A stretch of DNA of 64,000 nucleotides from Sphingopyxis chilensis (GTDB lineage Bacteria > Pseudomonadota > Alphaproteobacteria > Sphingomonadales > Sphingomonadaceae): positions 1,397,501 through 1,461,500 of the forward strand of contig NZ_CP142394.1 of NCBI RefSeq assembly GCF_035930445.1. The letters run 5' to 3'. Position numbers and translations under genes: made by a program. A model generated the notes under the pieces. It was not told where the DNA came from and did no database searches. It saw only the letters and a program-made list of their open reading frames with translations. This document shows, one piece after another, positions 1 to 64,000 of the stretch (position 1 is the first letter of the stretch; every line of letters begins with the position of its first letter).

Positions 1-201
1 CGCATCGAGCGCGGAGTCGTTGAAACCCTTCCACCAAGCTGCGAGTTCGGCGGGGTCGATTGCCGCGCCGCTGCCCGCGCCATAGGCGGCCGGAACGCCG
101 AGATCGCTTGGCGTCGAGGGCCGATAATCAGGGCCGGCGCTGCACGCGGCGAGCGACGCTGAAACCGCCAGCGCCGTCGCATATCGCCATCGAACGCTCA
201 T
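1..201 (-). CDS. RND efflux outer-membrane lipoprotein (NodT/OprM type), N-terminal part
   Basis: Only the first 67 codons lie in the window; the gene continues past base 1. The start is the ATG at 201, chosen because a GGAGG ribosome-binding site sits just upstream (207-212 on the minus strand). The protein opens with a basic, hydrophobic lipoprotein signal and a lipobox ending LAAC, followed by a short stretch rich in P, Y and S and then the segment AAWWKGFNDSALDA. The Dx3W(W/L)xxFxDxxLdxL pattern after a lipobox is typical of the periplasmic entry of OprM/NodT outer-membrane factors, which form the trimeric exit channel of tripartite RND or MFS pumps. No pump subunit is visible because the operon would continue outside the window. 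The identification is firm for the family but not for the substrate. Confidence 0.75.
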   Translation of the reverse strand, partial: MSVRWRYATALAVSASLAACSAGPDYRPSTPSDLGVPAAYGAGSGAAIDPAELAAWWKGFNDSALDA

Positions 202-356
202 TCCATGGCCTCCATCCCCGGCCGTCGAGGGGACAGGGGCCGGTCGTCCCTGATACCCTGTAAAATCAGGCGGCCACCATGTACGGGCACGATCCGCGCA
301 GCCGGTAACGCCGCGGCGCCGACCTCGTTTTTCGACCTGACGCGCGTCGGCCATAT

Positions 357-1055
357 TCACTGATTTCCTTGCGGCGGCTGCGGCGGCCGGCCGGGAGGAA
401 GGCCGCGGACGCCGCCGGGCAGCCGGCCTTCTGGCTGGCGCGCCTCGCCCATCGAGATCGCACCGTTGCGGTCGCGATCGGCTTCGTCGAACCGCTTGCC
501 CTCATAAGCGAGAAATTCGGCGAGCGAGAGGCCGGCGTCATAATTGAGGTTGGCTTTGGCGATGAGGCCGGTGCTCAGCGGCTCGATCAGACCGAGCAAC
601 AGCCGCGCTTCCATCTCGTCGCGATAGTCGGGCTCGATCGTCTCGGGAACGAGGCCGCCGCGGCCGATCGCCTGCGCTTCGTCCGACTGGGCGAGCGAAC
701 CGAGGCTGCGCTGCCATTCGAAAAATTCATCATGGCTGATCGCACGATCCCGGTTCGTATCGATCCGCTCGAACCGCTTGCCGATCAGGACGTCGCGCCG
801 CGCGCTCGCTAGGGCCTTGATTTCGGCGGTCGTCACGAAGCCGTCGCGATTTTGGTCGGCATCGCGAAACATGTTCGCGACGATCTTGTCGAACCGCGCG
901 CGCGTGACCGCTTTGATGTCCTTCATCCGGGGCGGCCCTCCACCCGGAGGTCCACCCTCCGGAGGCCCGCCGCTCGACGGACCTCCACCCCCGAACTGGG
1001 CGTTCGCGGGGACGGCAAGGATCAGGGCGCAGAAGGCAAGCAGGCTCTTGTTCAT
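357..1055 (-). CDS. Secreted EF-hand calcium-binding protein
   Basis: A 232-residue protein. The frame stays open upstream to 1349, but ATG 1055 is preferred because it starts a clean signal peptide (MNKSLLAFCALILAVPANAQ). After cleavage there is a Gly/Pro-rich linker (repeated GGPPxGG). Then come two EF-hand loop pairs: DADQNRDGFVTT and DTNRDRAISHDE in the first half, and NLNYDAGLSLAE and DRDRNGAISMGE near the C-terminus. The tail is again Pro/Gly-rich. EF-hand repeats bind Ca2+; exported EF-hand proteins are common in sphingomonads but their roles are mostly unknown. It lies downstream of a BA14K gene on the same strand and divergent from a CpxRA-like system, so an envelope role is plausible but inferred. 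Confidence 0.8.
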   Translation of the reverse strand: MNKSLLAFCALILAVPANAQFGGGGPSSGGPPEGGPPGGGPPRMKDIKAVTRARFDKIVANMFRDADQNRDGFVTTAEIKALASARRDVLIGKRFERIDTNRDRAISHDEFFEWQRSLGSLAQSDEAQAIGRGGLVPETIEPDYRDEMEARLLLGLIEPLSTGLIAKANLNYDAGLSLAEFLAYEGKRFDEADRDRNGAISMGEARQPEGRLPGGVRGLPPGRPPQPPQGNQ

Positions 1056-1119
1056 CGCTGGGGCTTCTCGATCAGGGGGCGGGCGGGACAACGACACGCG
1101 TCCGGCCCGGGCAAGCGCG

Positions 1120-1458
1120 TCAAACGGCGCAGCGACGCGACTTTCCGGCCCTCGTCCGATAAGTGTCGGTGCGGGCGTTGTAGGAGCGATATTTCTGCTG
1201 GCAGGCGCGGACATGGCGATACCAGTCGCTCTTCCTCGCGAATTGCTTCGGCGGTGCGGGTGGCTGCGCGCCCCAGGACCTGTTCCATTGTCCATAGGGC
1301 GATTTGGGGGCGGCCTTCTTCGCCGGGGCGGGCTTTTTGACGGGTGCATGGGTCGAATGGTCTTGCCGCGCGGGCACGTCGGCCGCGCGCGGCGCGGCGA
1401 TCGACGGGGCGGCGATCATCATCGCGGCGCCCAGCGCGCAGCCCATCAGGATTTTCAT
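1120..1458 (-). CDS. BA14K-like small exported protein
   Basis: A 112-residue protein starting at ATG 1458 with a signal peptide (MKILMGCALGAAMMIAAPSIAA). The middle is rich in Lys, Pro and Ala. The C-terminus has the segment WYRHVRACQQKYRSYN followed by ARTDTYRTRAGKSRRC. A C-x3-YRSY(D/N)xxT-x-Y-x7-RxC pattern is the hallmark of the BA14K/lectin-like family described from Brucella. Longer open extensions upstream (to 2250) are antisense to the response-regulator gene and are not credible. The gene is divergent from the two-component system at 1633-3644, and the 174-bp gap between them holds a CpxR-like direct repeat. Function is unknown; an envelope or cell-surface role is inferred from export. 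Confidence 0.7.
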   Translation of the reverse strand: MKILMGCALGAAMMIAAPSIAAPRAADVPARQDHSTHAPVKKPAPAKKAAPKSPYGQWNRSWGAQPPAPPKQFARKSDWYRHVRACQQKYRSYNARTDTYRTRAGKSRRCAV

Positions 1459-1586
1459 GGCATGACTCCTTGGCAAGGTTGTCGGCCCGTTGCGAACAAC
1501 GGGCCGACGGGGGGAGGGGGAAACGTCACGTCCTTGGATATGGACGATTGCCACGGTGCGCGGGATCAAGAGTTCGCAAGCGGAAC

Positions 1587-1601
1587 GTAAAGTTTGTGAA
1601 A
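1587..1601. promoter_or_regulatory. Candidate CpxR-type direct repeat
   Basis: GTAAA at 1587-1591 and GTGAAA at 1596-1601 form a direct repeat spaced like the CpxR box (GTAAA-N5-GTAAA) with one mismatch. It lies between the divergent BA14K gene and the CpxRA-like operon, so it would suit autoregulation and control of the exported protein. This is a by-eye match to a box defined in enterobacteria, so confidence is low. Confidence 0.3.
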
Positions 1602-1632
1602 AGACGGGGTGACAGCCGAACGGGGGCAGCCG

Positions 1633-2349
1633 ATGGATCGGTTTATGGAAGACGATGCTTCTGTCCGGCGCATCCTGCTGGTCGACGACGATGTCGACCT
1701 CAGCGCGATGCTGCGCGAATATCTGGAAAGCGAAGGCTTTCGTGTCGAGGCCGTGTTCAACGGCCCCGACGGCGTGGCGCACGCGCTGTCGGGTGAATTC
1801 GACGCCGTGGTCCTCGACGTCATGCTGCCGCGTCTCAGCGGCATCGAGGCGCTGCGCCAGATTCGCCAGACAACCGACATTCCGGTCCTGATGCTCACGG
1901 CGAAGGGCGACCAGGTCGACCGCGTCGTCGGGCTGGAGCTCGGCGCCGACGATTATGTCGCGAAACCCTATTATCCGCGTGAACTGGTCGCCCGGCTTCG
2001 CGCAATTCTGCGGCGGCACGCGCCGGCGGCCGCGCAGCGGGGACCAGCCCTGCAACTCGGCGATCTGGCTGTTCGCATCGCCGAGCGGCGAGCAAGCTGG
2101 CAAGGCGTGCCGATTGAACTCACCGCGACCGAGTTCAACATGCTCGTCGTCCTGCTCCGCGCGGGCGAAGAAGTGCAGACGAAGGACGAACTGTCGCTTC
2201 GCGCCATCGGCCGGCCGCGCCAATCCTATGACCGCAGCGTCGATGTCCACATCAGCAATCTCAGGTTGAAACTCGAGGGTGCGTCGGCGGGATGCGTCGG
2301 TATCGAAACGTTGCGCGGTATCGGTTACAGGCTGCGGAGCGCGTCATGA
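1633..2349 (+). CDS. OmpR-family response regulator (CpxR-like)
   Basis: Receiver domain followed by a winged-helix DNA-binding domain. With ATG 1633 the protein is 238 residues. The acidic cluster is LLVDDDVD, the phospho-acceptor is the Asp of VLDVMLPRLSG (about residue 62), and the conserved Thr and Lys are in MLTAKGD and VAKPYYPREL. The C-terminal half has the Trans_Reg_C signature ELTATEFNMLVVLL and ends in RGIGYRL. ATG 1633 is preferred over 1609 because a purine-rich GGGGGCAG precedes it; 1645 is also possible. The stop overlaps the start of the kinase gene by four bases, so the two are translationally coupled. The CpxR resemblance rests on the partner kinase and on the divergent envelope genes. 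Confidence 0.9.
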   Translation: MDRFMEDDASVRRILLVDDDVDLSAMLREYLESEGFRVEAVFNGPDGVAHALSGEFDAVVLDVMLPRLSGIEALRQIRQTTDIPVLMLTAKGDQVDRVVGLELGADDYVAKPYYPRELVARLRAILRRHAPAAAQRGPALQLGDLAVRIAERRASWQGVPIELTATEFNMLVVLLRAGEEVQTKDELSLRAIGRPRQSYDRSVDVHISNLRLKLEGASAGCVGIETLRGIGYRLRSAS

Positions 2350-3644
2350 GGACTCGGCTCTTCTGGAAGATATTGCTCGCGTTTTGGCTGACGTTTTTCG
2401 CGATCACGCAAGGGGTCTGGCTGCTCTTCCAGTTGCAACGCGACGATCGGGGACCGCCCGAGCGTTTCATGGTCGAGCGGATGGCACCGACGCTGCTGGC
2501 CGCTGCCAAGGGCGAGGTGGAGCGATCGGGAAAGCCGGGTTTCGATGCGCTCGTTCGCTCGCTTCCTACCGATCAGCGTGCGCGGTTGCAACTTGTCGAA
2601 GCGGGCGAGGCCGCTTCGCCCCGTTCCGGCGATTTCGTGCATTCGCTGTCGCGGGAGGCGGTCGCCCCGGACCGGCGGCGCTTTCGCGTAAACTATTGGT
2701 ACCGCGACGAGCGCCGCCGAGCCGATATCTTCAACATGCCGCTCGAACTGCTCACGCTGGGGCTCGTCGGCGGATTGTTCTTCGCGGCAATGTTGGGCTG
2801 GTATCTGACCCGGCCGATCATTCGCCTTCGCAAGGGGTTCGATCGGCTCGCGCAGGGGCGGCTGTCGGAGCGGCTCGCGCCGGTGATCGGCAACCGGCGC
2901 GACGAGATAGCCGATCTGGCGCATGATTTCGACCGCATGGCGCAGCGGCTCGAAGAGCTGGTCGGCGCACGCGACCGGCTCCTCCACGATGTCTCCCACG
3001 AACTGCGTTCGCCGCTCGCCCGGCTCCAACTCGCGATCGGGCTGGCGCGACAGGCGCCGGAACGGACCGAGGCGTCGCTGGCGCGGATCGATCATGAGGT
3101 CGCGCGCCTTGACGCGCTGGTGGGCGAATTGCTGAGCCTCGCACGATCTGAACATCGCGCGGGTGAAAGCGACGACTATTTCGACCTCGCAGACGTCCTG
3201 CGAAGCGTGATCGAGGACGCGCAATTCGAGGCGAATTCGCATGATGTTTCGATCCGCCTTCACGGCGAGGCAATGTCCAGTGATCAGGCCCCGCCGATAC
3301 GCGGCGACGCGGAAGCGGTTCGCCGGGCAATCGACAATATCGTCCGTAACGCGATCCGGTTTTCGGAGTCCGGTCAATCTGTTGACGTCGATTATAGGCT
3401 GGAAGCCGGAGCGCATTGCGTCCTGGTGGCTGATCGAGGGCCTGGAATCGACGAAGCGAGCATCAATGCGATGTTCGAACCATTTGCGCGGGGAAGCGAA
3501 GAGAGCGTGGGTTTCGGTCTGGGGCTGTCGATCGCAAAACGCAGTATAGCGATCCACAGAGGCACGATCGCGGCAAATAATCGTCTGGGCGGTGGCTTGG
3601 CCGTTCGCCTGTGCATTCCGATCACCGAATTATCTGCCGAATAG
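2346..3644 (+). CDS. Sensor histidine kinase (CpxA-like)
   Basis: A 432-residue membrane kinase. TM1 spans about 8-30, a periplasmic sensor region about 31-133, and TM2 about 135-156. The HAMP linker follows, then the HisKA H-box HDVSHELRSPLARLQL with the phosphorylated His near 218. The catalytic domain has an N-box (DNIVRNAIRFS), a G1 box (DRGPGID) and a G2 box (GFGLGLSIAKR). The 'HDVSHELRSPLARLQ' form and the small periplasmic domain resemble CpxA-type kinases that sense envelope stress. It starts at the ATG of an ATGA overlap with the regulator stop, so the pair is one operon. The stimulus is unknown. Confidence 0.9.
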   Translation: MRTRLFWKILLAFWLTFFAITQGVWLLFQLQRDDRGPPERFMVERMAPTLLAAAKGEVERSGKPGFDALVRSLPTDQRARLQLVEAGEAASPRSGDFVHSLSREAVAPDRRRFRVNYWYRDERRRADIFNMPLELLTLGLVGGLFFAAMLGWYLTRPIIRLRKGFDRLAQGRLSERLAPVIGNRRDEIADLAHDFDRMAQRLEELVGARDRLLHDVSHELRSPLARLQLAIGLARQAPERTEASLARIDHEVARLDALVGELLSLARSEHRAGESDDYFDLADVLRSVIEDAQFEANSHDVSIRLHGEAMSSDQAPPIRGDAEAVRRAIDNIVRNAIRFSESGQSVDVDYRLEAGAHCVLVADRGPGIDEASINAMFEPFARGSEESVGFGLGLSIAKRSIAIHRGTIAANNRLGGGLAVRLCIPITELSAE

Positions 3645-3693
3645 GATTGAGGCGGAACGGAAGGTCTGCTTTTTTGCGTGCGCATTCCCGATT

Positions 3694-3720
3694 CCGGACC
3701 GTCAGCTATCGGCCATTAAC
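3694..3720. repeat. Degenerate copy of dispersed intergenic repeat
   Basis: The core reads CCGGACCGTCAGCTATCGGCC, related to eight other short copies found between genes in this window (consensus roughly aaagc-GnCTGnCcgcTAACGGCC). It lies between the kinase stop and the convergent antiporter stop. Confidence 0.4.
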
Positions 3721-5362
3721 CGCGATACCGCGCCTCGGACAGATCGAGCTCGCGGATCAGTTTTCGGGCCACCTCGCTGCCGATCGCGCGAGCGCGGCCA
3801 AGCTTCATGAGTGCTTCGCGTTCGGCTTTGACACCGACAAGCTGAAATTCCCGGATGAGATGCTCTTCCGCCCGGCGTGCCTCGGAGAGGCCCTGGCTGC
3901 GGCTCTCGATACGCTCGCGGTAAAAGTCCATGACGCGCGCGCCCGCGGCGGCATAGAGGTCGGCTTCGCCATGATCCTCGGACAAGGCGTGCTGGCGCCG
4001 CTCGATCGCGCGGATGGCTGCTTCGGCCGTTGCTACGCGAGCCGCATCCTCCTCGGCCTGTTTCGATGGTTCCGGCGGCATCACCAGCCCCTTGAGCAAC
4101 AGCGGCAATGCGACGCTGGCCAGGACCAGCGAGACGATGATGACACCCGCCGCCAGGAAGATCGCAAGATCGCGCGCCGGAAAAGCTGTGCCATCATCGA
4201 GCGCCAGCGGCAGCGTCAGTACGCCCGCCAGCGTGATCGCCCCGCGCACGCCGGCGAACGACATGGCGGCAACCAGTCGCCAGTCGGGGCTTTGAAGGCC
4301 GCTGTCCTTGTCGCGCTTGCGCAGGATGGTGAACCTCAGGGAAACCCACACCCATATGAAACGCAGCGCCGCCAGTCCCGCGACGATCGCGATCACATAG
4401 ATGCCGAGCCACCAGGGCGCGCTATGTCCCGTCAGTGTCACGGTCTCTTTCGCGCCAGCGAGGATCGCGGGCAATTGTTCGCCGAGCAGCACGAAGATGA
4501 TACCGTTGAGCGCGAACTGGATGGTGTCCCACACCGAATTACGCCGCATCCGCGTGACCGCCATCGCTTGACGCGATATTTCGGCAAAGCTCATGGTCAC
4601 GCCCGCGCTCACCGCGGCAAGGATGCCCGAGGCGTGAAAATGCTCGGCGAGGAGGTAGGAGCCGAAAGGGATCAGCAGGCTGACGAGAACCTGTGAGCCC
4701 GTATCCTCGCCCCAGCGTTTCGTCACCCAGGCTTTGACGCGGGTCACGGCCAGCGTGACCGCGACGCCGATCGCCAGTCCCGCGCCCGCGACCCACAGGA
4801 AATTGAGCGCGGCGGTGCTGGCCGAGAAGGTGCCGGTCAGCGCGGCGGCGATGGCAAAACGCAGGCAGACGAGCCCCGACGCATCGTTCAGCAGCGACTC
4901 ACCCTCCAATATGTGCATCATCCGCTTGGGGATCGGCACGCGGGCCGCGATGGCGGAGACCGCAATAGGATCGGTCGGCGATACGACGGCGGCGAGCGCG
5001 AAGGCGACCGCCATCGGCATCGCCGGGATCATCCAGTGGATGAACAGGCCCATGCCGACGACTGTTATCAGGACGAGGCCGAGCGCGAGTTCGACCACCG
5101 TCGAGACGTCTTTCAGCAATTCATCCTTGGGAATGCGCCAGCCGTCGAGGAATAGCAGCGGCGGCAGGAAAAGCAGCAGGAACAGTTCGGGGTCGAGCTC
5201 GACACGGTAGGATGTCGATAGACCAATGCCCGCTCCTAGCAGGATCTGCACGAGCGGGGTTGGCAAGGATATGGGGAGCATTCGGGATATCGCGCCGCTG
5301 ACGACGACAGCCAGCAGCAGAAAGAGGACGATCGATACCGTATCCAAGTAATTTCGCTCCAT
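3716..5362 (-). CDS. Na+/H+ antiporter, CPA1 (NhaP/YjcE) family
   Basis: A 548-residue protein with about 12 hydrophobic segments in residues 1-415 and a charged cytoplasmic tail of about 120 residues. Family marks include LFLPPLLFLDGW in the third segment, the ion-site region VVSPTDPIAVSAI with the conserved Asp, and EGESLLNDASGLV, all typical of CPA1 exchangers. These use the proton gradient to expel Na+ (or K+) and control cytoplasmic pH. The Arg/Glu-rich tail (with RAIERRQHALSEDHGE) probably regulates activity, as in other long-tailed members. It sits just downstream of the DUF983 gene on the same strand (38-bp gap), but a shared transcript is not proven. Cation specificity cannot be read from sequence. 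Confidence 0.92.
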   Translation of the reverse strand: MERNYLDTVSIVLFLLLAVVVSGAISRMLPISLPTPLVQILLGAGIGLSTSYRVELDPELFLLLFLPPLLFLDGWRIPKDELLKDVSTVVELALGLVLITVVGMGLFIHWMIPAMPMAVAFALAAVVSPTDPIAVSAIAARVPIPKRMMHILEGESLLNDASGLVCLRFAIAAALTGTFSASTAALNFLWVAGAGLAIGVAVTLAVTRVKAWVTKRWGEDTGSQVLVSLLIPFGSYLLAEHFHASGILAAVSAGVTMSFAEISRQAMAVTRMRRNSVWDTIQFALNGIIFVLLGEQLPAILAGAKETVTLTGHSAPWWLGIYVIAIVAGLAALRFIWVWVSLRFTILRKRDKDSGLQSPDWRLVAAMSFAGVRGAITLAGVLTLPLALDDGTAFPARDLAIFLAAGVIIVSLVLASVALPLLLKGLVMPPEPSKQAEEDAARVATAEAAIRAIERRQHALSEDHGEADLYAAAGARVMDFYRERIESRSQGLSEARRAEEHLIREFQLVGVKAEREALMKLGRARAIGSEVARKLIRELDLSEARYRG

Positions 5363-5399
5363 TTTGCGGGTTGCCGGCCATCTAAAAGGCGGGACTTTG

Positions 5400-5921
5400 T
5401 CAGGGCAACCCTTTGCCGTTTCCGCCCGGGTGGCCGGGCATCGGGTTTTCTTCTTTCGAAGTGCCCCGTTCCTTCACGAACCCGTGCATGCCGAACCACC
5501 ATTGCAAGGCGATGGTCGCGCCCTTCGCGGGCTGAAGAATGCCGATCATCAGTATCAGCATCGACGACACGATGATCGCGGCCAAAGCGGCCAGTGACAG
5601 TGCCGTCTCCTGAACGAGCGCGATGATGATCGGCGCCATGATATGCCCGGTCAGCAGGATCGACACATAGGCCGGGAAATCATCAGCCTGCTGATGGGTC
5701 CAGTCTTGCCGGCACCGGGGGCAAGTCGCCACCGGTTTGAGGAAGCGATGAAAGAGCTTCGCATCGTTACAACGCGGGCATCGGCCTCGCGCGCCGCGGG
5801 CCATCGCCTCCCAACCGGAGGATGGAAGTGCAAAGTCTTCGCCTTCCGGATCCTGATCGTTCGGCGGCTGAATCTTCCTGGCGATGGGGCGGTCGAATGG
5901 CGACACCATGAAATCCGGCAT
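5400..5921 (-). CDS. DUF983 family membrane protein with zinc ribbon
   Basis: A 173-residue protein. A short hydrophilic N-terminus is followed by a four-Cys knuckle (GRCPRCNDAKLF ... TCPRCRQDW), an obvious zinc ribbon, and then two hydrophobic segments at about 87-107 and 113-135. The pattern RGRCPRC(G/N)-x-LF-x(7)-C-x2-C plus two TM helices defines DUF983, a conserved alphaproteobacterial family often found near cytochrome oxidase or NUDIX genes; its function is unknown. The C-terminal 35 residues are polar and Gly-rich. GGAGAG precedes ATG 5921; a second in-frame ATG is at 5909. Confidence 0.85.
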   Translation of the reverse strand: MPDFMVSPFDRPIARKIQPPNDQDPEGEDFALPSSGWEAMARGARGRCPRCNDAKLFHRFLKPVATCPRCRQDWTHQQADDFPAYVSILLTGHIMAPIIIALVQETALSLAALAAIIVSSMLILMIGILQPAKGATIALQWWFGMHGFVKERGTSKEENPMPGHPGGNGKGLP

Positions 5922-6027
5922 CAGCCGCGCTCTCCGAGGAAAATCTGCGAACTATAATCCTGGCGGACACCCGTCACGGTTGATCGATTGCTTGGCATGA
6001 TCGATATATACAGTATTAGATGATGGT

Positions 6028-6053
6028 GTTAAGATTGATAAATGATGTATCAA
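6028..6053. promoter_or_regulatory. AT-rich operator candidate upstream of the XRE-sulP operon
   Basis: The 148-bp gap 5922-6069 is AT-rich compared with its surroundings. It contains the perfect inverted repeat TTGATA-N7-TATCAA (6035-6053), and GTTAAGATTGATA (6028-6040) overlaps its left arm. That 13-mer occurs again in inverse orientation at 8800-8812. An operator ending 16 bp before the start of a small HTH protein suggests autorepression; the binding protein is inferred. Confidence 0.5.
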
Positions 6054-6069
6054 ACATCGGGGAGCTGAT

Positions 6070-6390
6070 ATGATCACCTCACAGCAGATGCGGGCCGCGC
6101 GCGCCCTTCTTGGGATCGATCAGCGTCAACTCGCCGAACTGGCGGGCCTCTCTCTTCCCACGATCCAGCGGATGGAAGCATCCAATGGCCAGGTTCGCGG
6201 TGTCGTCGATACGCTGGTGAAGGTGATCGGAGCGCTCGAAAGCAACGGGATCGAACTGCTTGGCGAATATTCTTCGAGCACCGGGCACGGGCGCGGCGTG
6301 CGACTGCGCGAAGCGGCCCTCGCCGATCCCGCGCGGCCCGGGCGCGGGCTTCTTTCCGCCAAATTTCCGAGCCGGCCCGAAATTCGGTGA
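6070..6390 (+). CDS. XRE-family HTH transcriptional regulator
   Basis: A 106-residue protein with one helix-turn-helix at about residues 6-35: MRAARALLGIDQRQLAELAG followed by LSLPTIQRMEA, the Cro/C1 fold. A short helical segment follows (VDTLVKVIGALESNGIELL), a common layout in single-domain XRE regulators. The last 40 residues are Arg/Pro-rich and disordered. Start ATG 6070 has GGGGAG eight bases upstream. The TGA stop overlaps the GTG start of the SulP gene (GTGA), so the regulator and transporter are co-translated. It probably controls that transporter through the inverted repeat at 6035-6053. Confidence 0.85.
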   Translation: MITSQQMRAARALLGIDQRQLAELAGLSLPTIQRMEASNGQVRGVVDTLVKVIGALESNGIELLGEYSSSTGHGRGVRLREAALADPARPGRGLLSAKFPSRPEIR

Positions 6391-8048
6391 AACCCGAGAC
6401 CTATACGCCGAAGCTCCTTACGGTCTTTCGCGAAGGTTATTCCGCCGCCACATTCCGCGCCGATGCGATCGCCGGGCTGACCGTCGCGATCGTCGCCTTG
6501 CCGCTCGCCATGGCGCTCGGCATCGCCAGCGGCGCCTCGCCCGACAAGGGGCTGATTACCGCGGTCGTCGCGGGCTTCCTGATCTCGGCGCTCGGCGGAT
6601 CGCGCGTCCAGGTCGGCGGGCCGACCGGCGCCTTCGTCGTCGTGATCTTCAATGTGATCGCGAGCCACGGCTATGACGGGTTGCTCGTCGCGACATTGCT
6701 TGCGGGGCTCATCCTGATCCTCGCCGGCGTGCTGCGGCTCGGCCAGATGATCAAATATATCCCGCATCCGGTCGTGATCGGTTTCACGGCGGGTATAGCG
6801 GTTATCATCGCCTCGAGCCAGGTGAAGGACTTCCTTGGTCTTGCGATCGACAAGATTCCCGCCGACTTCCTTCCCAAATGGCAGGCGTATCTTGGGGCGC
6901 TGCCTAGCGCGAGCTGGGCGACCATTGGGGTCGGCGCGAGCGCTCTCGCGATCATCGTTGCGCTTCGCAAATTCGCGCCGCGCTTGCCTGGCTTCCTGAT
7001 CGCGGTGGTGGCAAGCTCGATCGCCGTGGCGCTGCTAAACCTTCCGGTCGATACGATCGGTTCGCGCTTTCCCGACATCCCGGCAGGCCTTCCGATGCCG
7101 TCGCTTCCAGATCTCTCGCTCGCGAAAATCAACGCCGTCCTGCCGTCGGCCTTCACCATCGCGTTTCTCGCGGGGATCGAGGCGCTGCTGTCCGCGGTCG
7201 TCGCCGACGGCATGGCCGGGACGCGACACCGCTCGAACCAGGAACTCATCGGCCAGGGCGTCGCCAATCTCGGCTCGGCGCTGTTCGGCGGCCTTCCCGC
7301 GACCGGTGCAATTGCCCGCACCGCGACCAATATCCGCTCGGGCGCGAAGACCCCGGTCGCGGGCATGATGCATGCGGCCTTCCTGTTGCTCTTCATCCTC
7401 TTCGGCACCGACCTCATGGCCTATGTGCCGATGGCGGCGCTCGCCGCGATCCTCTTCATGGTCGCCTGGGGCATGAGTGAGTATCAGCGCTTCCTTGCCT
7501 TGCTGCGGATGCCGAACAGCGATCGGGCCGTTCTGCTGCTCACCTTCGGACTGACGGTGCTCGTCGACCTGACAGTCGCGATCGCCGTCGGCGTGACGCT
7601 CGCGTCGCTGCTGTTCATGGCGCGCATGGCCGAGGCGGTCGAGGTCGGGTCGGGAGGGCCGCGCGATCCCGAACTCGATGCCGAAGATATCGACCAGCGT
7701 GACGATTTGCCGCCGGGTGTCGAGGTGTTCCGGATCGCCGGGCCCTTCTTCTTCGGCGTCGCGGGCGAACTTCTCGATACGCTGCGCCGGTTGGGGCAGT
7801 CGCCGCGCGTGATCATCCTGCGCCTGCGGCTTATGCCCCTCCTCGATGCGAGCGGTGCGCAGGCGCTGGAGGAATTCGTCGAACAGGCACGGCTCGCCGG
7901 GGCTGAGATCATATTGTCCGGCGTACAGCCGCAGCCCCGTTCGATGCTCGATCGCGTCGGACTCGGCGAAACGTCGATGAAGCTCTCGTATGCAGCCGAC
8001 TATGCGCGCGCCCAGTCGCTCGCCGCCGAGCTACTCGAAAGGAAGTGA
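6387..8048 (+). CDS. SulP family anion transporter with STAS domain
   Basis: A 553-residue SLC26/SulP protein starting with GTG inside the stop of the upstream gene. The N-terminal 20 residues are cytosolic. The transport domain (about 25-400) has 12-14 hydrophobic segments and the SulP marks VALPLAMALGIASGASP and GGSRVQVGGPTGAF (substrate-site region), plus GGLPATGAIARTATNIRSGAKTP split over two helices. A C-terminal STAS domain (about 445-550) contains IILRLRLMPLLDASGAQAL. SulP proteins carry sulfate, bicarbonate or dicarboxylates; substrate cannot be assigned here, and no carbonic anhydrase or sulfur gene is adjacent. Coupling to an XRE protein is an uncommon arrangement worth noting. Confidence 0.93.
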   Translation: MKPETYTPKLLTVFREGYSAATFRADAIAGLTVAIVALPLAMALGIASGASPDKGLITAVVAGFLISALGGSRVQVGGPTGAFVVVIFNVIASHGYDGLLVATLLAGLILILAGVLRLGQMIKYIPHPVVIGFTAGIAVIIASSQVKDFLGLAIDKIPADFLPKWQAYLGALPSASWATIGVGASALAIIVALRKFAPRLPGFLIAVVASSIAVALLNLPVDTIGSRFPDIPAGLPMPSLPDLSLAKINAVLPSAFTIAFLAGIEALLSAVVADGMAGTRHRSNQELIGQGVANLGSALFGGLPATGAIARTATNIRSGAKTPVAGMMHAAFLLLFILFGTDLMAYVPMAALAAILFMVAWGMSEYQRFLALLRMPNSDRAVLLLTFGLTVLVDLTVAIAVGVTLASLLFMARMAEAVEVGSGGPRDPELDAEDIDQRDDLPPGVEVFRIAGPFFFGVAGELLDTLRRLGQSPRVIILRLRLMPLLDASGAQALEEFVEQARLAGAEIILSGVQPQPRSMLDRVGLGETSMKLSYAADYARAQSLAAELLERK

Positions 8049-8130
8049 ATGCGGTGCCGCGCTCTGCGCGCTCTCAAAACCGGACACGTTCGTTCAACCG
8101 ACCGGTCGTCCAACCCCAATGGAGCATGAA

Positions 8131-8436
8131 ATGACCAACGATGATGATTATGTCTATGACGAGGAGAGCGGCGAGTGGATGTCGGCATCCGAACTGGCCG
8201 CCCGAAAAGCCGCCGCCGGCCAGGTCGAGGTGCGCGATGCGGTAGGCAACATCCTTCAGGACGGCGATCAGGTGGTTCTAGTCAAGGACCTCGACGTCAA
8301 AGGCGCCGGCAAGACGCTCAAGGTCGGGACCGTCATCAAATCCATCCGGCTGACCGGCGATCCGCAGGAAATCGACTGCCGCCACGAGGCGATCAAGGGT
8401 CTTGTCCTGCGAGCCGAGTTCGTGCGCAAGCGCTGA
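8131..8436 (+). CDS. PhnA/YjdM-like domain protein (no zinc ribbon)
   Basis: A 101-residue protein. The C-terminal 65 residues match the PhnA domain: DAVGNILQDGDQVVLVKDL then VKGAGKTLKVGTVIKSIRL and LVLRAEFVRK. The family's usual N-terminal zinc ribbon is replaced by an acidic segment (NDDDYVYDEESGEWMS). PhnA was named from the phosphonate operon of E. coli but is not needed for phosphonate use, and its role is unknown. ATG 8131 is chosen because GGAGC lies five bases upstream; ATG 8119 would add four residues. It follows the SulP gene by 82 bp and may be cotranscribed. Confidence 0.85.
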   Translation: MTNDDDYVYDEESGEWMSASELAARKAAAGQVEVRDAVGNILQDGDQVVLVKDLDVKGAGKTLKVGTVIKSIRLTGDPQEIDCRHEAIKGLVLRAEFVRKR

Positions 8437-8468
8437 ATCTTCGCCGCCGCCGGCCTTCCTACGCGGGC

Positions 8469-8696
8469 TTACATGATGCGATGGCGGATGACAGTCTTGG
8501 TCGATCCGCACAGGCCGCACGGTGCTTTGCCGCGGTCGAACCTCTTGTCGTCGCCGAGGTCGCGCGTCACCGCGTTGGCCTGGCTGCGGACCGACAGGTT
8601 GAGCCGGTCGGTGATGCAATCGTCGCAGGTCGCCGCGCCTTCTAGAGATTCGATCAGCTGCTCGATCTGTCCTGCTATCGTCATCCGCCGGGGCAT
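8469..8696 (-). CDS. Small conserved four-cysteine protein
   Basis: A 75-residue protein with an amphipathic N-terminal helix (QIEQLIESLEGA), then CDDC, a spacer of about 30 residues (ITDRLNLSVRSQANAVTRD...) and CGLC near the end. The two CxxC pairs could bind zinc, and the middle resembles a winged-helix or ribbon-helix segment. It fits a family of short Cys proteins seen in alphaproteobacteria, but I cannot name it. It converges with the PhnA-like gene (33-bp gap). The coding direction is supported by the conserved-looking Cys pairs; the plus-strand frame over the same bases has no such signature. Confidence 0.6.
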   Translation of the reverse strand: MPRRMTIAGQIEQLIESLEGAATCDDCITDRLNLSVRSQANAVTRDLGDDKRFDRGKAPCGLCGSTKTVIRHRIM

Positions 8697-8775
8697 AGAC
8701 CTGCCATAGTCATCGTCGTTGCTCGCTGAAAGATCGAATATCTGGTTGAGGCTGATATGTCGCCCGCTTACATTC

Positions 8776-8812
8776 TTGATTGATGTTTAAAACGTCAAAT
8801 ATCAATCTTAAC
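8776..8812. promoter_or_regulatory. AT-rich control region sharing a 13-bp element with 6028-6040
   Basis: TATCAATCTTAAC at 8800-8812 is the exact reverse complement of GTTAAGATTGATA at 6028-6040. TTGATTGAT at 8776-8784 supplies the opposite arm (TTGAT...ATCAA). The stretch 8697-8964 has no convincing gene and separates two divergent small genes. A second operator for the XRE protein at 6070 is the simplest reading. Confidence 0.45.
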
Positions 8813-8964
8813 AAGCCAAGAAGATATTGTATATGTACATTGTGCCCGCTGATGGGTCACCCGGCTGGGAACGTCGAATGCGGTCATTCCAATCGCAATC
8901 GGGGCTTCGCCCAATCCGGTCCGATGGGCGCCCCGCAGGGCCAGAAAAACATGGTGCTTGTGAC

Positions 8965-9159
8965 ATGACCTCTCCACCCAGCCCGAAGCCGACTGTCCGC
9001 AACCATGAATTCTACCTGGCTCGCATGAATGCCTGCCAAGCAGAGGCAAGTGAGACGTTGCTCCCGAATGTCCGGGACCGGGCCCTCCGGGCGGCGGCGG
9101 CGTGGCAGGAGATGTACAACAAGGCTCAGCAGTTTGACGAGAAGCGGCAAGGACGTTGA
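8965..9159 (+). CDS. Small helical conserved protein
   Basis: A 64-residue hydrophilic protein: NHEFYLARMNACQAEASET then LLPNVRDRALRAAAAWQEMY. The pattern Y-x-A-R-x6-A-x10-VRxRxxRxAxAWxxM belongs to a very common family of short Arg/Ala-rich helical proteins in sphingomonads and rhizobia. They have no known function and often occur near stress or ribosome-associated genes. The start is the ATG at 8965, just after the AT-rich region; no strong ribosome-binding site is visible. It may lead a short operon with the tiny membrane protein at 9230 and the spermidine-synthase-like gene. Confidence 0.55.
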   Translation: MTSPPSPKPTVRNHEFYLARMNACQAEASETLLPNVRDRALRAAAAWQEMYNKAQQFDEKRQGR

Positions 9160-9229
9160 CCCTGCGGGGACGTCGTGACCGCGGCGAGGCGCTGTTTTCG
9201 CTGAAGGTCGTTTCGGACGGGAGGCAAAT

Positions 9230-9349
9230 ATGACGACATTCCTGATCATCCTTGTCACCGTTTTTCTGCTGGTCCTGTTCGTTGGCGTCACCATTGCCGG
9301 CGGACGGGCGCACGATCGGCAAAATGAACATCGTGACGATGACAGATAG
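9230..9349 (+). CDS. Tiny single-span membrane protein
   Basis: A 39-residue frame with GGGAGGC six bases before ATG 9230. It encodes one hydrophobic helix (TTFLIILVTVFLLVLFVGVTI) followed by a polar tail rich in His, Arg and Asp (HDRQNEHRDDD). Its end overlaps the start of the next gene in a different frame by 26 bases, which favours translational coupling. Small single-helix proteins like this are easily missed; the strong ribosome-binding site and uniform hydrophobic core are the support. Confidence 0.55.
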   Translation: MTTFLIILVTVFLLVLFVGVTIAGGRAHDRQNEHRDDDR

Positions 9350-10343
9350 GGCCGCAGAATGCTTCGAAGCCGAGGCCGACTTGGCCTGCGGACCCGAGAC
9401 GGGTCAAGACCTGCATGGCGACGATTGGGTGAGAAGCGAGCTTGATCATTTTCTCGATCACCTCGACGACTTCGACCGCGATCAGCGTCATTTTGAACGA
9501 TATGGCACCGACAGTGACGGTCCAAATCCGATCGAGCAAAGCGGATTGGACGCGCCGCTCATCTTCGAACTGGGCAATATGCGAAGCCTCCTCGCAAATT
9601 GGGCCTTTGTGCAAAGCATAATGAGCATCGACGATCCGGACAGGCTGATGCTCGACTATACGCGCCAGATGATGGGGTTCCTCCTGTTCAATCCCTCTCC
9701 GCAGACGATCGAGATGATCGGACTTGGCGGAGGATCGCTGGCAAAATATTGCTACAAATATCTGCCCGATGTCTCGATCACCGCAGTCGAGATCGATCCC
9801 GAGGTCATTGCCGTTGGCGACCAATTCTTCATGCCGCCCGAGGATGATCGCTTCGAGATAGTCTGTGATGATGGCGCCGCGTTCGTCAAGCGGGACGCAG
9901 GAACCTGCGATGTCTTGCTCGTCGATGGCTTTGACAAGGACGGGCAGCCCGCCGAGCTCTGCTCTTCGGAATTTTACCGCGATTGCCATTCGCGGCTGAA
10001 TCCAGGCGGCGTCTTAGTGGTCAACCTATGCGATCACCACTGGAAGCACGCCTCCGTTCTTTCGCGCATACGGGAATGCTTCGGAGTCACTATCGATCTT
10101 CCGGTCAAAATAGGAATGAACCGGGTCATATTTGCATTCAGGGACGAACGACCCAAGCTGAACCATGCGACGATCCAGCGGATCGCCCGCGATCTCGACC
10201 AAGCACATCCGATGTCCTTTTCGCCGCTGGCGAATGAAATTCTGCGCAGGCTAAAGTCTCTCGATCGTGCCGCCGCGAAGGCGGGATCTGGTTATGGCGC
10301 ATCGCAGTCCCTATCGATGGCCCGGCTGTGGTCTGCCGATTGA
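9324..10343 (+). CDS. Spermidine-synthase-like Rossmann methyltransferase-fold protein
   Basis: A 339-residue protein. An acidic N-terminus (about 1-75) precedes a class I Rossmann domain. The glycine-rich nucleotide motif is IEMIGLGGGSLAKY, followed by the acidic strand-2 end TAVEIDPEVIAVGD, the DDGAAF segment, the catalytic-region VLLVDGFDKDG and RLNPGGVLVVNL. This order is typical of spermidine synthase and its many non-polyamine homologues. The polyamine-binding N-terminal beta-sheet domain of SpeE is not recognisable, so decarboxylated-AdoMet use is uncertain. ATG 9324 lies in the end of the small membrane ORF; ATG 9339 is an alternative. Confidence 0.75.
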   Translation: MNIVTMTDRAAECFEAEADLACGPETGQDLHGDDWVRSELDHFLDHLDDFDRDQRHFERYGTDSDGPNPIEQSGLDAPLIFELGNMRSLLANWAFVQSIMSIDDPDRLMLDYTRQMMGFLLFNPSPQTIEMIGLGGGSLAKYCYKYLPDVSITAVEIDPEVIAVGDQFFMPPEDDRFEIVCDDGAAFVKRDAGTCDVLLVDGFDKDGQPAELCSSEFYRDCHSRLNPGGVLVVNLCDHHWKHASVLSRIRECFGVTIDLPVKIGMNRVIFAFRDERPKLNHATIQRIARDLDQAHPMSFSPLANEILRRLKSLDRAAAKAGSGYGASQSLSMARLWSAD

Positions 10344-10556
10344 GTTTCGGCGCCGCTGCGTCGGATATGGTCGGCCGACCAGTCGCACCACGCGCGGGTT
10401 AACGCCCGCCTTGATGCCCACCCGACGTTTGGGCGGCGGGAAAGCCACTCGATATTCTTGCCTCGCGGCCGACTTTCTCGATGGCCGCGGCATTTATCTC
10501 TGGCGGGATGCGGCAGTTCAATAAGTAGACATCGCCGTGAGAAAATCCAGCTGGCC

Positions 10557-10590
10557 AAAAAAAGGGACGCGGTTCTGAACCGCGCCCCTT
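10557..10590 (-). terminator. Rho-independent terminator of the DUF3617 lipoprotein gene
   Basis: Read on the minus strand, GGGGCGCGGTTC pairs with GAACCGCGTCCC and is followed by seven T residues (10557-10563). It lies about 25 bases after the stop codon of the lipoprotein gene and is the clearest intrinsic terminator in the window. Confidence 0.85.
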
Positions 10591-10612
10591 CATCAACTTT
10601 TTTCTGGGAAGC

Positions 10613-11122
10613 TCAGCCCTTGCAGGGACCGACATTGGTGCTGGTGACCTGCATCTGCATTTCCATGTCGCCGCCGCCCATCGGCGACTTGCCCTTCGAG
10701 GTAACGAGAACGTCGCTCTTCTTGGTGTCGAGAGTTCCGGCGAGGGCGAGTTCGACCTTCTGCGCGCCTTGTGTGCAGGTGCCCGCGACGTCGATCTTGC
10801 CGCTGCCGATCTCGTTCTTGCTCCAGGTACAGGCGTCGCCGTAGCCCTTCGATAGCGCACTGGCGACATCTTCCTTGTCGGCCTGTTCCTGCGTGAGGCA
10901 CTGCTCGTTGCCGCTGGCGGCCGCGACTTGCTTCGACATCTGGTTTTTCACATTATCGGGAACGCCCGGCATCTCGAACTTGACCAGCTTGATGTCGGTC
11001 TTCCAGTTGCCGGCTTCGCGCTTCACCGTCCCGGCCGACGTAGCCGCCGTATCGTCGCTCTTGCCACAGCCGCTCAATGCCAGCGCCGCGCCGATTGCGG
11101 CGACCGTCAAAAACTTCTTCAT
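10613..11122 (-). CDS. DUF3617-family lipoprotein
   Basis: A 169-residue protein starting at ATG 11122 (longer frames to 11206 lack a signal). It begins with a lipoprotein signal, MKKFLTVAAIGAALALSGCG, with Cys at about 20. The mature protein has GNWKTDIKLVKFEMPG near its start, a pair of Cys-containing segments (QCLTQEQADK, DACTWSKNEIGSGKIDV) and a C-terminal Met-rich MGGGDMEMQMQV strand. The 'G-x-W-x3-l-xxxxPG ... CLT ... C ... ' pattern is that of DUF3617, a periplasmic beta-rich family of unknown function common in sphingomonads. It stands alone and has its own terminator. Confidence 0.85.
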   Translation of the reverse strand: MKKFLTVAAIGAALALSGCGKSDDTAATSAGTVKREAGNWKTDIKLVKFEMPGVPDNVKNQMSKQVAAASGNEQCLTQEQADKEDVASALSKGYGDACTWSKNEIGSGKIDVAGTCTQGAQKVELALAGTLDTKKSDVLVTSKGKSPMGGGDMEMQMQVTSTNVGPCKG

Positions 11123-11548
11123 GCTTCGGTATTCCTTCGATTGCTGTTCTTGGGTCCCCCGGAAGGTCGCAATTGCTTTACTTCCTAAGCGATTGCGAGC
11201 GGGCATGTATCAAGATTTCAATGGGATGCACGCCCAAAGTGGCGAGAAAACTATATGTCTAAGAACATTCCGCGGAATATTCGGGGTATCGATGCCCATC
11301 GCTCATGTTTCCGAGTACATCGTCAAAAGACGGATCGCACATGCATCGCGTCATTCGTAGGTGGCTGTCGATCGGTGCGACCAAGAGCCGATGGTCTGCG
11401 CCCACCACTTGACGGCGCGCGCGCAACGTCCGCTCTCTCAAATTCGCGCCCAGAAGCAGACTGCCAGCAACCGGCCAATGGTCGACTGGCATGTGGTACG
11501 GTTTTCTCAAAGTATCTAGATCCTGATCGCCCGAAAACCACAAAAGAT
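11123..11548. other. Intergenic region with a repeat relic, no gene recognised
   Basis: About 425 bp upstream of the minus-strand lipoprotein gene. No frame here has a plausible start signal or family pattern. A degenerate copy of the dispersed repeat lies at 11453-11481 (GCAGACTGCCAGCAACCGGCC). The promoter of the lipoprotein gene must lie near 11123-11230; I see no strong -35/-10 pair. Confidence 0.4.
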
Positions 11549-11583
11549 CGCGCGCCGGTGGAGCATGCTCCACCGACGCGCGG
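11549..11583 (-). terminator. Long hairpin after the SDR gene
   Basis: CGCGCG-c-CGGTGGAGCA pairs with TGCTCCACCG-a-CGCGCG, a stem of about 16 bp with one mismatch and almost no loop. On the minus strand it follows the SDR stop by 14 bases and leads into ATCTTTT, a short T tract. It probably ends the SDR transcript. Confidence 0.6.
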
Positions 11584-11597
11584 TTGAATGAAGCGAT

Positions 11598-12353
11598 CTA
11601 GATACCCTGGCCGCCCGATACTTCGATGCGCTGGGCGTTGATCCAGCGATTTGCATCCGAAAGCAGGCTGGCAACCATCGGTCCGATATCGTCGGGCATT
11701 CCGACACGGCCCAGCGCGGTCATGTCGGCGAACTGGGCATTGAGATCGGGCGTGTCGCGCACCGCGCCACCGAGGAAGTCGGTTTCGATCGCACCCGGCG
11801 CAACCGTGTTTACCGCGATGCCGCGCGCGCCCAGCTCCTTCGCGAGATAGACGCTTAGCACCTCGACTGCGCCCTTGGCAGCCGAATAGGCTGCGAAGCC
11901 GGGAGCGGAAACCCGAGTCAGGCCGGAGGACAGGTTCACAATGCGTCCGCCGTCGGCGAGGAGCGGCAGCAGCGTCTGGGTCAGGAAGAAGACGCCCTTG
12001 AAGTGGACGTTTACCAGCGCGTCGAATTGGGCTTCGGTAGTGTCGGCGATCATCGCATAGTCGCCATGCCCCGCGTTATTGACGAGATGGTCGAAGCTGC
12101 TCCGCTGCCAGGTGTCGCGCAGCGCAGCCTGCAGCCGGTCCGCGAAATCGCCAAAGCCCGAGACGGCCCCGCAGTCGAGCTGAAGCGCGACCGCCTTGCG
12201 GCCCATTGCCTGAATCTCCGCAACGACGGCGTCGGCGTCGCTGGAACGGCTGTGGTAGGTAATGATCACATCGCCGCCGGTGCGGGCGATGCTGAGAGCG
12301 GTGTTGCGGCCGAGGCCCCGGCTAGCACCGGTAATGAGCGTGATCTTGGTCAT
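11598..12353 (-). CDS. Short-chain dehydrogenase/reductase
   Basis: A 251-residue classical SDR starting at ATG 12353. The cofactor motif TGASRGLG is at about residues 8-15, followed by NNAG (about 91), the active-site Ser strand IVNLSS, and YSAAK (Tyr and Lys of the catalytic tetrad, about 158-162). The C-terminal APGAIETDF loop and the family ending (INAQRIEVSGG) are intact. The mixed Ser/Asp pattern after the second strand (YHSRSSDADAV) suggests NADPH. It is divergent from an AraC-type activator (138-bp gap), a pairing often seen where the regulator controls the oxidoreductase. Substrate unknown. Confidence 0.92.
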   Translation of the reverse strand: MTKITLITGASRGLGRNTALSIARTGGDVIITYHSRSSDADAVVAEIQAMGRKAVALQLDCGAVSGFGDFADRLQAALRDTWQRSSFDHLVNNAGHGDYAMIADTTEAQFDALVNVHFKGVFFLTQTLLPLLADGGRIVNLSSGLTRVSAPGFAAYSAAKGAVEVLSVYLAKELGARGIAVNTVAPGAIETDFLGGAVRDTPDLNAQFADMTALGRVGMPDDIGPMVASLLSDANRWINAQRIEVSGGQGI

Positions 12354-12490
12354 GGTCGGTCTCCTGTGCCGTGAGTGGCCACACCGATATGCCGCGGCCG
12401 AGCCCCGAGAGGTTGCCGGCACCTCGCTTATCTTTGCCTAATTCTCCAAATCTATGGTAGCGGCTGCGCTCCTGCGCTATACAGGCAGGC

Positions 12491-13378
12491 ATGAACGACC
12501 TTCTCACTGCCGTGAGCCGCTATGCCGACGCGAATGCCGATGCGAATGGCGTCGCCGCCACGCCGATCGCTGGCCTGTCGACCATTCGCGCCACCGCGCC
12601 GAGCGATCTCGTCTATGCGATTTCGCGCCCGCTGGTCGCGCTCGTGGTGCAGGGCGGCAAGCATGTCACCATGGGCACGTCCGGATTTGCCTTTTCCGCA
12701 GGCGAGTCGCTGCTGATCGCCGCGGATGTGCCGACCGTCAGCCAGATCACGCGGGCGAGCATCGCCGCGCCCTATTATTCGCTGGTGCTCGAGCTCGACA
12801 CCGCCATCGTTGCCGAGCTGGTCGCCGAGATGAAGCCGGGGCTGGTTCACGACCATGCACCCGTGAGGGTCGACCCGACCGACGCGGAAGTGGCGGACGC
12901 CGCTCTGCGGCTGATCCGGCTGCTCGATCGCCCGGCCTCCATCCCGGTGCTGGGGGCGCAGCTTTTGCGCGAAATGCATTACTGGCTGCTCGTCGGCAGG
13001 CACGGGGCGGCGATACGCCACCTCGGCTGGCCCGATGGCCATGTTCAGCGCGTGGCCCGCGCTGTCGCCATCCTGCGCACCGACTATGCAAGGCCGCTTC
13101 CGGTCGAGCGGCTGGCAGCGGCGGCAGGCATGAGCCCGTCGGCTTTCCATCAGCATTTTCGCGCGGTCACGTCGCTTTCGCCGCTCCAGTTTCAGAAGCA
13201 TCTGCGGCTTGTCGAGGCGCGCAGGCTGATGCTGTCGGAAGGGAAGAACGCCAGCAACGCGGCGTTCGATGTGGGATATGAAAGTGTTTCCCATTTCAAT
13301 CGCGAATATAGCCGGATGTTTGGCCAGCCCCCGGTCAGGGACATCAAGCTGGCTCGCAGCAGGGCCGTGGCGGCCTGA
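12491..13378 (+). CDS. AraC-family transcriptional regulator
   Basis: A 295-residue protein. The N-terminal half is an AraC_N-type cupin arm (about 25-175, with PLVALVVQGGKHVTMG and the beta-rich GESLLIAADVPTVSQI). The C-terminal half has the two HTH motifs: VERLAAAAGMSPSAFHQHFR and ASNAAFDVGYESVSHFNREY, followed by FGQPPVRD. The start ATG 12491 is the first Met giving the family-type N-terminus. It faces away from the SDR gene at 11598, which is the likely target. The effector is unknown. Confidence 0.92.
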   Translation: MNDLLTAVSRYADANADANGVAATPIAGLSTIRATAPSDLVYAISRPLVALVVQGGKHVTMGTSGFAFSAGESLLIAADVPTVSQITRASIAAPYYSLVLELDTAIVAELVAEMKPGLVHDHAPVRVDPTDAEVADAALRLIRLLDRPASIPVLGAQLLREMHYWLLVGRHGAAIRHLGWPDGHVQRVARAVAILRTDYARPLPVERLAAAAGMSPSAFHQHFRAVTSLSPLQFQKHLRLVEARRLMLSEGKNASNAAFDVGYESVSHFNREYSRMFGQPPVRDIKLARSRAVAA

Positions 13379-13486
13379 CGATCCAGAGAGATGCAGTCTC
13401 TTCGACGAGATATTAGCAAGGCGCTGGTGAAGTCGTCGAGTCGTGTATCGCTTTTCGATGAGGTCGGTTTTGCGTCGTCTCGAACC

Positions 13487-13516
13487 CAAAGCTGATTGTC
13501 GGCTGCCGGCCAAAGT
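13487..13516. repeat. Degenerate copy of dispersed intergenic repeat
   Basis: The core reads CAAAGCTGATTGTCGGCTGCCGGCC. It lies in the 205-bp gap between the AraC gene and the convergent MmgE/PrpD gene; nothing else is seen there. Confidence 0.4.
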
Positions 13517-13583
13517 CCGGCGGCCGCGGAGCTTGGCTGGCGCGGCAGAACGCTGTAATCAATCGTTGGCGCGCCGTGCCGAT

Positions 13584-14954
13584 TCAGCGCCGTGAGGCCA
13601 TATTCTCGAACAACTCCCGGTAGTCGCGCTGGTGCTCAAGTCGCGCGGTAAACGCCAGAATGCGGTCTTGTACGGCTTCCGTAAAATGCCGCCCGGCCAT
13701 ACGTCTGAGCTTTTGTTCGAAATCCTTGTCGGACATCGGGTTTTCAAGTGAGCCAGGACCGCTGACGACTTCGCTTGAGATCGTCTGGCCGGAAGCAAGC
13801 GTGACCGTCACCCGGTTGGGCAGCTGCTGCGGGAACATCGCGGTGAGCACTGGATCTTCGGAGACCTTTGTCATGGACATCAGCGCCGCAGCCCTGGCGC
13901 CAGCAATCTTTGCGTCGGAATAGGTCTCGATGGTGATGTCGCCATCGATCAGCGCGCGGGCCACATTGAACGGCAAGCTATGATCGGCGGTTTCCCGGGT
14001 CTTGGGATGAAATTTCTCCGCGTCCGCGAGAACGCGGCAGTTGAATTCCGTCGTCTCGATATGAATCGCGGAAATAGCGCCGAGGTCAGGTATTCGAGGC
14101 CGCAATTCGAGGGCCGCCCATACGGCCGTGTGCAATTCGCCGTTGGTGGGGAAGCTTTTTGTCAGTGAGCGCAGGATCGCATAATCGCCGTTCTCGGGAC
14201 TGCCGAACGCATTCGTGTCCAGCGTAAACGGCCCCGAAACCTGCGAAAAGAAGCCCATTTTCCCCTCGAATATCGGCGATGGACCCGTCATTCCGTGCCC
14301 GGCGAGTTGAGCGGCAAAGATCGCGTTTCGCGCCGCGTTTGCGGCCGAGCAGCCCTTCCAGTCCGACAGCTCGCCCGAGCGAACCTGCCGCATCGCGATA
14401 TGGCCGTTGAGGGCGATGTTGATAGCTTGCGTAGTCCGGGCAACATCGAGTTTCAGAAGGCGCGACGCGGCCGCCGCGACCGCGACGGTCACATAGTTGA
14501 CCTGATCCCATCCGCGCTTGTTGAGGTTCGCTGCGTCCTGAAGACGCATCTGGATTTCATAGGCGACGACGATCGCGGCCATCAGGTCGCGACCTCGAGC
14601 GCCTTCCGCCTCCGCCAAAGCGAGGCACGCAAAAATATTGTCGCTGGGATGGCCGGGCTCGCGGCCCATATAGCCGTCATTATAGTCGAGGAACCGCACC
14701 ATTGTTCCGTTCGCGAAGGCGGCAAGGTCGGGCGTTGTGCGCAGCGTCGTCCCGAAGACACTGGAAGAGGCTGCCGGCACGGTCCGCGCCAGAGCAATAG
14801 CCGCTTTCACGGGGGCGGTATCAAAGGCGCCCAGAACGCAGGCGAGGCTGTCGACAAAACGGCGGCGGACGCATGCCAAGACGGGTTCGGGCAACGCCGC
14901 CGCGTCGAGATCGCAGGCATAGCTGGCCAGCTTCATGGCAAATGTTTCGTTCAT
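13584..14954 (-). CDS. MmgE/PrpD family protein
   Basis: A 456-residue protein with the two-part MmgE/PrpD layout: an all-helical domain (about 1-270) and an alpha/beta lid domain. Marks include RRFVDSLACVLG near the start, FLDYNDGYMGREPGHPSDN (the conserved substrate-site segment, about 88-106), ALNGHIAMRQVRSGELSDWKG in two parts, and TADHSLPFNVARAL in the lid. Members include 2-methylcitrate dehydratase, iminodisuccinate epimerase and cis-aconitate decarboxylase, all acting on di- or tricarboxylates. ATG 14954 is preferred over the adjacent TTG. It is the last gene of a minus-strand run with a tartrate-type dehydrogenase, glycerate kinase and hydroxyacid dehydrogenase. A hydro-lyase or epimerase on the cluster's carboxylate is the likely job. 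Confidence 0.9.
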   Translation of the reverse strand: MNETFAMKLASYACDLDAAALPEPVLACVRRRFVDSLACVLGAFDTAPVKAAIALARTVPAASSSVFGTTLRTTPDLAAFANGTMVRFLDYNDGYMGREPGHPSDNIFACLALAEAEGARGRDLMAAIVVAYEIQMRLQDAANLNKRGWDQVNYVTVAVAAAASRLLKLDVARTTQAINIALNGHIAMRQVRSGELSDWKGCSAANAARNAIFAAQLAGHGMTGPSPIFEGKMGFFSQVSGPFTLDTNAFGSPENGDYAILRSLTKSFPTNGELHTAVWAALELRPRIPDLGAISAIHIETTEFNCRVLADAEKFHPKTRETADHSLPFNVARALIDGDITIETYSDAKIAGARAAALMSMTKVSEDPVLTAMFPQQLPNRVTVTLASGQTISSEVVSGPGSLENPMSDKDFEQKLRRMAGRHFTEAVQDRILAFTARLEHQRDYRELFENMASRR

Positions 14955-15086
14955 CAATATTCTTTCCGCAAAGGCTGATCAGGCGAGAGGGTCGGGGGCG
15001 ATCTCAAAGTGGATCATGGGCAACCGCTTTCCGGCCGACCGGCTTACCGGTACGCAACGAAAGGGCGGTATTGGCATGCCGGACGC

Positions 15087-16163
15087 TCATGAAAGCGCAG
15101 CGACTATGGCGTCAGTGCACTCGCGAGTGTTTGCCGCGCCGCCGAGGTCGCGCGTTCGATATTGCGGCTGTGCGAGCACCTCTTCGACCGCGCGAAGGAC
15201 CGCGCTGGCGGCTTCATGTTCGCCAAGATGATCGAGCATCAGCGATGCAGACCAGATCTGGCCGACCGGATTGGCGATGCCTTTGCCCGCGATGTCTGGT
15301 GCCGAGCCGTGGACGGGCTCGAACAGCGAGGGAAAGCGCCGCTCGGGATTGATGTTCCCCGCCGGCGCGATCCCGATCGTTCCGGTGCAGGCGGGGCCGA
15401 GGTCGGACAGGATGTCGCCGAACAGATTGGACGCGACGACGACGTCGAACCAGTCGGGATGTTGGACGAAATGCGCGGTCAGAATATCGATATGATATTT
15501 GTCCCAGGCTACGTCGGGATAATGCGCCGCCATCGCTTCGACCCGTTCGTCCCAATAGGGCATGGTGATCGAAATGCCGTTCGACTTGGTCGCCGAAGTC
15601 AGATGCTTCTTTTCCCGCCGTTGCGCGAGGTCGAAGGCATATTTCAGGATCCGGTCCGTGCCTACCCGCGTCATGACCGTTTCCTGCATGACAATTTCGC
15701 GGTCAGTGTCCGGGAAGATCCTGCCGCCAATCGACGAATATTCGCCTTCGGTGTTTTCACGAACGACGTAGAAGTCGATGTCGCCCGGCTGGCGACCGGC
15801 AAGCGGGCTGGGGACGCCGGGCATCAGCTTGACCGGTCGAAGGTTGACATATTGGTCGAATTCGCGGCGAAACTGAATCAGCGAACCCCAAAGCGATACA
15901 TGATCGGGCACCGTTTCGGGCCAGCCGACGGCGCCGAAGTAGATCGCGTCATGGCCGCCGATCTGCTGCTTCCAGTCGTCCGGCATCATCCGGCCGTGCT
16001 GCAGATAATGGTCGCATGAAGCGAAGTCGAAATGATCGAAAGCGAAGCCGCAGCCGAATTTACGTTCGACGGCCTCCAGTATCCGCAGCCCCTGGGGAAC
16101 GACTTCCTTGCCGATCCCGTCGCCGGCAATCACGGCGATGCGGTGAATAGTCTTGTTCGTCAC
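15087..16163 (-). CDS. Tartrate dehydrogenase / isopropylmalate-dehydrogenase-like decarboxylating enzyme
   Basis: A 358-residue member of the beta-decarboxylating dehydrogenase family, beginning with GTG 16163 after GAGAGG. Marks are IAGDGIGKEV (start of the Rossmann-like core), FGAVGWPETVPDHVSLW, the substrate-site Arg cluster LIQFRREFDQYVNLRPVKL, VRENTEGEYSS (phosphate or NADH loop), NLFGDILSDLG with the metal-binding Asp pair, and HGSAPDIAGKGIANP (adenine loop). The 'VRENTEGEYS' loop and length match tartrate dehydrogenase/D-malate dehydrogenase (TtuC/DmlA) better than LeuB. These use NAD+ and Mn2+ or Mg2+ to oxidise, and sometimes decarboxylate, tartrate or D-malate. It is 11 bp after the kinase gene. 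Confidence 0.9.
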   Translation of the reverse strand: MTNKTIHRIAVIAGDGIGKEVVPQGLRILEAVERKFGCGFAFDHFDFASCDHYLQHGRMMPDDWKQQIGGHDAIYFGAVGWPETVPDHVSLWGSLIQFRREFDQYVNLRPVKLMPGVPSPLAGRQPGDIDFYVVRENTEGEYSSIGGRIFPDTDREIVMQETVMTRVGTDRILKYAFDLAQRREKKHLTSATKSNGISITMPYWDERVEAMAAHYPDVAWDKYHIDILTAHFVQHPDWFDVVVASNLFGDILSDLGPACTGTIGIAPAGNINPERRFPSLFEPVHGSAPDIAGKGIANPVGQIWSASLMLDHLGEHEAASAVLRAVEEVLAQPQYRTRDLGGAANTRECTDAIVAALS

Positions 16164-16174
16164 GGGAACCTCTC

Positions 16175-17425
16175 TCAGATGGGATCGATCAGGATGGCGC
16201 GGAAATCATTGACGTTGGTCAGGGTGGGGCCGGTGACGAGCAACGCATCGATCCCCGCGAAGAAGCCGTAGGCGTCATTGGCGGCGAGCGCCGAAGTCGC
16301 ATCGACGCCGCATTTCGCGGCGGCCGTGAGCGTATCGGGGCCGATGATAGCCCCCGCATTGTCCTCGCTGCCGTCGAGCCCGTCGGTGTCTGCGGCGAGC
16401 CCGCTTATCCCGGCCGCGCCCCCAAGTTCGAGCGCGAGCGCGAGCAGATATTCCGCATTGCGCCCGCCGCGCCCGCCGCCGCGCACGGTGACGCTGGTTT
16501 CTCCGCCCGACAGGAGGACGCAGGGCGCCGCCGCGATACCGTCCCCGGCGCGGATGGCCTTCGCGATCGCCGCGTGATTGCGGGCCACGTCGCGTGCTTC
16601 GCCCTCGATTGCATCGCCGAGAATGACGGGATGATAGCCGTGGTTGCGCGCCGCCTCGGCCGCCGCATCGAGAGCGTCGCGCGCGGTCGCGATCACGAAA
16701 TGCTGCGCGGCGGGCAGTGATTTCGGCGTCTCGCTTTCCGGATTCTCGAGCCAGGCGCGAACCGCCGGTGCGTCGATCCGGTAGCGGTCGAGGATCGCGA
16801 GCGCGTCATAGCGGCTGCTCGGGTCGGCGAAGGTCGGTCCCGACGCTACTTGCGCCGGATCGTCGCCCGGAATGTCCGAAATAATATAGGTGACGACGCG
16901 TGCCGGTGCGGCCGTCAGCGCAAGGCGTCCGCCCTTCACCGCCGAAATATGCTTGCGGACGACATTGATCGCGCCGATCGGCGCACCCGAACGGAGGAGC
17001 GCGCGGGTTACAGCCTGTTCGTCGTCGAGAGTGAGCGGCCCCGCGGGGGCTGCGAGGAGCGCCGATCCGCCTCCCGAGACGAGGCAGACGACGAGATCGT
17101 CGGGTCCCATTGCCTCGGCCGCGGCGAGCATGCGCGCCGTCGCTGCGCGGCCCGCATCGTCGGGCACGGGATGCGCGGCCTCGATGATCTCGATCCGCTC
17201 GCACGGGGCGCCGTGTCCGTATCGCGTTACTACCATGCCCGAAAGGGGTGCTTCCCATGCCTGATCGAAGGCGCTTGCCATCGAGGCGGCGGCTTTTCCC
17301 GCACCGAGCACCAATGTCCGACCCCGGGGCGGGTCGGGCAGGCGGCGGCCATCGAATGAGCCCGCCGGCATGGCGCGCGCAACGGCGGTATCGAACAAGT
17401 GGATCACCAGTTCGCGCGCGTCCAT
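16175..17425 (-). CDS. Glycerate 2-kinase (MOFRL family, TtuD/GckA type)
   Basis: A 416-residue protein from ATG 17425; ATG 17452 would add nine residues and overlap the upstream gene. The N-terminal domain (about 1-235) has LVLGAGKAAASMASAF, CLVSGGGSALLAAP and KHISAVKGGRLA. The C-terminal MOFRL domain has VLLSGGETSVTVRGGGRGGRN and DTDGLDGSEDNAGA. These are the signatures of the D-glycerate 2-kinase family, formerly called hydroxypyruvate reductase TtuD in Agrobacterium tartrate operons. The product, 2-phosphoglycerate, enters glycolysis. Its place beside a tartrate-type dehydrogenase mirrors the ttu locus and says that D-glycerate is an end product of this pathway. Confidence 0.92.
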   Translation of the reverse strand: MDARELVIHLFDTAVARAMPAGSFDGRRLPDPPRGRTLVLGAGKAAASMASAFDQAWEAPLSGMVVTRYGHGAPCERIEIIEAAHPVPDDAGRAATARMLAAAEAMGPDDLVVCLVSGGGSALLAAPAGPLTLDDEQAVTRALLRSGAPIGAINVVRKHISAVKGGRLALTAAPARVVTYIISDIPGDDPAQVASGPTFADPSSRYDALAILDRYRIDAPAVRAWLENPESETPKSLPAAQHFVIATARDALDAAAEAARNHGYHPVILGDAIEGEARDVARNHAAIAKAIRAGDGIAAAPCVLLSGGETSVTVRGGGRGGRNAEYLLALALELGGAAGISGLAADTDGLDGSEDNAGAIIGPDTLTAAAKCGVDATSALAANDAYGFFAGIDALLVTGPTLTNVNDFRAILIDPI

Positions 17426-17432
17426 TGCAGGA

Positions 17433-18440
17433 TCAGAGCCTGCGCCGACCATCGGCGATCACGCATTGCGACGGCGGGTCTTTGCCCGTGAGGACCGCGA
17501 CGACGCATTTCGCGGCGACCATATTGGTCCGCTCGAGCCCCTCGCGGGTCGAGGCGGCAGCGTGCGGCGTGGCGATGACATTGGGAAGTTCGATGAGGCG
17601 CTGGCTGATCGCGCGATATTCGGGATCGGCTTCGCTGACGAAGGTGTCGAGACCGGCGCCGGCGATCTGGCCGGCCAGTAGTGCATCGAGCAGCGCCGCG
17701 TCGTCGACCAGCCCGCCGCGCGCGGCGTTGATCAGGACGGCGCCCGGCTTCATTCGCGCCAGCGCATCGGCATCGATCAGGAAACGCGTCTCGGGCGTAA
17801 GCGGCGCGTGGAGCGATACATAGTCGCTTTCGCGCAACAAGGTGTCGAGGTCCGTAAATTCGACGCCGGTGCGTCCGGAAAAATCGGGGTCGGGCGTCGG
17901 CGTTGCCACCAGGATGCGCGTCTCGAACCCGCCGAGGCGCTGGACGAGGCTGCGCCCGATCCGGCCCAATCCGACGATGCCTACGGTCTTTCGATACAGA
18001 TCCCCTCCGGTCAGGATTGACCAGTCCCCGCCGATCATCTTGGCCTGGGTCTCACGGAAGCGGTGCCCGACCGCGAGCATCAAGGCGATCGTATGGTCGG
18101 CGACCGAGGCGTCGTTACCGCCCGCGGCGATGCACACCACTTTTCCGAACTCCTTTGCTGCCGCGACATCGACGCGCTCATAGCCGACGCCCCGGCGCGA
18201 CACGATTTGCAGCAGGGGCAGGGCGGCCAGCAATTCGCGCGTCACGCGCGCGTGGCCGACGATCCATCCGGCCGCGCCGTCCAGCATCGCGACAAGTTGG
18301 TCGTGCGACAGATTGCCGTCGGCCTGACCGGCCGGCAAATCGGCCTGCACGACCTCGCAACCGGCGCCTTCAAGGAGCCTGATCGCGGCCTCGTCGAAGA
18401 AGCGTTGCGTGACGATGACGCGAGCCCGGTCAGGCTTCAT
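17433..18440 (-). CDS. D-isomer-specific 2-hydroxyacid dehydrogenase
   Basis: A 335-residue protein. ATG 18440 is chosen because AGGAGGGG lies about seven bases upstream. The order is: N-terminal substrate-binding part with GHARVTRELLAALP, then RRGVGYERVD, the Rossmann motif GIVGLGRIGRSLVQRL (about 143-158), the catalytic Arg in NAARGGLVDD, the Glu in DTFVSEADPEY and the His in VIATPHAAAST. This matches phosphoglycerate dehydrogenase/hydroxypyruvate reductase relatives without an ACT domain. In this cluster a glyoxylate, hydroxypyruvate or tartronate semialdehyde reductase making D-glycerate would fit, which is inference. It is the first gene of the minus-strand operon. Confidence 0.92.
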   Translation of the reverse strand: MKPDRARVIVTQRFFDEAAIRLLEGAGCEVVQADLPAGQADGNLSHDQLVAMLDGAAGWIVGHARVTRELLAALPLLQIVSRRGVGYERVDVAAAKEFGKVVCIAAGGNDASVADHTIALMLAVGHRFRETQAKMIGGDWSILTGGDLYRKTVGIVGLGRIGRSLVQRLGGFETRILVATPTPDPDFSGRTGVEFTDLDTLLRESDYVSLHAPLTPETRFLIDADALARMKPGAVLINAARGGLVDDAALLDALLAGQIAGAGLDTFVSEADPEYRAISQRLIELPNVIATPHAAASTREGLERTNMVAAKCVVAVLTGKDPPSQCVIADGRRRL

Positions 18441-18538
18441 GATGATCCCCTCCTGTCGGTACAATCGTCGTCTTGAACCGGTGGCCGATCAGCCTCTTCG
18501 GTGACGAACTCGAATTTTGCGAATCAATCATACCAAGG

Positions 18539-18550
18539 ATTGAATTCAAT
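18539..18550. promoter_or_regulatory. Palindromic GntR operator candidate, divergent region
   Basis: A perfect 12-bp palindrome ATTGAATTCAAT lies between the divergent 2-hydroxyacid dehydrogenase (start 18440) and gntR (start 18600). A copy with one change, ATTGCATTCAAT, is in the promoter of the TonB-receptor operon (19427-19438). The size and TTG-N4-CAA symmetry fit FCD-subfamily GntR operators. Confidence 0.65.
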
Positions 18551-18599
18551 TTGCAACATTTTGGTGGCGCCATGCGCCGGCCGGGGCTAATCAGCGCAT

Positions 18600-19352
18600 A
18601 TGCCCCAGCGCAAAGCCAAGCCATCCGCCGTTCCAGAAGAGCCGGAAACGCTGTTCACCTCGACCGTGCTCACGCAGATCCGCGAGTTGATCGTCACCGG
18701 CGAGCTGCCACCGGGCACGCATCTCGCCGCCGAGCCGATCGCAAGCCGCCTCGGCGTGTCGCGGACGCCGGTGCGCAACGCCTTTTCGGTTCTGTTGGCC
18801 GAAGGATTGCTCGAGCATTCTGTCAATCGCGGCTTCTCGGTGCGCGAGATTCCGCTCCGCGATATATTGGGTGCTATCGACATGCGCGCGGTGATCGAAG
18901 CGCGCGGCTGCGGCATGTCGATCGAATATGGCTGGTCGCCCGAGGAGCTTGCTACCCTCGACGAACGGATCGCGGCCGGCCGCGAGATCGTCGACCGTGG
19001 CGACTGGTCGGCCGAAATCGAGCGACACTGGTATGAGATCAACCGCGACATTCATGCCTGGATTGTGCGGGTCGGGCGGAATCCTTCCATCCGCAGCGCC
19101 ATGCGGATGACGCTTATCTACCCGATTTTCGGCGATGTCTGCCGGTTGTGCCCGTCGGTGTCGCGCTATGTCCCGCTGCGCAATCGTCAGATTCCGCCCA
19201 CCGTGCCGGAGCATGTCGCCGAGTCGCAGGCCGAGCATGAGGCGATCGCCGATGCGATTCGCTCGGACGATGCGGAGGCAGCCGAACGGCTGATGCACCA
19301 GCATGTTATCGCAGTGAAGCACCGCGTGCTCCTCGCCGCCACGCGTCGCTAA
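18600..19352 (+). CDS. GntR-family regulator, FCD (FadR) subfamily
   Basis: A 250-residue protein. The N-terminal winged helix spans about 20-85, with QIRELIVTGELPPGTHLA, SRLGVSRTPVRNAFSVLLAEG and GFSVREI. The C-terminal helical FCD effector domain has MRAVIEARGCGMSIEYGW, a metal-site pattern of Asp/His residues (NRDIHAWIV, HEAIADAIRSDDAEAAERL) and MHQHVIAVK. FCD regulators usually bind carboxylate effectors and repress catabolic genes. It sits between the two arms of the catabolic cluster, and matching palindromes lie in both control regions, so it very probably regulates both arms and itself. Confidence 0.93.
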   Translation: MPQRKAKPSAVPEEPETLFTSTVLTQIRELIVTGELPPGTHLAAEPIASRLGVSRTPVRNAFSVLLAEGLLEHSVNRGFSVREIPLRDILGAIDMRAVIEARGCGMSIEYGWSPEELATLDERIAAGREIVDRGDWSAEIERHWYEINRDIHAWIVRVGRNPSIRSAMRMTLIYPIFGDVCRLCPSVSRYVPLRNRQIPPTVPEHVAESQAEHEAIADAIRSDDAEAAERLMHQHVIAVKHRVLLAATRR

Positions 19353-19419
19353 TTCCCGCTGATTCCGTCCGAATCCGGAACGTGCATTCGCGCGTCCTCC
19401 GTATATTGAATCCACAGAT

Positions 19420-19448
19420 TTGACATATTGCATTCAATCGTCGATTAG
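19420..19448 (+). promoter_or_regulatory. Promoter with embedded GntR operator for the TonB-receptor operon
   Basis: TTGACA at 19420-19425 is a consensus -35. Seventeen bases later GATTAG (19443-19448) is a weak -10. The operator-like ATTGCATTCAAT (19427-19438) fills the spacer, where a bound repressor would block polymerase. A further half-site ATTGAAT is at 19405-19411. The receptor start codon is 46 bases downstream. Confidence 0.55.
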
Positions 19449-19494
19449 AACGGCGACGGGCCGCGACAGACGGCCGCTCGAAGTGGAGGATGCT

Positions 19495-21660
19495 ATGCGA
19501 GGTGGAATCTTGTTTTGCGGCGCCGCCGTTCTGGCGCTTTCGAATGCGCATGCAGCGCGGGCGCAAGAGGGGGCAGGTGCGCCCGATAGCGTCGAAGCGG
19601 CCGACGATGCGATCATCGTGACCGCGCAGCGACGGAGCCAGAGTCTGCAGGACGTGCCGGTGACGGTCACCGTATTCGGCGCAGAGGAAATCGAGCAGGC
19701 GCGAATCCAGCAGGTGAGCGATGTCGTGACGCGCACCCCGGGCCTCAGTTTCGACGCTTTTCCTGCGAGCCAGCCGCGCTTGGCAGTTCGCGGCATCGGA
19801 TCGTCGGACAAGGGCGCAGCCGGGGATCCAAGCGCCGCGGTGTTTCTCGATGAGATTTATCTCGGGCGCCCTGCGGCGGTAGCGTTCGACGCCTTCGACG
19901 TCGAGCGGATCGAGGTGCTCAAGGGGCCGCAGGGCACGCTGTTCGGGCGCAACGTCGTGGGCGGCGCGATCAACGTCGTGACCAAGCGCCCGGAACTGGG
20001 CGGCTTCGATGCGGCGGCCGAATTCACCTATGGCAATTACGACCGGCTCGACGGCGCGGGCTTCATCAATCTGCCGTTCGGCGGCGGGGGCGGGGCGATC
20101 CGGGTCAGTGGTGCCTATCGCTCGCACGGCGGCTATGTTTATAATCCGGTGATCGACCGCCGCGTCGACGATCAGGACACGCTGAGCGGGCGTTTCCAGT
20201 TTCTCGCCGAACCCACCGACAATTTGCGCGTGCATTTCACGCTCGACGGAACCCGCGACCGCGCGACCGGCCCCGCCAAATATATCTTCGATGTCGACCC
20301 CGATGACCCCTTGTCGGCCGCTTATACGGTCGACCGCGATCCCAAGCGCACCTACGGATCGTTCGCAGGCTATCAGGATCGCGACACCATCGGGGTGCGC
20401 GGCGAAATTGCCTGGGACTTGAGCTTCGCGACGCTGTCGTTCCTCGGCTCTTTCCGTGATCTCGATTATGGAACCCGCTATGATTTCGACGGCAGCAACC
20501 CGACGCGATCGCTGGTCGACATCAGTGGCGGCGAGGACGAGCGTTCGGAATTGTCGAGCGAGGAAGTGCGGCTGTCGTCGTTGCCCGGCTCGGGGATCGA
20601 TTGGGTCGTGGGCTTCTATCGCTACCGGCAAAAGACGATCCGGTCCGACATCTTCAATCTCGACAGCGAGTTCGTAGCGCCGATCCCGCTCACCGACATT
20701 TACGACCAGGATGCGCGGCTCGACAGCATTGCGGTCTTCGGCGATGCGACGATCCCGCTCGGCGACAAATTCAGCATCATCGGCGGCGTGCGCTATTCGC
20801 GCGACGACAAGACGTACCGGGTCACCAACATGCGCGGGATGGTGCCGCTGCGCGGCGACGAGTTCTTCGACGTCACCACGCAGAAGAGCTGGGACGACGT
20901 AACCTATCGCGGCGGCCTCAATTTCAAGCCGAACGACGACCATCTCCTCTACGCGATGGTGTCGCGCGGTTTTAAAAGCGGTGGGTTCCAGGATACGCCG
21001 GCAAGCGCGATCGATGCCGCGACCGCATTCGATCCGGAAACCGCGGTGCAGTATGAAATCGGCCAGAAGAGCCGCTTCTTCGACGGACGGCTGATCTGGA
21101 ACAACACGCTCTATTGGCTCGATTACAAGAATCTCCAGACGCGCCAATCGCAGCCCGATGGTTCGATCATCACCAACAACGCAGGGAAGGCGACGATCAA
21201 GGGATTTGAGACGCAGTTGACCGCGCGGTTGACGGGCGGACTGAATCTCTCGGCCGCCTACGCTTATACCGATGCGCGCTTCGACGAGTTCGACGATGAG
21301 GGGATCGACCGGTCGGGCAACCGCATCTCGCGCACGCCGAAGCACAAGCTGACACTGTCACCGTCCTACACTGCAGCGCTCGGTGGGAGCACCGAACTGA
21401 CGGTGGCGGTCGACTATCAATATGAAAGCCTGATCTACGACGACAACAGTAACGAGGGGCCCGAAATCCGGCCGGCGACGCATTTCGTCGACGCGCGCGT
21501 CGTTCTGGCCGGGATCGGCGATCGTTGGACCTTGTCGCTGTGGGGCAAGAATCTGACCAACGAGCGGACGCGAACGCACCAGACGCTTTTCCTTGGCGCC
21601 AACTTCGGAACCTACAACCCGCCGCGTACCTACGGAGCGACGCTCGGCTGGCGCTATTGA
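19495..21660 (+). CDS. TonB-dependent outer-membrane receptor (carboxylate cluster)
   Basis: A 721-residue receptor starting at ATG 19495 with GGAGGA five bases upstream. A signal peptide (ending HAARAQ) is followed by DDAIIVTAQRRSQSLQDVPV, the TonB-box and plug entry. The plug domain (about 50-170) contains LAVRGIGSS and VLKGPQGTLFGRNVVGGAINVVTKRP, split across two conserved blocks. The rest is a 22-strand barrel, ending in the aromatic terminus GATLGWRY. It resembles the sphingomonad FecA/CirA-like receptors used for organic substrates as well as siderophores. Here it heads an operon with DUF1446, DUF4387 and CitMHS genes under a GntR operator, so uptake of the cluster's carboxylate (or its metal chelate) is inferred. 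Confidence 0.92.
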   Translation: MRGGILFCGAAVLALSNAHAARAQEGAGAPDSVEAADDAIIVTAQRRSQSLQDVPVTVTVFGAEEIEQARIQQVSDVVTRTPGLSFDAFPASQPRLAVRGIGSSDKGAAGDPSAAVFLDEIYLGRPAAVAFDAFDVERIEVLKGPQGTLFGRNVVGGAINVVTKRPELGGFDAAAEFTYGNYDRLDGAGFINLPFGGGGGAIRVSGAYRSHGGYVYNPVIDRRVDDQDTLSGRFQFLAEPTDNLRVHFTLDGTRDRATGPAKYIFDVDPDDPLSAAYTVDRDPKRTYGSFAGYQDRDTIGVRGEIAWDLSFATLSFLGSFRDLDYGTRYDFDGSNPTRSLVDISGGEDERSELSSEEVRLSSLPGSGIDWVVGFYRYRQKTIRSDIFNLDSEFVAPIPLTDIYDQDARLDSIAVFGDATIPLGDKFSIIGGVRYSRDDKTYRVTNMRGMVPLRGDEFFDVTTQKSWDDVTYRGGLNFKPNDDHLLYAMVSRGFKSGGFQDTPASAIDAATAFDPETAVQYEIGQKSRFFDGRLIWNNTLYWLDYKNLQTRQSQPDGSIITNNAGKATIKGFETQLTARLTGGLNLSAAYAYTDARFDEFDDEGIDRSGNRISRTPKHKLTLSPSYTAALGGSTELTVAVDYQYESLIYDDNSNEGPEIRPATHFVDARVVLAGIGDRWTLSLWGKNLTNERTRTHQTLFLGANFGTYNPPRTYGATLGWRY

Positions 21661-21703
21661 TTGCCGCCGGGCCACGACGATTTGAGATGAAGGAGCGTAA
21701 AGC

Positions 21704-23143
21704 GTGACAGAACAGCCGCCAGCCGCCGACGCGTTCGCCGGCCCGATCAAGGTGCTCGTGCCGTGCGGCTCGCTCGGCGCGGGGGTGCGCGAAAGCGAGA
21801 TCGCCTACGGCATAGCGGAGGGTGCGCATGTGATCGCGTCGGATGCCGGGTCGACCGATAGCGGCGCTGCCTATCTCGCGCTCGGCAAGTCGAAGAACAG
21901 TCGCGGCGCGGTCAAGCGTGACCTCGAGATTTTGATGCGGGCGCAGGCCGAGCATGGCATTCCGATCATCATCGGAACCTCGGGGCAGGCGGGGGGGGAC
22001 CTCAACCTTCAATGGACGCGCGAGATCGTCGAGGAGGTCGCGGCCGAGCTCGGAACGGCGCCGAAGATTGCGCTCATTCATTGCGAACAGGACAAGGCGA
22101 CGATCAAGCGGCTCAACGCCGCAGGCCGTATCCAACCCCTGCCGCCGCTCGGCCCGCTGGAGGACGAGGTCATCGACCAGTGCGAACATATCGTCGCCGC
22201 GCTCGGCGTCGAACATTTTATCGCCGCGCTCGACGGCGGCGCCGACATCATCCTCGGCGGACGGTCGACCGATACCGCGGTGCTCGCTTGCTATCCGATC
22301 TGGAAGGGAGCGCCGTGGGGGCCGGCGTGGCACGCGGGCAAGACGGGCGAATGCGGCGTCCAATGTTCGGTCAATCCGACGCTGGGTTCGGGCGTCATGC
22401 TGACCGTCAAGGCCGACGGCTTCGAGGTCGCGCCACTGAGCGACGACAATCGTTGTTCTGTCCATAGCGTGTCTGCGCATATGCTGTACGAGAATACCGA
22501 TCCCTTCCGGCTTGCCGAACCCGGCGGCGTGCTCGACGTAACGCGCGCACGCTACACGCAGTTGGATGAGCGAACCGTCTCGGTAAGCGGATCGGGATGG
22601 GAGCCAGGCCCCTATTCGATGAAGCTCGAAGGCGCGAGCGCGGGACAGTATCAGACGATGATGCTGGTCGGTATCCGGAATCCGGAAGTGCTGAGCGACA
22701 TCGAGAATTTTCACGATAAGCTGCTGGCCGCGCTATATGAGCGAACCCGCAAGTCCTTCCCGGCCGAGGCGCTTGGCGAATTCCATATTTCGCTTCGCAT
22801 GTACGGATGGAACGGCATCGACGGCAAGCCGGTGCCACCGGATAGGCCGCCCCCGCCCGAGATCGGCATGGTCTTCGTCGCCACTGCCGATACGCAGGAA
22901 CTGGCCAATGCGATCGCGCATGCGTGCAACCCCTATTTCTTCCATTATCCCAATGTGATGAACAAGGAAATTCCGAGTTATGGCTTCATGCTGAGCCCGG
23001 CCGACGTGCCGTGCGGCCAGTTCTTCGAATTCCGGCTGAACCACATCGTTGCGCTCGACGATCCGTTCGAACTGGTCCGGATCGAATATGTCGATCTGGC
23101 ATCGGGGTCGGCTGCAGCACAAAAGGAGGCGGTCCATGGTTAA
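21704..23143 (+). CDS. AtuA/DUF1446 family protein
   Basis: A 479-residue protein starting with GTG 21704 after AAGGAG. Family marks: VLVPCGSLGAGVRESEIAYG at the start, SDAGSTDSGAAYLALGKS, IIGTSGQAGGDLNLQW, GGADIILGGRSTDTAV and GKTGECGVQCSV. It matches the acyclic terpene utilisation AtuA/DUF1446 family. AtuA itself is needed for citronellol and geraniol growth in Pseudomonas, but no terpene gene (atuC/F, carboxylase) is present here, so that name should not imply function. Its stop overlaps the DUF4387 start by eight bases, so the two products probably form one complex. The conserved Cys pair and Gly-rich blocks suggest an enzyme; the reaction is unknown. Confidence 0.88.
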   Translation: MTEQPPAADAFAGPIKVLVPCGSLGAGVRESEIAYGIAEGAHVIASDAGSTDSGAAYLALGKSKNSRGAVKRDLEILMRAQAEHGIPIIIGTSGQAGGDLNLQWTREIVEEVAAELGTAPKIALIHCEQDKATIKRLNAAGRIQPLPPLGPLEDEVIDQCEHIVAALGVEHFIAALDGGADIILGGRSTDTAVLACYPIWKGAPWGPAWHAGKTGECGVQCSVNPTLGSGVMLTVKADGFEVAPLSDDNRCSVHSVSAHMLYENTDPFRLAEPGGVLDVTRARYTQLDERTVSVSGSGWEPGPYSMKLEGASAGQYQTMMLVGIRNPEVLSDIENFHDKLLAALYERTRKSFPAEALGEFHISLRMYGWNGIDGKPVPPDRPPPPEIGMVFVATADTQELANAIAHACNPYFFHYPNVMNKEIPSYGFMLSPADVPCGQFFEFRLNHIVALDDPFELVRIEYVDLASGSAAAQKEAVHG

Positions 23144-23447
23144 GCTTCGCGACGTCTGCCACGAGATCCGGTCGAAGAACGCCGGCCCCTTCTGGGTCAC
23201 CTTCGATATATTCTTCGACGGGCCGGCCAGTTTTACGCGCTATCATACCGATCCCGCGCTGTCGGCCGACAGCTTCGCGCGCCTCTACGGCGCCGATGCG
23301 AGCATGGTGAAGCGTATTCCGGTCGACGATCTTTCGATGATCAAGATTTCCTATCCGCGAACGTTCCCGCAGGGCGGCATGGTCGAACGCGACATGCACT
23401 CGGGGCAGCAATATGTGCCGCTGCTCGACGTCGAACTGGCCGACTGA
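23136..23447 (+). CDS. DUF4387 family protein, partner of the AtuA-like protein
   Basis: A 103-residue protein overlapping the end of the DUF1446 gene by eight bases; AAGGAGGCGG precedes ATG 23136. It has the family segments RSKNAGPFWVTFDIFF, FARLYGADASMVKRI and FPQGGMVERDMHSGQQYVPLL. DUF4387 occurs next to, or fused to the C-terminus of, DUF1446 proteins, where it forms the small ferredoxin-like partner domain. Tight overlap implies equal synthesis. Nothing in it is an obvious catalytic motif apart from the conserved D-x-H-S-G-Q near the end. Confidence 0.88.
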   Translation: MVKLRDVCHEIRSKNAGPFWVTFDIFFDGPASFTRYHTDPALSADSFARLYGADASMVKRIPVDDLSMIKISYPRTFPQGGMVERDMHSGQQYVPLLDVELAD

Positions 23448-23484
23448 CGACGTCGCCTGAGGACGGCGCCGGGATGCGAATGGC

Positions 23485-23505
23485 AGGCCGGATCGACTCC
23501 GGCCT
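23485..23505 (+). terminator. Short hairpin between DUF4387 and CitMHS genes
   Basis: AGGCCGGA and TCCGGCCT form a perfect 8-bp stem with a five-base loop, followed by no T tract. It is 38 bases after the DUF4387 stop and could attenuate or stabilise the transcript. A TTGACA at 23512-23517 is a possible -35 for the transporter gene, but no matching -10 is clear. Confidence 0.4.
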
Positions 23506-23560
23506 CCGCGGTTGACATTCTGCAGCACTCACGGCGACCTTATTCCGAAGGATATTCACG

Positions 23561-24859
23561 ATGACATTGGCGCTGCTGGGTTTCGCGACCGTCCTGCTGT
23601 TCATCGTCCTCATCATGATCAAACGGATGTCGGCGGCCGCCGCGTTGATCGCGGTTCCCATCGTTGGCGGCCTTCTCGCCGGCGCCGGGCCCGGCCTCGG
23701 GGACATGATGCTCAAGGGCATCGTCGACGTGGCGCCAATTGCGACGATGCTGGCGTTCGCGGTCCTCTATTTCGCAGTGATGATGGATTCGGGACTTTTC
23801 GACCCTTTGGTCAACCGCATCCTTGCTGTCGTGGGCGACGATCCCGTTCGCATTGCGATCGGAACGATGGCGCTGTCCTCGCTCGTCTCGCTGGACGGCG
23901 ACGGCACGACCACCGCCTTGATCGTTATTACCTCGATGCTTCCGCTCTATCGCGCGATCGGAATGAATCCCCTGATCCTCGCGATGCTGCTTGGCAGCAG
24001 CAACGCCATCATGAACCTGCTTCCCTGGGGAGGCCCGTCGGCGCGCGCTGCCGCCGCGGTCAAGGTCGACCTCGTCCACGAGGTGTTCCTGCCGTTGGTG
24101 CCAGCCATGCTCATTGCTCTCGCGGCGCTCGCAGCACTGGCGTGGTGGTTCGGAACGCGCGAACGGGCGCGGCTGGGGTGGAAAGCGGGCGCGCGCGCGA
24201 CGCCGGTACCTGCCGTCGCGGCGGACCGCCCCGAGCGGCGTCCGCGCTTGTTCTGGTTCAATCTGCTGCTGACCGCCGCGCTGATGGCCGGAATGGTCAC
24301 CGGAATCGCACCCTTACCGGTGCTGATTATGGGGGCGCTCGCCGTGGCGCTCACCGTCAATTATCCGAAACTCTCCGATCAGCGCGAAAGGATTGCGACG
24401 CACGCCGACAATGTGGTCATGGTGGTGGTGCTGATCTTCGCGGCCGGCGCTTTTACCGGCATCCTGGGCGGCACCGGCATGACCGATGCGATGGCGCGTG
24501 CGCTGCTCGCCGGCGTGCCCGACGCACTCGGAGTCTATCTCGCGCCGATCACCGCCTTGCTTGCCTTGCCACTGACGTTCGTCATGTCGAACGACGCCTA
24601 TTATTTTGGCGTGGTACCGGTGCTGGCACAGGCCGGCGTCGCCCACGGAATTCCGGCTGAGGCGATTGCGCGCGCATCGCTGATGGGTGGTCCCGTCCAT
24701 TCACTGAGCCCGCTGCTCGCTCCCGTCTATCTGGCGTGCGGATTGCTTGGGGTCGATGTCGCAGATGCGCAGCGGTTCGCGCTAAAATATGCGGTTGGGA
24801 TAAGCCTCATCATGACCTTGGCCGCGATCATCACGGGCGCCATTCCGTACGCCGCGTAG
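23561..24859 (+). CDS. CitMHS family citrate-type transporter
   Basis: A 432-residue integral membrane protein with 11-12 hydrophobic segments. It has the CitMHS-type first half (MLAFAVLYFAVMMDSGLFDP, LSSLVSLDGDGTTTALIV) and the re-entrant NLLPWGGPSARAAAA segment, and a mirrored second half with AAGAFTGILGGTGMTDA and MSNDAYYFGVVPVLAQAG. The family (CitM/CitH of Bacillus) moves citrate as a complex with Mg2+, Ca2+ or other divalent metals, driven by protons. The GTTTAL and NDAYYFG blocks of the citrate site are present. It is the last gene of the plus-strand arm and provides inner-membrane uptake for the regulon. Confidence 0.92.
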   Translation: MTLALLGFATVLLFIVLIMIKRMSAAAALIAVPIVGGLLAGAGPGLGDMMLKGIVDVAPIATMLAFAVLYFAVMMDSGLFDPLVNRILAVVGDDPVRIAIGTMALSSLVSLDGDGTTTALIVITSMLPLYRAIGMNPLILAMLLGSSNAIMNLLPWGGPSARAAAAVKVDLVHEVFLPLVPAMLIALAALAALAWWFGTRERARLGWKAGARATPVPAVAADRPERRPRLFWFNLLLTAALMAGMVTGIAPLPVLIMGALAVALTVNYPKLSDQRERIATHADNVVMVVVLIFAAGAFTGILGGTGMTDAMARALLAGVPDALGVYLAPITALLALPLTFVMSNDAYYFGVVPVLAQAGVAHGIPAEAIARASLMGGPVHSLSPLLAPVYLACGLLGVDVADAQRFALKYAVGISLIMTLAAIITGAIPYAA

Positions 24860-24925
24860 AGCTGTCCGAATAGTTGACGGACGTGGACCACTGGGCGTCC
24901 GCTATTCGCGCTCGGCGCGTGGCAA

Positions 24926-24953
24926 CCTGACTGTCAGCAACCGGCCAGCAGCC
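24926..24953. repeat. Degenerate copy of dispersed intergenic repeat
   Basis: The core reads ACTGTCAGCAACCGGCC with GCCGGC just after it. It lies in the 101-bp gap between the CitMHS gene and the convergent TonB receptor. Confidence 0.4.
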
Positions 24954-24960
24954 GGCAAGG

Positions 24961-27285
24961 TTAAAATCTGCCTTCCAGAGTCAGCCCGATCATTCGGGGC
25001 TCACCGAACAGCGCCTGCATCCGGCCGGCATTCTCATATTGATAGTCGTAATATTCGTCGTCGAAGATGTTCGTCGCGACCAAGTATGTGCCGAAATAGT
25101 CATTTGCGTATCCAACCTTGGCGTTGACCAAGGTGCGCGAGGGCACATTTCGGCCGCCGCTCTGGTCGCGAATGTCCTGGAACTGCGGACCGCGATAATT
25201 GACGTTGAGGTTGGCATTGAAACCCGACGGATGGCGCCAGTCGAGCCCCGCCGCCCAGGTCCAGCGCGGCGCGTTGGCGAATTCGAAGCCCGACAGGTCG
25301 AGCACCTGCCCATTGCCCGTTTCGAAATCGAGGAACTTGCTGTTCGCATAGCCGACCGAGCCATAGACGTTCAGCCGGTCAGTGACGTCGAAATCGCTCT
25401 CGACCTCGAAACCCCATACGCGCGAGCTGCCCGCATTCTGCGTCTCATAATCATAGACATTGTCGGACAGCTGGACATAGACCTGCTGGTCCTTCCATTC
25501 GATGTAAAAGGCGTTGGCGTTGAAGGTCAGCCGCCGGTCGAGCCATTGGGTGCGCAGCGACAGCTCGTAATTCCACGTATATTCGGGATCATAGACATGC
25601 GTTGTCGCGCGGCCGGGGTTCACCCCGCTGCCACCCGAGCGATAACCGCGCTGGACGATCGCGCTGACCGTCTTGTCGGGCGCGAATTCCCACGAAATTC
25701 CGCCCTTGGGCAGGAACGCCTTATAGGTTGTAGTCGATTCGGGCCCGGCGCTGTTCGCGTCGGCGACGGTCTGGAGCAGCAGGCCGTTGATCTGCTGGAG
25801 GATCAGGCCGAGCGTCGGATCGGGGGCGGCCGCCGGGTCGGGCAGCACCGTGTTGAGGATGACGACATTGTCGTTCGCGACCTTCTGCCGCTCCTGATCG
25901 TAGCGGAAGCCCGCGAGCAATTTCAGCCCCGGTGCGACCTCCCAGCTCGCGTCGCCGAACAGGGCCATCGTTTCGATGTCGACCGCATAGCGCTGGTCCG
26001 ACGAGATGAAGACGCGCGGCGGGTAATAGCTGCGCGCCAACTGGGCGAGCCCCAGCGCCTGATCGGCGGGCAGCCCGGACTGGGTTTGGAGCAACGCCGC
26101 GACCTGCGCCGTCAGGCCCAGGTCGACGTCGGGATCGAGGCTGAACGTGCTGTTCGAATCCGACCGCGGGTTTTTCAGCCGCGAATAAAAGCCGCCGATC
26201 AGACCCTGCAGCGGGCCGGTATCGAAGTTCAGCCGCATTTCCTGGCTGAAGATCTTCTGGTCGGTCAAGAAATCGCCATAGGCCTCGTCCTCGGGGCGCA
26301 ATTCGCCGTCATAGGTCGAAAAGGTCTTGAGGTGGTTGTAGGTGCTCACCGACGACATGGTGAAGACATGGCCGAGCGGCAATGCCACGTCGAAGGTGAA
26401 CAGGTCGGAGCTCGTCTTCGTATAGGTCGGACGGTTCGCCTCGACGGTGCGATCGTCCCAGGCGCCGGGTTCATCACTGAACACATAGCCGCGCCCGTCG
26501 TTGCCGAAATGGCGGTCATAGAGATAGGACGCCTTGATCTGGATGCCGTCGGCGCCCGCGGGGGTAAACAGCAATTTGGCGCGCACGACCTCGCTGTTCG
26601 TCTTCGCATAATGGCCGCCGCTCAGCCGGTTCCTGATCAGCCCGTCGCCGCGCGCCAGCTCGCCCGCGACGCGGAACGCCAGCACATCGCCCGCGATCGG
26701 CCCGCCGATCGCGGCGGCGAGGCGATATTCGCCGTCGGCGTCGGTGATCATCGCGCGCGCTTTTCCGCGCCAGTCGAAGCTGGGGTCGGCGGTCTTGAGG
26801 ATGATCGCGCCCGCGAGCGCGTTGCGCCCCTGCAGGGTCGACTGCGGCCCGCGCAGGATCTCGGCCTGCTCGAGATCCCAAAGGTCGAGCGGCCCGCCGC
26901 CCGCCGCCTCGGTCGGCAGCGGCGATCCGTCGAGATAGATGGTCGCAAGGTTGCCGAAGCCATAGCCCGAGACATTCTTGTTCGAAATGCCGCGGATGTT
27001 GAAACCCGATTTGGCGAAGGTAGATGACAGGTTCGCGGTGCGGTCGATCAGGTCATAGACGCTGATCAGATTCTGCCGGTCGATCTCTTCGGCGGTGAAG
27101 ACCTTCACGCTTTCGGGCGTGTCCTGCAACGTCCGGTCGAACTTCATGCCGGTGACGACGATCTCGTGGCCCGTCCCGACATCGCCCGCTTCGGCGGCGG
27201 CATCCATCGCGGCTTCCTCGGCGTGCAGCGGCATCGCCGCGCTCGCCAGCATCAGGGCCAGAACCGGCCGGATCGTCTTGGTCAT
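24961..27285 (-). CDS. TonB-dependent receptor, probably siderophore uptake
   Basis: A 774-residue receptor. The signal peptide ends near LHAEE; the plug begins HEIVVTGMKFDRTLQDTPES and contains FNIRGISNKNVSGYG and ILRGPQSTLQGRNALAGAI. The barrel ends with MIGLTLEGRF, a proper terminal Phe. 'VVTG(M/T)KFDRTLQDTPESV' is typical of the FhuA/FpvA-like siderophore branch, unlike the receptor at 19495. A Fur-like site lies in the upstream gap, and the divergent genes encode a PepSY membrane protein of the kind linked to siderophore iron reduction. Role in ferric-siderophore import is therefore likely; the specific ligand is not known. Confidence 0.92.
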   Translation of the reverse strand: MTKTIRPVLALMLASAAMPLHAEEAAMDAAAEAGDVGTGHEIVVTGMKFDRTLQDTPESVKVFTAEEIDRQNLISVYDLIDRTANLSSTFAKSGFNIRGISNKNVSGYGFGNLATIYLDGSPLPTEAAGGGPLDLWDLEQAEILRGPQSTLQGRNALAGAIILKTADPSFDWRGKARAMITDADGEYRLAAAIGGPIAGDVLAFRVAGELARGDGLIRNRLSGGHYAKTNSEVVRAKLLFTPAGADGIQIKASYLYDRHFGNDGRGYVFSDEPGAWDDRTVEANRPTYTKTSSDLFTFDVALPLGHVFTMSSVSTYNHLKTFSTYDGELRPEDEAYGDFLTDQKIFSQEMRLNFDTGPLQGLIGGFYSRLKNPRSDSNSTFSLDPDVDLGLTAQVAALLQTQSGLPADQALGLAQLARSYYPPRVFISSDQRYAVDIETMALFGDASWEVAPGLKLLAGFRYDQERQKVANDNVVILNTVLPDPAAAPDPTLGLILQQINGLLLQTVADANSAGPESTTTYKAFLPKGGISWEFAPDKTVSAIVQRGYRSGGSGVNPGRATTHVYDPEYTWNYELSLRTQWLDRRLTFNANAFYIEWKDQQVYVQLSDNVYDYETQNAGSSRVWGFEVESDFDVTDRLNVYGSVGYANSKFLDFETGNGQVLDLSGFEFANAPRWTWAAGLDWRHPSGFNANLNVNYRGPQFQDIRDQSGGRNVPSRTLVNAKVGYANDYFGTYLVATNIFDDEYYDYQYENAGRMQALFGEPRMIGLTLEGRF

Positions 27286-27328
27286 TGTCTTTAGCTCCCC
27301 GCTTGGCTAACGACGGGGCCGCTATTGC

Positions 27329-27349
27329 TATTGCGAATGCGAGTCAATA
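27329..27349. promoter_or_regulatory. Fur-box-like site in the divergent iron region
   Basis: TATTGCGAATGCGAGTCAATA lies between the divergent receptor (start 27285) and membrane-protein (start 27377) genes. It has TATTG/CAATA ends and the TTGCGAATGCGA core common to alphaproteobacterial iron-box variants. The central symmetry is imperfect, so this is a candidate only. Confidence 0.4.
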
Positions 27350-27376
27350 GTTAGGCAGAAGGACATAGGGGGACAT

Positions 27377-27952
27377 ATGGAAGACACTCCGGCGCTTTGG
27401 CCGGCGCTGTTGATCGGCGTGGCGGCTGGCACGGGCGTCTGGTTGCTGCGCCGTTCGTGGCAGGGCAGGGACCAGAAGGCGAGTCTGGTGCTCGGCGGCT
27501 GGCTGCTCGTCGCCGCCGCGACCCTCCTTCCCGCCTGGGTGCTCGGCCCCGCGCGCGGGCCTTTCGTCGCGCTCGCGATCGTCCCCGCCGCCGCGCTTGG
27601 CATCGTCGCCGCGAACTATAGCGTTCGTCAGGCGAAAGCCCGCGCAGCGCGCGAAAGCCTCGCGCCCGAACCCTCCGACCGCGCGACGACCCGCTGGCGC
27701 GAGACGCTGCGCTGGTTGCTCGCGGGACCGATCGGCATGATCGCCGCAATGGGCGTCGGCATCGCCTGGGCCGCGCTTGCCCCCGGCGAGCAGCAGACGC
27801 GCCTCGTCGTCGGGGGAATGATCGTCCCCGTCGCCTGGGGCGCGTGCATGGCGTGGACACTCGCCGACAACCGCATCCTCCGCGCGACCGCCGTGCTTAC
27901 CTGCGTCGCGCTGGTCAGCTTTACCGCCGCCATCGTGAAGGGCTTTGCATGA
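27377..27952 (+). CDS. Small multi-span membrane protein of the iron module
   Basis: A 191-residue protein with six likely hydrophobic helices (ALLIGVAAGTGVWLL, LVLGGWLLVAAATLLPAWV, FVALAIVPAAALGIVAAN, WLLAGPIGMIAAMGVGIAW, LVVGGMIVPVAWGACMAW, AVLTCVALVSFTAAIV). A charged loop of about 35 residues separates helices 3 and 4. GGGGGAC precedes ATG 27377. The gene ends in an ATGA overlap with the PepSY gene, so the two are coupled. Proteins like this accompany PepSY partners in sphingomonad receptor loci. No motif gives a reaction. Confidence 0.75.
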   Translation: MEDTPALWPALLIGVAAGTGVWLLRRSWQGRDQKASLVLGGWLLVAAATLLPAWVLGPARGPFVALAIVPAAALGIVAANYSVRQAKARAARESLAPEPSDRATTRWRETLRWLLAGPIGMIAAMGVGIAWAALAPGEQQTRLVVGGMIVPVAWGACMAWTLADNRILRATAVLTCVALVSFTAAIVKGFA

Positions 27953-29442
27953 CCGCCGCCACCCCCGCGCCGAAGCCCAGGAAGCCGAAAGACCTGATGT
28001 CGCGCATCCCCGCGGGCTTCGTCCGCGCGGTGCTTCGCGGGCACAGCAGCCTTGGCCTCGCCTTCGCTGCGCTCATCTACCTTGTCTGCCTTTCGGGCAG
28101 CATCGCGGTCTTCGCGCACGAGTTTCAGCGCTGGGAAAGCGCCGCCGGCCCACACGTCACCGACGTCACCCCCGATGCCGTCCAGACCGCGTTCGAAGGC
28201 GCGATCGCTGCGGGGGGCGCGGGGGTCGAGCACGTCTATATCACGCTCCCCAGCGCTGATTTCCCGCGCCTCCTCCTCCACGTCGATGCCGACGCCGACC
28301 GCGAATATCTCGCTGACGAAAGCGGCCGGATCGCGCCAGGCAAGGACTTCGCCTGGACCGAGTTCATCACCCGCCTCCACATCAACCTCCACCTCCCCGT
28401 CACCTGGGGCATCTTCCTTGTCGGGCTGATCGGCGTTGCGCTCCTGTCGTCGCTCGTCTCGGGCATCCTCGCGCACCCGCGCATCTTCCGCGACGCCTTC
28501 CACCTGCGCTTGGGGGGATCGAAGCGGTTGCAGGAGGCCGACCTCCACAACCGGCTCGGCGTCTGGGCGCTGCCCTTCCACATCATCATCTCGCTGACCG
28601 GGGCCTTCCTCGGGCTCACCACGATCATCGTCGGGGTGCTCGGCATGGCGATGTTCAACGGCGACGTGAACAAGGTCTATGCGCTCTTCTTCCCGCCGCC
28701 GCCGGTCGACGACCCGCGCCCCGCACCGGTGCTCGACCTGCGGCCCATGTTCGCGAAGCTGCCGCAGGACGGCGGCCGCCTCACCTATATTTTCACCGAA
28801 CATCCGACCGAGATGGGCGGCGCCGCGCTGTTCAACGTCGAGCAGCCCGACCGCATGGCGGGGGTCGACAGCTACGCCTTCCGCCGCGACGCCAGCATCT
28901 ACAACGCGCAAAAGGCCGCCGACAACAACTTCGGAGAGGACCTGCTCGGCGGCATGGGCCAGCTCCATTTCGGCTGGTTCGGCGGCGGGATCGTCAAGAT
29001 CGTCTATTTTCTGCTCGGCCTCGCGCTCTCCTATCTCGCCGCGAGCGGGGTCAACATCTGGCTCGCGCGCCGCCGCGACAAGGGCCGCCCCGCGCCCGGC
29101 TGGGAACGCGTCTGGGCCGCGACTGTCTGGGGCCAGCCCGCGGGCTTCGCCGCCGCCGCGATCGCTGCGCTGGCCCCGGGAACGGCGGGGGCGGCGATCG
29201 CGACCTGGGTTATCGTATCGCTCCTTTTCTGGCTGCTCGCGATCCGCATCGACGCAGCCCGGCTTCGCCGCTGGGGCACTACGACTACCGGCGCGTTGAT
29301 GCTCCTTGCCAGCGCGGTGCACTTCACGCTTCGTGACGGTGCCTCTTCGGTCGATACTGTCGTATGGATCGTCAACGCGGCCCTACTGGTGGCGGGATTA
29401 GCGCTACTTCTATTCAAATCCCGTGTCACCGTACCGACCTGA
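27949..29442 (+). CDS. PepSY-associated TM helix protein (iron uptake)
   Basis: A 497-residue protein with four main membrane segments. The first is at about 35-55 (LGLAFAALIYLVCLSGSIAVF), the second follows ITRLHINLHLPVTWGIF, the third is in NRLGVWALPFHIIISLTGAF, and the fourth precedes NIWLARRRDKG. Further hydrophobic helices form the C-terminus. PepSY_TM signatures are present: the HxNLHLP and LHNRLG...PFHI blocks with conserved His residues that may bind heme. Family members such as FoxB/PiuB help use ferric siderophores, probably as inner-membrane reductases. It overlaps the upstream gene by four bases and is divergent from the receptor. Confidence 0.88.
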   Translation: MTAATPAPKPRKPKDLMSRIPAGFVRAVLRGHSSLGLAFAALIYLVCLSGSIAVFAHEFQRWESAAGPHVTDVTPDAVQTAFEGAIAAGGAGVEHVYITLPSADFPRLLLHVDADADREYLADESGRIAPGKDFAWTEFITRLHINLHLPVTWGIFLVGLIGVALLSSLVSGILAHPRIFRDAFHLRLGGSKRLQEADLHNRLGVWALPFHIIISLTGAFLGLTTIIVGVLGMAMFNGDVNKVYALFFPPPPVDDPRPAPVLDLRPMFAKLPQDGGRLTYIFTEHPTEMGGAALFNVEQPDRMAGVDSYAFRRDASIYNAQKAADNNFGEDLLGGMGQLHFGWFGGGIVKIVYFLLGLALSYLAASGVNIWLARRRDKGRPAPGWERVWAATVWGQPAGFAAAAIAALAPGTAGAAIATWVIVSLLFWLLAIRIDAARLRRWGTTTTGALMLLASAVHFTLRDGASSVDTVVWIVNAALLVAGLALLLFKSRVTVPT

Positions 29443-29500
29443 CCGGGCTCCTGTCGCGTCTTCGACATCGACTGACTGGCCACTTTGCACAATGTCGCGC

Positions 29501-29530
29501 TAAAACTAGCTGGTCCGCTAACGGCCATGA
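29501..29530. repeat. Degenerate copy of dispersed intergenic repeat
   Basis: The core reads AGCTGGTCCGCTAACGGCC. It lies in the 109-bp gap between the PepSY and AsmA genes, which converge. Confidence 0.45.
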
Positions 29531-29551
29531 GCAGCGGTGCGGGAGTTGATT

Positions 29552-31738
29552 TCAGAAGATACCGAGGAACTTCTTGCGTTGCTTCTTTCGACCGTCGGCC
29601 GACTGCTTGCCATCCTCGGACTTGGCGGTCGTGCCCTTGCCGACATCGTCGCGCGGCTTGCCCTTGCTGGTGCGCTGGGCGGCCGCGGTCGCGCCGGCGA
29701 GCACGGGACCGCACTGCGCCGCCTTCGCATCGCCGGGATCGATAAATGGAATGATCAATCCCACGGGGCTGGCGAGAATGCCCAGACCGAGCCCAGCGCC
29801 GGCGCGGCCCGCAAGTTCGTCGCTGATGGGATCGATCTTCGGCGCCGCGAAATGGCCCTCGACCCCGAGGGGCGACTGGCCCGAAAAGAGGCTGAAGGTC
29901 TTGCCGTCGGCGCGCACCGCCATGTCGATCGCCTCGTTGCGGAACGAGAATCCGCCGCGGCCCAGCATTACATTCTTCTTGGTGTCGATCAGGATCGGGT
30001 CGGCCGCTGCGATCCCGCCGCGCACGGTGAAGGCGATCACCCCGCAGTTGATTTCGACCGGCTTTTTGAGCTTGTCCTGGAACATCTTCTGCACGAAAGT
30101 CCCGATATCGAGTTCGGCGAGCTGGATGTTACGCGTCCAGAAGGTGCCCTGCGGCAGGACGAAAGCGATCCGGCCGTTCGACGTCGCAAGCGACTCGCGC
30201 ACGCTGTCGCCGAAGCCCACCATCCGCATGCGTCCGCTGACCGTTCCTGTCGTACCCGATTTCTCCGTTCCGAAGCGCGCGAGCAAGGTACCGAGCCGCG
30301 TCGGCGATAGGCGGACGTCATATTCGGTGCGCACCGCCGCGGGGCGCGTGTCGATCGCGATGTCGCTTTTGACCCTGCCGCCCGCGACGATGAAATTGAA
30401 CGGCTTCAACTCCAGGAGGCCGTTCTTGAGCGCGAGCGTCAGGTCGACATTGCTGATCGGGAAACTCTCGGCACGCACGCGCGTGACTCGGTAACGAACG
30501 TCGGCGTCGAAGCGCTTCAATGCCTCGACGCGCAGCGGCGCGTCGGGCAGCACGCGCGGGCGGCCGCCGACGGTTTCGATCGTGCCGCCGGTGCCCATCG
30601 TGTCGAGCCGCTGCGGATCATAACCCACGAAGGGCCCTGCATCGATAATGTCGAGCGAACGCGTGGTAAGGTCGGCCTTGAGGTACAGCCGTCCCTTCGG
30701 CCGGCTGACCGCGAGCGAACCGGCCAGATCGCTGTCGCCGAACATTCCCTTCATCCCCGTCAACTTCCAAACCTCGTTTTCATAGGTCAAAGCGGATGTG
30801 ACGCGATAGGCCCGGGTGTCGGGGATCGCGACGCCGAGAAAATCGAAAATGCGCGACAGATTGCCGCCGCGCGCCCGTAGCTTGAGGTTGGCGCCTTCAA
30901 GCTCGGTCGGCCCCGGCAGCGTCCCCGACACATCGAGCGTGTTGCCGAGCCCGACCGCGTGAAGCGTCAGGGCGTTCTTACCCCCGGCAATCGTCGCGTT
31001 CGGCGATTTGAGGCCGCCCGACAGGGAGAAGGGCTGCGCGCGCATCGCCCCGCGTCCCGAAAAGCCGATATCGTCGTTGATGCGCGTGCCGGCCGCGCGC
31101 ACGGTGTCGATATCGATGTCGGCGAAAAGCTGCAGTTTGGGATCGCGATAGGTGAGGCCGCTCCGCGTGATCGCGGCGCGGCGGATTTGCGGCAGTTCGA
31201 GCGGCTCGGGCGGGCGGTTCGGGTCGCCAAAGGTCCAGCTGTTGCGATTGTTTCCGGCGTCCCATTCGAGCGCGATCTGTGCACCGTCGAGATCGGCGAA
31301 CCGCAGGATGCGGTTTCCGAACATGAGCGGCAGGGTGGCAAGCCTCGTATCGACCTTTTTGGCCGTGAAGAACTGCTTTTCGCGCGCCCATGCGGGGTTT
31401 GCGATGCGGATGTTCTCGGCATAGAATTTGACGTTGAAGGGCGCGAAATAGAGCTCGAAGTCGCCGCCAACTTCGACTTCGCGTTCGAGCTGCGCCGTTG
31501 CGAACCGCTCGAACGGGCCTTTGAGGAAATGGCCCTTCGTGATGAACAGCACCAGCCAGATCGCGAAGATAAAAAGCAGGATGATCGCGACCGTCCTGAT
31601 AGCGATACGCAGCGGTCGCGGGCGTCGCTCGAGCCAGGCGGGCGTCCACGCCGTCCGTGCCCAGCGGCGCGAGCGATCGGCCCAGTTGGAGGCTGGCGAA
31701 CGGACCGCTGAGGCCTGCTGACCGGAGCGCATGTGCAT
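29552..31738 (-). CDS. AsmA family protein
   Basis: A 728-residue protein with one N-terminal membrane anchor (about 45-68, AIRTVAIILLFIFAIWLVLF) and a long beta-rich periplasmic part. The AsmA signature region after the anchor (FERFATAQLEREVEVGGDFE, FNVKFYAENIRIANPAW) is intact. The C-terminal AsmA_2-type block (DVRLSPTRLGTLLARFG, FVQKMFQDKLKKPVEINC) and a Lys/Gly-rich tail follow. AsmA-like proteins form bridge-type structures between the two membranes and affect lipid transport and outer-membrane assembly. ATG 31738 and 31732 are both possible starts. It stands alone, with no partner gene that would narrow its role. Confidence 0.9.
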   Translation of the reverse strand: MHMRSGQQASAVRSPASNWADRSRRWARTAWTPAWLERRPRPLRIAIRTVAIILLFIFAIWLVLFITKGHFLKGPFERFATAQLEREVEVGGDFELYFAPFNVKFYAENIRIANPAWAREKQFFTAKKVDTRLATLPLMFGNRILRFADLDGAQIALEWDAGNNRNSWTFGDPNRPPEPLELPQIRRAAITRSGLTYRDPKLQLFADIDIDTVRAAGTRINDDIGFSGRGAMRAQPFSLSGGLKSPNATIAGGKNALTLHAVGLGNTLDVSGTLPGPTELEGANLKLRARGGNLSRIFDFLGVAIPDTRAYRVTSALTYENEVWKLTGMKGMFGDSDLAGSLAVSRPKGRLYLKADLTTRSLDIIDAGPFVGYDPQRLDTMGTGGTIETVGGRPRVLPDAPLRVEALKRFDADVRYRVTRVRAESFPISNVDLTLALKNGLLELKPFNFIVAGGRVKSDIAIDTRPAAVRTEYDVRLSPTRLGTLLARFGTEKSGTTGTVSGRMRMVGFGDSVRESLATSNGRIAFVLPQGTFWTRNIQLAELDIGTFVQKMFQDKLKKPVEINCGVIAFTVRGGIAAADPILIDTKKNVMLGRGGFSFRNEAIDMAVRADGKTFSLFSGQSPLGVEGHFAAPKIDPISDELAGRAGAGLGLGILASPVGLIIPFIDPGDAKAAQCGPVLAGATAAAQRTSKGKPRDDVGKGTTAKSEDGKQSADGRKKQRKKFLGIF

Positions 31739-32114
31739 GCGGCATCAATCCGCCGTGCAGCGTATCGTTCCTTTTGCGTCCTGGCCTGAATCGGGCGGCG
31801 CGCGATGGCAGGGCGGAGGTGATTTGCTTTGCGTAGCCACGTTGATATTGAACTGGGTTTTGATCACCATTTTGCATTATGGTCGCGGTTGATCCGGCGC
31901 CTTCAATCCGCGTGTCGGTGGACGCGACGGGATGGGGGATCGGACGGGAGCGCGCCGTCAGCATCGCCGCGATGCTGGGGCGGCTTGATAGCTTGTAACG
32001 CGTGGCGGCGACCTTGAGGTTGGGAATGTCTGCATTCTGCGACGGCGGGCCAAAGCTGTCTGGCCGCTAACGGCCAGATCCGCCCGGAAGCGATCGCCGC
32101 ACCGGTGAGAGGCT
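31739..32114. other. Intergenic region with one repeat copy
   Basis: About 376 bp upstream of the AsmA gene and downstream of the membrane protein gene at 32115. No credible coding frame. The clearest copy of the dispersed repeat is here at 32050-32078 (AAAGCTGTCTGGCCGCTAACGGCC split over the core). The AT-richer patch at 31838-31885 could hold the AsmA promoter. Confidence 0.4.
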
Positions 32115-32495
32115 TCAAGGACGCCCAGCGGCGGTTTGCCGGGTGAACAATGTCGTCAGCATAAGCGCGCAATAGAGGCTGACGGCAAAACGCGGCTGCG
32201 TATACTCGATGAAGAGAAAGCAGATTCCGAGCCATCCGAGACCTGCCAGCAACGCAAGCATCAACAGCGGCAACGCATGCGTCATGGGCGCCGCGCGCGA
32301 AGCCACATAAAGCCCCATTGCACCAAAGGCCGCCTGTCCCAGGCCATAGGCGCTGTGCAGACCGTAATAGAGATCGGTGGTCGGCCCCGGCCGATGCAGT
32401 CCGCGAAAATGTTGCGATACGACGTCGATCAGAAAATGGGCCGTGCCGAATAGCGTCAGCACTCCGAAGGCCGTAAAGACGATATATTTGTGCAT
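32115..32495 (-). CDS. Four-span membrane protein of unknown function
   Basis: A 126-residue protein starting at ATG 32495. Four hydrophobic helices are visible: VFTAFGVLTLFGTAHFLIDV, LGQAAFGAMGLYVA, LPLLMLALLAGLGWLGICFL and FAVSLYCALMLTTLF. A polar loop between helices 1 and 2 carries HFRGLHRPGPTTDLYYGLH with several His residues. I do not recognise a named family. It follows the SDR gene by 11 bp on the same strand, so the two form an operon controlled by the divergent TetR repressor. Confidence 0.65.
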   Translation of the reverse strand: MHKYIVFTAFGVLTLFGTAHFLIDVVSQHFRGLHRPGPTTDLYYGLHSAYGLGQAAFGAMGLYVASRAAPMTHALPLLMLALLAGLGWLGICFLFIEYTQPRFAVSLYCALMLTTLFTRQTAAGRP

Positions 32496-32506
32496 TTCGG
32501 TGGCCC

Positions 32507-33421
32507 TCAAGGAAAGCTGGTATTGGTCAGTCGTCCGGATTCCGTCCACAGAAGGCGCAGCGTTTCCGGTTCTCGTGCTGGCGCCGGAATACGGGCTTCG
32601 GCGGGATAACCACGCGTCTCGCCCAGCCTGTCCGGTCCATAATAGCCGCCGGCCTTGGCTTCGGGAGCGGTTGCCGCGAACAGCGTCGGCAGAGCCCCTT
32701 GCCAGACCGGCTGGAACAGGAAGCCCAGCAATTTTCGTGCGACCCCCGCGGCCCCCGAGCCTCCTGGCGTGTTCAGCAGCAAGTTGGTTCGCGACACGCC
32801 TGGATGCGCCGCGATACTGGTGATGCCCCAGCCGCCCGCGTCGCTCCGTCTCTGCAATTCCAGCGCAAACATAAGGCAGGCGATCTTGGACTGCGCATAG
32901 GCTTTCATCGGGAGATAATCTTCGCCGAAGTGGAGGTCGTCGAAATGAATGTCGCCCTGACGCGCCGCGATGCTGGACAGGGTCACGACGCGGGATCGGG
33001 TGCCGCGCCTGAGGAGCGGCAGAAGCCCTGCGGTCAGCACGAAATGACCGAGATAATTGGTGCCGAACTGCAACTCGAAACCGTCTACCGTTTCCATCCG
33101 CACCGGCGGGTTCATCACGCCGGCATTGTTGATCAGGCCGTCCAGCGCGTCGCGCTCGCTCGCCAGCCGGCCGCAAAAGCGCCGAACCGACGCGAGGTCC
33201 GAGAGGTCGAGATGGGCGAAGCTGATCCTCGCGCCCCGAGCCTCGGCCTTGATCCGCTCTACGGCTGCCTGGCCGGCTCCGGTATTGCGACCGGCGAGGA
33301 TTACCTCCGCATCCGCCTTCGCCAAAGCCAGCGCATCTTCATACCCAAGGCCGCCCGTGCCCGTGACCACAAATGTGCGCCCTCGCTGAGAGGGCATGTC
33401 CGCCGCCGTCCATTTAGCCAT
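32507..33421 (-). CDS. SDR oxidoreductase, retinol-dehydrogenase-like
   Basis: A 304-residue protein. The cofactor motif is VVTGTGGLGYEDAL (a TGxxxGxG form), followed by LAGRNTGAG (an Arg that favours NADP), DLSDLASV, NNAGVM, the active-site Ser in VVTLSSIAA, and YAQSKIACLMF (Tyr and Lys). The longer C-terminal region with HPGVSRTNLL is typical of the retinol-dehydrogenase/WW-oxidoreductase-like branch of bacterial SDRs. It is divergent from a TetR gene with a palindrome between, and precedes a small membrane protein in the same operon. Substrate unknown. Confidence 0.9.
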   Translation of the reverse strand: MAKWTAADMPSQRGRTFVVTGTGGLGYEDALALAKADAEVILAGRNTGAGQAAVERIKAEARGARISFAHLDLSDLASVRRFCGRLASERDALDGLINNAGVMNPPVRMETVDGFELQFGTNYLGHFVLTAGLLPLLRRGTRSRVVTLSSIAARQGDIHFDDLHFGEDYLPMKAYAQSKIACLMFALELQRRSDAGGWGITSIAAHPGVSRTNLLLNTPGGSGAAGVARKLLGFLFQPVWQGALPTLFAATAPEAKAGGYYGPDRLGETRGYPAEARIPAPAREPETLRLLWTESGRLTNTSFP

Positions 33422-33460
33422 CTTCCAATTCTTTCATCAAAATTGCACGCTGTGTAAAAA

Positions 33461-33476
33461 TGCACTAGAATGTGCA
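33461..33476. promoter_or_regulatory. TetR operator candidate
   Basis: TGCAC-TAGAAT-GTGCA is an inverted repeat in the 94-bp gap between the divergent SDR and TetR genes. The related half-sites AATTGCAC occur at 33441 and 33499. Position and symmetry suit binding by the adjacent TetR-family dimer. Confidence 0.6.
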
Positions 33477-33515
33477 AATGATTTCGCCAAGTGAAAAATT
33501 GCACCGGAGGCAAAA

Positions 33516-34136
33516 TTGACGAGAGCAGAGGGAAAGGTCGTCCGCGAGGGCTTGCGCGAGCGAAAGCGCCGCGAAACCCATAATCGCATCCAGGATTCGG
33601 CGAAGAAGCTGTTCATCGCGCGCGGCTACGAGGCCACGACGCTGGAAGATATCGCCGACGCGGCGAATATCTCGCGGCGCACGGTCTTCCATTATTTCAA
33701 GTCGAAGGACGACATCCTGATGTCAATGGCGGGCGGCATGGGGGACGCGCTTGCACAAGGGCTGAGGGCTCGGCCGGCGGGTAAGTCGCCGTTGGCGACC
33801 ATGATCGACGTGCTCGAAGGCATTGCCGCCGCGCAGCCGCGTGACGAGCTTTTGATCTTTGACAGGGTCATGCGATCGAGCGAAGCGGTGCTGGCCCGAA
33901 AGCGCGCCAACTATATTCTGCACGAAGAAACATTGTTCCTGGCTATGGAATCGCGATGGCCCGATCCTGCCATGCGCGAAGAGTTGCGGCTGACGGCCAC
34001 CATGGTCGTCAGTATCGTGCGCCTGTCGCTCGAACGTTTCAACCTGGAGGAAGGGAAACGGTCGCTGTCTGAACTGATGCACAAGGAATTTGCTCTCATG
34101 AAGCAGATTCTTGTGGACGGGTTGGCCGCAGTTTAG
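33516..34136 (+). CDS. TetR-family transcriptional regulator
   Basis: A 206-residue protein with a TTG start (33516) supported by GGAGG five bases upstream. The HTH is at about residues 22-68: IQDSAKKLFIARGYEATTLE, DIADAANISRRTVFHYFKSK. The C-terminal all-helical ligand domain resembles the TetR_C group of regulators (LERFNLEEGKRSLSELM). It faces the SDR-membrane protein operon and very likely represses it and itself through the palindrome at 33461-33476. Confidence 0.9.
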   Translation: MTRAEGKVVREGLRERKRRETHNRIQDSAKKLFIARGYEATTLEDIADAANISRRTVFHYFKSKDDILMSMAGGMGDALAQGLRARPAGKSPLATMIDVLEGIAAAQPRDELLIFDRVMRSSEAVLARKRANYILHEETLFLAMESRWPDPAMREELRLTATMVVSIVRLSLERFNLEEGKRSLSELMHKEFALMKQILVDGLAAV

Positions 34137-34620
34137 CGTCAGCGCGGGGCGAGAAACATCAAGCGCATGACGGGCCCGGCTTCCTGGCCTGTACGCGAGA
34201 CATGATGTGGCAATGGCGGCCATGGCTGCGGATGATCGATGAAAAGGCGGCTGCCAGAAGCCGGCCGTCGTACTGCGCTGCGGAAGTCCGCCCATGACGG
34301 CCGTTCCGACCGGCCCGAGAACCTCGCCGGACTGCGCGAACACGGCCAAGCAGCGCGCCGAGGCCGCGTCGATCGCGGTATCGGCGCCAGTCGCATGCGG
34401 CTCGACCAAGAGAATGCTCGGACGTCGGCTTGTCTTTCTTCAGTCCACAAAGCGGTCGGACCGCAAACGGCCGGATTTTGCTGAACGGCAGCCGCGATGA
34501 GCAAATCCCCAATTCCGGGTGGACGCCGGACCGGCTGCCATGAAGGGAAAGCTATTTCGGGCGCAAAATCGCTTCCCGCCGTCGCGCCAACGGGAGGAAA
34601 TGACATTGTTTCAGAGCAGC
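34137..34620. other. Intergenic region with two repeat copies
   Basis: About 480 bp between the TetR and hydrolase genes, which converge. I see no convincing coding frame. Two copies of the dispersed repeat are at 34240-34268 (GGCGGCTGCCAGAAGCCGGCC) and 34448-34475 (AAGCGGTCGGACCGCAAACGG, then CC). The stretch looks like accumulated non-coding relics. Confidence 0.4.
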
Positions 34621-35595
34621 TCATTCCGAGCGTCTGCCCATAAAATCGAGGATCAGGCTCGCTATCTCTTCGTTCTTCTCGTCGAGAGCGAAGTGGCCCG
34701 CATCGAGCAAGTGAATTTCCGCATTAGGCACGTCCTTCTTGAACGCGGCGCCCCCCGCGGCGATGAAGGATGGGTCGTTGGCTCCCCATACAACCAGGGT
34801 CGGCGGCTGATGTTCGCGAAGCCAAGCCTGCCACTTCGGATAGGCCGCCACGTTGGTCCGATAATCGTAGAGCAAGGCGGACTGGATCTCGCGCTGGCCT
34901 GGCTTTGCGAGATGCGCAAACTCGTTAAGCCAACTTTCGGGATTATAACGCTCTGGATGCGATGTGCCGGCTATGTGGCGCTGCATCGTGGTTTCGAAAG
35001 ACAGGAAGGTTTCAAGAACTTCCGGATGGCCTTTCGGATCGGCCCAAAATTCGGCAATTCCGGGCCATTTCTTGCCCAAGCCTTCTCGATAGGCATTGCC
35101 GTTCTGTGTTATGAGCGCTTCCAATCGCTCTGGATGCGCCAGCATCATCCGGAAACCTACCGGAGCGCCGTAATCGTGAATGTACAGGCTGTAACGCTCG
35201 ACCTTGAGGCGTACCAGCAGCTCATCCATCACTTTCGCGAGATGATCGAAGGTATAGGGGAAGGCCGATGGGTCGGGTGCGTCGCTTTGTCCGAAGCCCG
35301 GGTAATCCGGCGCGATGATGTGGTATCGAGTGGCCAGCAGCGGGATGAGCGCGTCATACTGGCGAGATGACGTCGGAAAACCATGCAGCAAGACGATTGT
35401 CGGCGCATCTTTCGGTCCGGCTTCGCGATAGAACACGCCGACGCCGTCGATCTGAATTCTGTGATAGGTCGTAGTCGAACGGTAAGACGCTTGTGGAGCG
35501 GCCCACGCCGTCGGTGCGAAGCCGGTCAATAACGTAGCAGCTGCCGCCACGCTAAGTAGCCAATTTTTCAGGCGAACAGGCCGGTGGCAAATCAT
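34621..35595 (-). CDS. Exported alpha/beta hydrolase (epoxide hydrolase/dehalogenase-like)
   Basis: A 324-residue protein with an N-terminal signal (NWLLSVAAAATLLTGFAP, cleavage near AWA-AP). The oxyanion motif HGFPTSS is at about 71. The nucleophile elbow is IHDYGAP with Asp at about 141, rather than the Ser of lipases. PDYPGFGQSD lies before it, VVWGANDPSF carries the acid, and DAGHFALDE the His. An Asp nucleophile after 'HD(Y/W)G' is the mark of epoxide hydrolases and haloalkane dehalogenases; the halide-binding Trp next to it is replaced by Tyr, so an epoxide or related ester substrate is more likely. Periplasmic location is unusual for this group but not unique. It stands alone. Confidence 0.87.
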   Translation of the reverse strand: MICHRPVRLKNWLLSVAAAATLLTGFAPTAWAAPQASYRSTTTYHRIQIDGVGVFYREAGPKDAPTIVLLHGFPTSSRQYDALIPLLATRYHIIAPDYPGFGQSDAPDPSAFPYTFDHLAKVMDELLVRLKVERYSLYIHDYGAPVGFRMMLAHPERLEALITQNGNAYREGLGKKWPGIAEFWADPKGHPEVLETFLSFETTMQRHIAGTSHPERYNPESWLNEFAHLAKPGQREIQSALLYDYRTNVAAYPKWQAWLREHQPPTLVVWGANDPSFIAAGGAAFKKDVPNAEIHLLDAGHFALDEKNEEIASLILDFMGRRSE

Positions 35596-35727
35596 GAGAA
35601 ATCCTCGATCGAGCCAGTGTCAGTTTTCTGCGACGAGCGATCCAAAACAGCCTTGGGAAACGAGCAAAGTCGCATGGTCATGGTCTGTGTTCGCCCGGGG
35701 AGTCTGGTCGGTTACATCAACGAGACT

Positions 35728-35958
35728 GTTTCATTCATATCGGCCCGTGGACGGGTTCGGCTCTCGCTGCCAGAGGGGCGCTCGATCAACCCTGTCAACG
35801 GCAGGGACCGGGAAGGCGTTGGCGTAAAACCCGACCATATTGTGCCAGCCGAGACCGCGCTCGGGCGAGCGTGGTCATTGGCGAACGGAGCCATTGCTGG
35901 GTCTAGGCTGGGCATAGGGAATGATCAGATTATATTCGGGGACGAGACCGCTGCCTGA
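35728..35958 (+). pseudogene. Relic of an S41 (C-terminal processing) peptidase, C-terminal end only
   Basis: An open frame reads GRVRLSLPEGRSINPVNG, then REGVGVKPDHIVPAETALG and RAWSLANGA. This closely follows the C-terminal consensus of S41/TSP peptidases (uPxGR-x-hNPxTG-x-xWEGxGVxPDhxVPaxxALxxA). No catalytic Ser/Lys region or PDZ domain is found upstream; the preceding 140 bp in this frame do not match the family. The likely history is deletion of all but the last 70 codons, with the neighbouring 35596-36137 gap otherwise empty. It is not expected to be functional. Confidence 0.5.
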
Positions 35959-36137
35959 TTTCGGAGCGCATCAGCCGAGAGCCGACATGCAGCAATTGGC
36001 GAGTGGCCGAGACACAGGGCAGCTCCCAAGGGCGCCACTTCCTCTAGAAGCCTACGATAATAGTCACTTGAGGGGTGCGGGCCGGCAACGGTCCTGCTAT
36101 CTACTCGCTGGTCCAGTATCGGATCGTTGAGCGCATA

Positions 36138-38300
36138 ATGGATATCGGGATCTCGGGTTTGCATCGCGCCATTTGGTCAAATCGATTGCTAATCGGCACC
36201 TGCGCCACGGCGCTACTTGTCGTCCTTTTCCTCGTGGTCGATGTCGATCGGGGCTTTGAACAGAATGCGCGCCTGCGCCAAGACGTCTCGGATTCCTATG
36301 ACGCAAGGGCGGCGCTGCAAGCCGTCCTGACTAGGCATCAGGATATCGAACTTGGTCAGCGGGGCTATGTGATCACCGGCGACCCCGGATTTCTTCAACC
36401 CTATAGAGATGCCGAGACGCGTATCGAAGCAAATCTCAATGCATTTGCCAGACGCGCGGGCGAAGGCCCGTCAAGAAACATCGCAGAACTTCGCCGGGCA
36501 TCTGCCGAGAAGCGACAGTTTGTCTCACGGACGATTGGCCTCGTCGAAACGGGGCACCGCGCCGAAGCCGAACGCCTGATCGCCAGCGGCGAGGGTAAGG
36601 AATCGATGGACCGGGTCCGCTCGCTCGTCTCGGAAATCTCGGAAAATGAGCGGCAGCGGCTTCGCGAACGCATCACGGTTGCGGATGCGGCCCGCGAGGC
36701 GCTCAGGCAGCGCACGTTTATCCTGTTGACGGGGTTGATATTGTTGCTGGCCTTGTCGGCCTTTTTCATCGCGCGGAGCCAAGCCGCGAGAAAGCGAGCG
36801 TTCCGCCGCGCGCAGGATCTTGCCGCCCGTCAGGAAGCGATCTTCGACAGCGCCAAGGACGGGATGATTGTTCTCAACCCGAGCGGCAGCATCGAGAGTT
36901 TGAATCCAGCCGCGGCGTCGATGTTCGGCGTGGCGCCGGAATCGATGCTTCGCCGCGACATCGGATCGCTTTTCGAGATCGCGCCGGACCGGGGCCAGAT
37001 CGAAACCTTCCTTCGCCGTCTCGTGGCGAACAGGAAATCGCACCCGAGGCAGATACAGGAATTCGTCGGGCGGCGAAGCGATGGAGCGAGCTTTCCGCTC
37101 GAGGTTTCCGTCAGTCCGGTTCACTTGGCGGACGCAACGCTGTTTCTCGCAGTCATCCGCGACATCAGCGAGCGGCGCGAGGTCGAGCAGATGAAAAGCG
37201 AATTCGTTGCAACTGTAAGCCATGAATTGCGAACGCCGTTGACGTCGATTGCGGGATCGCTCGGACTTATCAGTGGGGGCGCCGCCGGCGACGTATCACC
37301 GAAGGTCGCACGCCTGGTCGAGATTGCGCACAGCAATGCCGCGCGGCTGGTGCGGCTGATCAACGACATTCTCGACATAGAGAAAATCGAAGCGGGGCGG
37401 ATGCCGTTCGACGTGCGGTCTTTGGCACTTCGCCCGATCCTCGATGAGGCGGCTCAACAGATGTCGGGCTTCGCGCGGGAATATGACGTATCTGTTCAGA
37501 TCGAACCTTTTGACTCCGATGCAGCGGTATTGGCGGATGAAGACCGGTTGATGCAGGTCGTTTCGAACCTCCTTTCCAATGCGATCAAATTCTCGCCGCG
37601 CGGGGGGAACGTGACTGTGCGGGTGTCAGCGCTCGATCGGCGCCGCCGCATCAGTGTCATCGATCGCGGCGCGGGCATTCCCGAAGCCTTCCGTGACCGG
37701 ATTTTCGGGAAGTTTGCCCAGGCAGATGCTTCGGATTCACGCCAAAAAGGGGGAACCGGTTTGGGCCTGAGCATCGTGCGCGAAATCGTAGTTCGGCTCG
37801 GTGGTTCGGTAGGTTTCGAAAGCGAGGAGGGGAAGGGAACGGTCTTCCACGTCGACCTCCCGGCTGCCGAACCGCCAAATATGACGCCGCGAGCGGATCT
37901 GGCGGAATCGAGTGTGCGCAATTCGACGCTGCCCGTCATTCTCCACGTCGACGATGACCCGGACATGCTCGCTGTCGTTGCCGGCATGTTCGAGAACAAG
38001 GCCAATTTGCAGTCCACCCCCAGCGTTGCCGAGGCGCGGGCGCTGTTGGGACGTCATCGATATGACGGCGCCATCCTCGACGTGGGGATGCTTGACGGGT
38101 GCGGGACCGATCTCGTGGCTCCCCTGCGCAAGCGCTCGGGCGCTATCCCGATCATTCTCTTCACCGCCCAGGAAATCGAAGGGGGAGCCGAGGGAGTCGA
38201 TCTCGTCCTGGTCAAATCGCGGGCGAGCCTCGACCTTCTCGTCCGCGAGATGCTCGACCGGATCGATAGGGCAAGGCGCAACGCGGAGAGGGGCGAATGA
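36138..38300 (+). CDS. Hybrid sensor kinase: CHASE3-PAS-HisKA-HATPase-REC
   Basis: A 720-residue hybrid kinase from ATG 36138 (a further 21 codons upstream are open). TM1 is at about 14-34 and TM2 at about 195-215 (ILLTGLILLLALSAFFIA). Between them is a CHASE3-type helical sensor (RHQDIELGQRGYVITGDPGF). A PAS domain follows (QEAIFDSAKDGMIVLNPSG), then the H-box VSHELRTPLTSIAGSLGL, N- and G-boxes (NLLSNAIKFSP, DRGAGIP, GTGLGLSIV), and a C-terminal receiver with HVDDDPD, phospho-Asp in AILDVGML and Lys in LVKSRA. The gene overlaps the next receiver gene by four bases and precedes an Hpt gene. This is a self-contained phosphorelay start; it probably feeds the facing exopolysaccharide operon. Confidence 0.92.
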   Translation: MDIGISGLHRAIWSNRLLIGTCATALLVVLFLVVDVDRGFEQNARLRQDVSDSYDARAALQAVLTRHQDIELGQRGYVITGDPGFLQPYRDAETRIEANLNAFARRAGEGPSRNIAELRRASAEKRQFVSRTIGLVETGHRAEAERLIASGEGKESMDRVRSLVSEISENERQRLRERITVADAAREALRQRTFILLTGLILLLALSAFFIARSQAARKRAFRRAQDLAARQEAIFDSAKDGMIVLNPSGSIESLNPAAASMFGVAPESMLRRDIGSLFEIAPDRGQIETFLRRLVANRKSHPRQIQEFVGRRSDGASFPLEVSVSPVHLADATLFLAVIRDISERREVEQMKSEFVATVSHELRTPLTSIAGSLGLISGGAAGDVSPKVARLVEIAHSNAARLVRLINDILDIEKIEAGRMPFDVRSLALRPILDEAAQQMSGFAREYDVSVQIEPFDSDAAVLADEDRLMQVVSNLLSNAIKFSPRGGNVTVRVSALDRRRRISVIDRGAGIPEAFRDRIFGKFAQADASDSRQKGGTGLGLSIVREIVVRLGGSVGFESEEGKGTVFHVDLPAAEPPNMTPRADLAESSVRNSTLPVILHVDDDPDMLAVVAGMFENKANLQSTPSVAEARALLGRHRYDGAILDVGMLDGCGTDLVAPLRKRSGAIPIILFTAQEIEGGAEGVDLVLVKSRASLDLLVREMLDRIDRARRNAERGE

Positions 38301-38674
38301 GCGATCGAATTCTCTATATCGATGACGAAGCCGACATTCGCGAAATCGCGCAGATGGCCCTCGAACTCGATTCGGCATTTGCTGTGAGAACCAGCGCGTC
38401 GGGCCGCGAGGGGATTGCCGCCGCACGCGACTGGGCGCCGGCGCTCATCCTGCTCGATGTCATGATGCCCGAACTTGACGGGCCGGCGGTGCTCGGCTTG
38501 CTGCGCGACGACCCCGCAACCTCGAAAATCCCGATCGTTTTCATCACGGCGCGCACCCAGGCTCAGGAAGTCGCGCATCTGCAGGCCTTGGGCGCTCGCG
38601 GGGTAATCGCCAAGCCTTTTGATCCGATGACGCTCGCCGGACAGGTTCGGGATTTTCTCGATGAGCGAATTTGA
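38297..38674 (+). CDS. Single-domain response regulator
   Basis: A 125-residue receiver with no output domain. The acidic pocket is LYIDDEAD, the phospho-acceptor Asp is in LILLDVMMPELDG, the conserved Thr in VFITART and Lys in VIAKPFDP. It overlaps the hybrid kinase stop (ATGA) and the Hpt start, so three genes are tightly coupled. Lone receivers act as phosphate shuttles or bind protein targets. The partner is probably the kinase or the Hpt in the same operon. Confidence 0.93.
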   Translation: MSDRILYIDDEADIREIAQMALELDSAFAVRTSASGREGIAAARDWAPALILLDVMMPELDGPAVLGLLRDDPATSKIPIVFITARTQAQEVAHLQALGARGVIAKPFDPMTLAGQVRDFLDERI

Positions 38675-38948
38675 CGAACGCCTGGCCGCCTTGGCGGCGC
38701 GCTTCTTTGTTGAGGCCACCGGCAGCATCGCTTTTATCGAAGCATGCCTCGCGCGCCGCGACTGGATCGATCTCTCGGCCCGGTGCCACAGCCTTGCTGG
38801 GCGCGCCGGAATGTTCGGTCAGGCACCGCTCGGCGAAGCCGCCCGAGCGGTCGAAGAAGCCATCGACGCTGCGGCGCCGGCGGCCGTGATCGAACCTCTG
38901 GCGCTCGCCTTGCTCGATCAATTGCGGGCTCTGCGTCAGGAACGCTGA
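38661..38948 (+). CDS. Hpt (histidine phosphotransfer) domain protein
   Basis: A 95-residue all-helical protein. The phospho-His is in LSARCHSLAGRAGMFGQ, the Hpt motif HxLxG(x)ag(x)hG. The rest is a four-helix bundle with an Ala-rich middle. It overlaps the receiver gene by 14 bases. It converges with the glycosyltransferase gene and their stop regions overlap by 13 bases. It would pass phosphate from the hybrid kinase to a receiver, possibly the operon regulator at 42479. Confidence 0.87.
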   Translation: MSEFDERLAALAARFFVEATGSIAFIEACLARRDWIDLSARCHSLAGRAGMFGQAPLGEAARAVEEAIDAAAPAAVIEPLALALLDQLRALRQER

Positions 38949-40354
38949 AACCCCTTGCGGACCATTTTACCCCAGCCCTGTTTTTTCCGCAGAAACTGCC
39001 ACCAGCCGCGCAAGCGCCAGAAATTGTTGAGCTGGCGGTATCCGAAATTCTCGAGCACCGCGACGGCGGTCAGAATGACGAGGTCCCGCGCCCGCGGCAG
39101 GCGGCGAAGCTGGACTTCCTCTAGGATCAGTGTGGCGACGCTGATGAATATCCCGAAGGTGAAGATGACCGCGAGAAAGGCGAGCAGATAATCGACCGAA
39201 ATGAGCCCGAGCATCCATAACGGCGGAACGAGCAGATAGCCCGCGACCTCGACAAGCGGGCCGATGACGTCGACGAGGAAAACCTGGCCGAAGCCCAGAA
39301 ACCCGATCCGGCCGTAACGGGGGTTGAGGAACATATCCTTGTGCGTGCGAAATGTTTCGAGCGACCCGCGTTGCCAGCGGGCGCGCTGGTTGCCGAGAAT
39401 GGCTGCCGTTTCGGGCGCCTCCGTCCAGCTGACGGGTTCAGGAATATAGACGACCCGGTAGGGACGCTTCAAATCGCGCATCCGGCGGTGAAGCTTTACG
39501 ACCAGCTCCATGTCTTCGCCAACCGTATCGGCGCTGAACCCGCCTACGTCGATCACGCTGTTGCGGCGGAACAGGCCGAACGCACCCGAGATGATCATGA
39601 GAGACTGCAACTCGCTCAAGCCCAGCCGCGCCATCAGAAAAGCGCGGAGATATTCGACCACCTGTACCAGCGCGAAAAAATTGCGGGGAAGATGCGCCTC
39701 CAGCACGCGGCCTCCCTCGACGCGGCAGCCGTTGGCGATGCGGATGGTGCCGCCCACCGCTACCGTACGCGCCGGGTCTTCGATAAAGGGCCGCGCCGCG
39801 CGCATCAGCGCATCGGGTTCGAGGAGCGTGTCGGCGTCGATCACGCACACGATCGGCGTGCGAGCGACATTGATCCCGGCATTCATCGCGTCAGCCTTGC
39901 CGCCATTCTCCTTGTCCACGAGCCAAAGGCGCGGCCGTTCGGGGGCCGCATAGAGCTGCCGTATGGGTCGATGGACCAGGGCTCGGTCGTGGTAGCGGGT
40001 TACGGGCCGCATCGAATAATGGTCGATCAGGACCCGGAGCGTCTTGTCCTTGGATCCATCGTTGACGACGATGACTTCGAAATCGGGATAATGGAGCGCG
40101 AGCAGCGCCTCGACGCTTTCGATAATGGAAAGCTCTTCGTTGTAGGCGGGCGCGACAATCGCAATCGAGGGCGCGATATCGGCGAAGCGATCCCATAAGG
40201 CGCTGGTCGATGCGTAGGCCGGTCGGCGATGGAGCGCGAGGGCTGCGAACAGCAGTTGGACGATGTAGAATAATATCTGAACAAGTCCGCAGGCGATCAC
40301 GAGAAGCGTGACGATTTCGGCGGCACGAAATAGCCAGGAGGGCATCTCCATCAT
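38936..40354 (-). CDS. Processive family-2 glycosyltransferase (PgaC/hyaluronan-synthase-like)
   Basis: A 472-residue membrane enzyme starting at ATG 40354, overlapping the HEAT gene stop by four bases. TM helices lie at about 10-40 and in the last third (about four). The GT2 domain has IVAPAYNEELSIIESVE, VIVVNDGSKDKT, a DxD in VIDADTLLEPD, the acceptor-site ED in TVGEDMELVVKLH, and the (Q/R)xxRW motif as NQRARWQRG. This set marks processive polymerases such as PgaC, NodC and cellulose synthase relatives, and differs from single-addition GT2 enzymes. It is the last gene of an operon with a receiver, a YaiO-type barrel and a HEAT protein, consistent with synthesis and export of a cell-surface polysaccharide. 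Confidence 0.92.
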   Translation of the reverse strand: MMEMPSWLFRAAEIVTLLVIACGLVQILFYIVQLLFAALALHRRPAYASTSALWDRFADIAPSIAIVAPAYNEELSIIESVEALLALHYPDFEVIVVNDGSKDKTLRVLIDHYSMRPVTRYHDRALVHRPIRQLYAAPERPRLWLVDKENGGKADAMNAGINVARTPIVCVIDADTLLEPDALMRAARPFIEDPARTVAVGGTIRIANGCRVEGGRVLEAHLPRNFFALVQVVEYLRAFLMARLGLSELQSLMIISGAFGLFRRNSVIDVGGFSADTVGEDMELVVKLHRRMRDLKRPYRVVYIPEPVSWTEAPETAAILGNQRARWQRGSLETFRTHKDMFLNPRYGRIGFLGFGQVFLVDVIGPLVEVAGYLLVPPLWMLGLISVDYLLAFLAVIFTFGIFISVATLILEEVQLRRLPRARDLVILTAVAVLENFGYRQLNNFWRLRGWWQFLRKKQGWGKMVRKGFQRS

Positions 40355-41385
40355 GGAGCGATGCCGCGCTCTGCGAGCATGGCGGCGGCCGCTTCGCGCG
40401 CAAGTTCGCCGCCATGCTCGGCAGCGCCCCGCAGATGGGCGATCCCTGGGCCACCAAGCTGAAGCAGGGCTTCCGCGGCGCGGAAACGCACCCACCATTC
40501 GGGCGCGCCGAGCAACCCGGTCAGCTGCTCGGCGCTTTCGAGCAGCGCAATCCGCCCCGCTGCGCCAGCGGCCGCGACGCGTGCGGGCATCGAGGAACTG
40601 GCGAGACCCGCGAGGACTGCCTCGCGCGCGGCGGGATGGCCGATCCGGCCCAGCGCGTGGAGGTAGCGCGGCAATTCTTCGCTATGCTCGGGGGCGCGAA
40701 GCCCGAGTTCCACGATGGCTGGAACGAGACGATAATCGCCGGTATTCGCCAGCGCCTCGATCGCGGCCAAGCGGACGGACAGGGGTAAATCCAGATCGAG
40801 CACCAGCTCCTGGACCTCGTCCGGCGCATAGTCGGCATAATGCCGAAACAGGGTGATCGTGAGCAGCGAGGATCGCTCGTCGCGAAGTCCAAGCCGGGCG
40901 ACGATTTCGTCCAGCCCGGGGCGCGTCTCCCCGCGCGCCAGGGCGAGAGCCGCCGCGAGCTTGATATCGTCATCGTGATCGCCGAGCGCGTCCATCAACG
41001 CGCCGCGCGAGGCTGCATCGTCGAACAGCGCGAGACCCTGGACGGCCGCCGCGCGCCGGCGCCGCGAAACGGAGCGCAGCTGGCGCCTCAGCCGCTCGGG
41101 AACGCCGAGTTCGGTCGCCTTGACGATAAATTGCGTTCGCTCGGCACCGCGGACAAGCTGGATGAGATCAAGGGTCAGCTCAGTCACAACCGAATCCGCC
41201 ATCCCGTCGATATCACCGTATGCCGCGCTGTCGCCGTCCAGAAGAAGCGGCGCGAGCCGCCGCCGCGCGGCGAGCAGCCGCTTGCGGCTCGAGGTTGATA
41301 AGGCGCGAAGGACAACGAGCGAGACCATTACTACCAGCGCCAGACCCGCGAGAAGCAATGAGAGGTCCCAGATCAGGCGCAGCAT
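40351..41385 (-). CDS. Membrane-anchored HEAT-repeat protein
   Basis: A 344-residue protein with one N-terminal TM helix (about 5-27, LSLLLAGLALVVMVSLVVL) and a long helical part. From about residue 115 the sequence repeats helix pairs of the HEAT/PBS-lyase type, with Ala-Leu-rich cores (AAVQGLALFDDAASRGALMDAL, KLAAALALARGE, RLAAIEALANTGDYRLVPAIV). Such superhelices hold protein complexes together. It sits between the YaiO barrel (2-bp gap) and the GT2 enzyme (4-bp overlap), so it may dock the synthase to the export machinery. This arrangement is seen with other polysaccharide operons; the exact role is unknown. Confidence 0.8.
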   Translation of the reverse strand: MLRLIWDLSLLLAGLALVVMVSLVVLRALSTSSRKRLLAARRRLAPLLLDGDSAAYGDIDGMADSVVTELTLDLIQLVRGAERTQFIVKATELGVPERLRRQLRSVSRRRRAAAVQGLALFDDAASRGALMDALGDHDDDIKLAAALALARGETRPGLDEIVARLGLRDERSSLLTITLFRHYADYAPDEVQELVLDLDLPLSVRLAAIEALANTGDYRLVPAIVELGLRAPEHSEELPRYLHALGRIGHPAAREAVLAGLASSSMPARVAAAGAAGRIALLESAEQLTGLLGAPEWWVRFRAAEALLQLGGPGIAHLRGAAEHGGELAREAAAAMLAERGIAP

Positions 41386-41387
41386 CG

Positions 41388-42482
41388 TCAGAAGCGCAGC
41401 CCGAAGCCCACCGTGAGCTGCGTCCGGTCTGCTCCCGTCGCGCGATCGTCGTGCGCCACGGCCACGCGTAGCAGGTGACGGTGTCCGAGATCGAGCGAGG
41501 CCCCGCCGAAAAGGCTGCGAACATCGACGACAACGCCCTCGTCGGTATCGGGCGCGTCGCTATAGCCCGCGAACAGGCGTAGAGGCTCGCTGGCCTGAAT
41601 ATCGCCGCGCACCAGAAAGCCCAAACGATGCGTGCCGCGTTCGTCGAAAAGGTTGATCCAGCGGCCCGAAAGCCAAAAACGTCCGCCGACATATTGTTCG
41701 ATACCGGGCGTCAGGCTCTGCACGTCGCCGACGGCGAAACGGGACTGCCGGCCATCGAGCGTCAATATTGTTGCATTCGGGCCGCTTTTGATCCGGAGCG
41801 AGCCGCCCAGACCCAGCTGCCATTCCGGGCGGAAGTCGGCATTCGGCGTGCCTCCCAGCGTCGCATACACCCGTGCGGCGTCGGACAAACGATAATCGAG
41901 CTGCGCCTCGCCATAGATGTCGTCGCGGTCGAAGCGCCGGGCATATTCGATGCGGGCTCCGATCGTGGCTGCGGCTGCGGTGCGGCGGACCTGAATCGCC
42001 AGCTCGCGCCATTCGGGCTGCGGGCTATCCAGCCAGCTGTATGCGGCGTCCATGTCGACCTGCCAGCGATGCTCGGACGGAGCATCGGCAAGCTCGCGGC
42101 GAAGCGCGGCGACCTCGGAATTGTCCGCGCCCACGGCATCGAGCACGCGCAGCGCTCCGGCTCGATCGCCTCGCCGCCGGGCGATCCGGGCGAGACCGAT
42201 CTGCGCGTCGCCATAGCCGGGCGCGATGGCGAGTGCGGATTTGAACGCTACCTCCGCCGAATCGAGTTGCCCCAATGCGAGGTGGGCCAGTCCCAACTGC
42301 ACCTGTGCATCGCTATTGCGGGGATCGGCGACGACGAGCGGCTCGAGCAACGCGACGGCGCGCGCCGGATCGCCCGCGAGCCGGGCTTCAACGGCCTGAT
42401 CATAAACGCTGCGCGCGGGTTCCTGCGCCGCCGCCGGGACGGCGTAGCCGATTGCCAAGGCAAGGATGAGCGGCCGCATCAC
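41388..42482 (-). CDS. TPR protein with YaiO-type outer-membrane barrel
   Basis: A 364-residue exported protein. The signal peptide ends near VPAAAQ. Residues 25-130 form TPR repeats (EARLAGDPARAVALLEPLVV, LAHLALGQLDSAEVAFKSAL, GLARIARRRGDRAGALRVL). The rest is a beta-barrel with alternating pattern and a terminal Phe (LTVGFGLRF). The fusion of TPRs to a YaiO barrel resembles exporters such as PgaA and YaiO. The two adjacent Met codons 42482 and 42479 are both possible starts; the first overlaps the receiver stop. It is the likely outer-membrane pore for the GT2 product. Confidence 0.85.
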   Translation of the reverse strand: MMRPLILALAIGYAVPAAAQEPARSVYDQAVEARLAGDPARAVALLEPLVVADPRNSDAQVQLGLAHLALGQLDSAEVAFKSALAIAPGYGDAQIGLARIARRRGDRAGALRVLDAVGADNSEVAALRRELADAPSEHRWQVDMDAAYSWLDSPQPEWRELAIQVRRTAAAATIGARIEYARRFDRDDIYGEAQLDYRLSDAARVYATLGGTPNADFRPEWQLGLGGSLRIKSGPNATILTLDGRQSRFAVGDVQSLTPGIEQYVGGRFWLSGRWINLFDERGTHRLGFLVRGDIQASEPLRLFAGYSDAPDTDEGVVVDVRSLFGGASLDLGHRHLLRVAVAHDDRATGADRTQLTVGFGLRF

Positions 42483-42850
42483 CGGCGGGCCGCCATCAGG
42501 CGAGCCAGCCGGCTCATCAACTCTTCCGGAATGAAGGGCTTTACTAGATAATCATCGGCACCGAGTTCGAGCGCCCCGACGATATCGCGTTCCTGGCGCC
42601 GCGCGGTGAGCATGATGATCGGAATGTCGGCGGTGGCCACATCGGCTTTCAGGCGACGCAAGACTTGCTGGCCGTCGAGCACGGGCATCATCATGTCCAG
42701 CACGATCGCGTCGGGGCTGCATTGGGCCGCCTGTACTACTGCGGCGCCGCCGTCGCTCGCGACGACGACGCGGTATCCCCGACTGCCAAGCCGGTGGCTG
42801 AGGAGTTCGACCAGCAACTCATCATCGTCGCATACCAAAACGGTTTGCAT
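42479..42850 (-). CDS. Single-domain response regulator of the polysaccharide operon
   Basis: A 123-residue receiver (ATG 42850; ATG 42859 adds three residues). The phospho-acceptor is in IVLDMMMPVLDG, the acidic pocket is VCDDDELL, the Thr is in MLTARRQ and the Lys in LVKPFIPEEL. It has no DNA-binding or enzymatic domain. It is the first gene of the four-gene polysaccharide operon and has no kinase on this strand, so the nearby convergent hybrid kinase and Hpt are candidate donors. It may control the synthase by direct contact. Confidence 0.93.
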   Translation of the reverse strand: MQTVLVCDDDELLVELLSHRLGSRGYRVVVASDGGAAVVQAAQCSPDAIVLDMMMPVLDGQQVLRRLKADVATADIPIIMLTARRQERDIVGALELGADDYLVKPFIPEELMSRLARLMAARR

Positions 42851-43243
42851 CGGCACCATTATCTCCGTTTTTTGTCATCAACTCAGTAGCATGCCGAGCC
42901 GGGCATTGCATCTGTACGCACACGAATTGCGTCATTCGGAAACAAAATCGGTCAGGTCGCCGGGGTTGTGTGCGCTTCTGTCTCCAACTGGCACTCATTT
43001 AGAGGTTGAGGCGACAGGCGGTTGTTTCCGAGGTAGAGAGATTTACCCCACGCCGGCCTGCCGCGTGTCCTCGATCAACAATGTGCCCATTTGATCGGCA
43101 GTTCTCCCATGCTTGGGCACGGCGTCGTCAATCTGCGGCCAGATCTGCAAATTGCCGGACCGGATGCGAGAGGCATTTGGCTCGTTCAGCAGCTGTTCGC
43201 GCGCGTTGGATATTTTCGGATCGTCAAATGTGGGGGACGGGTT
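42851..43243. other. Control region of the polysaccharide operon and upstream of the glycine-zipper gene
   Basis: About 390 bp with no credible gene. It must contain the promoter of the minus-strand operon near 42860-42950 and of the plus-strand gene at 43244. No clear -35/-10 pair, CtrA site or GANTC cluster was found. Confidence 0.35.
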
Positions 43244-43617
43244 GTGAAGAAGATTATTGCCGCCGCTGTCCTCGCGGCACTCGCTATCCCCGCGGCACCG
43301 GTGCTTGCTGATCCTCCGCCTTGGGCTCCAGCGCACGGGAAGCGGGCCAAGGATCGCGGCCTTTATGATGGTTATGGCCGCTATTATGAACCCCGACGCC
43401 TGTCGCACAATGATCGCATCTGGCGGACCAAGGACGGCCGTTACCACTGCCGCCGCGACAATGGCACCACGGGACTGATCGTCGCGCAGCGGTCGGTGCG
43501 CTCGTGGGTCGGGAGTTGGATGGCGGGCGAGACCGCACCGTCGGCACGATCATCGGCGCGGCGGGTGGCGGCCTCCTCGGCAGGGCGGTCGACCGCGGCG
43601 AGCTCAAATGTCGCTGA
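43244..43617 (+). pseudogene. Glycine-zipper (17-kDa antigen-like) outer-membrane protein gene, frameshifted
   Basis: GTG 43244 (GGGGGAC upstream) starts a signal peptide (KKIIAAAVLAALAIPAAPVLA). The mature part ends with YHCRRDNGTTGLIV at 43484. Here the family continues as GAAVGG-type glycine zippers, but the frame changes. From about 43485 the next frame reads AAVGALVGRELDGGRDRT, VGTIIGAAGGGLLGRAV and DRGELKCR, then TGA at 43617: exactly the missing C-terminal glycine-zipper 2TM domain. A single missing G near 43484 would join the two halves (GLIVG-AAVG). Either the gene is a recent pseudogene or the base is a sequencing error. The in-frame continuation to 43795 is Ser/Arg-rich nonsense. 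Confidence 0.8.
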
Positions 43618-43624
43618 ACCGAAA

Positions 43625-43661
43625 GGACGGCGCGAGAGGGACCAGTCTGCTCGCGCCGTCC
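43625..43661. terminator. Strong hairpin between convergent genes
   Basis: GGACGGCGCGAG (43625-43636) pairs perfectly with CTCGCGCCGTCC (43650-43661) across a 13-base loop. It follows the frameshifted gene and faces the end of the SciP-like gene. No T tract follows on either strand, so it may act as a bidirectional transcript stabiliser or weak terminator. Confidence 0.5.
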
Positions 43662-43702
43662 TCGGGGTGCCGCACGTTGTGGGGACGTACGGCGCCCATT
43701 CT

Positions 43703-44020
43703 CTATTCGATATGTCGGCCCCGATATTCTCGAATCCTTGTAATGCGGAGGCTCGGAACCCCGGCGCGATCGATCGAGCGCCGCCACGCCGCTAGCTCCT
43801 CGGCGCTAAGGCGATATCTTTTGCAGGCATCTTCGAGCGCCAGCATTCCGCCATCGATCGCGGCCAGGACCTCAGTCTTGCGACGCGAAACCCAATAGGT
43901 CGTGCATGACGATGGCAGATCGTCAATCGTAAGCGGGCCCAGCGGTCCGGCAACCGATGTCGGTCTTGTCCTGCGTTCGAGCACCGCGAACTCTCCATTC
44001 GCAAGGCTATGCCGCTTCAT
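43703..44020 (-). CDS. DUF1153 / SciP-like regulator
   Basis: A 105-residue protein starting at ATG 44020. The core GPLGPLTIDDLPSS, then YWVSRRKTEVLAAIDGG, LALEDACKRYRLSAEELAAW and RRSIDRAGVPSLRITRIREY, follows the DUF1153 consensus. Caulobacter SciP, the family prototype, blocks transcription activation by the cell-cycle regulator CtrA. The helix-turn-helix (LALEDACKRYRLSAEE) is clear. The segment before it ('TTYWVSRRKTEV' for the usual 'TKRWVIRRKAEV') and the N-terminal extension differ from the canonical chromosomal copy. This may be a paralogue; the strain should have another. Confidence 0.8.
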   Translation of the reverse strand: MKRHSLANGEFAVLERRTRPTSVAGPLGPLTIDDLPSSCTTYWVSRRKTEVLAAIDGGMLALEDACKRYRLSAEELAAWRRSIDRAGVPSLRITRIREYRGRHIE

Positions 44021-44397
44021 GCCCCCGCCCGGAATCTGCGCTGGCAAGGTTAACAAAAGCTTGGGCCATGTCCGATAATGCGACCGACGATTATGCCTCC
44101 TTCGCCGTTCCCGCTGCAATAGATGCGTGCGTGGATACCGCCATTGCTGCGGTATCGATCGTTTCGGGGTCTTTTGCATCGCGGTGTGCGGGAATTCGCG
44201 GGGGTGCGGTGGTCATCATCGGAAGTGCCATCGCGTCGTCGGGGTGGCGCATCGACATCTTTCCCGGACCGGCGCGTCGAGTTCTTTCGTCGCGATGCCG
44301 AGCGGCAATTTTGCCTCGTCCGAGAGCCCCGAGACCGGCCCCGCTTAACATGGATCATTGACAAAAAAATTAAGAATCGCAGCGCTATCCCATTGGT
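44021..44397. other. Gap upstream of the REC-GGDEF-EAL gene
   Basis: About 377 bp between divergent genes. No frame has a signal or family pattern. An A-rich stretch just before 44398 (GACAAAAAAATTAAGAATC, with a GAATC GANTC-type site) may be the promoter area of the plus-strand gene. Confidence 0.35.
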
Positions 44398-46266
44398 ATG
44401 CGTATCCTAGCTATCGACGACGAGCAGGCAATTCTGGACGCCTATCGTCACATCCTCGCTCCAGATTCCGACAACCATTCCTCCGCGCTCGATGCGCTCG
44501 GCGAGGCCCTGTTCGCAACGCCAGCTGGCGCGGGCGTGTCTATCGCGCAGCCCGCCGACATCACCTATTGCCGGCAAGGGCTCGAGGCCGTCGCCGAAGT
44601 CGAGGCGGCAGTCGCCGCCGGGCGCCCTTTCCAGGTGGCGTTTCTCGACGTTCGCATGCCGCCCGGTATCGACGGCCGGGAGACGGCGCGGCGGATTCGG
44701 GCCGCCGACCCGAATATCAATCTGGTCATCGTCTCGGCTTATTCAGACCATGATGTCACCGACATATCGCTCGTCGCCGGGCCGCCCGACAAGATTTTCT
44801 ATATCTCCAAGCCTTTTTCCGCCGACGAAATCCAGCAGATGGCGATCGCCCTGTCGCGCCGCTGGGATGTCGATGCCCGCCAGATCGAGATGCTGCGCGA
44901 AAAGATCGACCAACTGGCGGAAAGCGAAGCCAGGGCCCGGCACGCCGCACTCCACGACTTCCTGACCGGCGCACCGAACCGGCTTGCCTTCCAGCAGACG
45001 CTGAACGCGAAGGTCCATGGAGCAGACAGGGCTTTTGCGCTCGGGCTCCTCGATCTCGATCGCTTCAAGACCGTCAACGATACATTCGGCCACGGGGCCG
45101 GCGACCATCTTTTGCAGACGATCTACGAAACGATCCGCGAGGAAGTGCCGGCGGGAACCGTGGTGGCCCGGCTCGGCGGCGACGAGTTCGGCGTCATCCT
45201 CGAGACGGCATCGGTCGAAGACGCCGAAGATGTCTGCCGACGCATCATTGCCCGGTGCGCGGGAAATTTCATGATCTACGGCAACAGCGTCCAGGTTGGG
45301 GCTTCCATCGGAATGCTTTGGGCCGAGGATTTTCCCGAGCGCGATGCGAACGATGCTTTGCGCTTCGCCGATATTGCGCTGTACGAGGCCAAGCGGCGCG
45401 GACGCCAGCAATATTGCCGCTTCGATGCGGCAATGGACGCCAGCACCAAGTTCCGCCAGACGATCGAGGTGGCGCTGCGCCAGGCGGTCGCCAACGACGA
45501 ACTGACCGTGCATTATCAGCCGATCATCGAGCGCGACGGCCTCGTTCCGATCGGGTTCGAGGCGCTGCTGCGCTGGCACAGCCCGGTCCACGGCGAGATC
45601 CCGCCCGCGGTTTTTATCCCGATCGCCGAAGAGACGGCGCTCATCCACCAGATCGGCGACTGGGTCCTCGAACGGGCGCTAGCGGACAGCCGCAGCTGGC
45701 CCGAATTCATCGTCTCGATCAATTTCTCGCCGGCGCAGTTCAAGCGTCCCGATTTCATTTCGACCATCTGCGAGGCCGCGACCCGTCTCGGCGCGCCATT
45801 CGACAAAGTTCAGATCGAGGTGACCGAAACGGCGATGTTTGACGATATCGACCGGGCTTCATCGACCCTTACCGAGCTTCAGCGCCTTGGATTCCGCGTC
45901 GCGCTCGACGACTTCGGGACCGGCTATTCCAACCTGCTCAGCGTGAAGAACTTCGCGCTCGACTGCATCAAGATCGACAAGAGCTTCGTCGATGGTCTCG
46001 GGGTCGAATCCGACGCCGCCGCGATCGTCAATTCGATAACGCAGCTGGCTCGCGGTCTCGGCCTCAACGTTATTGCCGAAGGCGTCGAAACCGACGTTCA
46101 GTGCCAGGCACTGCGCGTCATCGGCTGCTCGCACATGCAAGGCTATCTGTTCGGCAAGGGCGTGCCGCTCGCCCAGACCGGCGAATATTATCTGGCGGGA
46201 CGCGCCGGCGTCCCGACGATTCTGGCTCCTGACGACGCCGTTACCGCGAAGCGGTCGAGGCGCTGA
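44398..46266 (+). CDS. Response regulator with GGDEF and EAL domains
   Basis: A 622-residue protein. An N-terminal receiver (about 1-165) has AIDDEQAILDAY, phospho-Asp in VAFLDVRMPPGIDG and Lys in ISKPFSADE. A coiled-coil (RQIEMLREKIDQLAESEARAR) links to a GGDEF domain with LGLLDLDRFKTVNDTFGH and an intact GGDEF (ARLGGDEFGV), then an EAL domain with IGFEALLRWHSP, VTETAMFDD and VALDDFGTGYSN. Both active-site sets look complete, so it may make and break c-di-GMP under phosphorylation. The next gene, a sensor kinase, starts three bases after its stop, and the pair forms a c-di-GMP two-component system. Confidence 0.93.
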   Translation: MRILAIDDEQAILDAYRHILAPDSDNHSSALDALGEALFATPAGAGVSIAQPADITYCRQGLEAVAEVEAAVAAGRPFQVAFLDVRMPPGIDGRETARRIRAADPNINLVIVSAYSDHDVTDISLVAGPPDKIFYISKPFSADEIQQMAIALSRRWDVDARQIEMLREKIDQLAESEARARHAALHDFLTGAPNRLAFQQTLNAKVHGADRAFALGLLDLDRFKTVNDTFGHGAGDHLLQTIYETIREEVPAGTVVARLGGDEFGVILETASVEDAEDVCRRIIARCAGNFMIYGNSVQVGASIGMLWAEDFPERDANDALRFADIALYEAKRRGRQQYCRFDAAMDASTKFRQTIEVALRQAVANDELTVHYQPIIERDGLVPIGFEALLRWHSPVHGEIPPAVFIPIAEETALIHQIGDWVLERALADSRSWPEFIVSINFSPAQFKRPDFISTICEAATRLGAPFDKVQIEVTETAMFDDIDRASSTLTELQRLGFRVALDDFGTGYSNLLSVKNFALDCIKIDKSFVDGLGVESDAAAIVNSITQLARGLGLNVIAEGVETDVQCQALRVIGCSHMQGYLFGKGVPLAQTGEYYLAGRAGVPTILAPDDAVTAKRSRR

Positions 46267-46269
46267 TCC

Positions 46270-48159
46270 GTGGGCGGGGCGCACGCCATCAAATATTATC
46301 TGACCGCATCGTTGAGCCGGCGTCTCGGGCTCAATCTGTTCGCATACAGCCTCTTTGGCCTCGTCGCCATTCTGCTCCTTCTCGGCACGGTCATCGACGA
46401 TCGCTTTTCGCGGCTGGAGACCAAGGAAATCGAGGGGCATGTCGAGCGAAGCAAGGCGATGCTCCAGCTATTCGAGGATACCGCCAAGACGCGCGCGCTC
46501 GACTGGGCGGTGTGGGACGAGAGCTTCGAATATCTCCGGTCGCCCAACCGGGCCTATGAAGACGCCAATCTCAATTTGAGTTCGATGCGCAATATCGAAA
46601 TTTCCGCCATGAGCCTCGTCCGCTTCGACGGCAGCCTCGGCAAGACGATATTTTTCGATCTGCAAAGCGGCGAACCCGACCTCGCCGCGGCATCGCGCTT
46701 CGAGCAAAAGGTCTCAAACCCGCGCTTCGCCGCGATCATGCGCAGCGCCGAGGTCAAGACCGGGTTCATGCGCGTCGGGGACCGCGTCCTCGTCGTCGCC
46801 GGCGCGCAGGTGCTTCGGAGCGACGAGACGGGCACCCCTCAAGGCTATCTGGTCATGGGCAAGATTCTCAGCGATGCCGACATCGCGGAGGCCTTGCAGC
46901 TTCCAGCACATATAGCGCCCTATGGTGCGACGGATGTTCCGACGGTCACGCGCTCGGCAGGCCGCGTCTCGATCGTGGAGCGCATCGGCGGCTTCGGCGG
47001 CGAACCTGTAGCGGCCGTCCGCTTCTCGGTTCCGCGGTCGCTGCACCAGGAAGGGCGCAATCTGCTCTGGCTGACCGTTGGCGGCGTGGCTCTCCTCCTG
47101 ACCGCCATGATCCTCTTGTTGAACTGGCGTCTGCGCGACGTGTTGATCCGCCCCGTGGCTGCGTTCCAGGCCCATGTGTCGCATATTACAGCGAGCGGCG
47201 ATCTCGAACATTTCGCCGACGCAGGACGCGGCGACGAGCTCGGCGCGCTTTATCGTGAATTCAATCGGATGACCGACGAACTTGAGAGTCTGCGTGCGAA
47301 AGTCGAAGCGCAAAGTTTCGCGATCGGCAAGAACGAGAGCGCGACCGATATCATGCACAATGTGCGAAACGCGATCAGCCCGGTCCAGGCGATTTTGGGG
47401 AAGCTCGATCAACGGCTTCGATTTCCGGCGGAAGAGAAGGTCGAACGCGCCTTGCAGGAGCTGGCGGAGCCGGCATCGCCCGAGCGCCAGACGAACCTCG
47501 TCGCCTTCGTCAAGGCCGCCATGGAAAAGCTCCAGGCCGACCTGACGCAACATCGGAGTGATGTGCGCGAAGCGCTCCGCAGCGTAGGCCATGTCGATGA
47601 AGCGATCACGGCAGTCCGAGCCACCGACCGCTCGCTCGTCGAGGCGCCGGCGAGTTGCGATCTTACGCCGGTCATCGGATCATCCTCCGCCATCGCGCGC
47701 CACAGCCATGATGCGGACGTGAACGTCGAGTTCACAGCGCACGAGCGGTTTCGGATTGCGATGCCGCGCGTGCTCCTGGCCCAGATTATCGACAATCTGT
47801 TGACCAATGCAGTCGAAGCCATCGCGGCAACGGGCCGCGGGCACGGAGAGATTGGGATCGACGCCGTCGGCGATCCGGGCGACCCGGAGAAGTTCGTTCG
47901 CGTGACCATAAGGGACGACGGCGATGGCTTCGCACGCGGCAAGGCTGCGCATTTATTCGAACGCGGCCAGTCAGGCCGCAATAAACACCGGGGTGGGATT
48001 GGCCTCCATTGGTGCGCGAATACGCTGAATGCCTATGGAGGGTCGATCACTCTCGAGAGCGATGGGCCGGGTTGTGGTTCGCGCGCAGTGGTGCGGCTAC
48101 CGCTCGCGAGCGTCGAGGCGGCGTCATGCGATGAAGCAATTGGCGCTGATGCGGCTTGA
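46270..48159 (+). CDS. CHASE4-HAMP sensor kinase with unusual H-box
   Basis: A 629-residue kinase with GTG start (46270), three bases after the previous stop. TM1 is at about 20-40 and TM2 at about 258-280. The periplasmic domain is of CHASE4 type (DWAVWDESFEYL, NLNLSSMRNIEISAMSLVRF). HAMP and a helical segment follow. The presumed phospho-His region is DIMHNVRNAISPV, which replaces the usual SHELRTP; the N-box is DNLLTNAVEAI and the G-boxes are RDDGDGF and HRGGIGLHW. The 'MHNxxNAxxPV' H-box marks a separate kinase subgroup. It likely phosphorylates the receiver of the GGDEF-EAL protein and overlaps the following porin gene. Confidence 0.88.
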   Translation: MGGAHAIKYYLTASLSRRLGLNLFAYSLFGLVAILLLLGTVIDDRFSRLETKEIEGHVERSKAMLQLFEDTAKTRALDWAVWDESFEYLRSPNRAYEDANLNLSSMRNIEISAMSLVRFDGSLGKTIFFDLQSGEPDLAAASRFEQKVSNPRFAAIMRSAEVKTGFMRVGDRVLVVAGAQVLRSDETGTPQGYLVMGKILSDADIAEALQLPAHIAPYGATDVPTVTRSAGRVSIVERIGGFGGEPVAAVRFSVPRSLHQEGRNLLWLTVGGVALLLTAMILLLNWRLRDVLIRPVAAFQAHVSHITASGDLEHFADAGRGDELGALYREFNRMTDELESLRAKVEAQSFAIGKNESATDIMHNVRNAISPVQAILGKLDQRLRFPAEEKVERALQELAEPASPERQTNLVAFVKAAMEKLQADLTQHRSDVREALRSVGHVDEAITAVRATDRSLVEAPASCDLTPVIGSSSAIARHSHDADVNVEFTAHERFRIAMPRVLLAQIIDNLLTNAVEAIAATGRGHGEIGIDAVGDPGDPEKFVRVTIRDDGDGFARGKAAHLFERGQSGRNKHRGGIGLHWCANTLNAYGGSITLESDGPGCGSRAVVRLPLASVEAASCDEAIGADAA

Positions 48160-48874
48160 GATCACGCGTTTTCAGTCCGCTTTCCGAGCAGCCATCGCGC
48201 TTGCTTCGATCGCCGCGTGCGTCGCCACCGCGCGCGGCGAACCAACGGAAGCTGCGTCCCCTGCGCCGATCGACGTCGAACTGTCCCTGGCCGCGGTTAC
48301 CGACTACCGCTACCGCGGGATTTCGCTGAGCGACAAAAAGCCTTCGGCGCAGGCAAATCTGACCGCGACACATGATGCAGGCCTCTACGCGGCGCTGTGG
48401 GCGGCGACGATCGCCGACAATGGCGGCGCCGACCTCGAAAACCAGATCTCGCTCGGATATTCCGCCGAAAGTGGCGGTCTGGCATTCGACATCATGGCCG
48501 CCTATTATCTATATCCGGGCGCTTCGTCGGACAATTATGCAGAGTTTGCCGCGCGCGCTTCACGCGCTGCCGGCCCGGTCGAAGCCGGCGCCACGATATC
48601 CTATGCCCCCGCCCAGGCGAACATCGGCCATATTGACAATCTCTACCTAGGGCTCGATGCCAGTCTTGCGCTTGGCACGTCGCCCTTGACCCTTATCGGT
48701 AACATTGGTGTCGAAGATGGCGCGTTCGGCAACCGGAAGCTCGACTGGTCGCTCGGCTTGAACGGCGAGGCGGCGGGGTTCTCCATTGGCCTCGCCTATA
48801 TCGACTCGAGCCGTACTTCGCGCGATCCGCAAGGGAAACCCACGGTGGTGGGATCGATCAGCAAAATCTTCTAG
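48131..48874 (+). CDS. TorF-family porin
   Basis: A 247-residue barrel. With ATG 48131 it overlaps the kinase by 29 bases; ATG 48149 is also possible. A signal peptide (FRAAIALASIAACVATARGEP) leads to the family start VELSLAAVTDYRYRGISLSD. The rest alternates in strand fashion (GLYAALWAATIADNGGADLEN, AFDIMAAYYLYPGASSDNY) and ends FSIGLAYIDSSRTS... with a terminal aromatic (SKIF). TorF proteins are small outer-membrane porins of unclear substrate. Its place at the end of a c-di-GMP two-component operon suggests that it is a target or accessory of that system. Confidence 0.87.
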   Translation: MKQLALMRLEITRFQSAFRAAIALASIAACVATARGEPTEAASPAPIDVELSLAAVTDYRYRGISLSDKKPSAQANLTATHDAGLYAALWAATIADNGGADLENQISLGYSAESGGLAFDIMAAYYLYPGASSDNYAEFAARASRAAGPVEAGATISYAPAQANIGHIDNLYLGLDASLALGTSPLTLIGNIGVEDGAFGNRKLDWSLGLNGEAAGFSIGLAYIDSSRTSRDPQGKPTVVGSISKIF

Positions 48875-49367
48875 GTCCCACCATGGGAATAATCCACCAC
48901 GTCCTGCCCGTGTCCGACGCGATTCATCGTCATCTTGACGCCAGACGATGAAGGTCGCGGTCAGAAGATGAGGCTTGCCAGATAGTGTTTCCATTTCGCT
49001 GCACGCGGCGAATTCGCCATTTGAGACAAGCGTCGATGCCACGGCTGATGGCAGGTGGAGCTGGCGAGCGACTTTCGCCTCGACGGGAGCGGCGGGCAAG
49101 GCCTGGCTTCTTGCCGCGATCGTCGCTTCGAGCTGGAACAACCTCCCCACCGCCCGCCGGCGCGACGAATTATCCCGTTTTTTCTTTGCGACACGCCGCG
49201 AGAGGGGCCATCCCCCTCCGCCGTCTTCCGATTGGAAAGCGGTCTGGTCGTTACCGGCCGGGTTCGGCGGTTGTGTTTGGGAGGCGAGATGCCTCGCAGC
49301 GCCTCGCCTGTGCTTGGGTGGTGGAGGATATTCCCGCGCGTGCTGAGAGGGGCGGGCGCCCATCGAC
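48875..49367. other. Intergenic region with one repeat copy
   Basis: About 490 bp between the TorF porin and the convergent cupin gene. No convincing frame in either direction. The dispersed repeat copy at 49234-49262 reads GAAAGCGGTCTGGTCGTTACC then GGCC. The rest has no recognised element. Confidence 0.4.
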
Positions 49368-50021
49368 CTAATCGGGTCCAGCTTCAAACTGCGCCGACGG
49401 AGCAAAGGGGCGCGCGGCATCGACGACGAACAGGACGAGTTGCTCGAGATCGCGCTCCCCGGTGCTGATGAGCTGCATGACCATCTCGGGCGCATGGGCG
49501 TTCAGCGTCTGGCCCGCCGCGGCGACCTCCATTCCATGCGCCATCCGCTGAGATACCTCGCCCCGCAGAACGTAAATCGCCTCCGCGCCGGGGTGGCTGT
49601 GGACAGGCGTCTTCGATCCCGGCGGCCCTCCGGCAAGATTGACGCGGAGCAGATAGATTTTGGCGGCGGGAGCGGCGATTGGACCAATCCGTGCGACCGT
49701 CGCGCCGCCATATGAGGGCATGGCTGCGGGCCCGAGCACGAACAGCCAGTGCCGCCCTGCGGCCGATGCTGCAAGCGCATGACGGCCGATGGACGCGGCG
49801 ATCGTTGTCGCCTCCTCCAGCGAGGAAAAAGTCTGCACCTGCCAGTATAACTCGCCTTCGGGCAGTGAGGTGACCCGGCGTTCAGCGACCGGCTCGATAA
49901 AAAATCCGGCATTGCCTTCGGCGGTCGCCTGCTCCTCCCGCATGGTTTGCGCAGCAACATGGGACGGCAAAAGCGAGGCGGTGAGCGCGATCGTCGTCAG
50001 CGTGAAGGATATAGATTTCAT
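49368..50021 (-). CDS. Exported cupin-domain protein
   Basis: A 217-residue protein starting at ATG 50021 with GGAGGTC six bases upstream. The signal peptide is MKSISFTLTTIALTASLLPS with cleavage near VAAQ. The central barrel has the metal-site order TPVHSHPGAEAIYVLRGE and AHAPEMVMQL, i.e. cupin motif 1 with two His and Glu and a weak motif 2 (His after Ala). The N-terminal third (residues about 25-115) is a separate region of unknown fold. Cupins of this exported type are uncharacterised. It stands alone between two c-di-GMP genes and their controls. Confidence 0.8.
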   Translation of the reverse strand: MKSISFTLTTIALTASLLPSHVAAQTMREEQATAEGNAGFFIEPVAERRVTSLPEGELYWQVQTFSSLEEATTIAASIGRHALAASAAGRHWLFVLGPAAMPSYGGATVARIGPIAAPAAKIYLLRVNLAGGPPGSKTPVHSHPGAEAIYVLRGEVSQRMAHGMEVAAAGQTLNAHAPEMVMQLISTGERDLEQLVLFVVDAARPFAPSAQFEAGPD

Positions 50022-50287
50022 ATCGACCTCCGGACCGGTCGGGGAACAGCGAGCATAGCATAATTTCGGCGGGACGTGCCGGAGGCAGAAGCAGCGCAAG
50101 ATCAAGCGATCGCCGCCTTCGCTCCGGATTTTCCGGAACTGGCCGACGCCCAAGTGCGGATTTCGAACCGGCCCTGCACGGGCCGATCTGTCGGACTGGC
50201 GCCGGGAGGCTCCGCGCCCGAAGACACAGTCATATCGCGGGCGAAGCGGCCGCTCGTCGCCGGTTGTCCCAGCCAATGCTGTCCCGG

Positions 50288-52132
50288 TCAATGACGCGCG
50301 ATTGCCTTTCGCGCGCCGGCTTGCAGCGGCGCGGGCCGCGCCGTGCCCTGCGCGTGCTTCAACAGCAGCGCCGTCGTGGCATCGCGATCGACCGCCTCCG
50401 AATATAGATAACCCTGGCCGTGATGACAGCCCGCGGCACCCAGCTGGCGCGCCTGATCCTCGGTCTCGATACCCTCGGCGATGACGCGGATATCGAGCTT
50501 TCCGGCGATCTGGAGAAGGCCCTCGACGATGGCCATGCTCGCGTCGCCCGGCGCGAGGCGGGCAATGAAGCTTTTGTCGATCTTGATGATATCGACGGGC
50601 ACCGTCAGCAGGTGCGTCAGCGACGCATATCCGGTTCCGAAGTCGTCCAGCGCGACGCGCAGCCCCTTGGCGCGAAGGGCTTCGACCGCGCGCTGAACCT
50701 GGCGGTCGCCTTCGCCCATATAGACTGTCTCGGTCACTTCGAGGATCACATGTTCGAGGGGCACATTCTCGCGTTTGAACGCGTCTGCCAGGAGGCGGTC
50801 GAGCATCCCCCCATGCATGTCCGCCGAAGAAACATTGATGCCGACATGCTGGAACGGAATACCCATGTCGAGCCAGGCGCGAACGTCCGCGGCCACGAGC
50901 GCCATCATCCGTTCCGTCATCGCCATCGCGACATGGACGTCATTGGTCGCTTCCTGGAAATCGGCGGCCGCGACGACCCGGCTGCCGACGCGCATACGGC
51001 ACAAGGCTTCGAGACCGACGATTTCGCGCGTATCCAGCCGCACCACGGGTTGGTAATATGCGTCGATCCGATGATCGCGGAGCGCCGCGTCGACATCGCG
51101 GATATTGCCGAGACGGCGCGTAATGTTCGTGCCGAGGCCGGGCCAGTAGCGCACGAACCCTCCGCGTCCCGTTTCCTTTGCATGGTAGAGGGCAAAGTCG
51201 GCGTTCTGGCGCACGCGCTCCGCGACCCGGTCGCCGGCGGTCAGCGCGGCGCCGCCGATCGTGGCGCGCGGGATGACCACATGGCCCGCGCACTCCGCGG
51301 GCTCGGCAAGAGCGGCCAAAATTGACTCGGCCGTATGGTCGAGGTCCGCCAGCCTGTCCGCCGACTGCAACACCGCGGCAAATTCATCGCCGCCAATACG
51401 GAAGGTGGGGTTCGGCGCGACCGCCGCGGCGATGCGTTGCCCCGCGACTTTGAGAAGGCAGTCGCCGGCATGATGGCCAAAGGTGTCGTTCACCACTTTC
51501 AGATTGTCGAGGTCGATGACGAACAGCGCCCAATCGCCCGGCGTGCCGCAGTCGAGCGCGCCCAGCGCCGCGTTGAAGGCGGCGCGATTCGGCAATTCGC
51601 TGAGCGAATCGACGAAGGCGCGCTGCCGATGCACCTGCATCCGGCGTTCGCGGTCGAGGGCGATGGCGCAAAGATGCTCGCATTGGCGGACGATCTCCCG
51701 TTCGGCTTCGGTCGGCCCGCGGCATTCGCGATAGTAGAATGCAAACGTCCCGACGGGCTCGCCGGCGGCATCGAGAATCGGGCTCGACCAACAGGCGCGA
51801 AGCCCGATCGGCAAGGCCAGATGACGATAGTCAGCCCACCGCGAGTCGGTCGCGATATCGATTACCGTAACTTCCGAACGCAAATAGGCGGCGGTGCCGC
51901 AGGACCCGGTGGTGGGACCCATCTTGATGCCTTCGAGCGCCGCCGAATAGTCGGCAGGAAGACTCGGACCGGCGAGAGGGTGGATGATGCCTGCGCTATC
52001 GACCGTCAGGACCGAGCATATCGCGCTTGGGACCAGCTTTTCCGCTTCGAGGCACAGCCGCGCGGCCGTGTCGCCCAGCGGATCGCCCTTTGCGATCATT
52101 TCAAGAATGATGTTCTGGAGCTTTAACACCAT
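50288..52132 (-). CDS. GAF-GGDEF-EAL c-di-GMP signalling protein
   Basis: A 614-residue protein from ATG 52132; upstream codons to 52405 are Arg/Ser-rich and unlikely. The N-terminal GAF domain spans about 5-165 (SAICSVLTVDSAGIIHPLAGP, GSCGTAAYLR, CWSSPILDAAGEPVGTFAF). The GGDEF domain has VIDLDNLKVVNDTFGHHAG and intact IGGDEFA. The EAL domain has VGLEALCRM, VILEVTETVYMG and VALDDFGTGYAS plus KIDKSFI. Both domains look catalytically complete. It has no membrane segment, so it is a cytoplasmic sensor. It is the third c-di-GMP locus in this 15-kb block if the HK pair is counted. Confidence 0.9.
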   Translation of the reverse strand: MVLKLQNIILEMIAKGDPLGDTAARLCLEAEKLVPSAICSVLTVDSAGIIHPLAGPSLPADYSAALEGIKMGPTTGSCGTAAYLRSEVTVIDIATDSRWADYRHLALPIGLRACWSSPILDAAGEPVGTFAFYYRECRGPTEAEREIVRQCEHLCAIALDRERRMQVHRQRAFVDSLSELPNRAAFNAALGALDCGTPGDWALFVIDLDNLKVVNDTFGHHAGDCLLKVAGQRIAAAVAPNPTFRIGGDEFAAVLQSADRLADLDHTAESILAALAEPAECAGHVVIPRATIGGAALTAGDRVAERVRQNADFALYHAKETGRGGFVRYWPGLGTNITRRLGNIRDVDAALRDHRIDAYYQPVVRLDTREIVGLEALCRMRVGSRVVAAADFQEATNDVHVAMAMTERMMALVAADVRAWLDMGIPFQHVGINVSSADMHGGMLDRLLADAFKRENVPLEHVILEVTETVYMGEGDRQVQRAVEALRAKGLRVALDDFGTGYASLTHLLTVPVDIIKIDKSFIARLAPGDASMAIVEGLLQIAGKLDIRVIAEGIETEDQARQLGAAGCHHGQGYLYSEAVDRDATTALLLKHAQGTARPAPLQAGARKAIARH

Positions 52133-52493
52133 TTCCCCGGACGCGGCGCCGGCTGCCGAGATGTGGTTCGAACCATGGCTACACCTGCCTGAAGAGGGCT
52201 TAAGATTTGCGTTCAAACCCTTTCGAAGCGCACATTGTTCCGGTCTCGCGTTGCGCTTCCAGATTGGTATCCGAACGTCGCTCGCGCTCGCGCGGAATAT
52301 CGCCGAACCTATCGACTTCCCCTGATCCATGCCCGTCGAGTTGCCGATCGGCATGGCTTTTGCCGGGCGCGACGCGTCCGGCGAGCGGGTCCGGGCTTTG
52401 AGCATATAGTCCCGCGCGCGGCCCCCGGTTCTTGACCGGCAATGATCTTGCCAATCCCGTTTTCCGCCTCACATTCGGGTTGGTTTGAGGGTG

Positions 52494-52519
52494 AGGGCGG
52501 CGGAACTCGCCGCCGCCCT
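52494..52519 (-). terminator. Hairpin downstream of groEL
   Basis: AGGGCGGCGG and CCGCCGCCCT form a perfect 10-bp stem with a six-base loop. It is eight bases after the groEL stop on the minus strand. There is no T tract, so it is terminator-like rather than certain. Confidence 0.55.
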
Positions 52520-52526
52520 TTGTTGG

Positions 52527-54170
<1,644 letters not shown>

Positions 54171-54192
54171 TCAGTTGCTGGATGATACGGCG

Positions 54193-54507
54193 TCAGGCCG
54201 CCTGTTTGAGCGCCGCTGCCGGCTCGATCACGCCGAGAATGTCGCTCTCCTTCATGATGAGCAGTTCCTCGCCGTCGATGCGGACTTCGCTGCCCGACCA
54301 TTTGCCGAACAGGATGCGGTCGCCCGCCCTGACGTCGAGCGCGGTCACCGTGCCGTCCTCGGCGCGCGCGCCCGGGCCGACGGCGACGACTTCGCCCTCC
54401 TGCGGCTTTTCCTTCGCGGTGTCGGGGATGATGATGCCGCCCGAGGTCTTTTCCTCGGCTTCGATGCGGCGGACGACCACACGGTCGTGCAAGGGACGGA
54501 AATGCAT
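54193..54507 (-). CDS. groS: 10-kDa chaperonin GroES
   Basis: A 104-residue co-chaperonin. The barrel start [20 protein letters not shown], the mobile loop [12 protein letters not shown] and [13 protein letters not shown] are canonical. It has about seven residues more than usual at the C-terminus (PAAALKQAA). It caps GroEL rings with ATP. It is first in the minus-strand groES-groEL operon. TAACCTCCATG upstream on the reverse strand provides a GGAGG ribosome-binding site. Confidence 0.94.
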
Positions 54508-54574
54508 GCATAACCTCCATGTTGCATAACGATGATACAGACCGCGCGCCTGTCCGGAACGCGCGGCGCCGAAG

Positions 54575-54603
54575 AGCTAGGAAAGCGCTTTTTTCGCTTC
54601 AAG
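54575..54603 (-). promoter_or_regulatory. RpoH (sigma-32)-like promoter of groES-groEL
   Basis: On the minus strand CTTGAA (54598-54603) is a perfect sigma-32 -35. After a 16-base spacer comes CCTAGC as a weak -10. It lies about 70-95 bases before groES. No CIRCE element (TTAGCACTC-N9-GAGTGCTAA) was found, so RpoH rather than HrcA control is favoured. Confidence 0.5.
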
Positions 54604-54767
54604 AGGTTCGTTCGGAATTTTTTCGCCCCTCGAGCGGCAGGCGCAAAAGGCCTCTTTTCAGATGCCTGACGCCTCTTGACGCGACTCGCTTCCTTCCCAA
54701 AATCTGTATCTGCGGCGCATCGCCGCACGACGAGAAAGGAATGGCGACAAAGGAAGGAGGCACGATC

Positions 54768-54995
54768 ATGTCCGAGCCATTTTCCCGTTTTCTTCATCCG
54801 TTCGACGTAGCGCGCCACCCGAGCCTCGAGCCCGAGGTCAAGCGCGCACTGCTCGCGTCCTGGGCATCGGACCGTTCGGCGGTCCGCGACAAGCCCGCGC
54901 TTCGAAAGCCGCCCGGCGTCTCGCGCGCTGTGCCCGTCGACGACATACTCGCGGCGCTGCGGTCGCTCGACGGCGGCGAGGCGCGCGCGTCATGA
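54768..54995 (+). CDS. Small conserved protein, stress-island type
   Basis: A 75-residue protein. ATG 54768 is preferred because AAGGAAGGAGG lies seven bases upstream; ATG 54741 would add nine residues. It contains HPFDVARHPSLEPEVKRALLASWASD, followed by ALRKPPGVSRAVPVDDIL and LRSLD. The pattern HP-x-dV-x-p-x-L-x3-eKR-x-iLASWASD-x(8-12)-P-xLR-x-L-P belongs to a short family common in alphaproteobacteria next to stress genes. Function unknown. It overlaps the Usg gene by four bases. Confidence 0.7.
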   Translation: MSEPFSRFLHPFDVARHPSLEPEVKRALLASWASDRSAVRDKPALRKPPGVSRAVPVDDILAALRSLDGGEARAS

Positions 54996-55261
54996 CCGAC
55001 CGGGCGCTGGTCGCGCAGATGGACGGCTATCGGCTGACGACCGCCGAGATCCATTATTACCGGCCCGATTATCCGTCGTTGCTCCAGCTCTTCGTCTGGC
55101 AGGACTATGATCTTCCGCCCGACTTTCCGGTGCTGTTCGACTTTCTGGGATTGTGGCGCCGCCGGATCGAAGCGCCGCTCCACTCGGTACGGATCGCGCA
55201 TGGCGCGCTGATCGGACCCGCCGCGTGGCGCGGAGCCGACCTTGTCCGATCGGTCGACTGA
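54992..55261 (+). CDS. usg: Usg family protein
   Basis: An 89-residue protein. GYRLTTAEIHYYRPDYPSLL is followed by QLFVWQDYDLPPDFPVLFDF, LGLWRRRIEAPLHSVRIAH and LIGPAAWR. This is the Usg family, first described as an ORF beside trpF in Caulobacter; its role is not established. It starts inside the stop of the preceding small gene (ATGA). The match is full-length and strong. In this locus it sits with stress genes, not with the trp operon. Confidence 0.88.
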   Translation: MTDRALVAQMDGYRLTTAEIHYYRPDYPSLLQLFVWQDYDLPPDFPVLFDFLGLWRRRIEAPLHSVRIAHGALIGPAAWRGADLVRSVD

Positions 55262-55424
55262 AGGGCGTCGGGATTGCGCGCGCGAGCCCGCAGTGGAATT
55301 GGCGAACGGGGCCGCCCACCGCCTTCGCGGCGCGCCGATGGTTGATCCATTTTAACAAGTCCGGCGGGATAGCCGGCGGGCGCCGCGCGTTTTCGTTGAT
55401 GCACTCAACTGAAAGGAAGCGCAC

Positions 55425-55796
55425 ATGTCTCCCACCGATATCGCCACCGACGAAACCGACCGCCTGATCGCGTCGAACAAGGTCGAGGGCACCGCCGTCT
55501 ATAACCGCGAGGGCGAAAAGCTCGGCTCCGTGTACAATTTCATGGTCGATAAGCGCGCCGGCCAGGTCGAATATGCCGTGCTCCAGTTCGGGGGCTTGTT
55601 CGGGATCGGAAGCGACTATTATCCGCTCCCCTGGGACGTGCTCACATATGACACGCGGCAGGGCGGCTATGTCGTGGCGCTCGACAAGGCCATGCTCGAG
55701 AAGGCGCCGCGCTACTCGGGCGACGCGCAGCCGGCATTCGACCGCAATTATGGCCGCGACGTATATGGCTATTACGGCGTCGACTATCCCTTTTGA
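55425..55796 (+). CDS. PRC-barrel domain protein
   Basis: A 123-residue protein with one PRC-barrel: LIASNKVEGTAVYNREGEKLG, SVYNFMVDKRAGQVEYAV, FGGLFGIGSDYYPLPWDVL and YVVALDKAMLEKAP. The C-terminal tail is rich in Tyr, Arg and Asp (YGYYGVDYPF). Small stand-alone PRC proteins accumulate under stress in many alphaproteobacteria; they may bind RNA or the respiratory complex, but the role is not settled. ATG 55425 has AAGGAAG upstream. It is not overlapping its neighbours. Confidence 0.9.
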   Translation: MSPTDIATDETDRLIASNKVEGTAVYNREGEKLGSVYNFMVDKRAGQVEYAVLQFGGLFGIGSDYYPLPWDVLTYDTRQGGYVVALDKAMLEKAPRYSGDAQPAFDRNYGRDVYGYYGVDYPF

Positions 55797-55802
55797 ACGT
55801 CC

Positions 55803-55843
55803 GGCCCGCCCGTCCCCCCCGCATGGCGGCGGGCGGGCGGGCC
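55803..55843 (+). terminator. Long GC hairpin after the PRC-barrel gene
   Basis: GGCCCGCCCG (55803-55812) pairs with CGGGCGGGCC (55834-55843), six bases after the stop. No T tract follows, so termination is probable but not proven. The rest of 55797-56080 has no recognised element. Confidence 0.5.
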
Positions 55844-56080
55844 ACGCGACAGTCGTTCGTGTCGGAGGGGCCGGGAGCGCATGCGCTTGATGGAGCGGGA
55901 GCAGCCGCATCTCCGGTCGCTGTCGCTTCGCCGCGGCGGCGAACCGGCATCCTGTGCCGGCGGGCTGCGGCAAAGCGAGAGGCTTGGCGCGCCGACCTGA
56001 AGCGGGCGCGCGATCGGTGACGGGTTTGGGCTTGCGTTGCTCGCCGGCCCCCCCTTATCCTGTGCGCGCGCCCTCGAAGG

Positions 56081-57403
56081 ATGTTGACGTCGCCTATGCT
56101 GAATTGCCGAGCCGTCCAGTCGCCGCTGCGGATCCTGCGCGAGAAACTCACCGCCGACCCGTCGCGGGTCGTGCTGCGTCCCTTTCACCTCGCGTGGCAG
56201 GAAAATGTGTCGGAGACGACCCGCGCCGAACTTCTCGTCCGCGACATTCTGGGGCTCGACGAGGACGATGCCGAACTCGAACTCAATGGCATCTGGAAGG
56301 ATTTTGCCGAACGGCACTGGCAGATCGGAAGAATATTCGACGAGCGCTTCCGTGACATTGCCGAGGATATGCGCCTCGATGAGGGCGCCGTATCGCCCGT
56401 CAAGCGAAGGCTGATCGGCGCCTATTTCTGCCACGAATATAGCTATGCCGCAGCCGCGCTCATGAACCCGAGCATCGTGCCGCATCCCGATCAGACGGGC
56501 ATCGGGTCGGGCCAGCAACGCTTCATCATGTCGATGCGCGCGGTCGGGGAAGGGCACATCAGTTCGGTTGCGTTTCGCGAGGGGATTGTCGGCCCCGACG
56601 GCGATTTCACGCTCTGGCCCCAGTCCGGCCCCGCGATGGCCGCCGTGCCCGACGACCGACACCATCTCGAACCCGAGGATGCGACGCTCGTCCATCGCCA
56701 GCCCGACAGCGCCATCTCGAACAGCGTGCTGTTTCCGGTTACCGAAGCCCAACGGAACGGGCTGGAGGATTTGCGTCTCGTCCACTTCACGCACGACGAT
56801 GGTTCGCAGGAGTATCTCGGAACCTACACGGCCTATTCGGGGCATGCGATCCGCTCCGAGCTGCTGCGGACCACCGACTTCGCGAGCTTCAGCCTCGAGC
56901 CGCTGGCGGGGCGCGCTGCCCGCAACAAGGGAATGGCGCTCTTCCCGCGCAAGGTCGGCGGCCGCTATCTCGTCGTCGGACGGCAGGACGGCAAGAATGT
57001 CACCTTGCTGTCGTCGCCCGACCTTACCCGGTGGGACGATGAGGGCATTGCGTTGCTGAGCCCGCAATTTCCCTGGGAATTTGTCCAGATGGGCAATTGC
57101 GGAAGCCCGATCGAATGCGATGAAGGATGGATCCTGCTCACGCACGGTGTGGGCGCGATGCGAAAATACAGCCTGGGCGCGGCGCTGCTCGATCGCGACG
57201 ATCCCTCGCGCGTCCTTGCGCGGACCGCATGCCCCATCCTGTCGGCGGCCGAAAGCGATCGCGAAGGCTATGTGCCCAATGTCGTATATACCTGCGGGGC
57301 TCTCATGGTGGGGAGCGAGATCTTCATTCCCTATGGCATCTCGGACAGCGCCATCGGCTTCGCCACCACGACCGTCGCCGACTTGCTCGACCTGATGGTC
57401 TGA
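56081..57403 (+). CDS. GH130-like glycosidase/phosphorylase family protein
   Basis: A 440-residue protein from ATG 56081 (ATG 56096 also possible). An N-terminal helical arm (about 1-120, RVVLRPFHLAWQENVSE...) precedes a five-bladed propeller: PSIVPHPDQTGIGSGQQRFIM, GLEDLRLVHFTHDDGSQEYL, FSLEPLAGRAARNKGMALFPR, GNCGSPIECDEGWILLTHGV and YVPNVVYTCGALM. These blade ends and the RNKGMALFP and EGWILLTHGVG segments fit the GH130 family of mannoside phosphorylases and their non-phosphorylase relatives. The helical N-terminal arm is not in standard GH130 enzymes. No sugar kinase or transporter for mannosides is clearly next to it, although an MFS gene converges. Substrate uncertain. Confidence 0.75.
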   Translation: MLTSPMLNCRAVQSPLRILREKLTADPSRVVLRPFHLAWQENVSETTRAELLVRDILGLDEDDAELELNGIWKDFAERHWQIGRIFDERFRDIAEDMRLDEGAVSPVKRRLIGAYFCHEYSYAAAALMNPSIVPHPDQTGIGSGQQRFIMSMRAVGEGHISSVAFREGIVGPDGDFTLWPQSGPAMAAVPDDRHHLEPEDATLVHRQPDSAISNSVLFPVTEAQRNGLEDLRLVHFTHDDGSQEYLGTYTAYSGHAIRSELLRTTDFASFSLEPLAGRAARNKGMALFPRKVGGRYLVVGRQDGKNVTLLSSPDLTRWDDEGIALLSPQFPWEFVQMGNCGSPIECDEGWILLTHGVGAMRKYSLGAALLDRDDPSRVLARTACPILSAAESDREGYVPNVVYTCGALMVGSEIFIPYGISDSAIGFATTTVADLLDLMV

Positions 57404-57404
57404 T

Positions 57405-57441
57405 CCGCCGATCGCCTTCGGGGTGCCAAGGCGATTGGCGG
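57405..57441. terminator. Hairpin between convergent GH130-like and MFS genes
   Basis: CCGCCGATCGCCTT pairs with AAGGCGATTGGCGG (one G-T) across a nine-base loop. It begins two bases after the stop of the plus-strand gene. It may serve both convergent transcripts; there is no T tract. Confidence 0.55.
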
Positions 57442-57481
57442 CCCTGGGCGCCGAACGACGCCGCGCGCTCCCATCGCGCGT

Positions 57482-58999
57482 TCAGCCGCTTCGCGATCGT
57501 CCCTCGTCGCGCTTGCGGTGGATCTGCCGATAGCGCTGGCGCACCTGCATCTCGCGGACCAGGTTCGAGGGGAATTCGGTCAGCGCCTTCAGCCCGGTGA
57601 CGGTCGAGAAATTATGGATCGAACCGCGCGTCTCCTTGACGACCTGGCGGAGCATTTCCTGTCGGCCGATCTCGCCCGCCTCTTCGACATGGCCGAGGCG
57701 GTGAAGCGCGTAGAGGCCGAGAACCGCCGAGAGCAGGAAATAGAAATCCCAGTTGCTGAGCGCGAGCGACAGGTAGGTAAAAACACCCTCGGGATCGGTC
57801 CATCGACCGACCAGCTCGAGGCGCCGGACCGCGAAGAAGTCGGCGAGCAGCCCTCCCGCGATGGGTGCCGAGCCCGCAGCGAGCGCGGTGACGACCGCGC
57901 TGGCGGCGAGATAGGACGCGGCTTCGCCGCGCGGCGACAGCTTGAGCGCGATATTCGCGGTCGCGAGCGTGACACCCGCTACGGCGGCCCCCATGAAGAG
58001 ATGAAGCGCGCCGAGCCAGGCGAGCCGCATCGCCGGATCGGCGATCTGCGAGCCGCCCGCCATGCCCGCGATACAGACGATGTAGAGGGGGGCGGCCACG
58101 AGCAGCACCGACTTGTTCGCGTAGCGATCGGCAAGCGTTCCCCAGTTTCGAAGCGCGACCGCGTTGGCGATCTGACTGGCGATCGAGAGGCCCATGACGA
58201 CCGTCATGTCGTAACCGAGCTGGCGCACGAGATAGACGGTGAAGAAGGGCGTCGCGAAGTTGATCGCGAACTGCCAGGTGCCAAGGAACAGGATGAGCCG
58301 GCGGAAATTGAGATCGCCGAGCGGACGTCGCAGCTGGGCGAGAAGATGGGTCGCGCGCCGGTCGACGTCGGGCATGCGCGGCTCGGGCATACGCGCGACG
58401 ATCCACGCGCTGTACAGCCCCGCGGCACATCCCGCGGCATAGAGGCCGGCGAAAGCGAGATCGCGCGCCTGGCTCCTTTCGGGCGTCCATTCGAGCGCGA
58501 GCGCGGCGCCGAGGCCGGCGAGCAGGCTCGTGATCGTGGCATAGAAGGTGCGGCGGGCGAAGATGCGACCCATGCGATCCTCTGGCGCGAGGTCGCGCAT
58601 CCAGCTGTTCCATGCGCAGCCCCCCACGGCTCCGAGCGCGCACAGGACGAGCGTCGCGGTGACAAGCCCGGGCAGCGCAAGCGATCCGGCAAATGGCGCC
58701 AGAGCCATGACACCCAGCATCAAGCGGCCGAAGACGCTCGACAGCACGGCGATACGCTTTCGCTGCCGCAGCCGCTCGATCAGCGCAATCGCGGGCAGCT
58801 GAGCCAGCTGCGTCAGGAAAGGCAGCGCCGCGAGCAGCCCGATGGTGGAATTGTTGGCGCCCAGATGGATGGCGAAGGCGGTGAGGACCACGCCGGTCGT
58901 GAGCGCTGCCGTGGTATTGGAGAAGAGGGCCTCGATCACGAGCCGCTGAAGGCCGCGCTCGCGCTCGGCGTCGGATATGTCGGCTTGCGGTGCCAGCAT
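57482..58999 (-). CDS. MFS transporter
   Basis: A 505-residue protein with 12 probable TM helices in residues 20-430 and a basic cytoplasmic tail of about 65 residues. MFS marks: the loop-2 motif region ERLRQRKRIAVLSSVFGRL, and WNSWMRDLAPEDRMGRIFARR in the first half, then NWGTLADRYANKSVLLVAAPL in the second. The family member is not recognised; the 'WMRDLAPEDRMGR' loop is shared with the PA1993/YybF-like uncharacterised MFS proteins. Its tail (about 440-505) is unusual in length. It is 14 bp after the CinA-like gene on the same strand, so the two are probably cotranscribed. Substrate unknown. Confidence 0.87.
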   Translation of the reverse strand: MLAPQADISDAERERGLQRLVIEALFSNTTAALTTGVVLTAFAIHLGANNSTIGLLAALPFLTQLAQLPAIALIERLRQRKRIAVLSSVFGRLMLGVMALAPFAGSLALPGLVTATLVLCALGAVGGCAWNSWMRDLAPEDRMGRIFARRTFYATITSLLAGLGAALALEWTPERSQARDLAFAGLYAAGCAAGLYSAWIVARMPEPRMPDVDRRATHLLAQLRRPLGDLNFRRLILFLGTWQFAINFATPFFTVYLVRQLGYDMTVVMGLSIASQIANAVALRNWGTLADRYANKSVLLVAAPLYIVCIAGMAGGSQIADPAMRLAWLGALHLFMGAAVAGVTLATANIALKLSPRGEAASYLAASAVVTALAAGSAPIAGGLLADFFAVRRLELVGRWTDPEGVFTYLSLALSNWDFYFLLSAVLGLYALHRLGHVEEAGEIGRQEMLRQVVKETRGSIHNFSTVTGLKALTEFPSNLVREMQVRQRYRQIHRKRDEGRSRSG

Positions 59000-59013
59000 G
59001 GGTTACGCGCGGA

Positions 59014-59556
59014 TCATCGCTGCAATATCTCGAGGACCGCGCCGCGCCCGGAGGCCGCGGGATAGTCTTTGACGAAACCGGCAAGGACCGACAGCGCGGC
59101 GAGCGCCGCATGATCGCGCAGCGCGTCGTCATCGAGCGGCCCGAGATGAAATTCGCGGCATTCGGCGCGCTCGCCCGAGCTCGCTGCGACAAATAGAAGG
59201 CCGGGTTCCTCATGCTCGGCAACGGCGGAGGGATGGCCTGCGACGGCAAGTCCGGCGTCCGCCGCCGAACGCAGACGCGCGCCTTCGGCCATTGCCAGCG
59301 CGACGGGACGCGACACGGGGCCGCACTGGTCGATCAGCGCTTGCGGAACGCCCAGCAATTCGCGCTGGGCCGCTTCGGTGGCGACGACTAGCCCGCGCGC
59401 GAACCAGCGCGCCCGCGTATCGACGCTCGAAAGCAGGGCGGCGACCAGGCCGCCGGTGCGATTTTCGGCGGTTGCGATACGAAGACCGCGCGCGGCGGCG
59501 CCGGCGAGGACGATCGCGGCGGCCGCTTCGAGCGTTTCGTGAGTCTCGTCAAGCAT
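59014..59556 (-). CDS. CinA C-terminal-like (nicotinamide-nucleotide amidase) protein with altered motif
   Basis: A 180-residue protein starting at ATG 59556. It matches the PncC/CinA C-terminal domain: RIATAENRTGGLVAALLSSVD, VATEAAQRELLGVP, GPVSRPVALAMAEGAR and ADAGLAVAGHPS. The usual motif AESCTGG is here AENRTGG, so both Ser and Cys of the site are changed. The rest of the fold, including AGHPS (normally (T/S)GIAGP), also deviates. It may have lost amidase activity, or act differently. A GGAAC-N16-CGTC promoter is upstream. It is followed by the MFS gene. Confidence 0.75.
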   Translation of the reverse strand: MLDETHETLEAAAAIVLAGAAARGLRIATAENRTGGLVAALLSSVDTRARWFARGLVVATEAAQRELLGVPQALIDQCGPVSRPVALAMAEGARLRSAADAGLAVAGHPSAVAEHEEPGLLFVAASSGERAECREFHLGPLDDDALRDHAALAALSVLAGFVKDYPAASGRGAVLEILQR

Positions 59557-59588
59557 CGGGCGTCTCCCTGCCAAGCGCGCTCGAGAAC

Positions 59589-59613
59589 GACGCCCGGCCT
59601 GGAGACCGGTTCC
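59589..59613 (-). promoter_or_regulatory. EcfG-like general stress promoter candidate
   Basis: On the minus strand, GGAAC (59609-59613) then 16 bases then CGTC (59589-59592). The alphaproteobacterial EcfG consensus is GGAAC-N16/17-CGTT, so only one base differs. It is 33 bases before the CinA-like start. Confidence 0.45.
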
Positions 59614-59830
59614 TCCGGCGGCCCGTTCGGGAGGGAGAAAAGGCGTTTTTCTCAACCCAGGTTAGGAAAAAGGCGGCGCGGGCGCCGAATGCCGATCATT
59701 CGGCTGCAAAGGGCGGCGGGGGGAGGGAGCCAAAGCGCTTCCAGCCCGTTTCATTGCTTTGAAATGCCCATTGCGAGCGGACGCGCGCTGCCGTGCGCGA
59801 TAGGCTCGCTCGCGCGGGAAGAGGTTGGAC

Positions 59831-60424
59831 ATGACGGTGAATGTGATCGCTCCGCGGAGCGGCCGGGCTTTCGAAATCAAGGCCGGAGAAATCTTGCGGG
59901 TGATCGACCCCGAGGGCGGGCAGGTAAGCGATATGCTTGCTTTCATGGCGGCCGACCGGCGCGAGGCTTTGTCCAATGGCCGCACCTTCGATTATGAGGA
60001 GACGATCCGGCTGACCAGGGGCAATCGCCTGTGGTCGAACCGGTCGAACCCGATGTTGGAGATCGTCGAGGACAGCGCGGGCTCGCATGATTTTCTGCTG
60101 ACGCCCTGCAGCGAGGCGACATTTCGTCATTTCTACCCCGGCAAACCCGTCCATCGCGGCTGCTTCGGCAATCTCGCCGAGGCCCTCGCGCCGTACGGCG
60201 TCGGCGAAGACGCCATTCCCGTCGCATTCAATATCTTCATGAACGTGCCGATCGACGGCGACGGCGGGATAAGGGTTCTGGCGCCGACCACCCGCGCCGG
60301 TGACTTCATCGCCATGCGGGCGCTCGCCGATCTCGTGGTCGGCCTGACCGCCTGCTCGGCCTATGATAGCTGCGGCGGCAGCTTCAAGCCCATTCAGTAC
60401 GAGGTCGTAGCCGCCCGGCGATAG
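59831..60424 (+). CDS. DUF1989 (urea carboxylase-associated) family protein
   Basis: A 197-residue protein from ATG 59831. Family marks: GRAFEIKAGEILRVIDPEGGQVSDML, LSNGRTFDYEETIRLTRG, SHDFLLTPCSE and TACSAYDSCGGSFKPIQYEV (with a CxAYD(S)C motif). DUF1989 proteins include the UrtA-like 'urea carboxylase-associated' guanidine carboxylase subunits; conserved Cys and His suggest a metal site. Here no urea carboxylase or guanidine gene is nearby, so the role is not assigned. The gene lies in a 300-bp island of its own between divergent and convergent stress genes. Confidence 0.82.
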   Translation: MTVNVIAPRSGRAFEIKAGEILRVIDPEGGQVSDMLAFMAADRREALSNGRTFDYEETIRLTRGNRLWSNRSNPMLEIVEDSAGSHDFLLTPCSEATFRHFYPGKPVHRGCFGNLAEALAPYGVGEDAIPVAFNIFMNVPIDGDGGIRVLAPTTRAGDFIAMRALADLVVGLTACSAYDSCGGSFKPIQYEVVAARR

Positions 60425-60455
60425 CCGTCGGCTCGCGCTCAACCCCTCGCCCTCT

Positions 60456-61355
60456 TCACAGGGCGCGCATCAGTCCCGGAACCAGCGCCGGAAGTTCGCG
60501 CGCGAGGAAGCCGATCGGTCCCATGGTTTCCGAAAGGCGGCGACCCGCCTCGCCGTGCAGCCAGGTTCCCCAGGCCGCCGCCTCCAGCGCCTGGAGGCCC
60601 TGCGCGCCGAATGCACCGATCAGCCCGGCGAGCACATCGCCCGGTCCGCCCGTCGCCAGACCGATACCGCCCCCGGCATAGGCAAGGCAGGTTCGACCCG
60701 CCATGATGTGGCTTGTCGCGCCCTTGACCATCACGGCGCCGCCAAAATCTTCGGTCGCATGGGCGAGCGCCGCGATCGGATCGGCCTCGACGACGGACCT
60801 TTCGAGCGCGAGCATCGCCGCAAGCTCGCCTTGATGCGGCGTGTAGACGGTCCGGGCACCGCGCTCTGCAAGGGCGCCGGCATGATTGGCTGCGGCGCGC
60901 AGCGCTGCCGCGTCGAGGACCAGAAATTGCTCCTCCGCAAGAAACGGAAGCAGCCCCGCGAGGAGCGCGTCGGCGGCCGCTTCGTCGGTCATGGCGGGGC
61001 CCAGGACCACGGCGTGATGCGGCGATAGTTCGGCGCGCAATGCATCCGACGCGTCAGCCGCGATCTCGCCGGCCCTGGTCTCGGCCAGTTCGACCACCGC
61101 GCATTCGGGAAAGGCGAGGCCAAGCGGAAGGGCTGCCGAGGCGATCGTGGCGATGGTGACCTTCCCCGCGCCGGCGCGAAAGGCGGCCTCGGCCGCCAGG
61201 CCGACGCCCCCGGGGACGCGGCGCGAGCCGCCGATCACCAGCAATTTTCCGCGTTCGTTCTTGTCGACATCATCGGCGTGGGCGGGGAGCGGGTGCGCCT
61301 TGAGCCAGCCGGTATCGAGCGCAACGGCGTCAGCCACGTGCGGCGACCATCGCAT
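60456..61355 (-). CDS. nnrD: ADP/ATP-dependent NAD(P)H-hydrate dehydratase
   Basis: A 299-residue protein of the CARKD/YjeF C-terminal fold. Marks: NKNERGKLLVIGGSRRVPGG (about residues 31-50), AEAAFRAGAGKVTIAT, VLDAAALRAAANH, VYTPHQGELAAML and the ATP-site GGPGDVLAGLIGAFG. It repairs hydrated NAD(P)H produced by heat or enzyme side activity. The NnrE epimerase domain is absent; that function must be elsewhere. Its start overlaps the end of the histidine phosphatase gene by 26 bases. The 'GGPGDVLAG' loop differs slightly from the usual GTGDVLAG. Confidence 0.9.
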   Translation of the reverse strand: MRWSPHVADAVALDTGWLKAHPLPAHADDVDKNERGKLLVIGGSRRVPGGVGLAAEAAFRAGAGKVTIATIASAALPLGLAFPECAVVELAETRAGEIAADASDALRAELSPHHAVVLGPAMTDEAAADALLAGLLPFLAEEQFLVLDAAALRAAANHAGALAERGARTVYTPHQGELAAMLALERSVVEADPIAALAHATEDFGGAVMVKGATSHIMAGRTCLAYAGGGIGLATGGPGDVLAGLIGAFGAQGLQALEAAAWGTWLHGEAGRRLSETMGPIGFLARELPALVPGLMRAL

Positions 61356-62121
61356 CGGGTTCGCGGGTGACCGGGACCTCGTTCTTCATCGGCGCGGTGA
61401 CGTTGTAACGCGCCAGCATCAGATTGCCGTCACGGCCCGCGTCGGGATCGAAACGATATTCGGTGATCGCGCAATTGGCGACGTCGCCGGCCCTGTCGAT
61501 CGCCAGAATTTCCTTCTCGCCGAGATTTTCGATGATCGTGCGCAGGCAAAGGACGACGACCTGGTGCGCGACGATCATCACCCGGCGCCCGCCATAGTGA
61601 AGCGAGACCGTATCGAGCAGCGAGCGGAGCCGGAGAATGACGTCGCACCAGCTCTCGCCGCCGGGCGGGCGGTGATAGAATTTTCCGAGGAGACCGCGAA
61701 ATTCGGCCTGCTCGGGATAGGCGGCCTCGATCCCGAAACGCGTGAGGCCGTCGAGAATGCCGAATTCCTTCTCGCGAAGCCGTTCGTCGATGCAGATGCG
61801 CTCATCCGGCGCGCAGCCGCCGGCGTCGCGGAAAATCTCGGCGGTCTGGACGGCGCGGATATAGGGCGACGCGAGCATCACCTCGGGACGCCCGTCTTCC
61901 TGTCCGGCGGCAAACCATTCGCCGAGCGCGCGAGATTGCTTCTTGCCGAGGTCGGACAAGGGGACATCGACGTCGCGGTGATCGAGCGCGATACGATGCG
62001 CGCGCGCCGCTTGGGCGGCGTCGCGCGCGACATTGCCGGCGCTTTCGCCGTGACGCACCACCCAGAGGACCGAGGGCCAGCGCGGCGTCATGGGGGCGGG
62101 GGAAAAATCGGAGCCAGTCAT
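61330..62121 (-). CDS. Histidine phosphatase superfamily protein
   Basis: A 263-residue protein starting at ATG 62121 (longer upstream frames are Arg-rich and unlikely). The catalytic RHG motif is LWVVRHGESAGNVARD (about 22-37). Other marks: LSDLGKKQSRALGEWF, ASPYIRAVQTAEIF with the second Arg, REKEFGILDGLT with the acid, and MIVAHQVVVLCLR with the second His. It matches the phosphoglycerate-mutase-like branch of the superfamily. Substrate unknown. It overlaps the NnrD gene by 26 bases, so the two are cotranscribed. Confidence 0.88.
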   Translation of the reverse strand: MTGSDFSPAPMTPRWPSVLWVVRHGESAGNVARDAAQAARAHRIALDHRDVDVPLSDLGKKQSRALGEWFAAGQEDGRPEVMLASPYIRAVQTAEIFRDAGGCAPDERICIDERLREKEFGILDGLTRFGIEAAYPEQAEFRGLLGKFYHRPPGGESWCDVILRLRSLLDTVSLHYGGRRVMIVAHQVVVLCLRTIIENLGEKEILAIDRAGDVANCAITEYRFDPDAGRDGNLMLARYNVTAPMKNEVPVTREPDAMVAARG

Positions 62122-62225
62122 GTGGAAGAAACGCCGCACGCAGGCACCGGTTGCGCGGACCTGCGCAGCGCTGCCCTTCGAGCCTGCCGATCTTTTGCGT
62201 GGACGCGCGCGGCGGGCGCGCGACC

Positions 62226-62250
62226 GGAACTTCGGCCCCGCCGGTCGGTT
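62226..62250 (+). promoter_or_regulatory. EcfG-like promoter candidate of the PCMT-esterase gene
   Basis: GGAAC (62226-62230), 16-base spacer, GGTT (62247-62250), close to GGAAC-N16/17-CGTT. It is about 92 bases before the start at 62342. The match to the second element is imperfect. Confidence 0.4.
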
Positions 62251-62341
62251 GGTCATAAGGCGACGGTGCGGCGCCCACCCGTCGTCCAAGGGGCCGCGGC
62301 GCCATTGTCGGGCCGCCGCGCGGCGCCCAAAGGAGGCTGCG

Positions 62342-64000
62342 ATGGCCGATCTGAAGAAGCGCAGGGATGCCATGGTCGATATGCAGCTGGTCGCCCGCGG
62401 CGTGCGCGACCCGCATGTCCTGGCCGCGATGCGCGAAGTCCCGCGCGAAGCGTTTGTGCCCGCGGCGCTCGCCGAATTCGCCTATGAGGACACGCCGCTT
62501 CCGATCGAGGCGGGGCAGACAATCTCGCAGCCCTATGTCGTCGCGCTGATGCTCGAAGCCGCGGAAATCCAGGTCGACGATCGCATCCTCGAGATCGGCG
62601 TCGGCTCGGGATATGCCGCCTCCGTGATGAGCCGCATCGGCCGGCGGGTTCACGCTATCGACCGGCAGGCCGAGCTCGCCGCGCTCGCGCGCGCGCGCAT
62701 CGAACGCCTCGGCTACGACAATGTGGTCATTCGCACCGGCGACGGCACGGGCGGCTGGCCCGAAAACGCGCCCTTCGACGTCATCCTCGTCGCGGCAGGG
62801 GGCCCGGCGGTGCCGCGGCCGCTGCGCGAGCAGCTGGCGGTCGATGGGCGTCTCATCGTGCCGGTCGGCGGTGCCGACGAGCAGCGGCTCACGCGCGTGA
62901 CCCGCACCGGCGACGATGAATTTTTCGAGGAGGATCTCGGCGCGGTCCGGTTCGTTCCGCTCATCGGCGCGCATGGCTGGCGCGGGGACGCAGCGCCGCC
63001 CGAGCCCGACGCGGCGCGTGCCTTGCACCGGCTCCGGGAGGCGGCGGAACCGCTTCCCGCCATCGACGATACGGCGTTCGCCGGGCTTATCGACCGCTTT
63101 GCCGACGCACGGGTGATCCTGCTGGGCGAGGCCAGTCATGGCACGTCCGAATTCTATCGCGCGCGCGCCGCGATCACCCGGCGTCTGATCGAACATCATG
63201 GCTTCACGATCGTTGCCGTTGAGGCCGACTGGCCCGATGCCGCCTCGGTCGACCGCCATGTTCGCCTGCGCGAGGCGCTCGCGCCGGCGGTCGGCCCGCC
63301 CTTCCAGCGCTTTCCGACCTGGATGTGGAGAAATGAGGATGTGGCCGGCTTCTTGACCTGGCTGCGGCGCTGGAACGAAAGGCGCGAGCCCTCGCGGCGC
63401 GCCGGATTTTACGGGCTCGACCTCTATAACATGTCCGGCTCGATCGACGCCGTGCTGACCTATCTCGATCGCGAGGATCCCGAGGCCGCGGCGGTCGCGC
63501 GCGAGCGTTATGCCTGCCTCGCGCCCTTCGGCAGCGATCCCGCAAGCTATGGCCGGATGGCGATCACCGAGGGCTTTGCCCGGTGCGAGGAGGCGGTGGT
63601 CGCCCAGCTGCGCGATCTCTTCCGCCGCGACCGCGACCTTGCAGCGAAAGACGGCGACGATTTTCTCGACGCCACGCAGAATGCGCGGCTCGTCGCGAAC
63701 GCCGAAGCCTATTATCGCGCGATGTTCTACGGCGCGGCCGAGAGCTGGAATTTGCGCGATCGGCACATGTTCGACACGCTCCAATCGCTGCTTGGCGCAA
63801 GGGGAGAGGGAGCGAAAGCCGTTGTCTGGGCACACAATAGCCACATCGGGGATGCGCGCGCCACGGACATGGGGCGAACCCGCGGCGAGCTCAACATCGG
63901 ACAGCTTTGCCGCGAGCATCATCGCGGCGCGGCACGCCTTGTCGGTTTCGGCACGCACGGGGGCACCGGCGCCGCCGCCACCGACTGGGGCGGCGAGATG
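62342..64000 (+). CDS. Protein-L-isoaspartate methyltransferase fused to erythromycin-esterase-like domain (3' end outside window)
   Basis: The frame from ATG 62342 (AAGGAGGC upstream) is open to the window end, 553 codons, and is not closed. Residues about 1-205 are a PCMT domain: MVDMQLVARGVRDPHVLAAM, VPREAFVP, GQTISQPYVVALMLEA, LEIGVGSGYAASVMSRI and ILVAAGGPAVP. This repairs isoaspartyl residues in aged proteins with AdoMet. From about 240 the erythromycin-esterase (EreA/ChaN) fold begins: ARVILLGEASHGTSEFYRARA with the two His/Glu residues, VAVEADWPDA, FPTWMWRNED and VVWAHNSHIGDARATDMG. The fusion is intact and both active sites are present. An erythromycin-resistance role is not implied; the fused domain is more likely a stress or repair hydrolase. 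Confidence 0.88.
   Translation, partial: MADLKKRRDAMVDMQLVARGVRDPHVLAAMREVPREAFVPAALAEFAYEDTPLPIEAGQTISQPYVVALMLEAAEIQVDDRILEIGVGSGYAASVMSRIGRRVHAIDRQAELAALARARIERLGYDNVVIRTGDGTGGWPENAPFDVILVAAGGPAVPRPLREQLAVDGRLIVPVGGADEQRLTRVTRTGDDEFFEEDLGAVRFVPLIGAHGWRGDAAPPEPDAARALHRLREAAEPLPAIDDTAFAGLIDRFADARVILLGEASHGTSEFYRARAAITRRLIEHHGFTIVAVEADWPDAASVDRHVRLREALAPAVGPPFQRFPTWMWRNEDVAGFLTWLRRWNERREPSRRAGFYGLDLYNMSGSIDAVLTYLDREDPEAAAVARERYACLAPFGSDPASYGRMAITEGFARCEEAVVAQLRDLFRRDRDLAAKDGDDFLDATQNARLVANAEAYYRAMFYGAAESWNLRDRHMFDTLQSLLGARGEGAKAVVWAHNSHIGDARATDMGRTRGELNIGQLCREHHRGAARLVGFGTHGGTGAAATDWGGEM

What the first reader, a model, noticed from the sequence alone, without database searches (positions are those of the whole stretch)
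13584..24859. GntR-controlled catabolic regulon for an unidentified hydroxy-carboxylate
Two divergent arms flank one FCD-type GntR gene. The minus arm encodes 2-hydroxyacid dehydrogenase, D-glycerate 2-kinase, tartrate/D-malate-type dehydrogenase and an MmgE/PrpD hydro-lyase. The plus arm encodes an outer-membrane TonB receptor, AtuA/DUF1446, DUF4387 and a CitMHS transporter. The kinase and tartrate-type dehydrogenase recall the ttu tartrate pathway, but PrpD and CitMHS point to a tricarboxylate or methylated dicarboxylate. A full path from import to 2-phosphoglycerate can be drawn, yet the substrate and the DUF1446/DUF4387 step are unknown. I know of no described pathway with exactly this gene set.
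Basis: partly seen in the sequence, partly recalled or inferred. Interest (0 to 1): 0.75.

Follow-up and report, generated by a model that had tools for sequence, protein, structure and literature searches.

The report
Cluster for degrading a citrate-like acid
A bacterium carries a jointly controlled set of genes that probably imports a citrate-like acid (hydroxycitrate is the best guess), splits it with a little-known two-part enzyme and feeds the pieces into central metabolism; the searches made here turned up no described pathway with this gene set.

Summary
The genes are as listed, and 13584-24859 behaves as one unit. ATTGNATTCAAT lies before both arms and nowhere else in the 3.95 Mb genome; relaxed to ATTGNATNCAAT it recurs, 34 of 35 times between genes, in 17 of 19 loci with a related GntR. 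A congeneric genome carries this block, 92% identical, with other flanks. 'DUF1446/DUF4387' is not blank: both match the chains of PDB 9erq/9evf named citramalate lyase CmlA/CmlB, so they probably cleave R-C(OH)(COOH)-CH2-COOH into a 2-oxo acid and acetate. In 78 related loci the glycerate kinase never occurs without the tartrate-type dehydrogenase TTC (0 of 20); TTC (25 loci) and LeuC (21) never share a locus; the 2-hydroxyacid dehydrogenase accompanies both (24 of 25; 21 of 21). TTC and LeuC swap at least 7 times on the lyase tree. One intermediate, meso-tartrate, would explain this, and hence a 2-hydroxylated citrate as substrate: hydroxycitrate -> oxaloglycolate + acetate -> meso-tartrate -> D-glycerate -> 2-phosphoglycerate. 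The lyase assignment is strong (about 0.8); the substrate is inferred (about 0.45) and untested.

The parts
13584..14954 (-). MmgE/PrpD family protein (optional in relatives); perhaps a dehydratase of a 2-substituted citrate or an epimerase
   Evidence: PF03972+PF19305; closest solved relatives 2-methylcitrate dehydratases (91.7 bits) and, nearly level, IDS epimerase (87.2 bits); N-terminal motif RFLDYND...EPGHPSDN resembles 2-methylcitrate dehydratase (RWLDFND...EWGHPSDN) rather than IDS epimerase (HAIDFDD), but the C-terminal part matches IDS epimerase well (PGSxExPMxD)
15087..16163 (-). TTC: tartrate dehydrogenase/decarboxylase family (recalled substrates: tartrates, meso-tartrate, D-malate)
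   Evidence: TIGR02089 580 bits over cut-off 470; PDB 3flk tartrate dehydrogenase E=5e-163; 205 positions invariant in 23 rows
16175..17452 (-). GCK: class II (MOFRL) D-glycerate 2-kinase family
   Evidence: PF13660+PF05161; in relatives only in loci that also have TTC, 20 of 20
17433..18440 (-). HADH: D-2-hydroxyacid dehydrogenase, phosphoglycerate-dehydrogenase-like
   Evidence: PF00389+PF02826; best solved relatives phosphoglycerate dehydrogenases; R241, E270, H293 and the VGHA and RRGVG motifs kept in at least 95% of 56 rows; no position is fixed (90% or more) differently in TTC-locus and LeuC-locus rows
18539..18550 (.). operator candidate 1, ATTGAATTCAAT (perfect palindrome), between gntR and the minus arm
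   Evidence: ATTGAATCCAAT in G800
18600..19352 (+). GntR-family regulator, FCD subfamily
   Evidence: PF00392 and PF07729 over cut-off
19427..19438 (.). operator candidate 2, ATTGCATTCAAT, just before the TonB gene
   Evidence: ATTGCATCCAAT in G800
19495..21660 (+). TonB-dependent outer-membrane receptor
   Evidence: PF07715+PF00593
21704..23143 (+). AtuA/DUF1446: CmlA-like large subunit of a citramalate-lyase-type enzyme
   Evidence: PF07287; PDB 9erq_A CmlA E=2e-70, profile of 16 relatives E=5e-92; Q95/Q220 in 65 of 82 AtuA rows
23136..23447 (+). DUF4387: CmlB-like small subunit, start overlapping the end of the CmlA-like gene
   Evidence: PF14330; PDB 9erq_B CmlB E=3e-11; start read
23561..24859 (+). 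CitMHS-family metal-citrate:proton symporter
   Evidence: TIGR00784 492 bits over cut-off 260; CitMHS in 58 of 78 related loci

Best explanation
One GntR-controlled catabolic unit for a 2-hydroxylated citrate, most likely hydroxycitrate (free, or as lactone or ester). TonB receptor and CitMHS import it. The CmlA/CmlB-like pair cleaves it to oxaloglycolate and acetate (shown: homology of both subunits to the pair named citramalate lyase; inferred: this substrate). The D-2-hydroxyacid dehydrogenase reduces oxaloglycolate; from a (2S)-hydroxycitrate that gives (2R,3S)- = meso-tartrate (inferred). TTC turns meso-tartrate into D-glycerate and CO2 and the class II kinase makes 2-phosphoglycerate (family knowledge, TTC part recalled). 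In other bacteria a LeuCD-type hydro-lyase stands in place of TTC and kinase, probably giving oxaloacetate (inferred). PrpD handles another stereoisomer or a side route (inferred). GntR binds the two ATTGNATTCAAT sites and switches both arms together (inferred from conserved sites).
For: Both lyase subunits match PDB 9erq/9evf CmlA and CmlB. Of 78 loci: GCK without TTC 0 of 20; TTC and LeuC together 0 (25 and 21 loci); HADH with 24 of 25 TTC (the exception, L077, is a deletion remnant), 21 of 21 LeuC, 20 of 20 GCK. At least 7 TTC/LeuC changes on the lyase tree (47 labelled rows), and no HADH position is fixed differently in the two contexts, so both modules seem to take the same intermediate; GCK requires that it yields glycerate. 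Six of six Pseudomonas/Stutzerimonas genomes without LeuCD in the locus hold that LeuCD type elsewhere (LeuC 76-79% identity; their second LeuC 56-57%; one of the six matches, in G005, spans a TGA). Transporters: CitMHS in 58 of 78 loci, 2HCT or TctC in some others. Operator: unique in the genome, conserved in relatives. The block keeps together at a different place in G800. Esterases, amidohydrolase and HydAB genes in some loci suit a lactone or ester precursor.
Against: No activity, growth or binding data. No paper on CmlA/CmlB was found, so its substrate rests on deposited names. Five LeuC loci (L025, L026, L027, L055, L078) have a sugar-type MFS_2 transporter and no CitMHS within the stretch. 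Hydroxycitrate is recalled as a plant acid; marine hosts (Alloalcanivorax, Hyphomonas, Colwellia) are hard to fit, and the listings showed no report of bacterial growth on it. Five loci carry a fatty-acid-CoA-ligase-type gene and 13 a lipase-type gene, which plain hydroxycitrate does not explain. Three HADH loci (L017, L020, L023) lack TTC and LeuC in the stretch, and their genomes lack the close LeuC type (TTC was not sought in those genomes). TTC and LeuC loci differ in host group, so the exclusion is partly kinship. Oxaloglycolate can enolise, which would blur the stereochemical argument.
Confidence: 0.45

Rival explanations
1. Itatartarate (4-hydroxycitramalate, the opened form of fungal 2-hydroxyparaconate): the lyase gives hydroxypyruvate + acetate, HADH reduces it to D-glycerate, the kinase makes 2-phosphoglycerate.
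For: Differs from citramalate, the substrate in the name of CmlAB, by one OH; HADH and kinase fit directly; itatartarate and its lactone are fungal products and a bacterial lactonase is described (PMC9875883, passages).
Against: Leaves TTC and LeuCD without a role; predicts kinase without TTC, seen in 0 of 20 kinase loci, and kinase with HADH generally, but 36 of 56 HADH loci lack the kinase in the stretch.
Confidence: 0.15
2. 2-Alkylcitrate or 2-methylcitrate: the lyase gives acetate + 3-alkyloxaloacetate (or a longer acid + oxaloacetate); HADH makes 3-alkylmalate; TTC or LeuCD continue as in leucine-type chemistry.
For: PrpD motif like 2-methylcitrate dehydratase; fatty-acid-CoA-ligase-type genes in 5 of 78 loci, lipase-type genes in 13, DUF1302 in 4; a second lyase pair of another type (T95/S220) in L004, L010, L011.
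Against: No role for D-glycerate 2-kinase, present in 20 of 25 TTC loci.
Confidence: 0.15
3. An ordinary tartrate-utilisation operon of the ttu type: CitMHS imports tartrate, TTC and kinase degrade it, the rest is accessory.
For: TTC and class II kinase are the ttu pair (A. vitis passage in PMC2063504).
Against: 53 of 78 loci with the lyase pair have no TTC (the loci were chosen by the lyase and some are cut short); transporter and regulator are not of the ttu type as recalled; no pyruvate kinase gene in the cluster.
Confidence: 0.05
4. The two arms are separately controlled neighbours.
For: Gaps of about 130 bases before PrpD and 113 before CitMHS could hold further promoters. Two of 19 related GntR loci (L028, L048) lack the site, and in L041 it lies only inside a gene.
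Against: Same palindrome before both arms, unique in the genome, conserved in relatives; the arms keep together in G800.
Confidence: 0.06

Closest known systems
CmlA/CmlB citramalate lyase (PDB 9erq, 9evf)
   Same: Both subunits homologous and adjacent; D47, D52, R187, D190, H210, K213, E216, C217, H259, Y262 and K307 of the window protein are identical in the printed alignment with CmlA
   Different: Distant (241 bits over about 440 residues); Q95 and Q220, typical of the main clade, are other residues in the printed CmlA row; genomic neighbours point to a larger, hydroxylated substrate
ttu tartrate operon of Agrobacterium vitis
   Same: Tartrate dehydrogenase plus class II glycerate kinase
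   Different: Here with lyase, HADH, PrpD, TonB receptor, CitMHS and GntR; no ttu-type transporter or pyruvate kinase in the cluster (ttu gene list recalled)
2-methylcitrate dehydratase PrpD / prp operon
   Same: MmgE/PrpD family and N-terminal active-site motif
   Different: Far below curated PrpD cut-offs; no prpB- or prpC-like gene in the cluster
MmgE/PrpD (S)-(R)-methylsuccinate isomerase (PMC12290011, passages seen)
   Same: A PrpD-family protein as helper in a branched-acid pathway; the window protein also matches the related IDS epimerase in its C-terminal part
   Different: N-terminal motif of the window protein is of the dehydratase type; different partners
Itaconate degradation Ict-Ich-Ccl (PMC9875883, PMC12290011, passages seen)
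   Same: Branched acid cleaved to a C3 oxo acid and a C2 unit
   Different: That route uses CoA esters; the window cluster has no CoA transferase or citramalyl-CoA lyase gene

Membership tests
CmlAB citramalate lyase | A-subunit homology (AtuA/DUF1446) | tested here: met
   9erq_A E=2e-70, profile 5e-92
CmlAB citramalate lyase | adjacent B subunit (DUF4387) | tested here: met
   9erq_B E=3e-11, overlapping gene
CmlAB citramalate lyase | cleaves citramalate to pyruvate and acetate | not testable with these tools
   needs enzyme assay
ttu tartrate operon | tartrate dehydrogenase + class II glycerate kinase | tested here: met
ttu tartrate operon | pyruvate kinase and MFS-type tartrate transporter in the operon (recalled definition) | tested here: not met
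   the nine genes of 13584-24859 are assigned and none is one
2-methylcitrate dehydratase (PrpD) | score over the curated cut-off | tested here: not met
   206/950, 143/575, 115/458 bits
CitMHS transporter | TIGR00784 over cut-off | tested here: met
   492 against 260 bits
GntR/FCD regulator | GntR HTH and FCD domain over cut-off | tested here: met
GntR/FCD regulator | binds the shared palindrome | not testable with these tools
   site conservation only

The most novel reading that the evidence does not exclude
An undescribed pathway for hydroxycitrate-type acids, spread patchily through Pseudomonadota: a two-subunit lyase without an acyl-carrier or CoA-transferase gene in the window cluster makes oxaloglycolate and acetate, a D-specific reductase makes meso-tartrate, and two interchangeable exits (TTC + glycerate kinase, or a LeuCD-type meso-tartrate dehydratase) finish it.
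Probability: 0.4. Interest if true: 0.8.

Novelty: new variant of a known kind. Interest (0 to 1): 0.68.

Why it matters
It gives a chemical role to a DUF1446/DUF4387 neighbourhood: the AtuA protein has no NCBIfam match (DUF4387 was not scanned there), and relatives are sometimes labelled 3-methylaspartate ammonia-lyase (PMC4682846 says 'for unknown reason'). It predicts a lyase substrate, a use for tartrate dehydrogenase outside tartrate uptake, and a new LeuCD activity, all testable with purified enzymes.

Tried and rejected
Literature: DUF1446/DUF4387 gave 7 papers, of which one, PMC4682846, was opened and has one relevant legend; citramalate lyase since 2018 (33), citramalate with cmlA or AtuA (39) and 9ERQ/9EVF/CmlAB (49) listed no paper on CmlAB; the listings of the hydroxycitrate searches showed no bacterial catabolic route (85 held 2,368 papers, 12 listed, terms too broad). 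A first gene caller by ORF length was dropped because antisense ORFs displaced real genes; from then on genes are called by codon scores, and the presence table uses tblastn. The CS-like proteins beside some loci were first taken as condensing enzymes; an HTH domain, a weak citrate-synthase match and an altered active-site region (the last point judged by eye against recalled motifs) make regulators likelier. To enlarge the sample, 10 stretches were fetched: 6 were already in the set, 3 new ones (L111, L116, L117) have no HADH, TTC or LeuC in the stretch, and 1 is the G800 block; four further stretches (in G906 twice, G820, G801) were asked for and then not fetched. An independent sample of TTC and LeuC loci was therefore not obtained. 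Of the 78 loci, 76 gave a lyase sequence for the tree; L049 and L050 gave no called genes and were only scored by tblastn. LeuD alone was found in L043 (short contig), so LeuD is in 22 loci and LeuC in 21.
Full report
What is there. Nine genes fill 13584-24859. Minus strand: 2-hydroxyacid dehydrogenase (HADH), class II D-glycerate kinase (GCK), tartrate dehydrogenase (TTC), MmgE/PrpD. Plus strand: GntR/FCD regulator, TonB receptor, AtuA (DUF1446), DUF4387, CitMHS. Beyond them lie an AraC regulator (12491-13378 +), an SDR dehydrogenase (11598-12422 -) and, on the right, another TonB receptor (24961-27285 -). The host is probably a Sphingopyxis: the closest named relative of the AtuA gene, an 89% partial match, is in S. 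italica (L077), which seems to be the same-genus genome G762.

One unit. In a genome of the same genus (G800) window 13507-24948 is collinear at 92% DNA identity; of the window's left flank (9500-13506) only a 71% patch is found there, elsewhere, and the right flank (24972-29339) lies about 1.9 Mb away. The block keeps together in different surroundings. In G762 only 15094-15712 and 22542-24846 remain, abutting; what lies between is missing. Among 80 genomes of the genus 7 match the AtuA protein at E<=1e-80, but only the window's own and G800 have it full length at over 90%. Hits to AtuA relatives of any kind are 17 of 385 in the class and 12 of 398 in the phylum at E<=1e-80, and 8 of 396 in the order at E<=1e-120. 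The cluster is rare and patchy.

One regulon. ATTGAATTCAAT (18539-18550) lies between gntR and the minus arm and ATTGCATTCAAT (19427-19438) before the TonB gene. ATTGNATTCAAT occurs at these two places only in 3.95 Mb; its backwards control occurs nowhere. The pattern was read off the window, so the test is in relatives: ATTGNATNCAAT with at most one mismatch occurs 35 times in 19 loci with a related GntR (369 kb; 34 intergenic although 11% of that DNA is intergenic; 17 of 19 loci), against 14 times in 59 other loci (1,139 kb; 9 intergenic). Five permuted patterns gave 0, 11, 1, 5 and 0 in the GntR loci and 2, 21, 3, 11 and 1 in the others; the 11 (10 intergenic) belong to AATGNATNCATT, which shares most letters with the motif. 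In the listing (18 loci, 34 sites) most sites stand before TonB, AtuA, CitMHS/GntR, HADH, TTC or LysR/HydB genes; four have no called gene start in reach and one lies inside a gene (L041); L028 and L048 have none. Binding itself is untested.

The DUF pair. A profile of 16 AtuA proteins finds PDB 9erq_A, 'AtuA family protein / citramalate lyase subunit A (cmlA)', at E=5e-92; the window protein alone at 2e-70; DUF4387 finds 9erq_B, cmlB, at 3e-11. So the pair is most likely a lyase that splits a 3-hydroxy-3-carboxy acid into a 2-oxo acid and acetate. An earlier paper (PMC4682846; passages seen) noted the DUF1446 gene beside methylaspartate ammonia-lyase in glutamate fermentation clusters and called the fate of citramalate there unclear. 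No paper on CmlA/CmlB was found; that the enzyme cleaves citramalate rests on the entry's name.

Which substrate. 78 loci with AtuA relatives were fetched from named genomes, genes called, families named, and presence scored by tblastn in stretches of up to 10 kb on each side, some cut short by contig ends. Being chosen by AtuA, they cannot show how constant AtuA itself is. DUF4387 77, CitMHS 58, HADH 56, TTC 25, GCK 20, LeuC 21, PrpD 20. GCK without TTC: 0 of 20. TTC with LeuC: 0. HADH with TTC 24 of 25 (the exception is the remnant L077), with LeuC 21 of 21. Among the 56 HADH loci (24 TTC, 21 LeuC) a hypergeometric chance of no overlap is 1e-7, though the loci are not independent. On the AtuA tree at least 7 changes between TTC and LeuC are needed in 47 labelled rows. 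The 11 HADH loci with neither: six are Pseudomonas/Stutzerimonas whose genomes carry LeuCD of this type elsewhere (LeuC 76-79%; their other LeuC is 56-57%; 6 of 6, one spanning a TGA), two lie on short contigs or near their ends (L034, L072; not checked further), and three (L017, L020, L023) have no close LeuC (58, 59 and 57% at best). No HADH position is fixed differently in the two contexts. So TTC+GCK and LeuCD look like two exits from one intermediate that HADH supplies.

Reasoning to hydroxycitrate (inference). TTC and LeuCD families act on (2R,3S)-malates with a substituent at C3 (recalled family knowledge). The kinase requires glycerate, so the substituent is OH and the intermediate is tartrate; TTC enzymes are recalled to convert meso-tartrate to D-glycerate (PMC3333776, passage has tartrate to oxaloglycolate). 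Working back, HADH makes the tartrate from oxaloglycolate, and a CmlAB-type lyase makes oxaloglycolate from 2-hydroxycitrate with release of acetate. Natural hydroxycitrates are recalled as 2S; R-specific reduction of the resulting keto acid gives (2R,3S)- = meso-tartrate. Phosphoglycerate dehydrogenase, the nearest kind of solved HADH relative, binds L-tartrate and D-malate as substrate analogues (PMC5732821, passages). Class II kinases characterised so far form 2-phosphoglycerate (PMC2063504, passages). Transporters mostly fit: CitMHS in 58 of 78 loci; of the 20 without it, L024, L068 and L049 have 2HCT, L020, L022 and L023 TctC, but L025, L026, L027, L055 and L078 have an MFS_2 protein, and nine have none of these in the stretch.

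PrpD. It is optional (20 of 78). MmgE/PrpD proteins can be dehydratases, decarboxylases or epimerases; one is a proven methylsuccinate isomerase (PMC12290011, passages). Here the N-terminal motif resembles 2-methylcitrate dehydratase, whose substrate is nearly isosteric with hydroxycitrate, while the C-terminal part resembles IDS epimerase; a second stereoisomer or a side route is likely.

What does not fit. Fatty-acid-CoA-ligase-type genes (L009, L012, L025, L020, L022), lipase-type genes (13 loci) and DUF1302/DUF1329 genes suggest a more lipophilic precursor in some hosts, perhaps esters or 4-alkyl relatives. Marine hosts and the MFS_2 loci are unexplained. A basal AtuA clade (L061, L063, L065, L066, L067, L070) sits with CitMHS but without HADH, TTC or LeuC and has T95/L220 instead of Q95/Q220. 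Q95/Q220 occur in 65 of 82 lyase rows (54 in HADH loci with the window, 11 in loci without HADH in the stretch) and may mark the hydroxylated substrate, but without a model this is a guess.

Verdict. The unknown step can be named as a citramalate-lyase-type cleavage with good support (about 0.8); hydroxycitrate as substrate is the best reading at about 0.45.

Noticed in passing
window 1-44900: The genome that the tool calls same-species (G757) shows only short, scattered matches to this stretch (only the best candidates were scored): the region looks strain-variable.
   Followed up: partly
window 3600-3711: 112 bases identical to a place in G757; a stretch around it recurs at 99% at 504585-504700 of the own genome; no tRNA found in the window.
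   Followed up: partly
L077 / G762: Sphingopyxis italica (L077, probably the same genome as G762) keeps only two abutting remnants of the cluster; window 15713-22541 has no counterpart between them.
   Followed up: partly
L005 and 23 other loci: Proteins like an HTH_17 domain fused to a citrate-synthase-like domain beside the lyase genes (24 of 78 loci by tblastn; domains shown for one; alignment): possibly regulators that sense a citrate-like acid with an enzyme fold.
   Followed up: partly
L004, L010, L011: A second AtuA-DUF4387 pair of another type (T95/S220) in the same gene group: two different cleavages in one pathway?
   Followed up: partly
L061, L063, L065, L066, L067, L070: CitMHS + AtuA + DUF4387 without HADH, TTC or LeuC in the stretch: a candidate simple citrate- or citramalate-type lyase unit.
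   Followed up: no
L017, L019: A sodium/calcium-exchanger-type gene beside the cluster (Pfam shown for L017; L019 by clustering), which would suit uptake of metal-citrate-like complexes.
   Followed up: no
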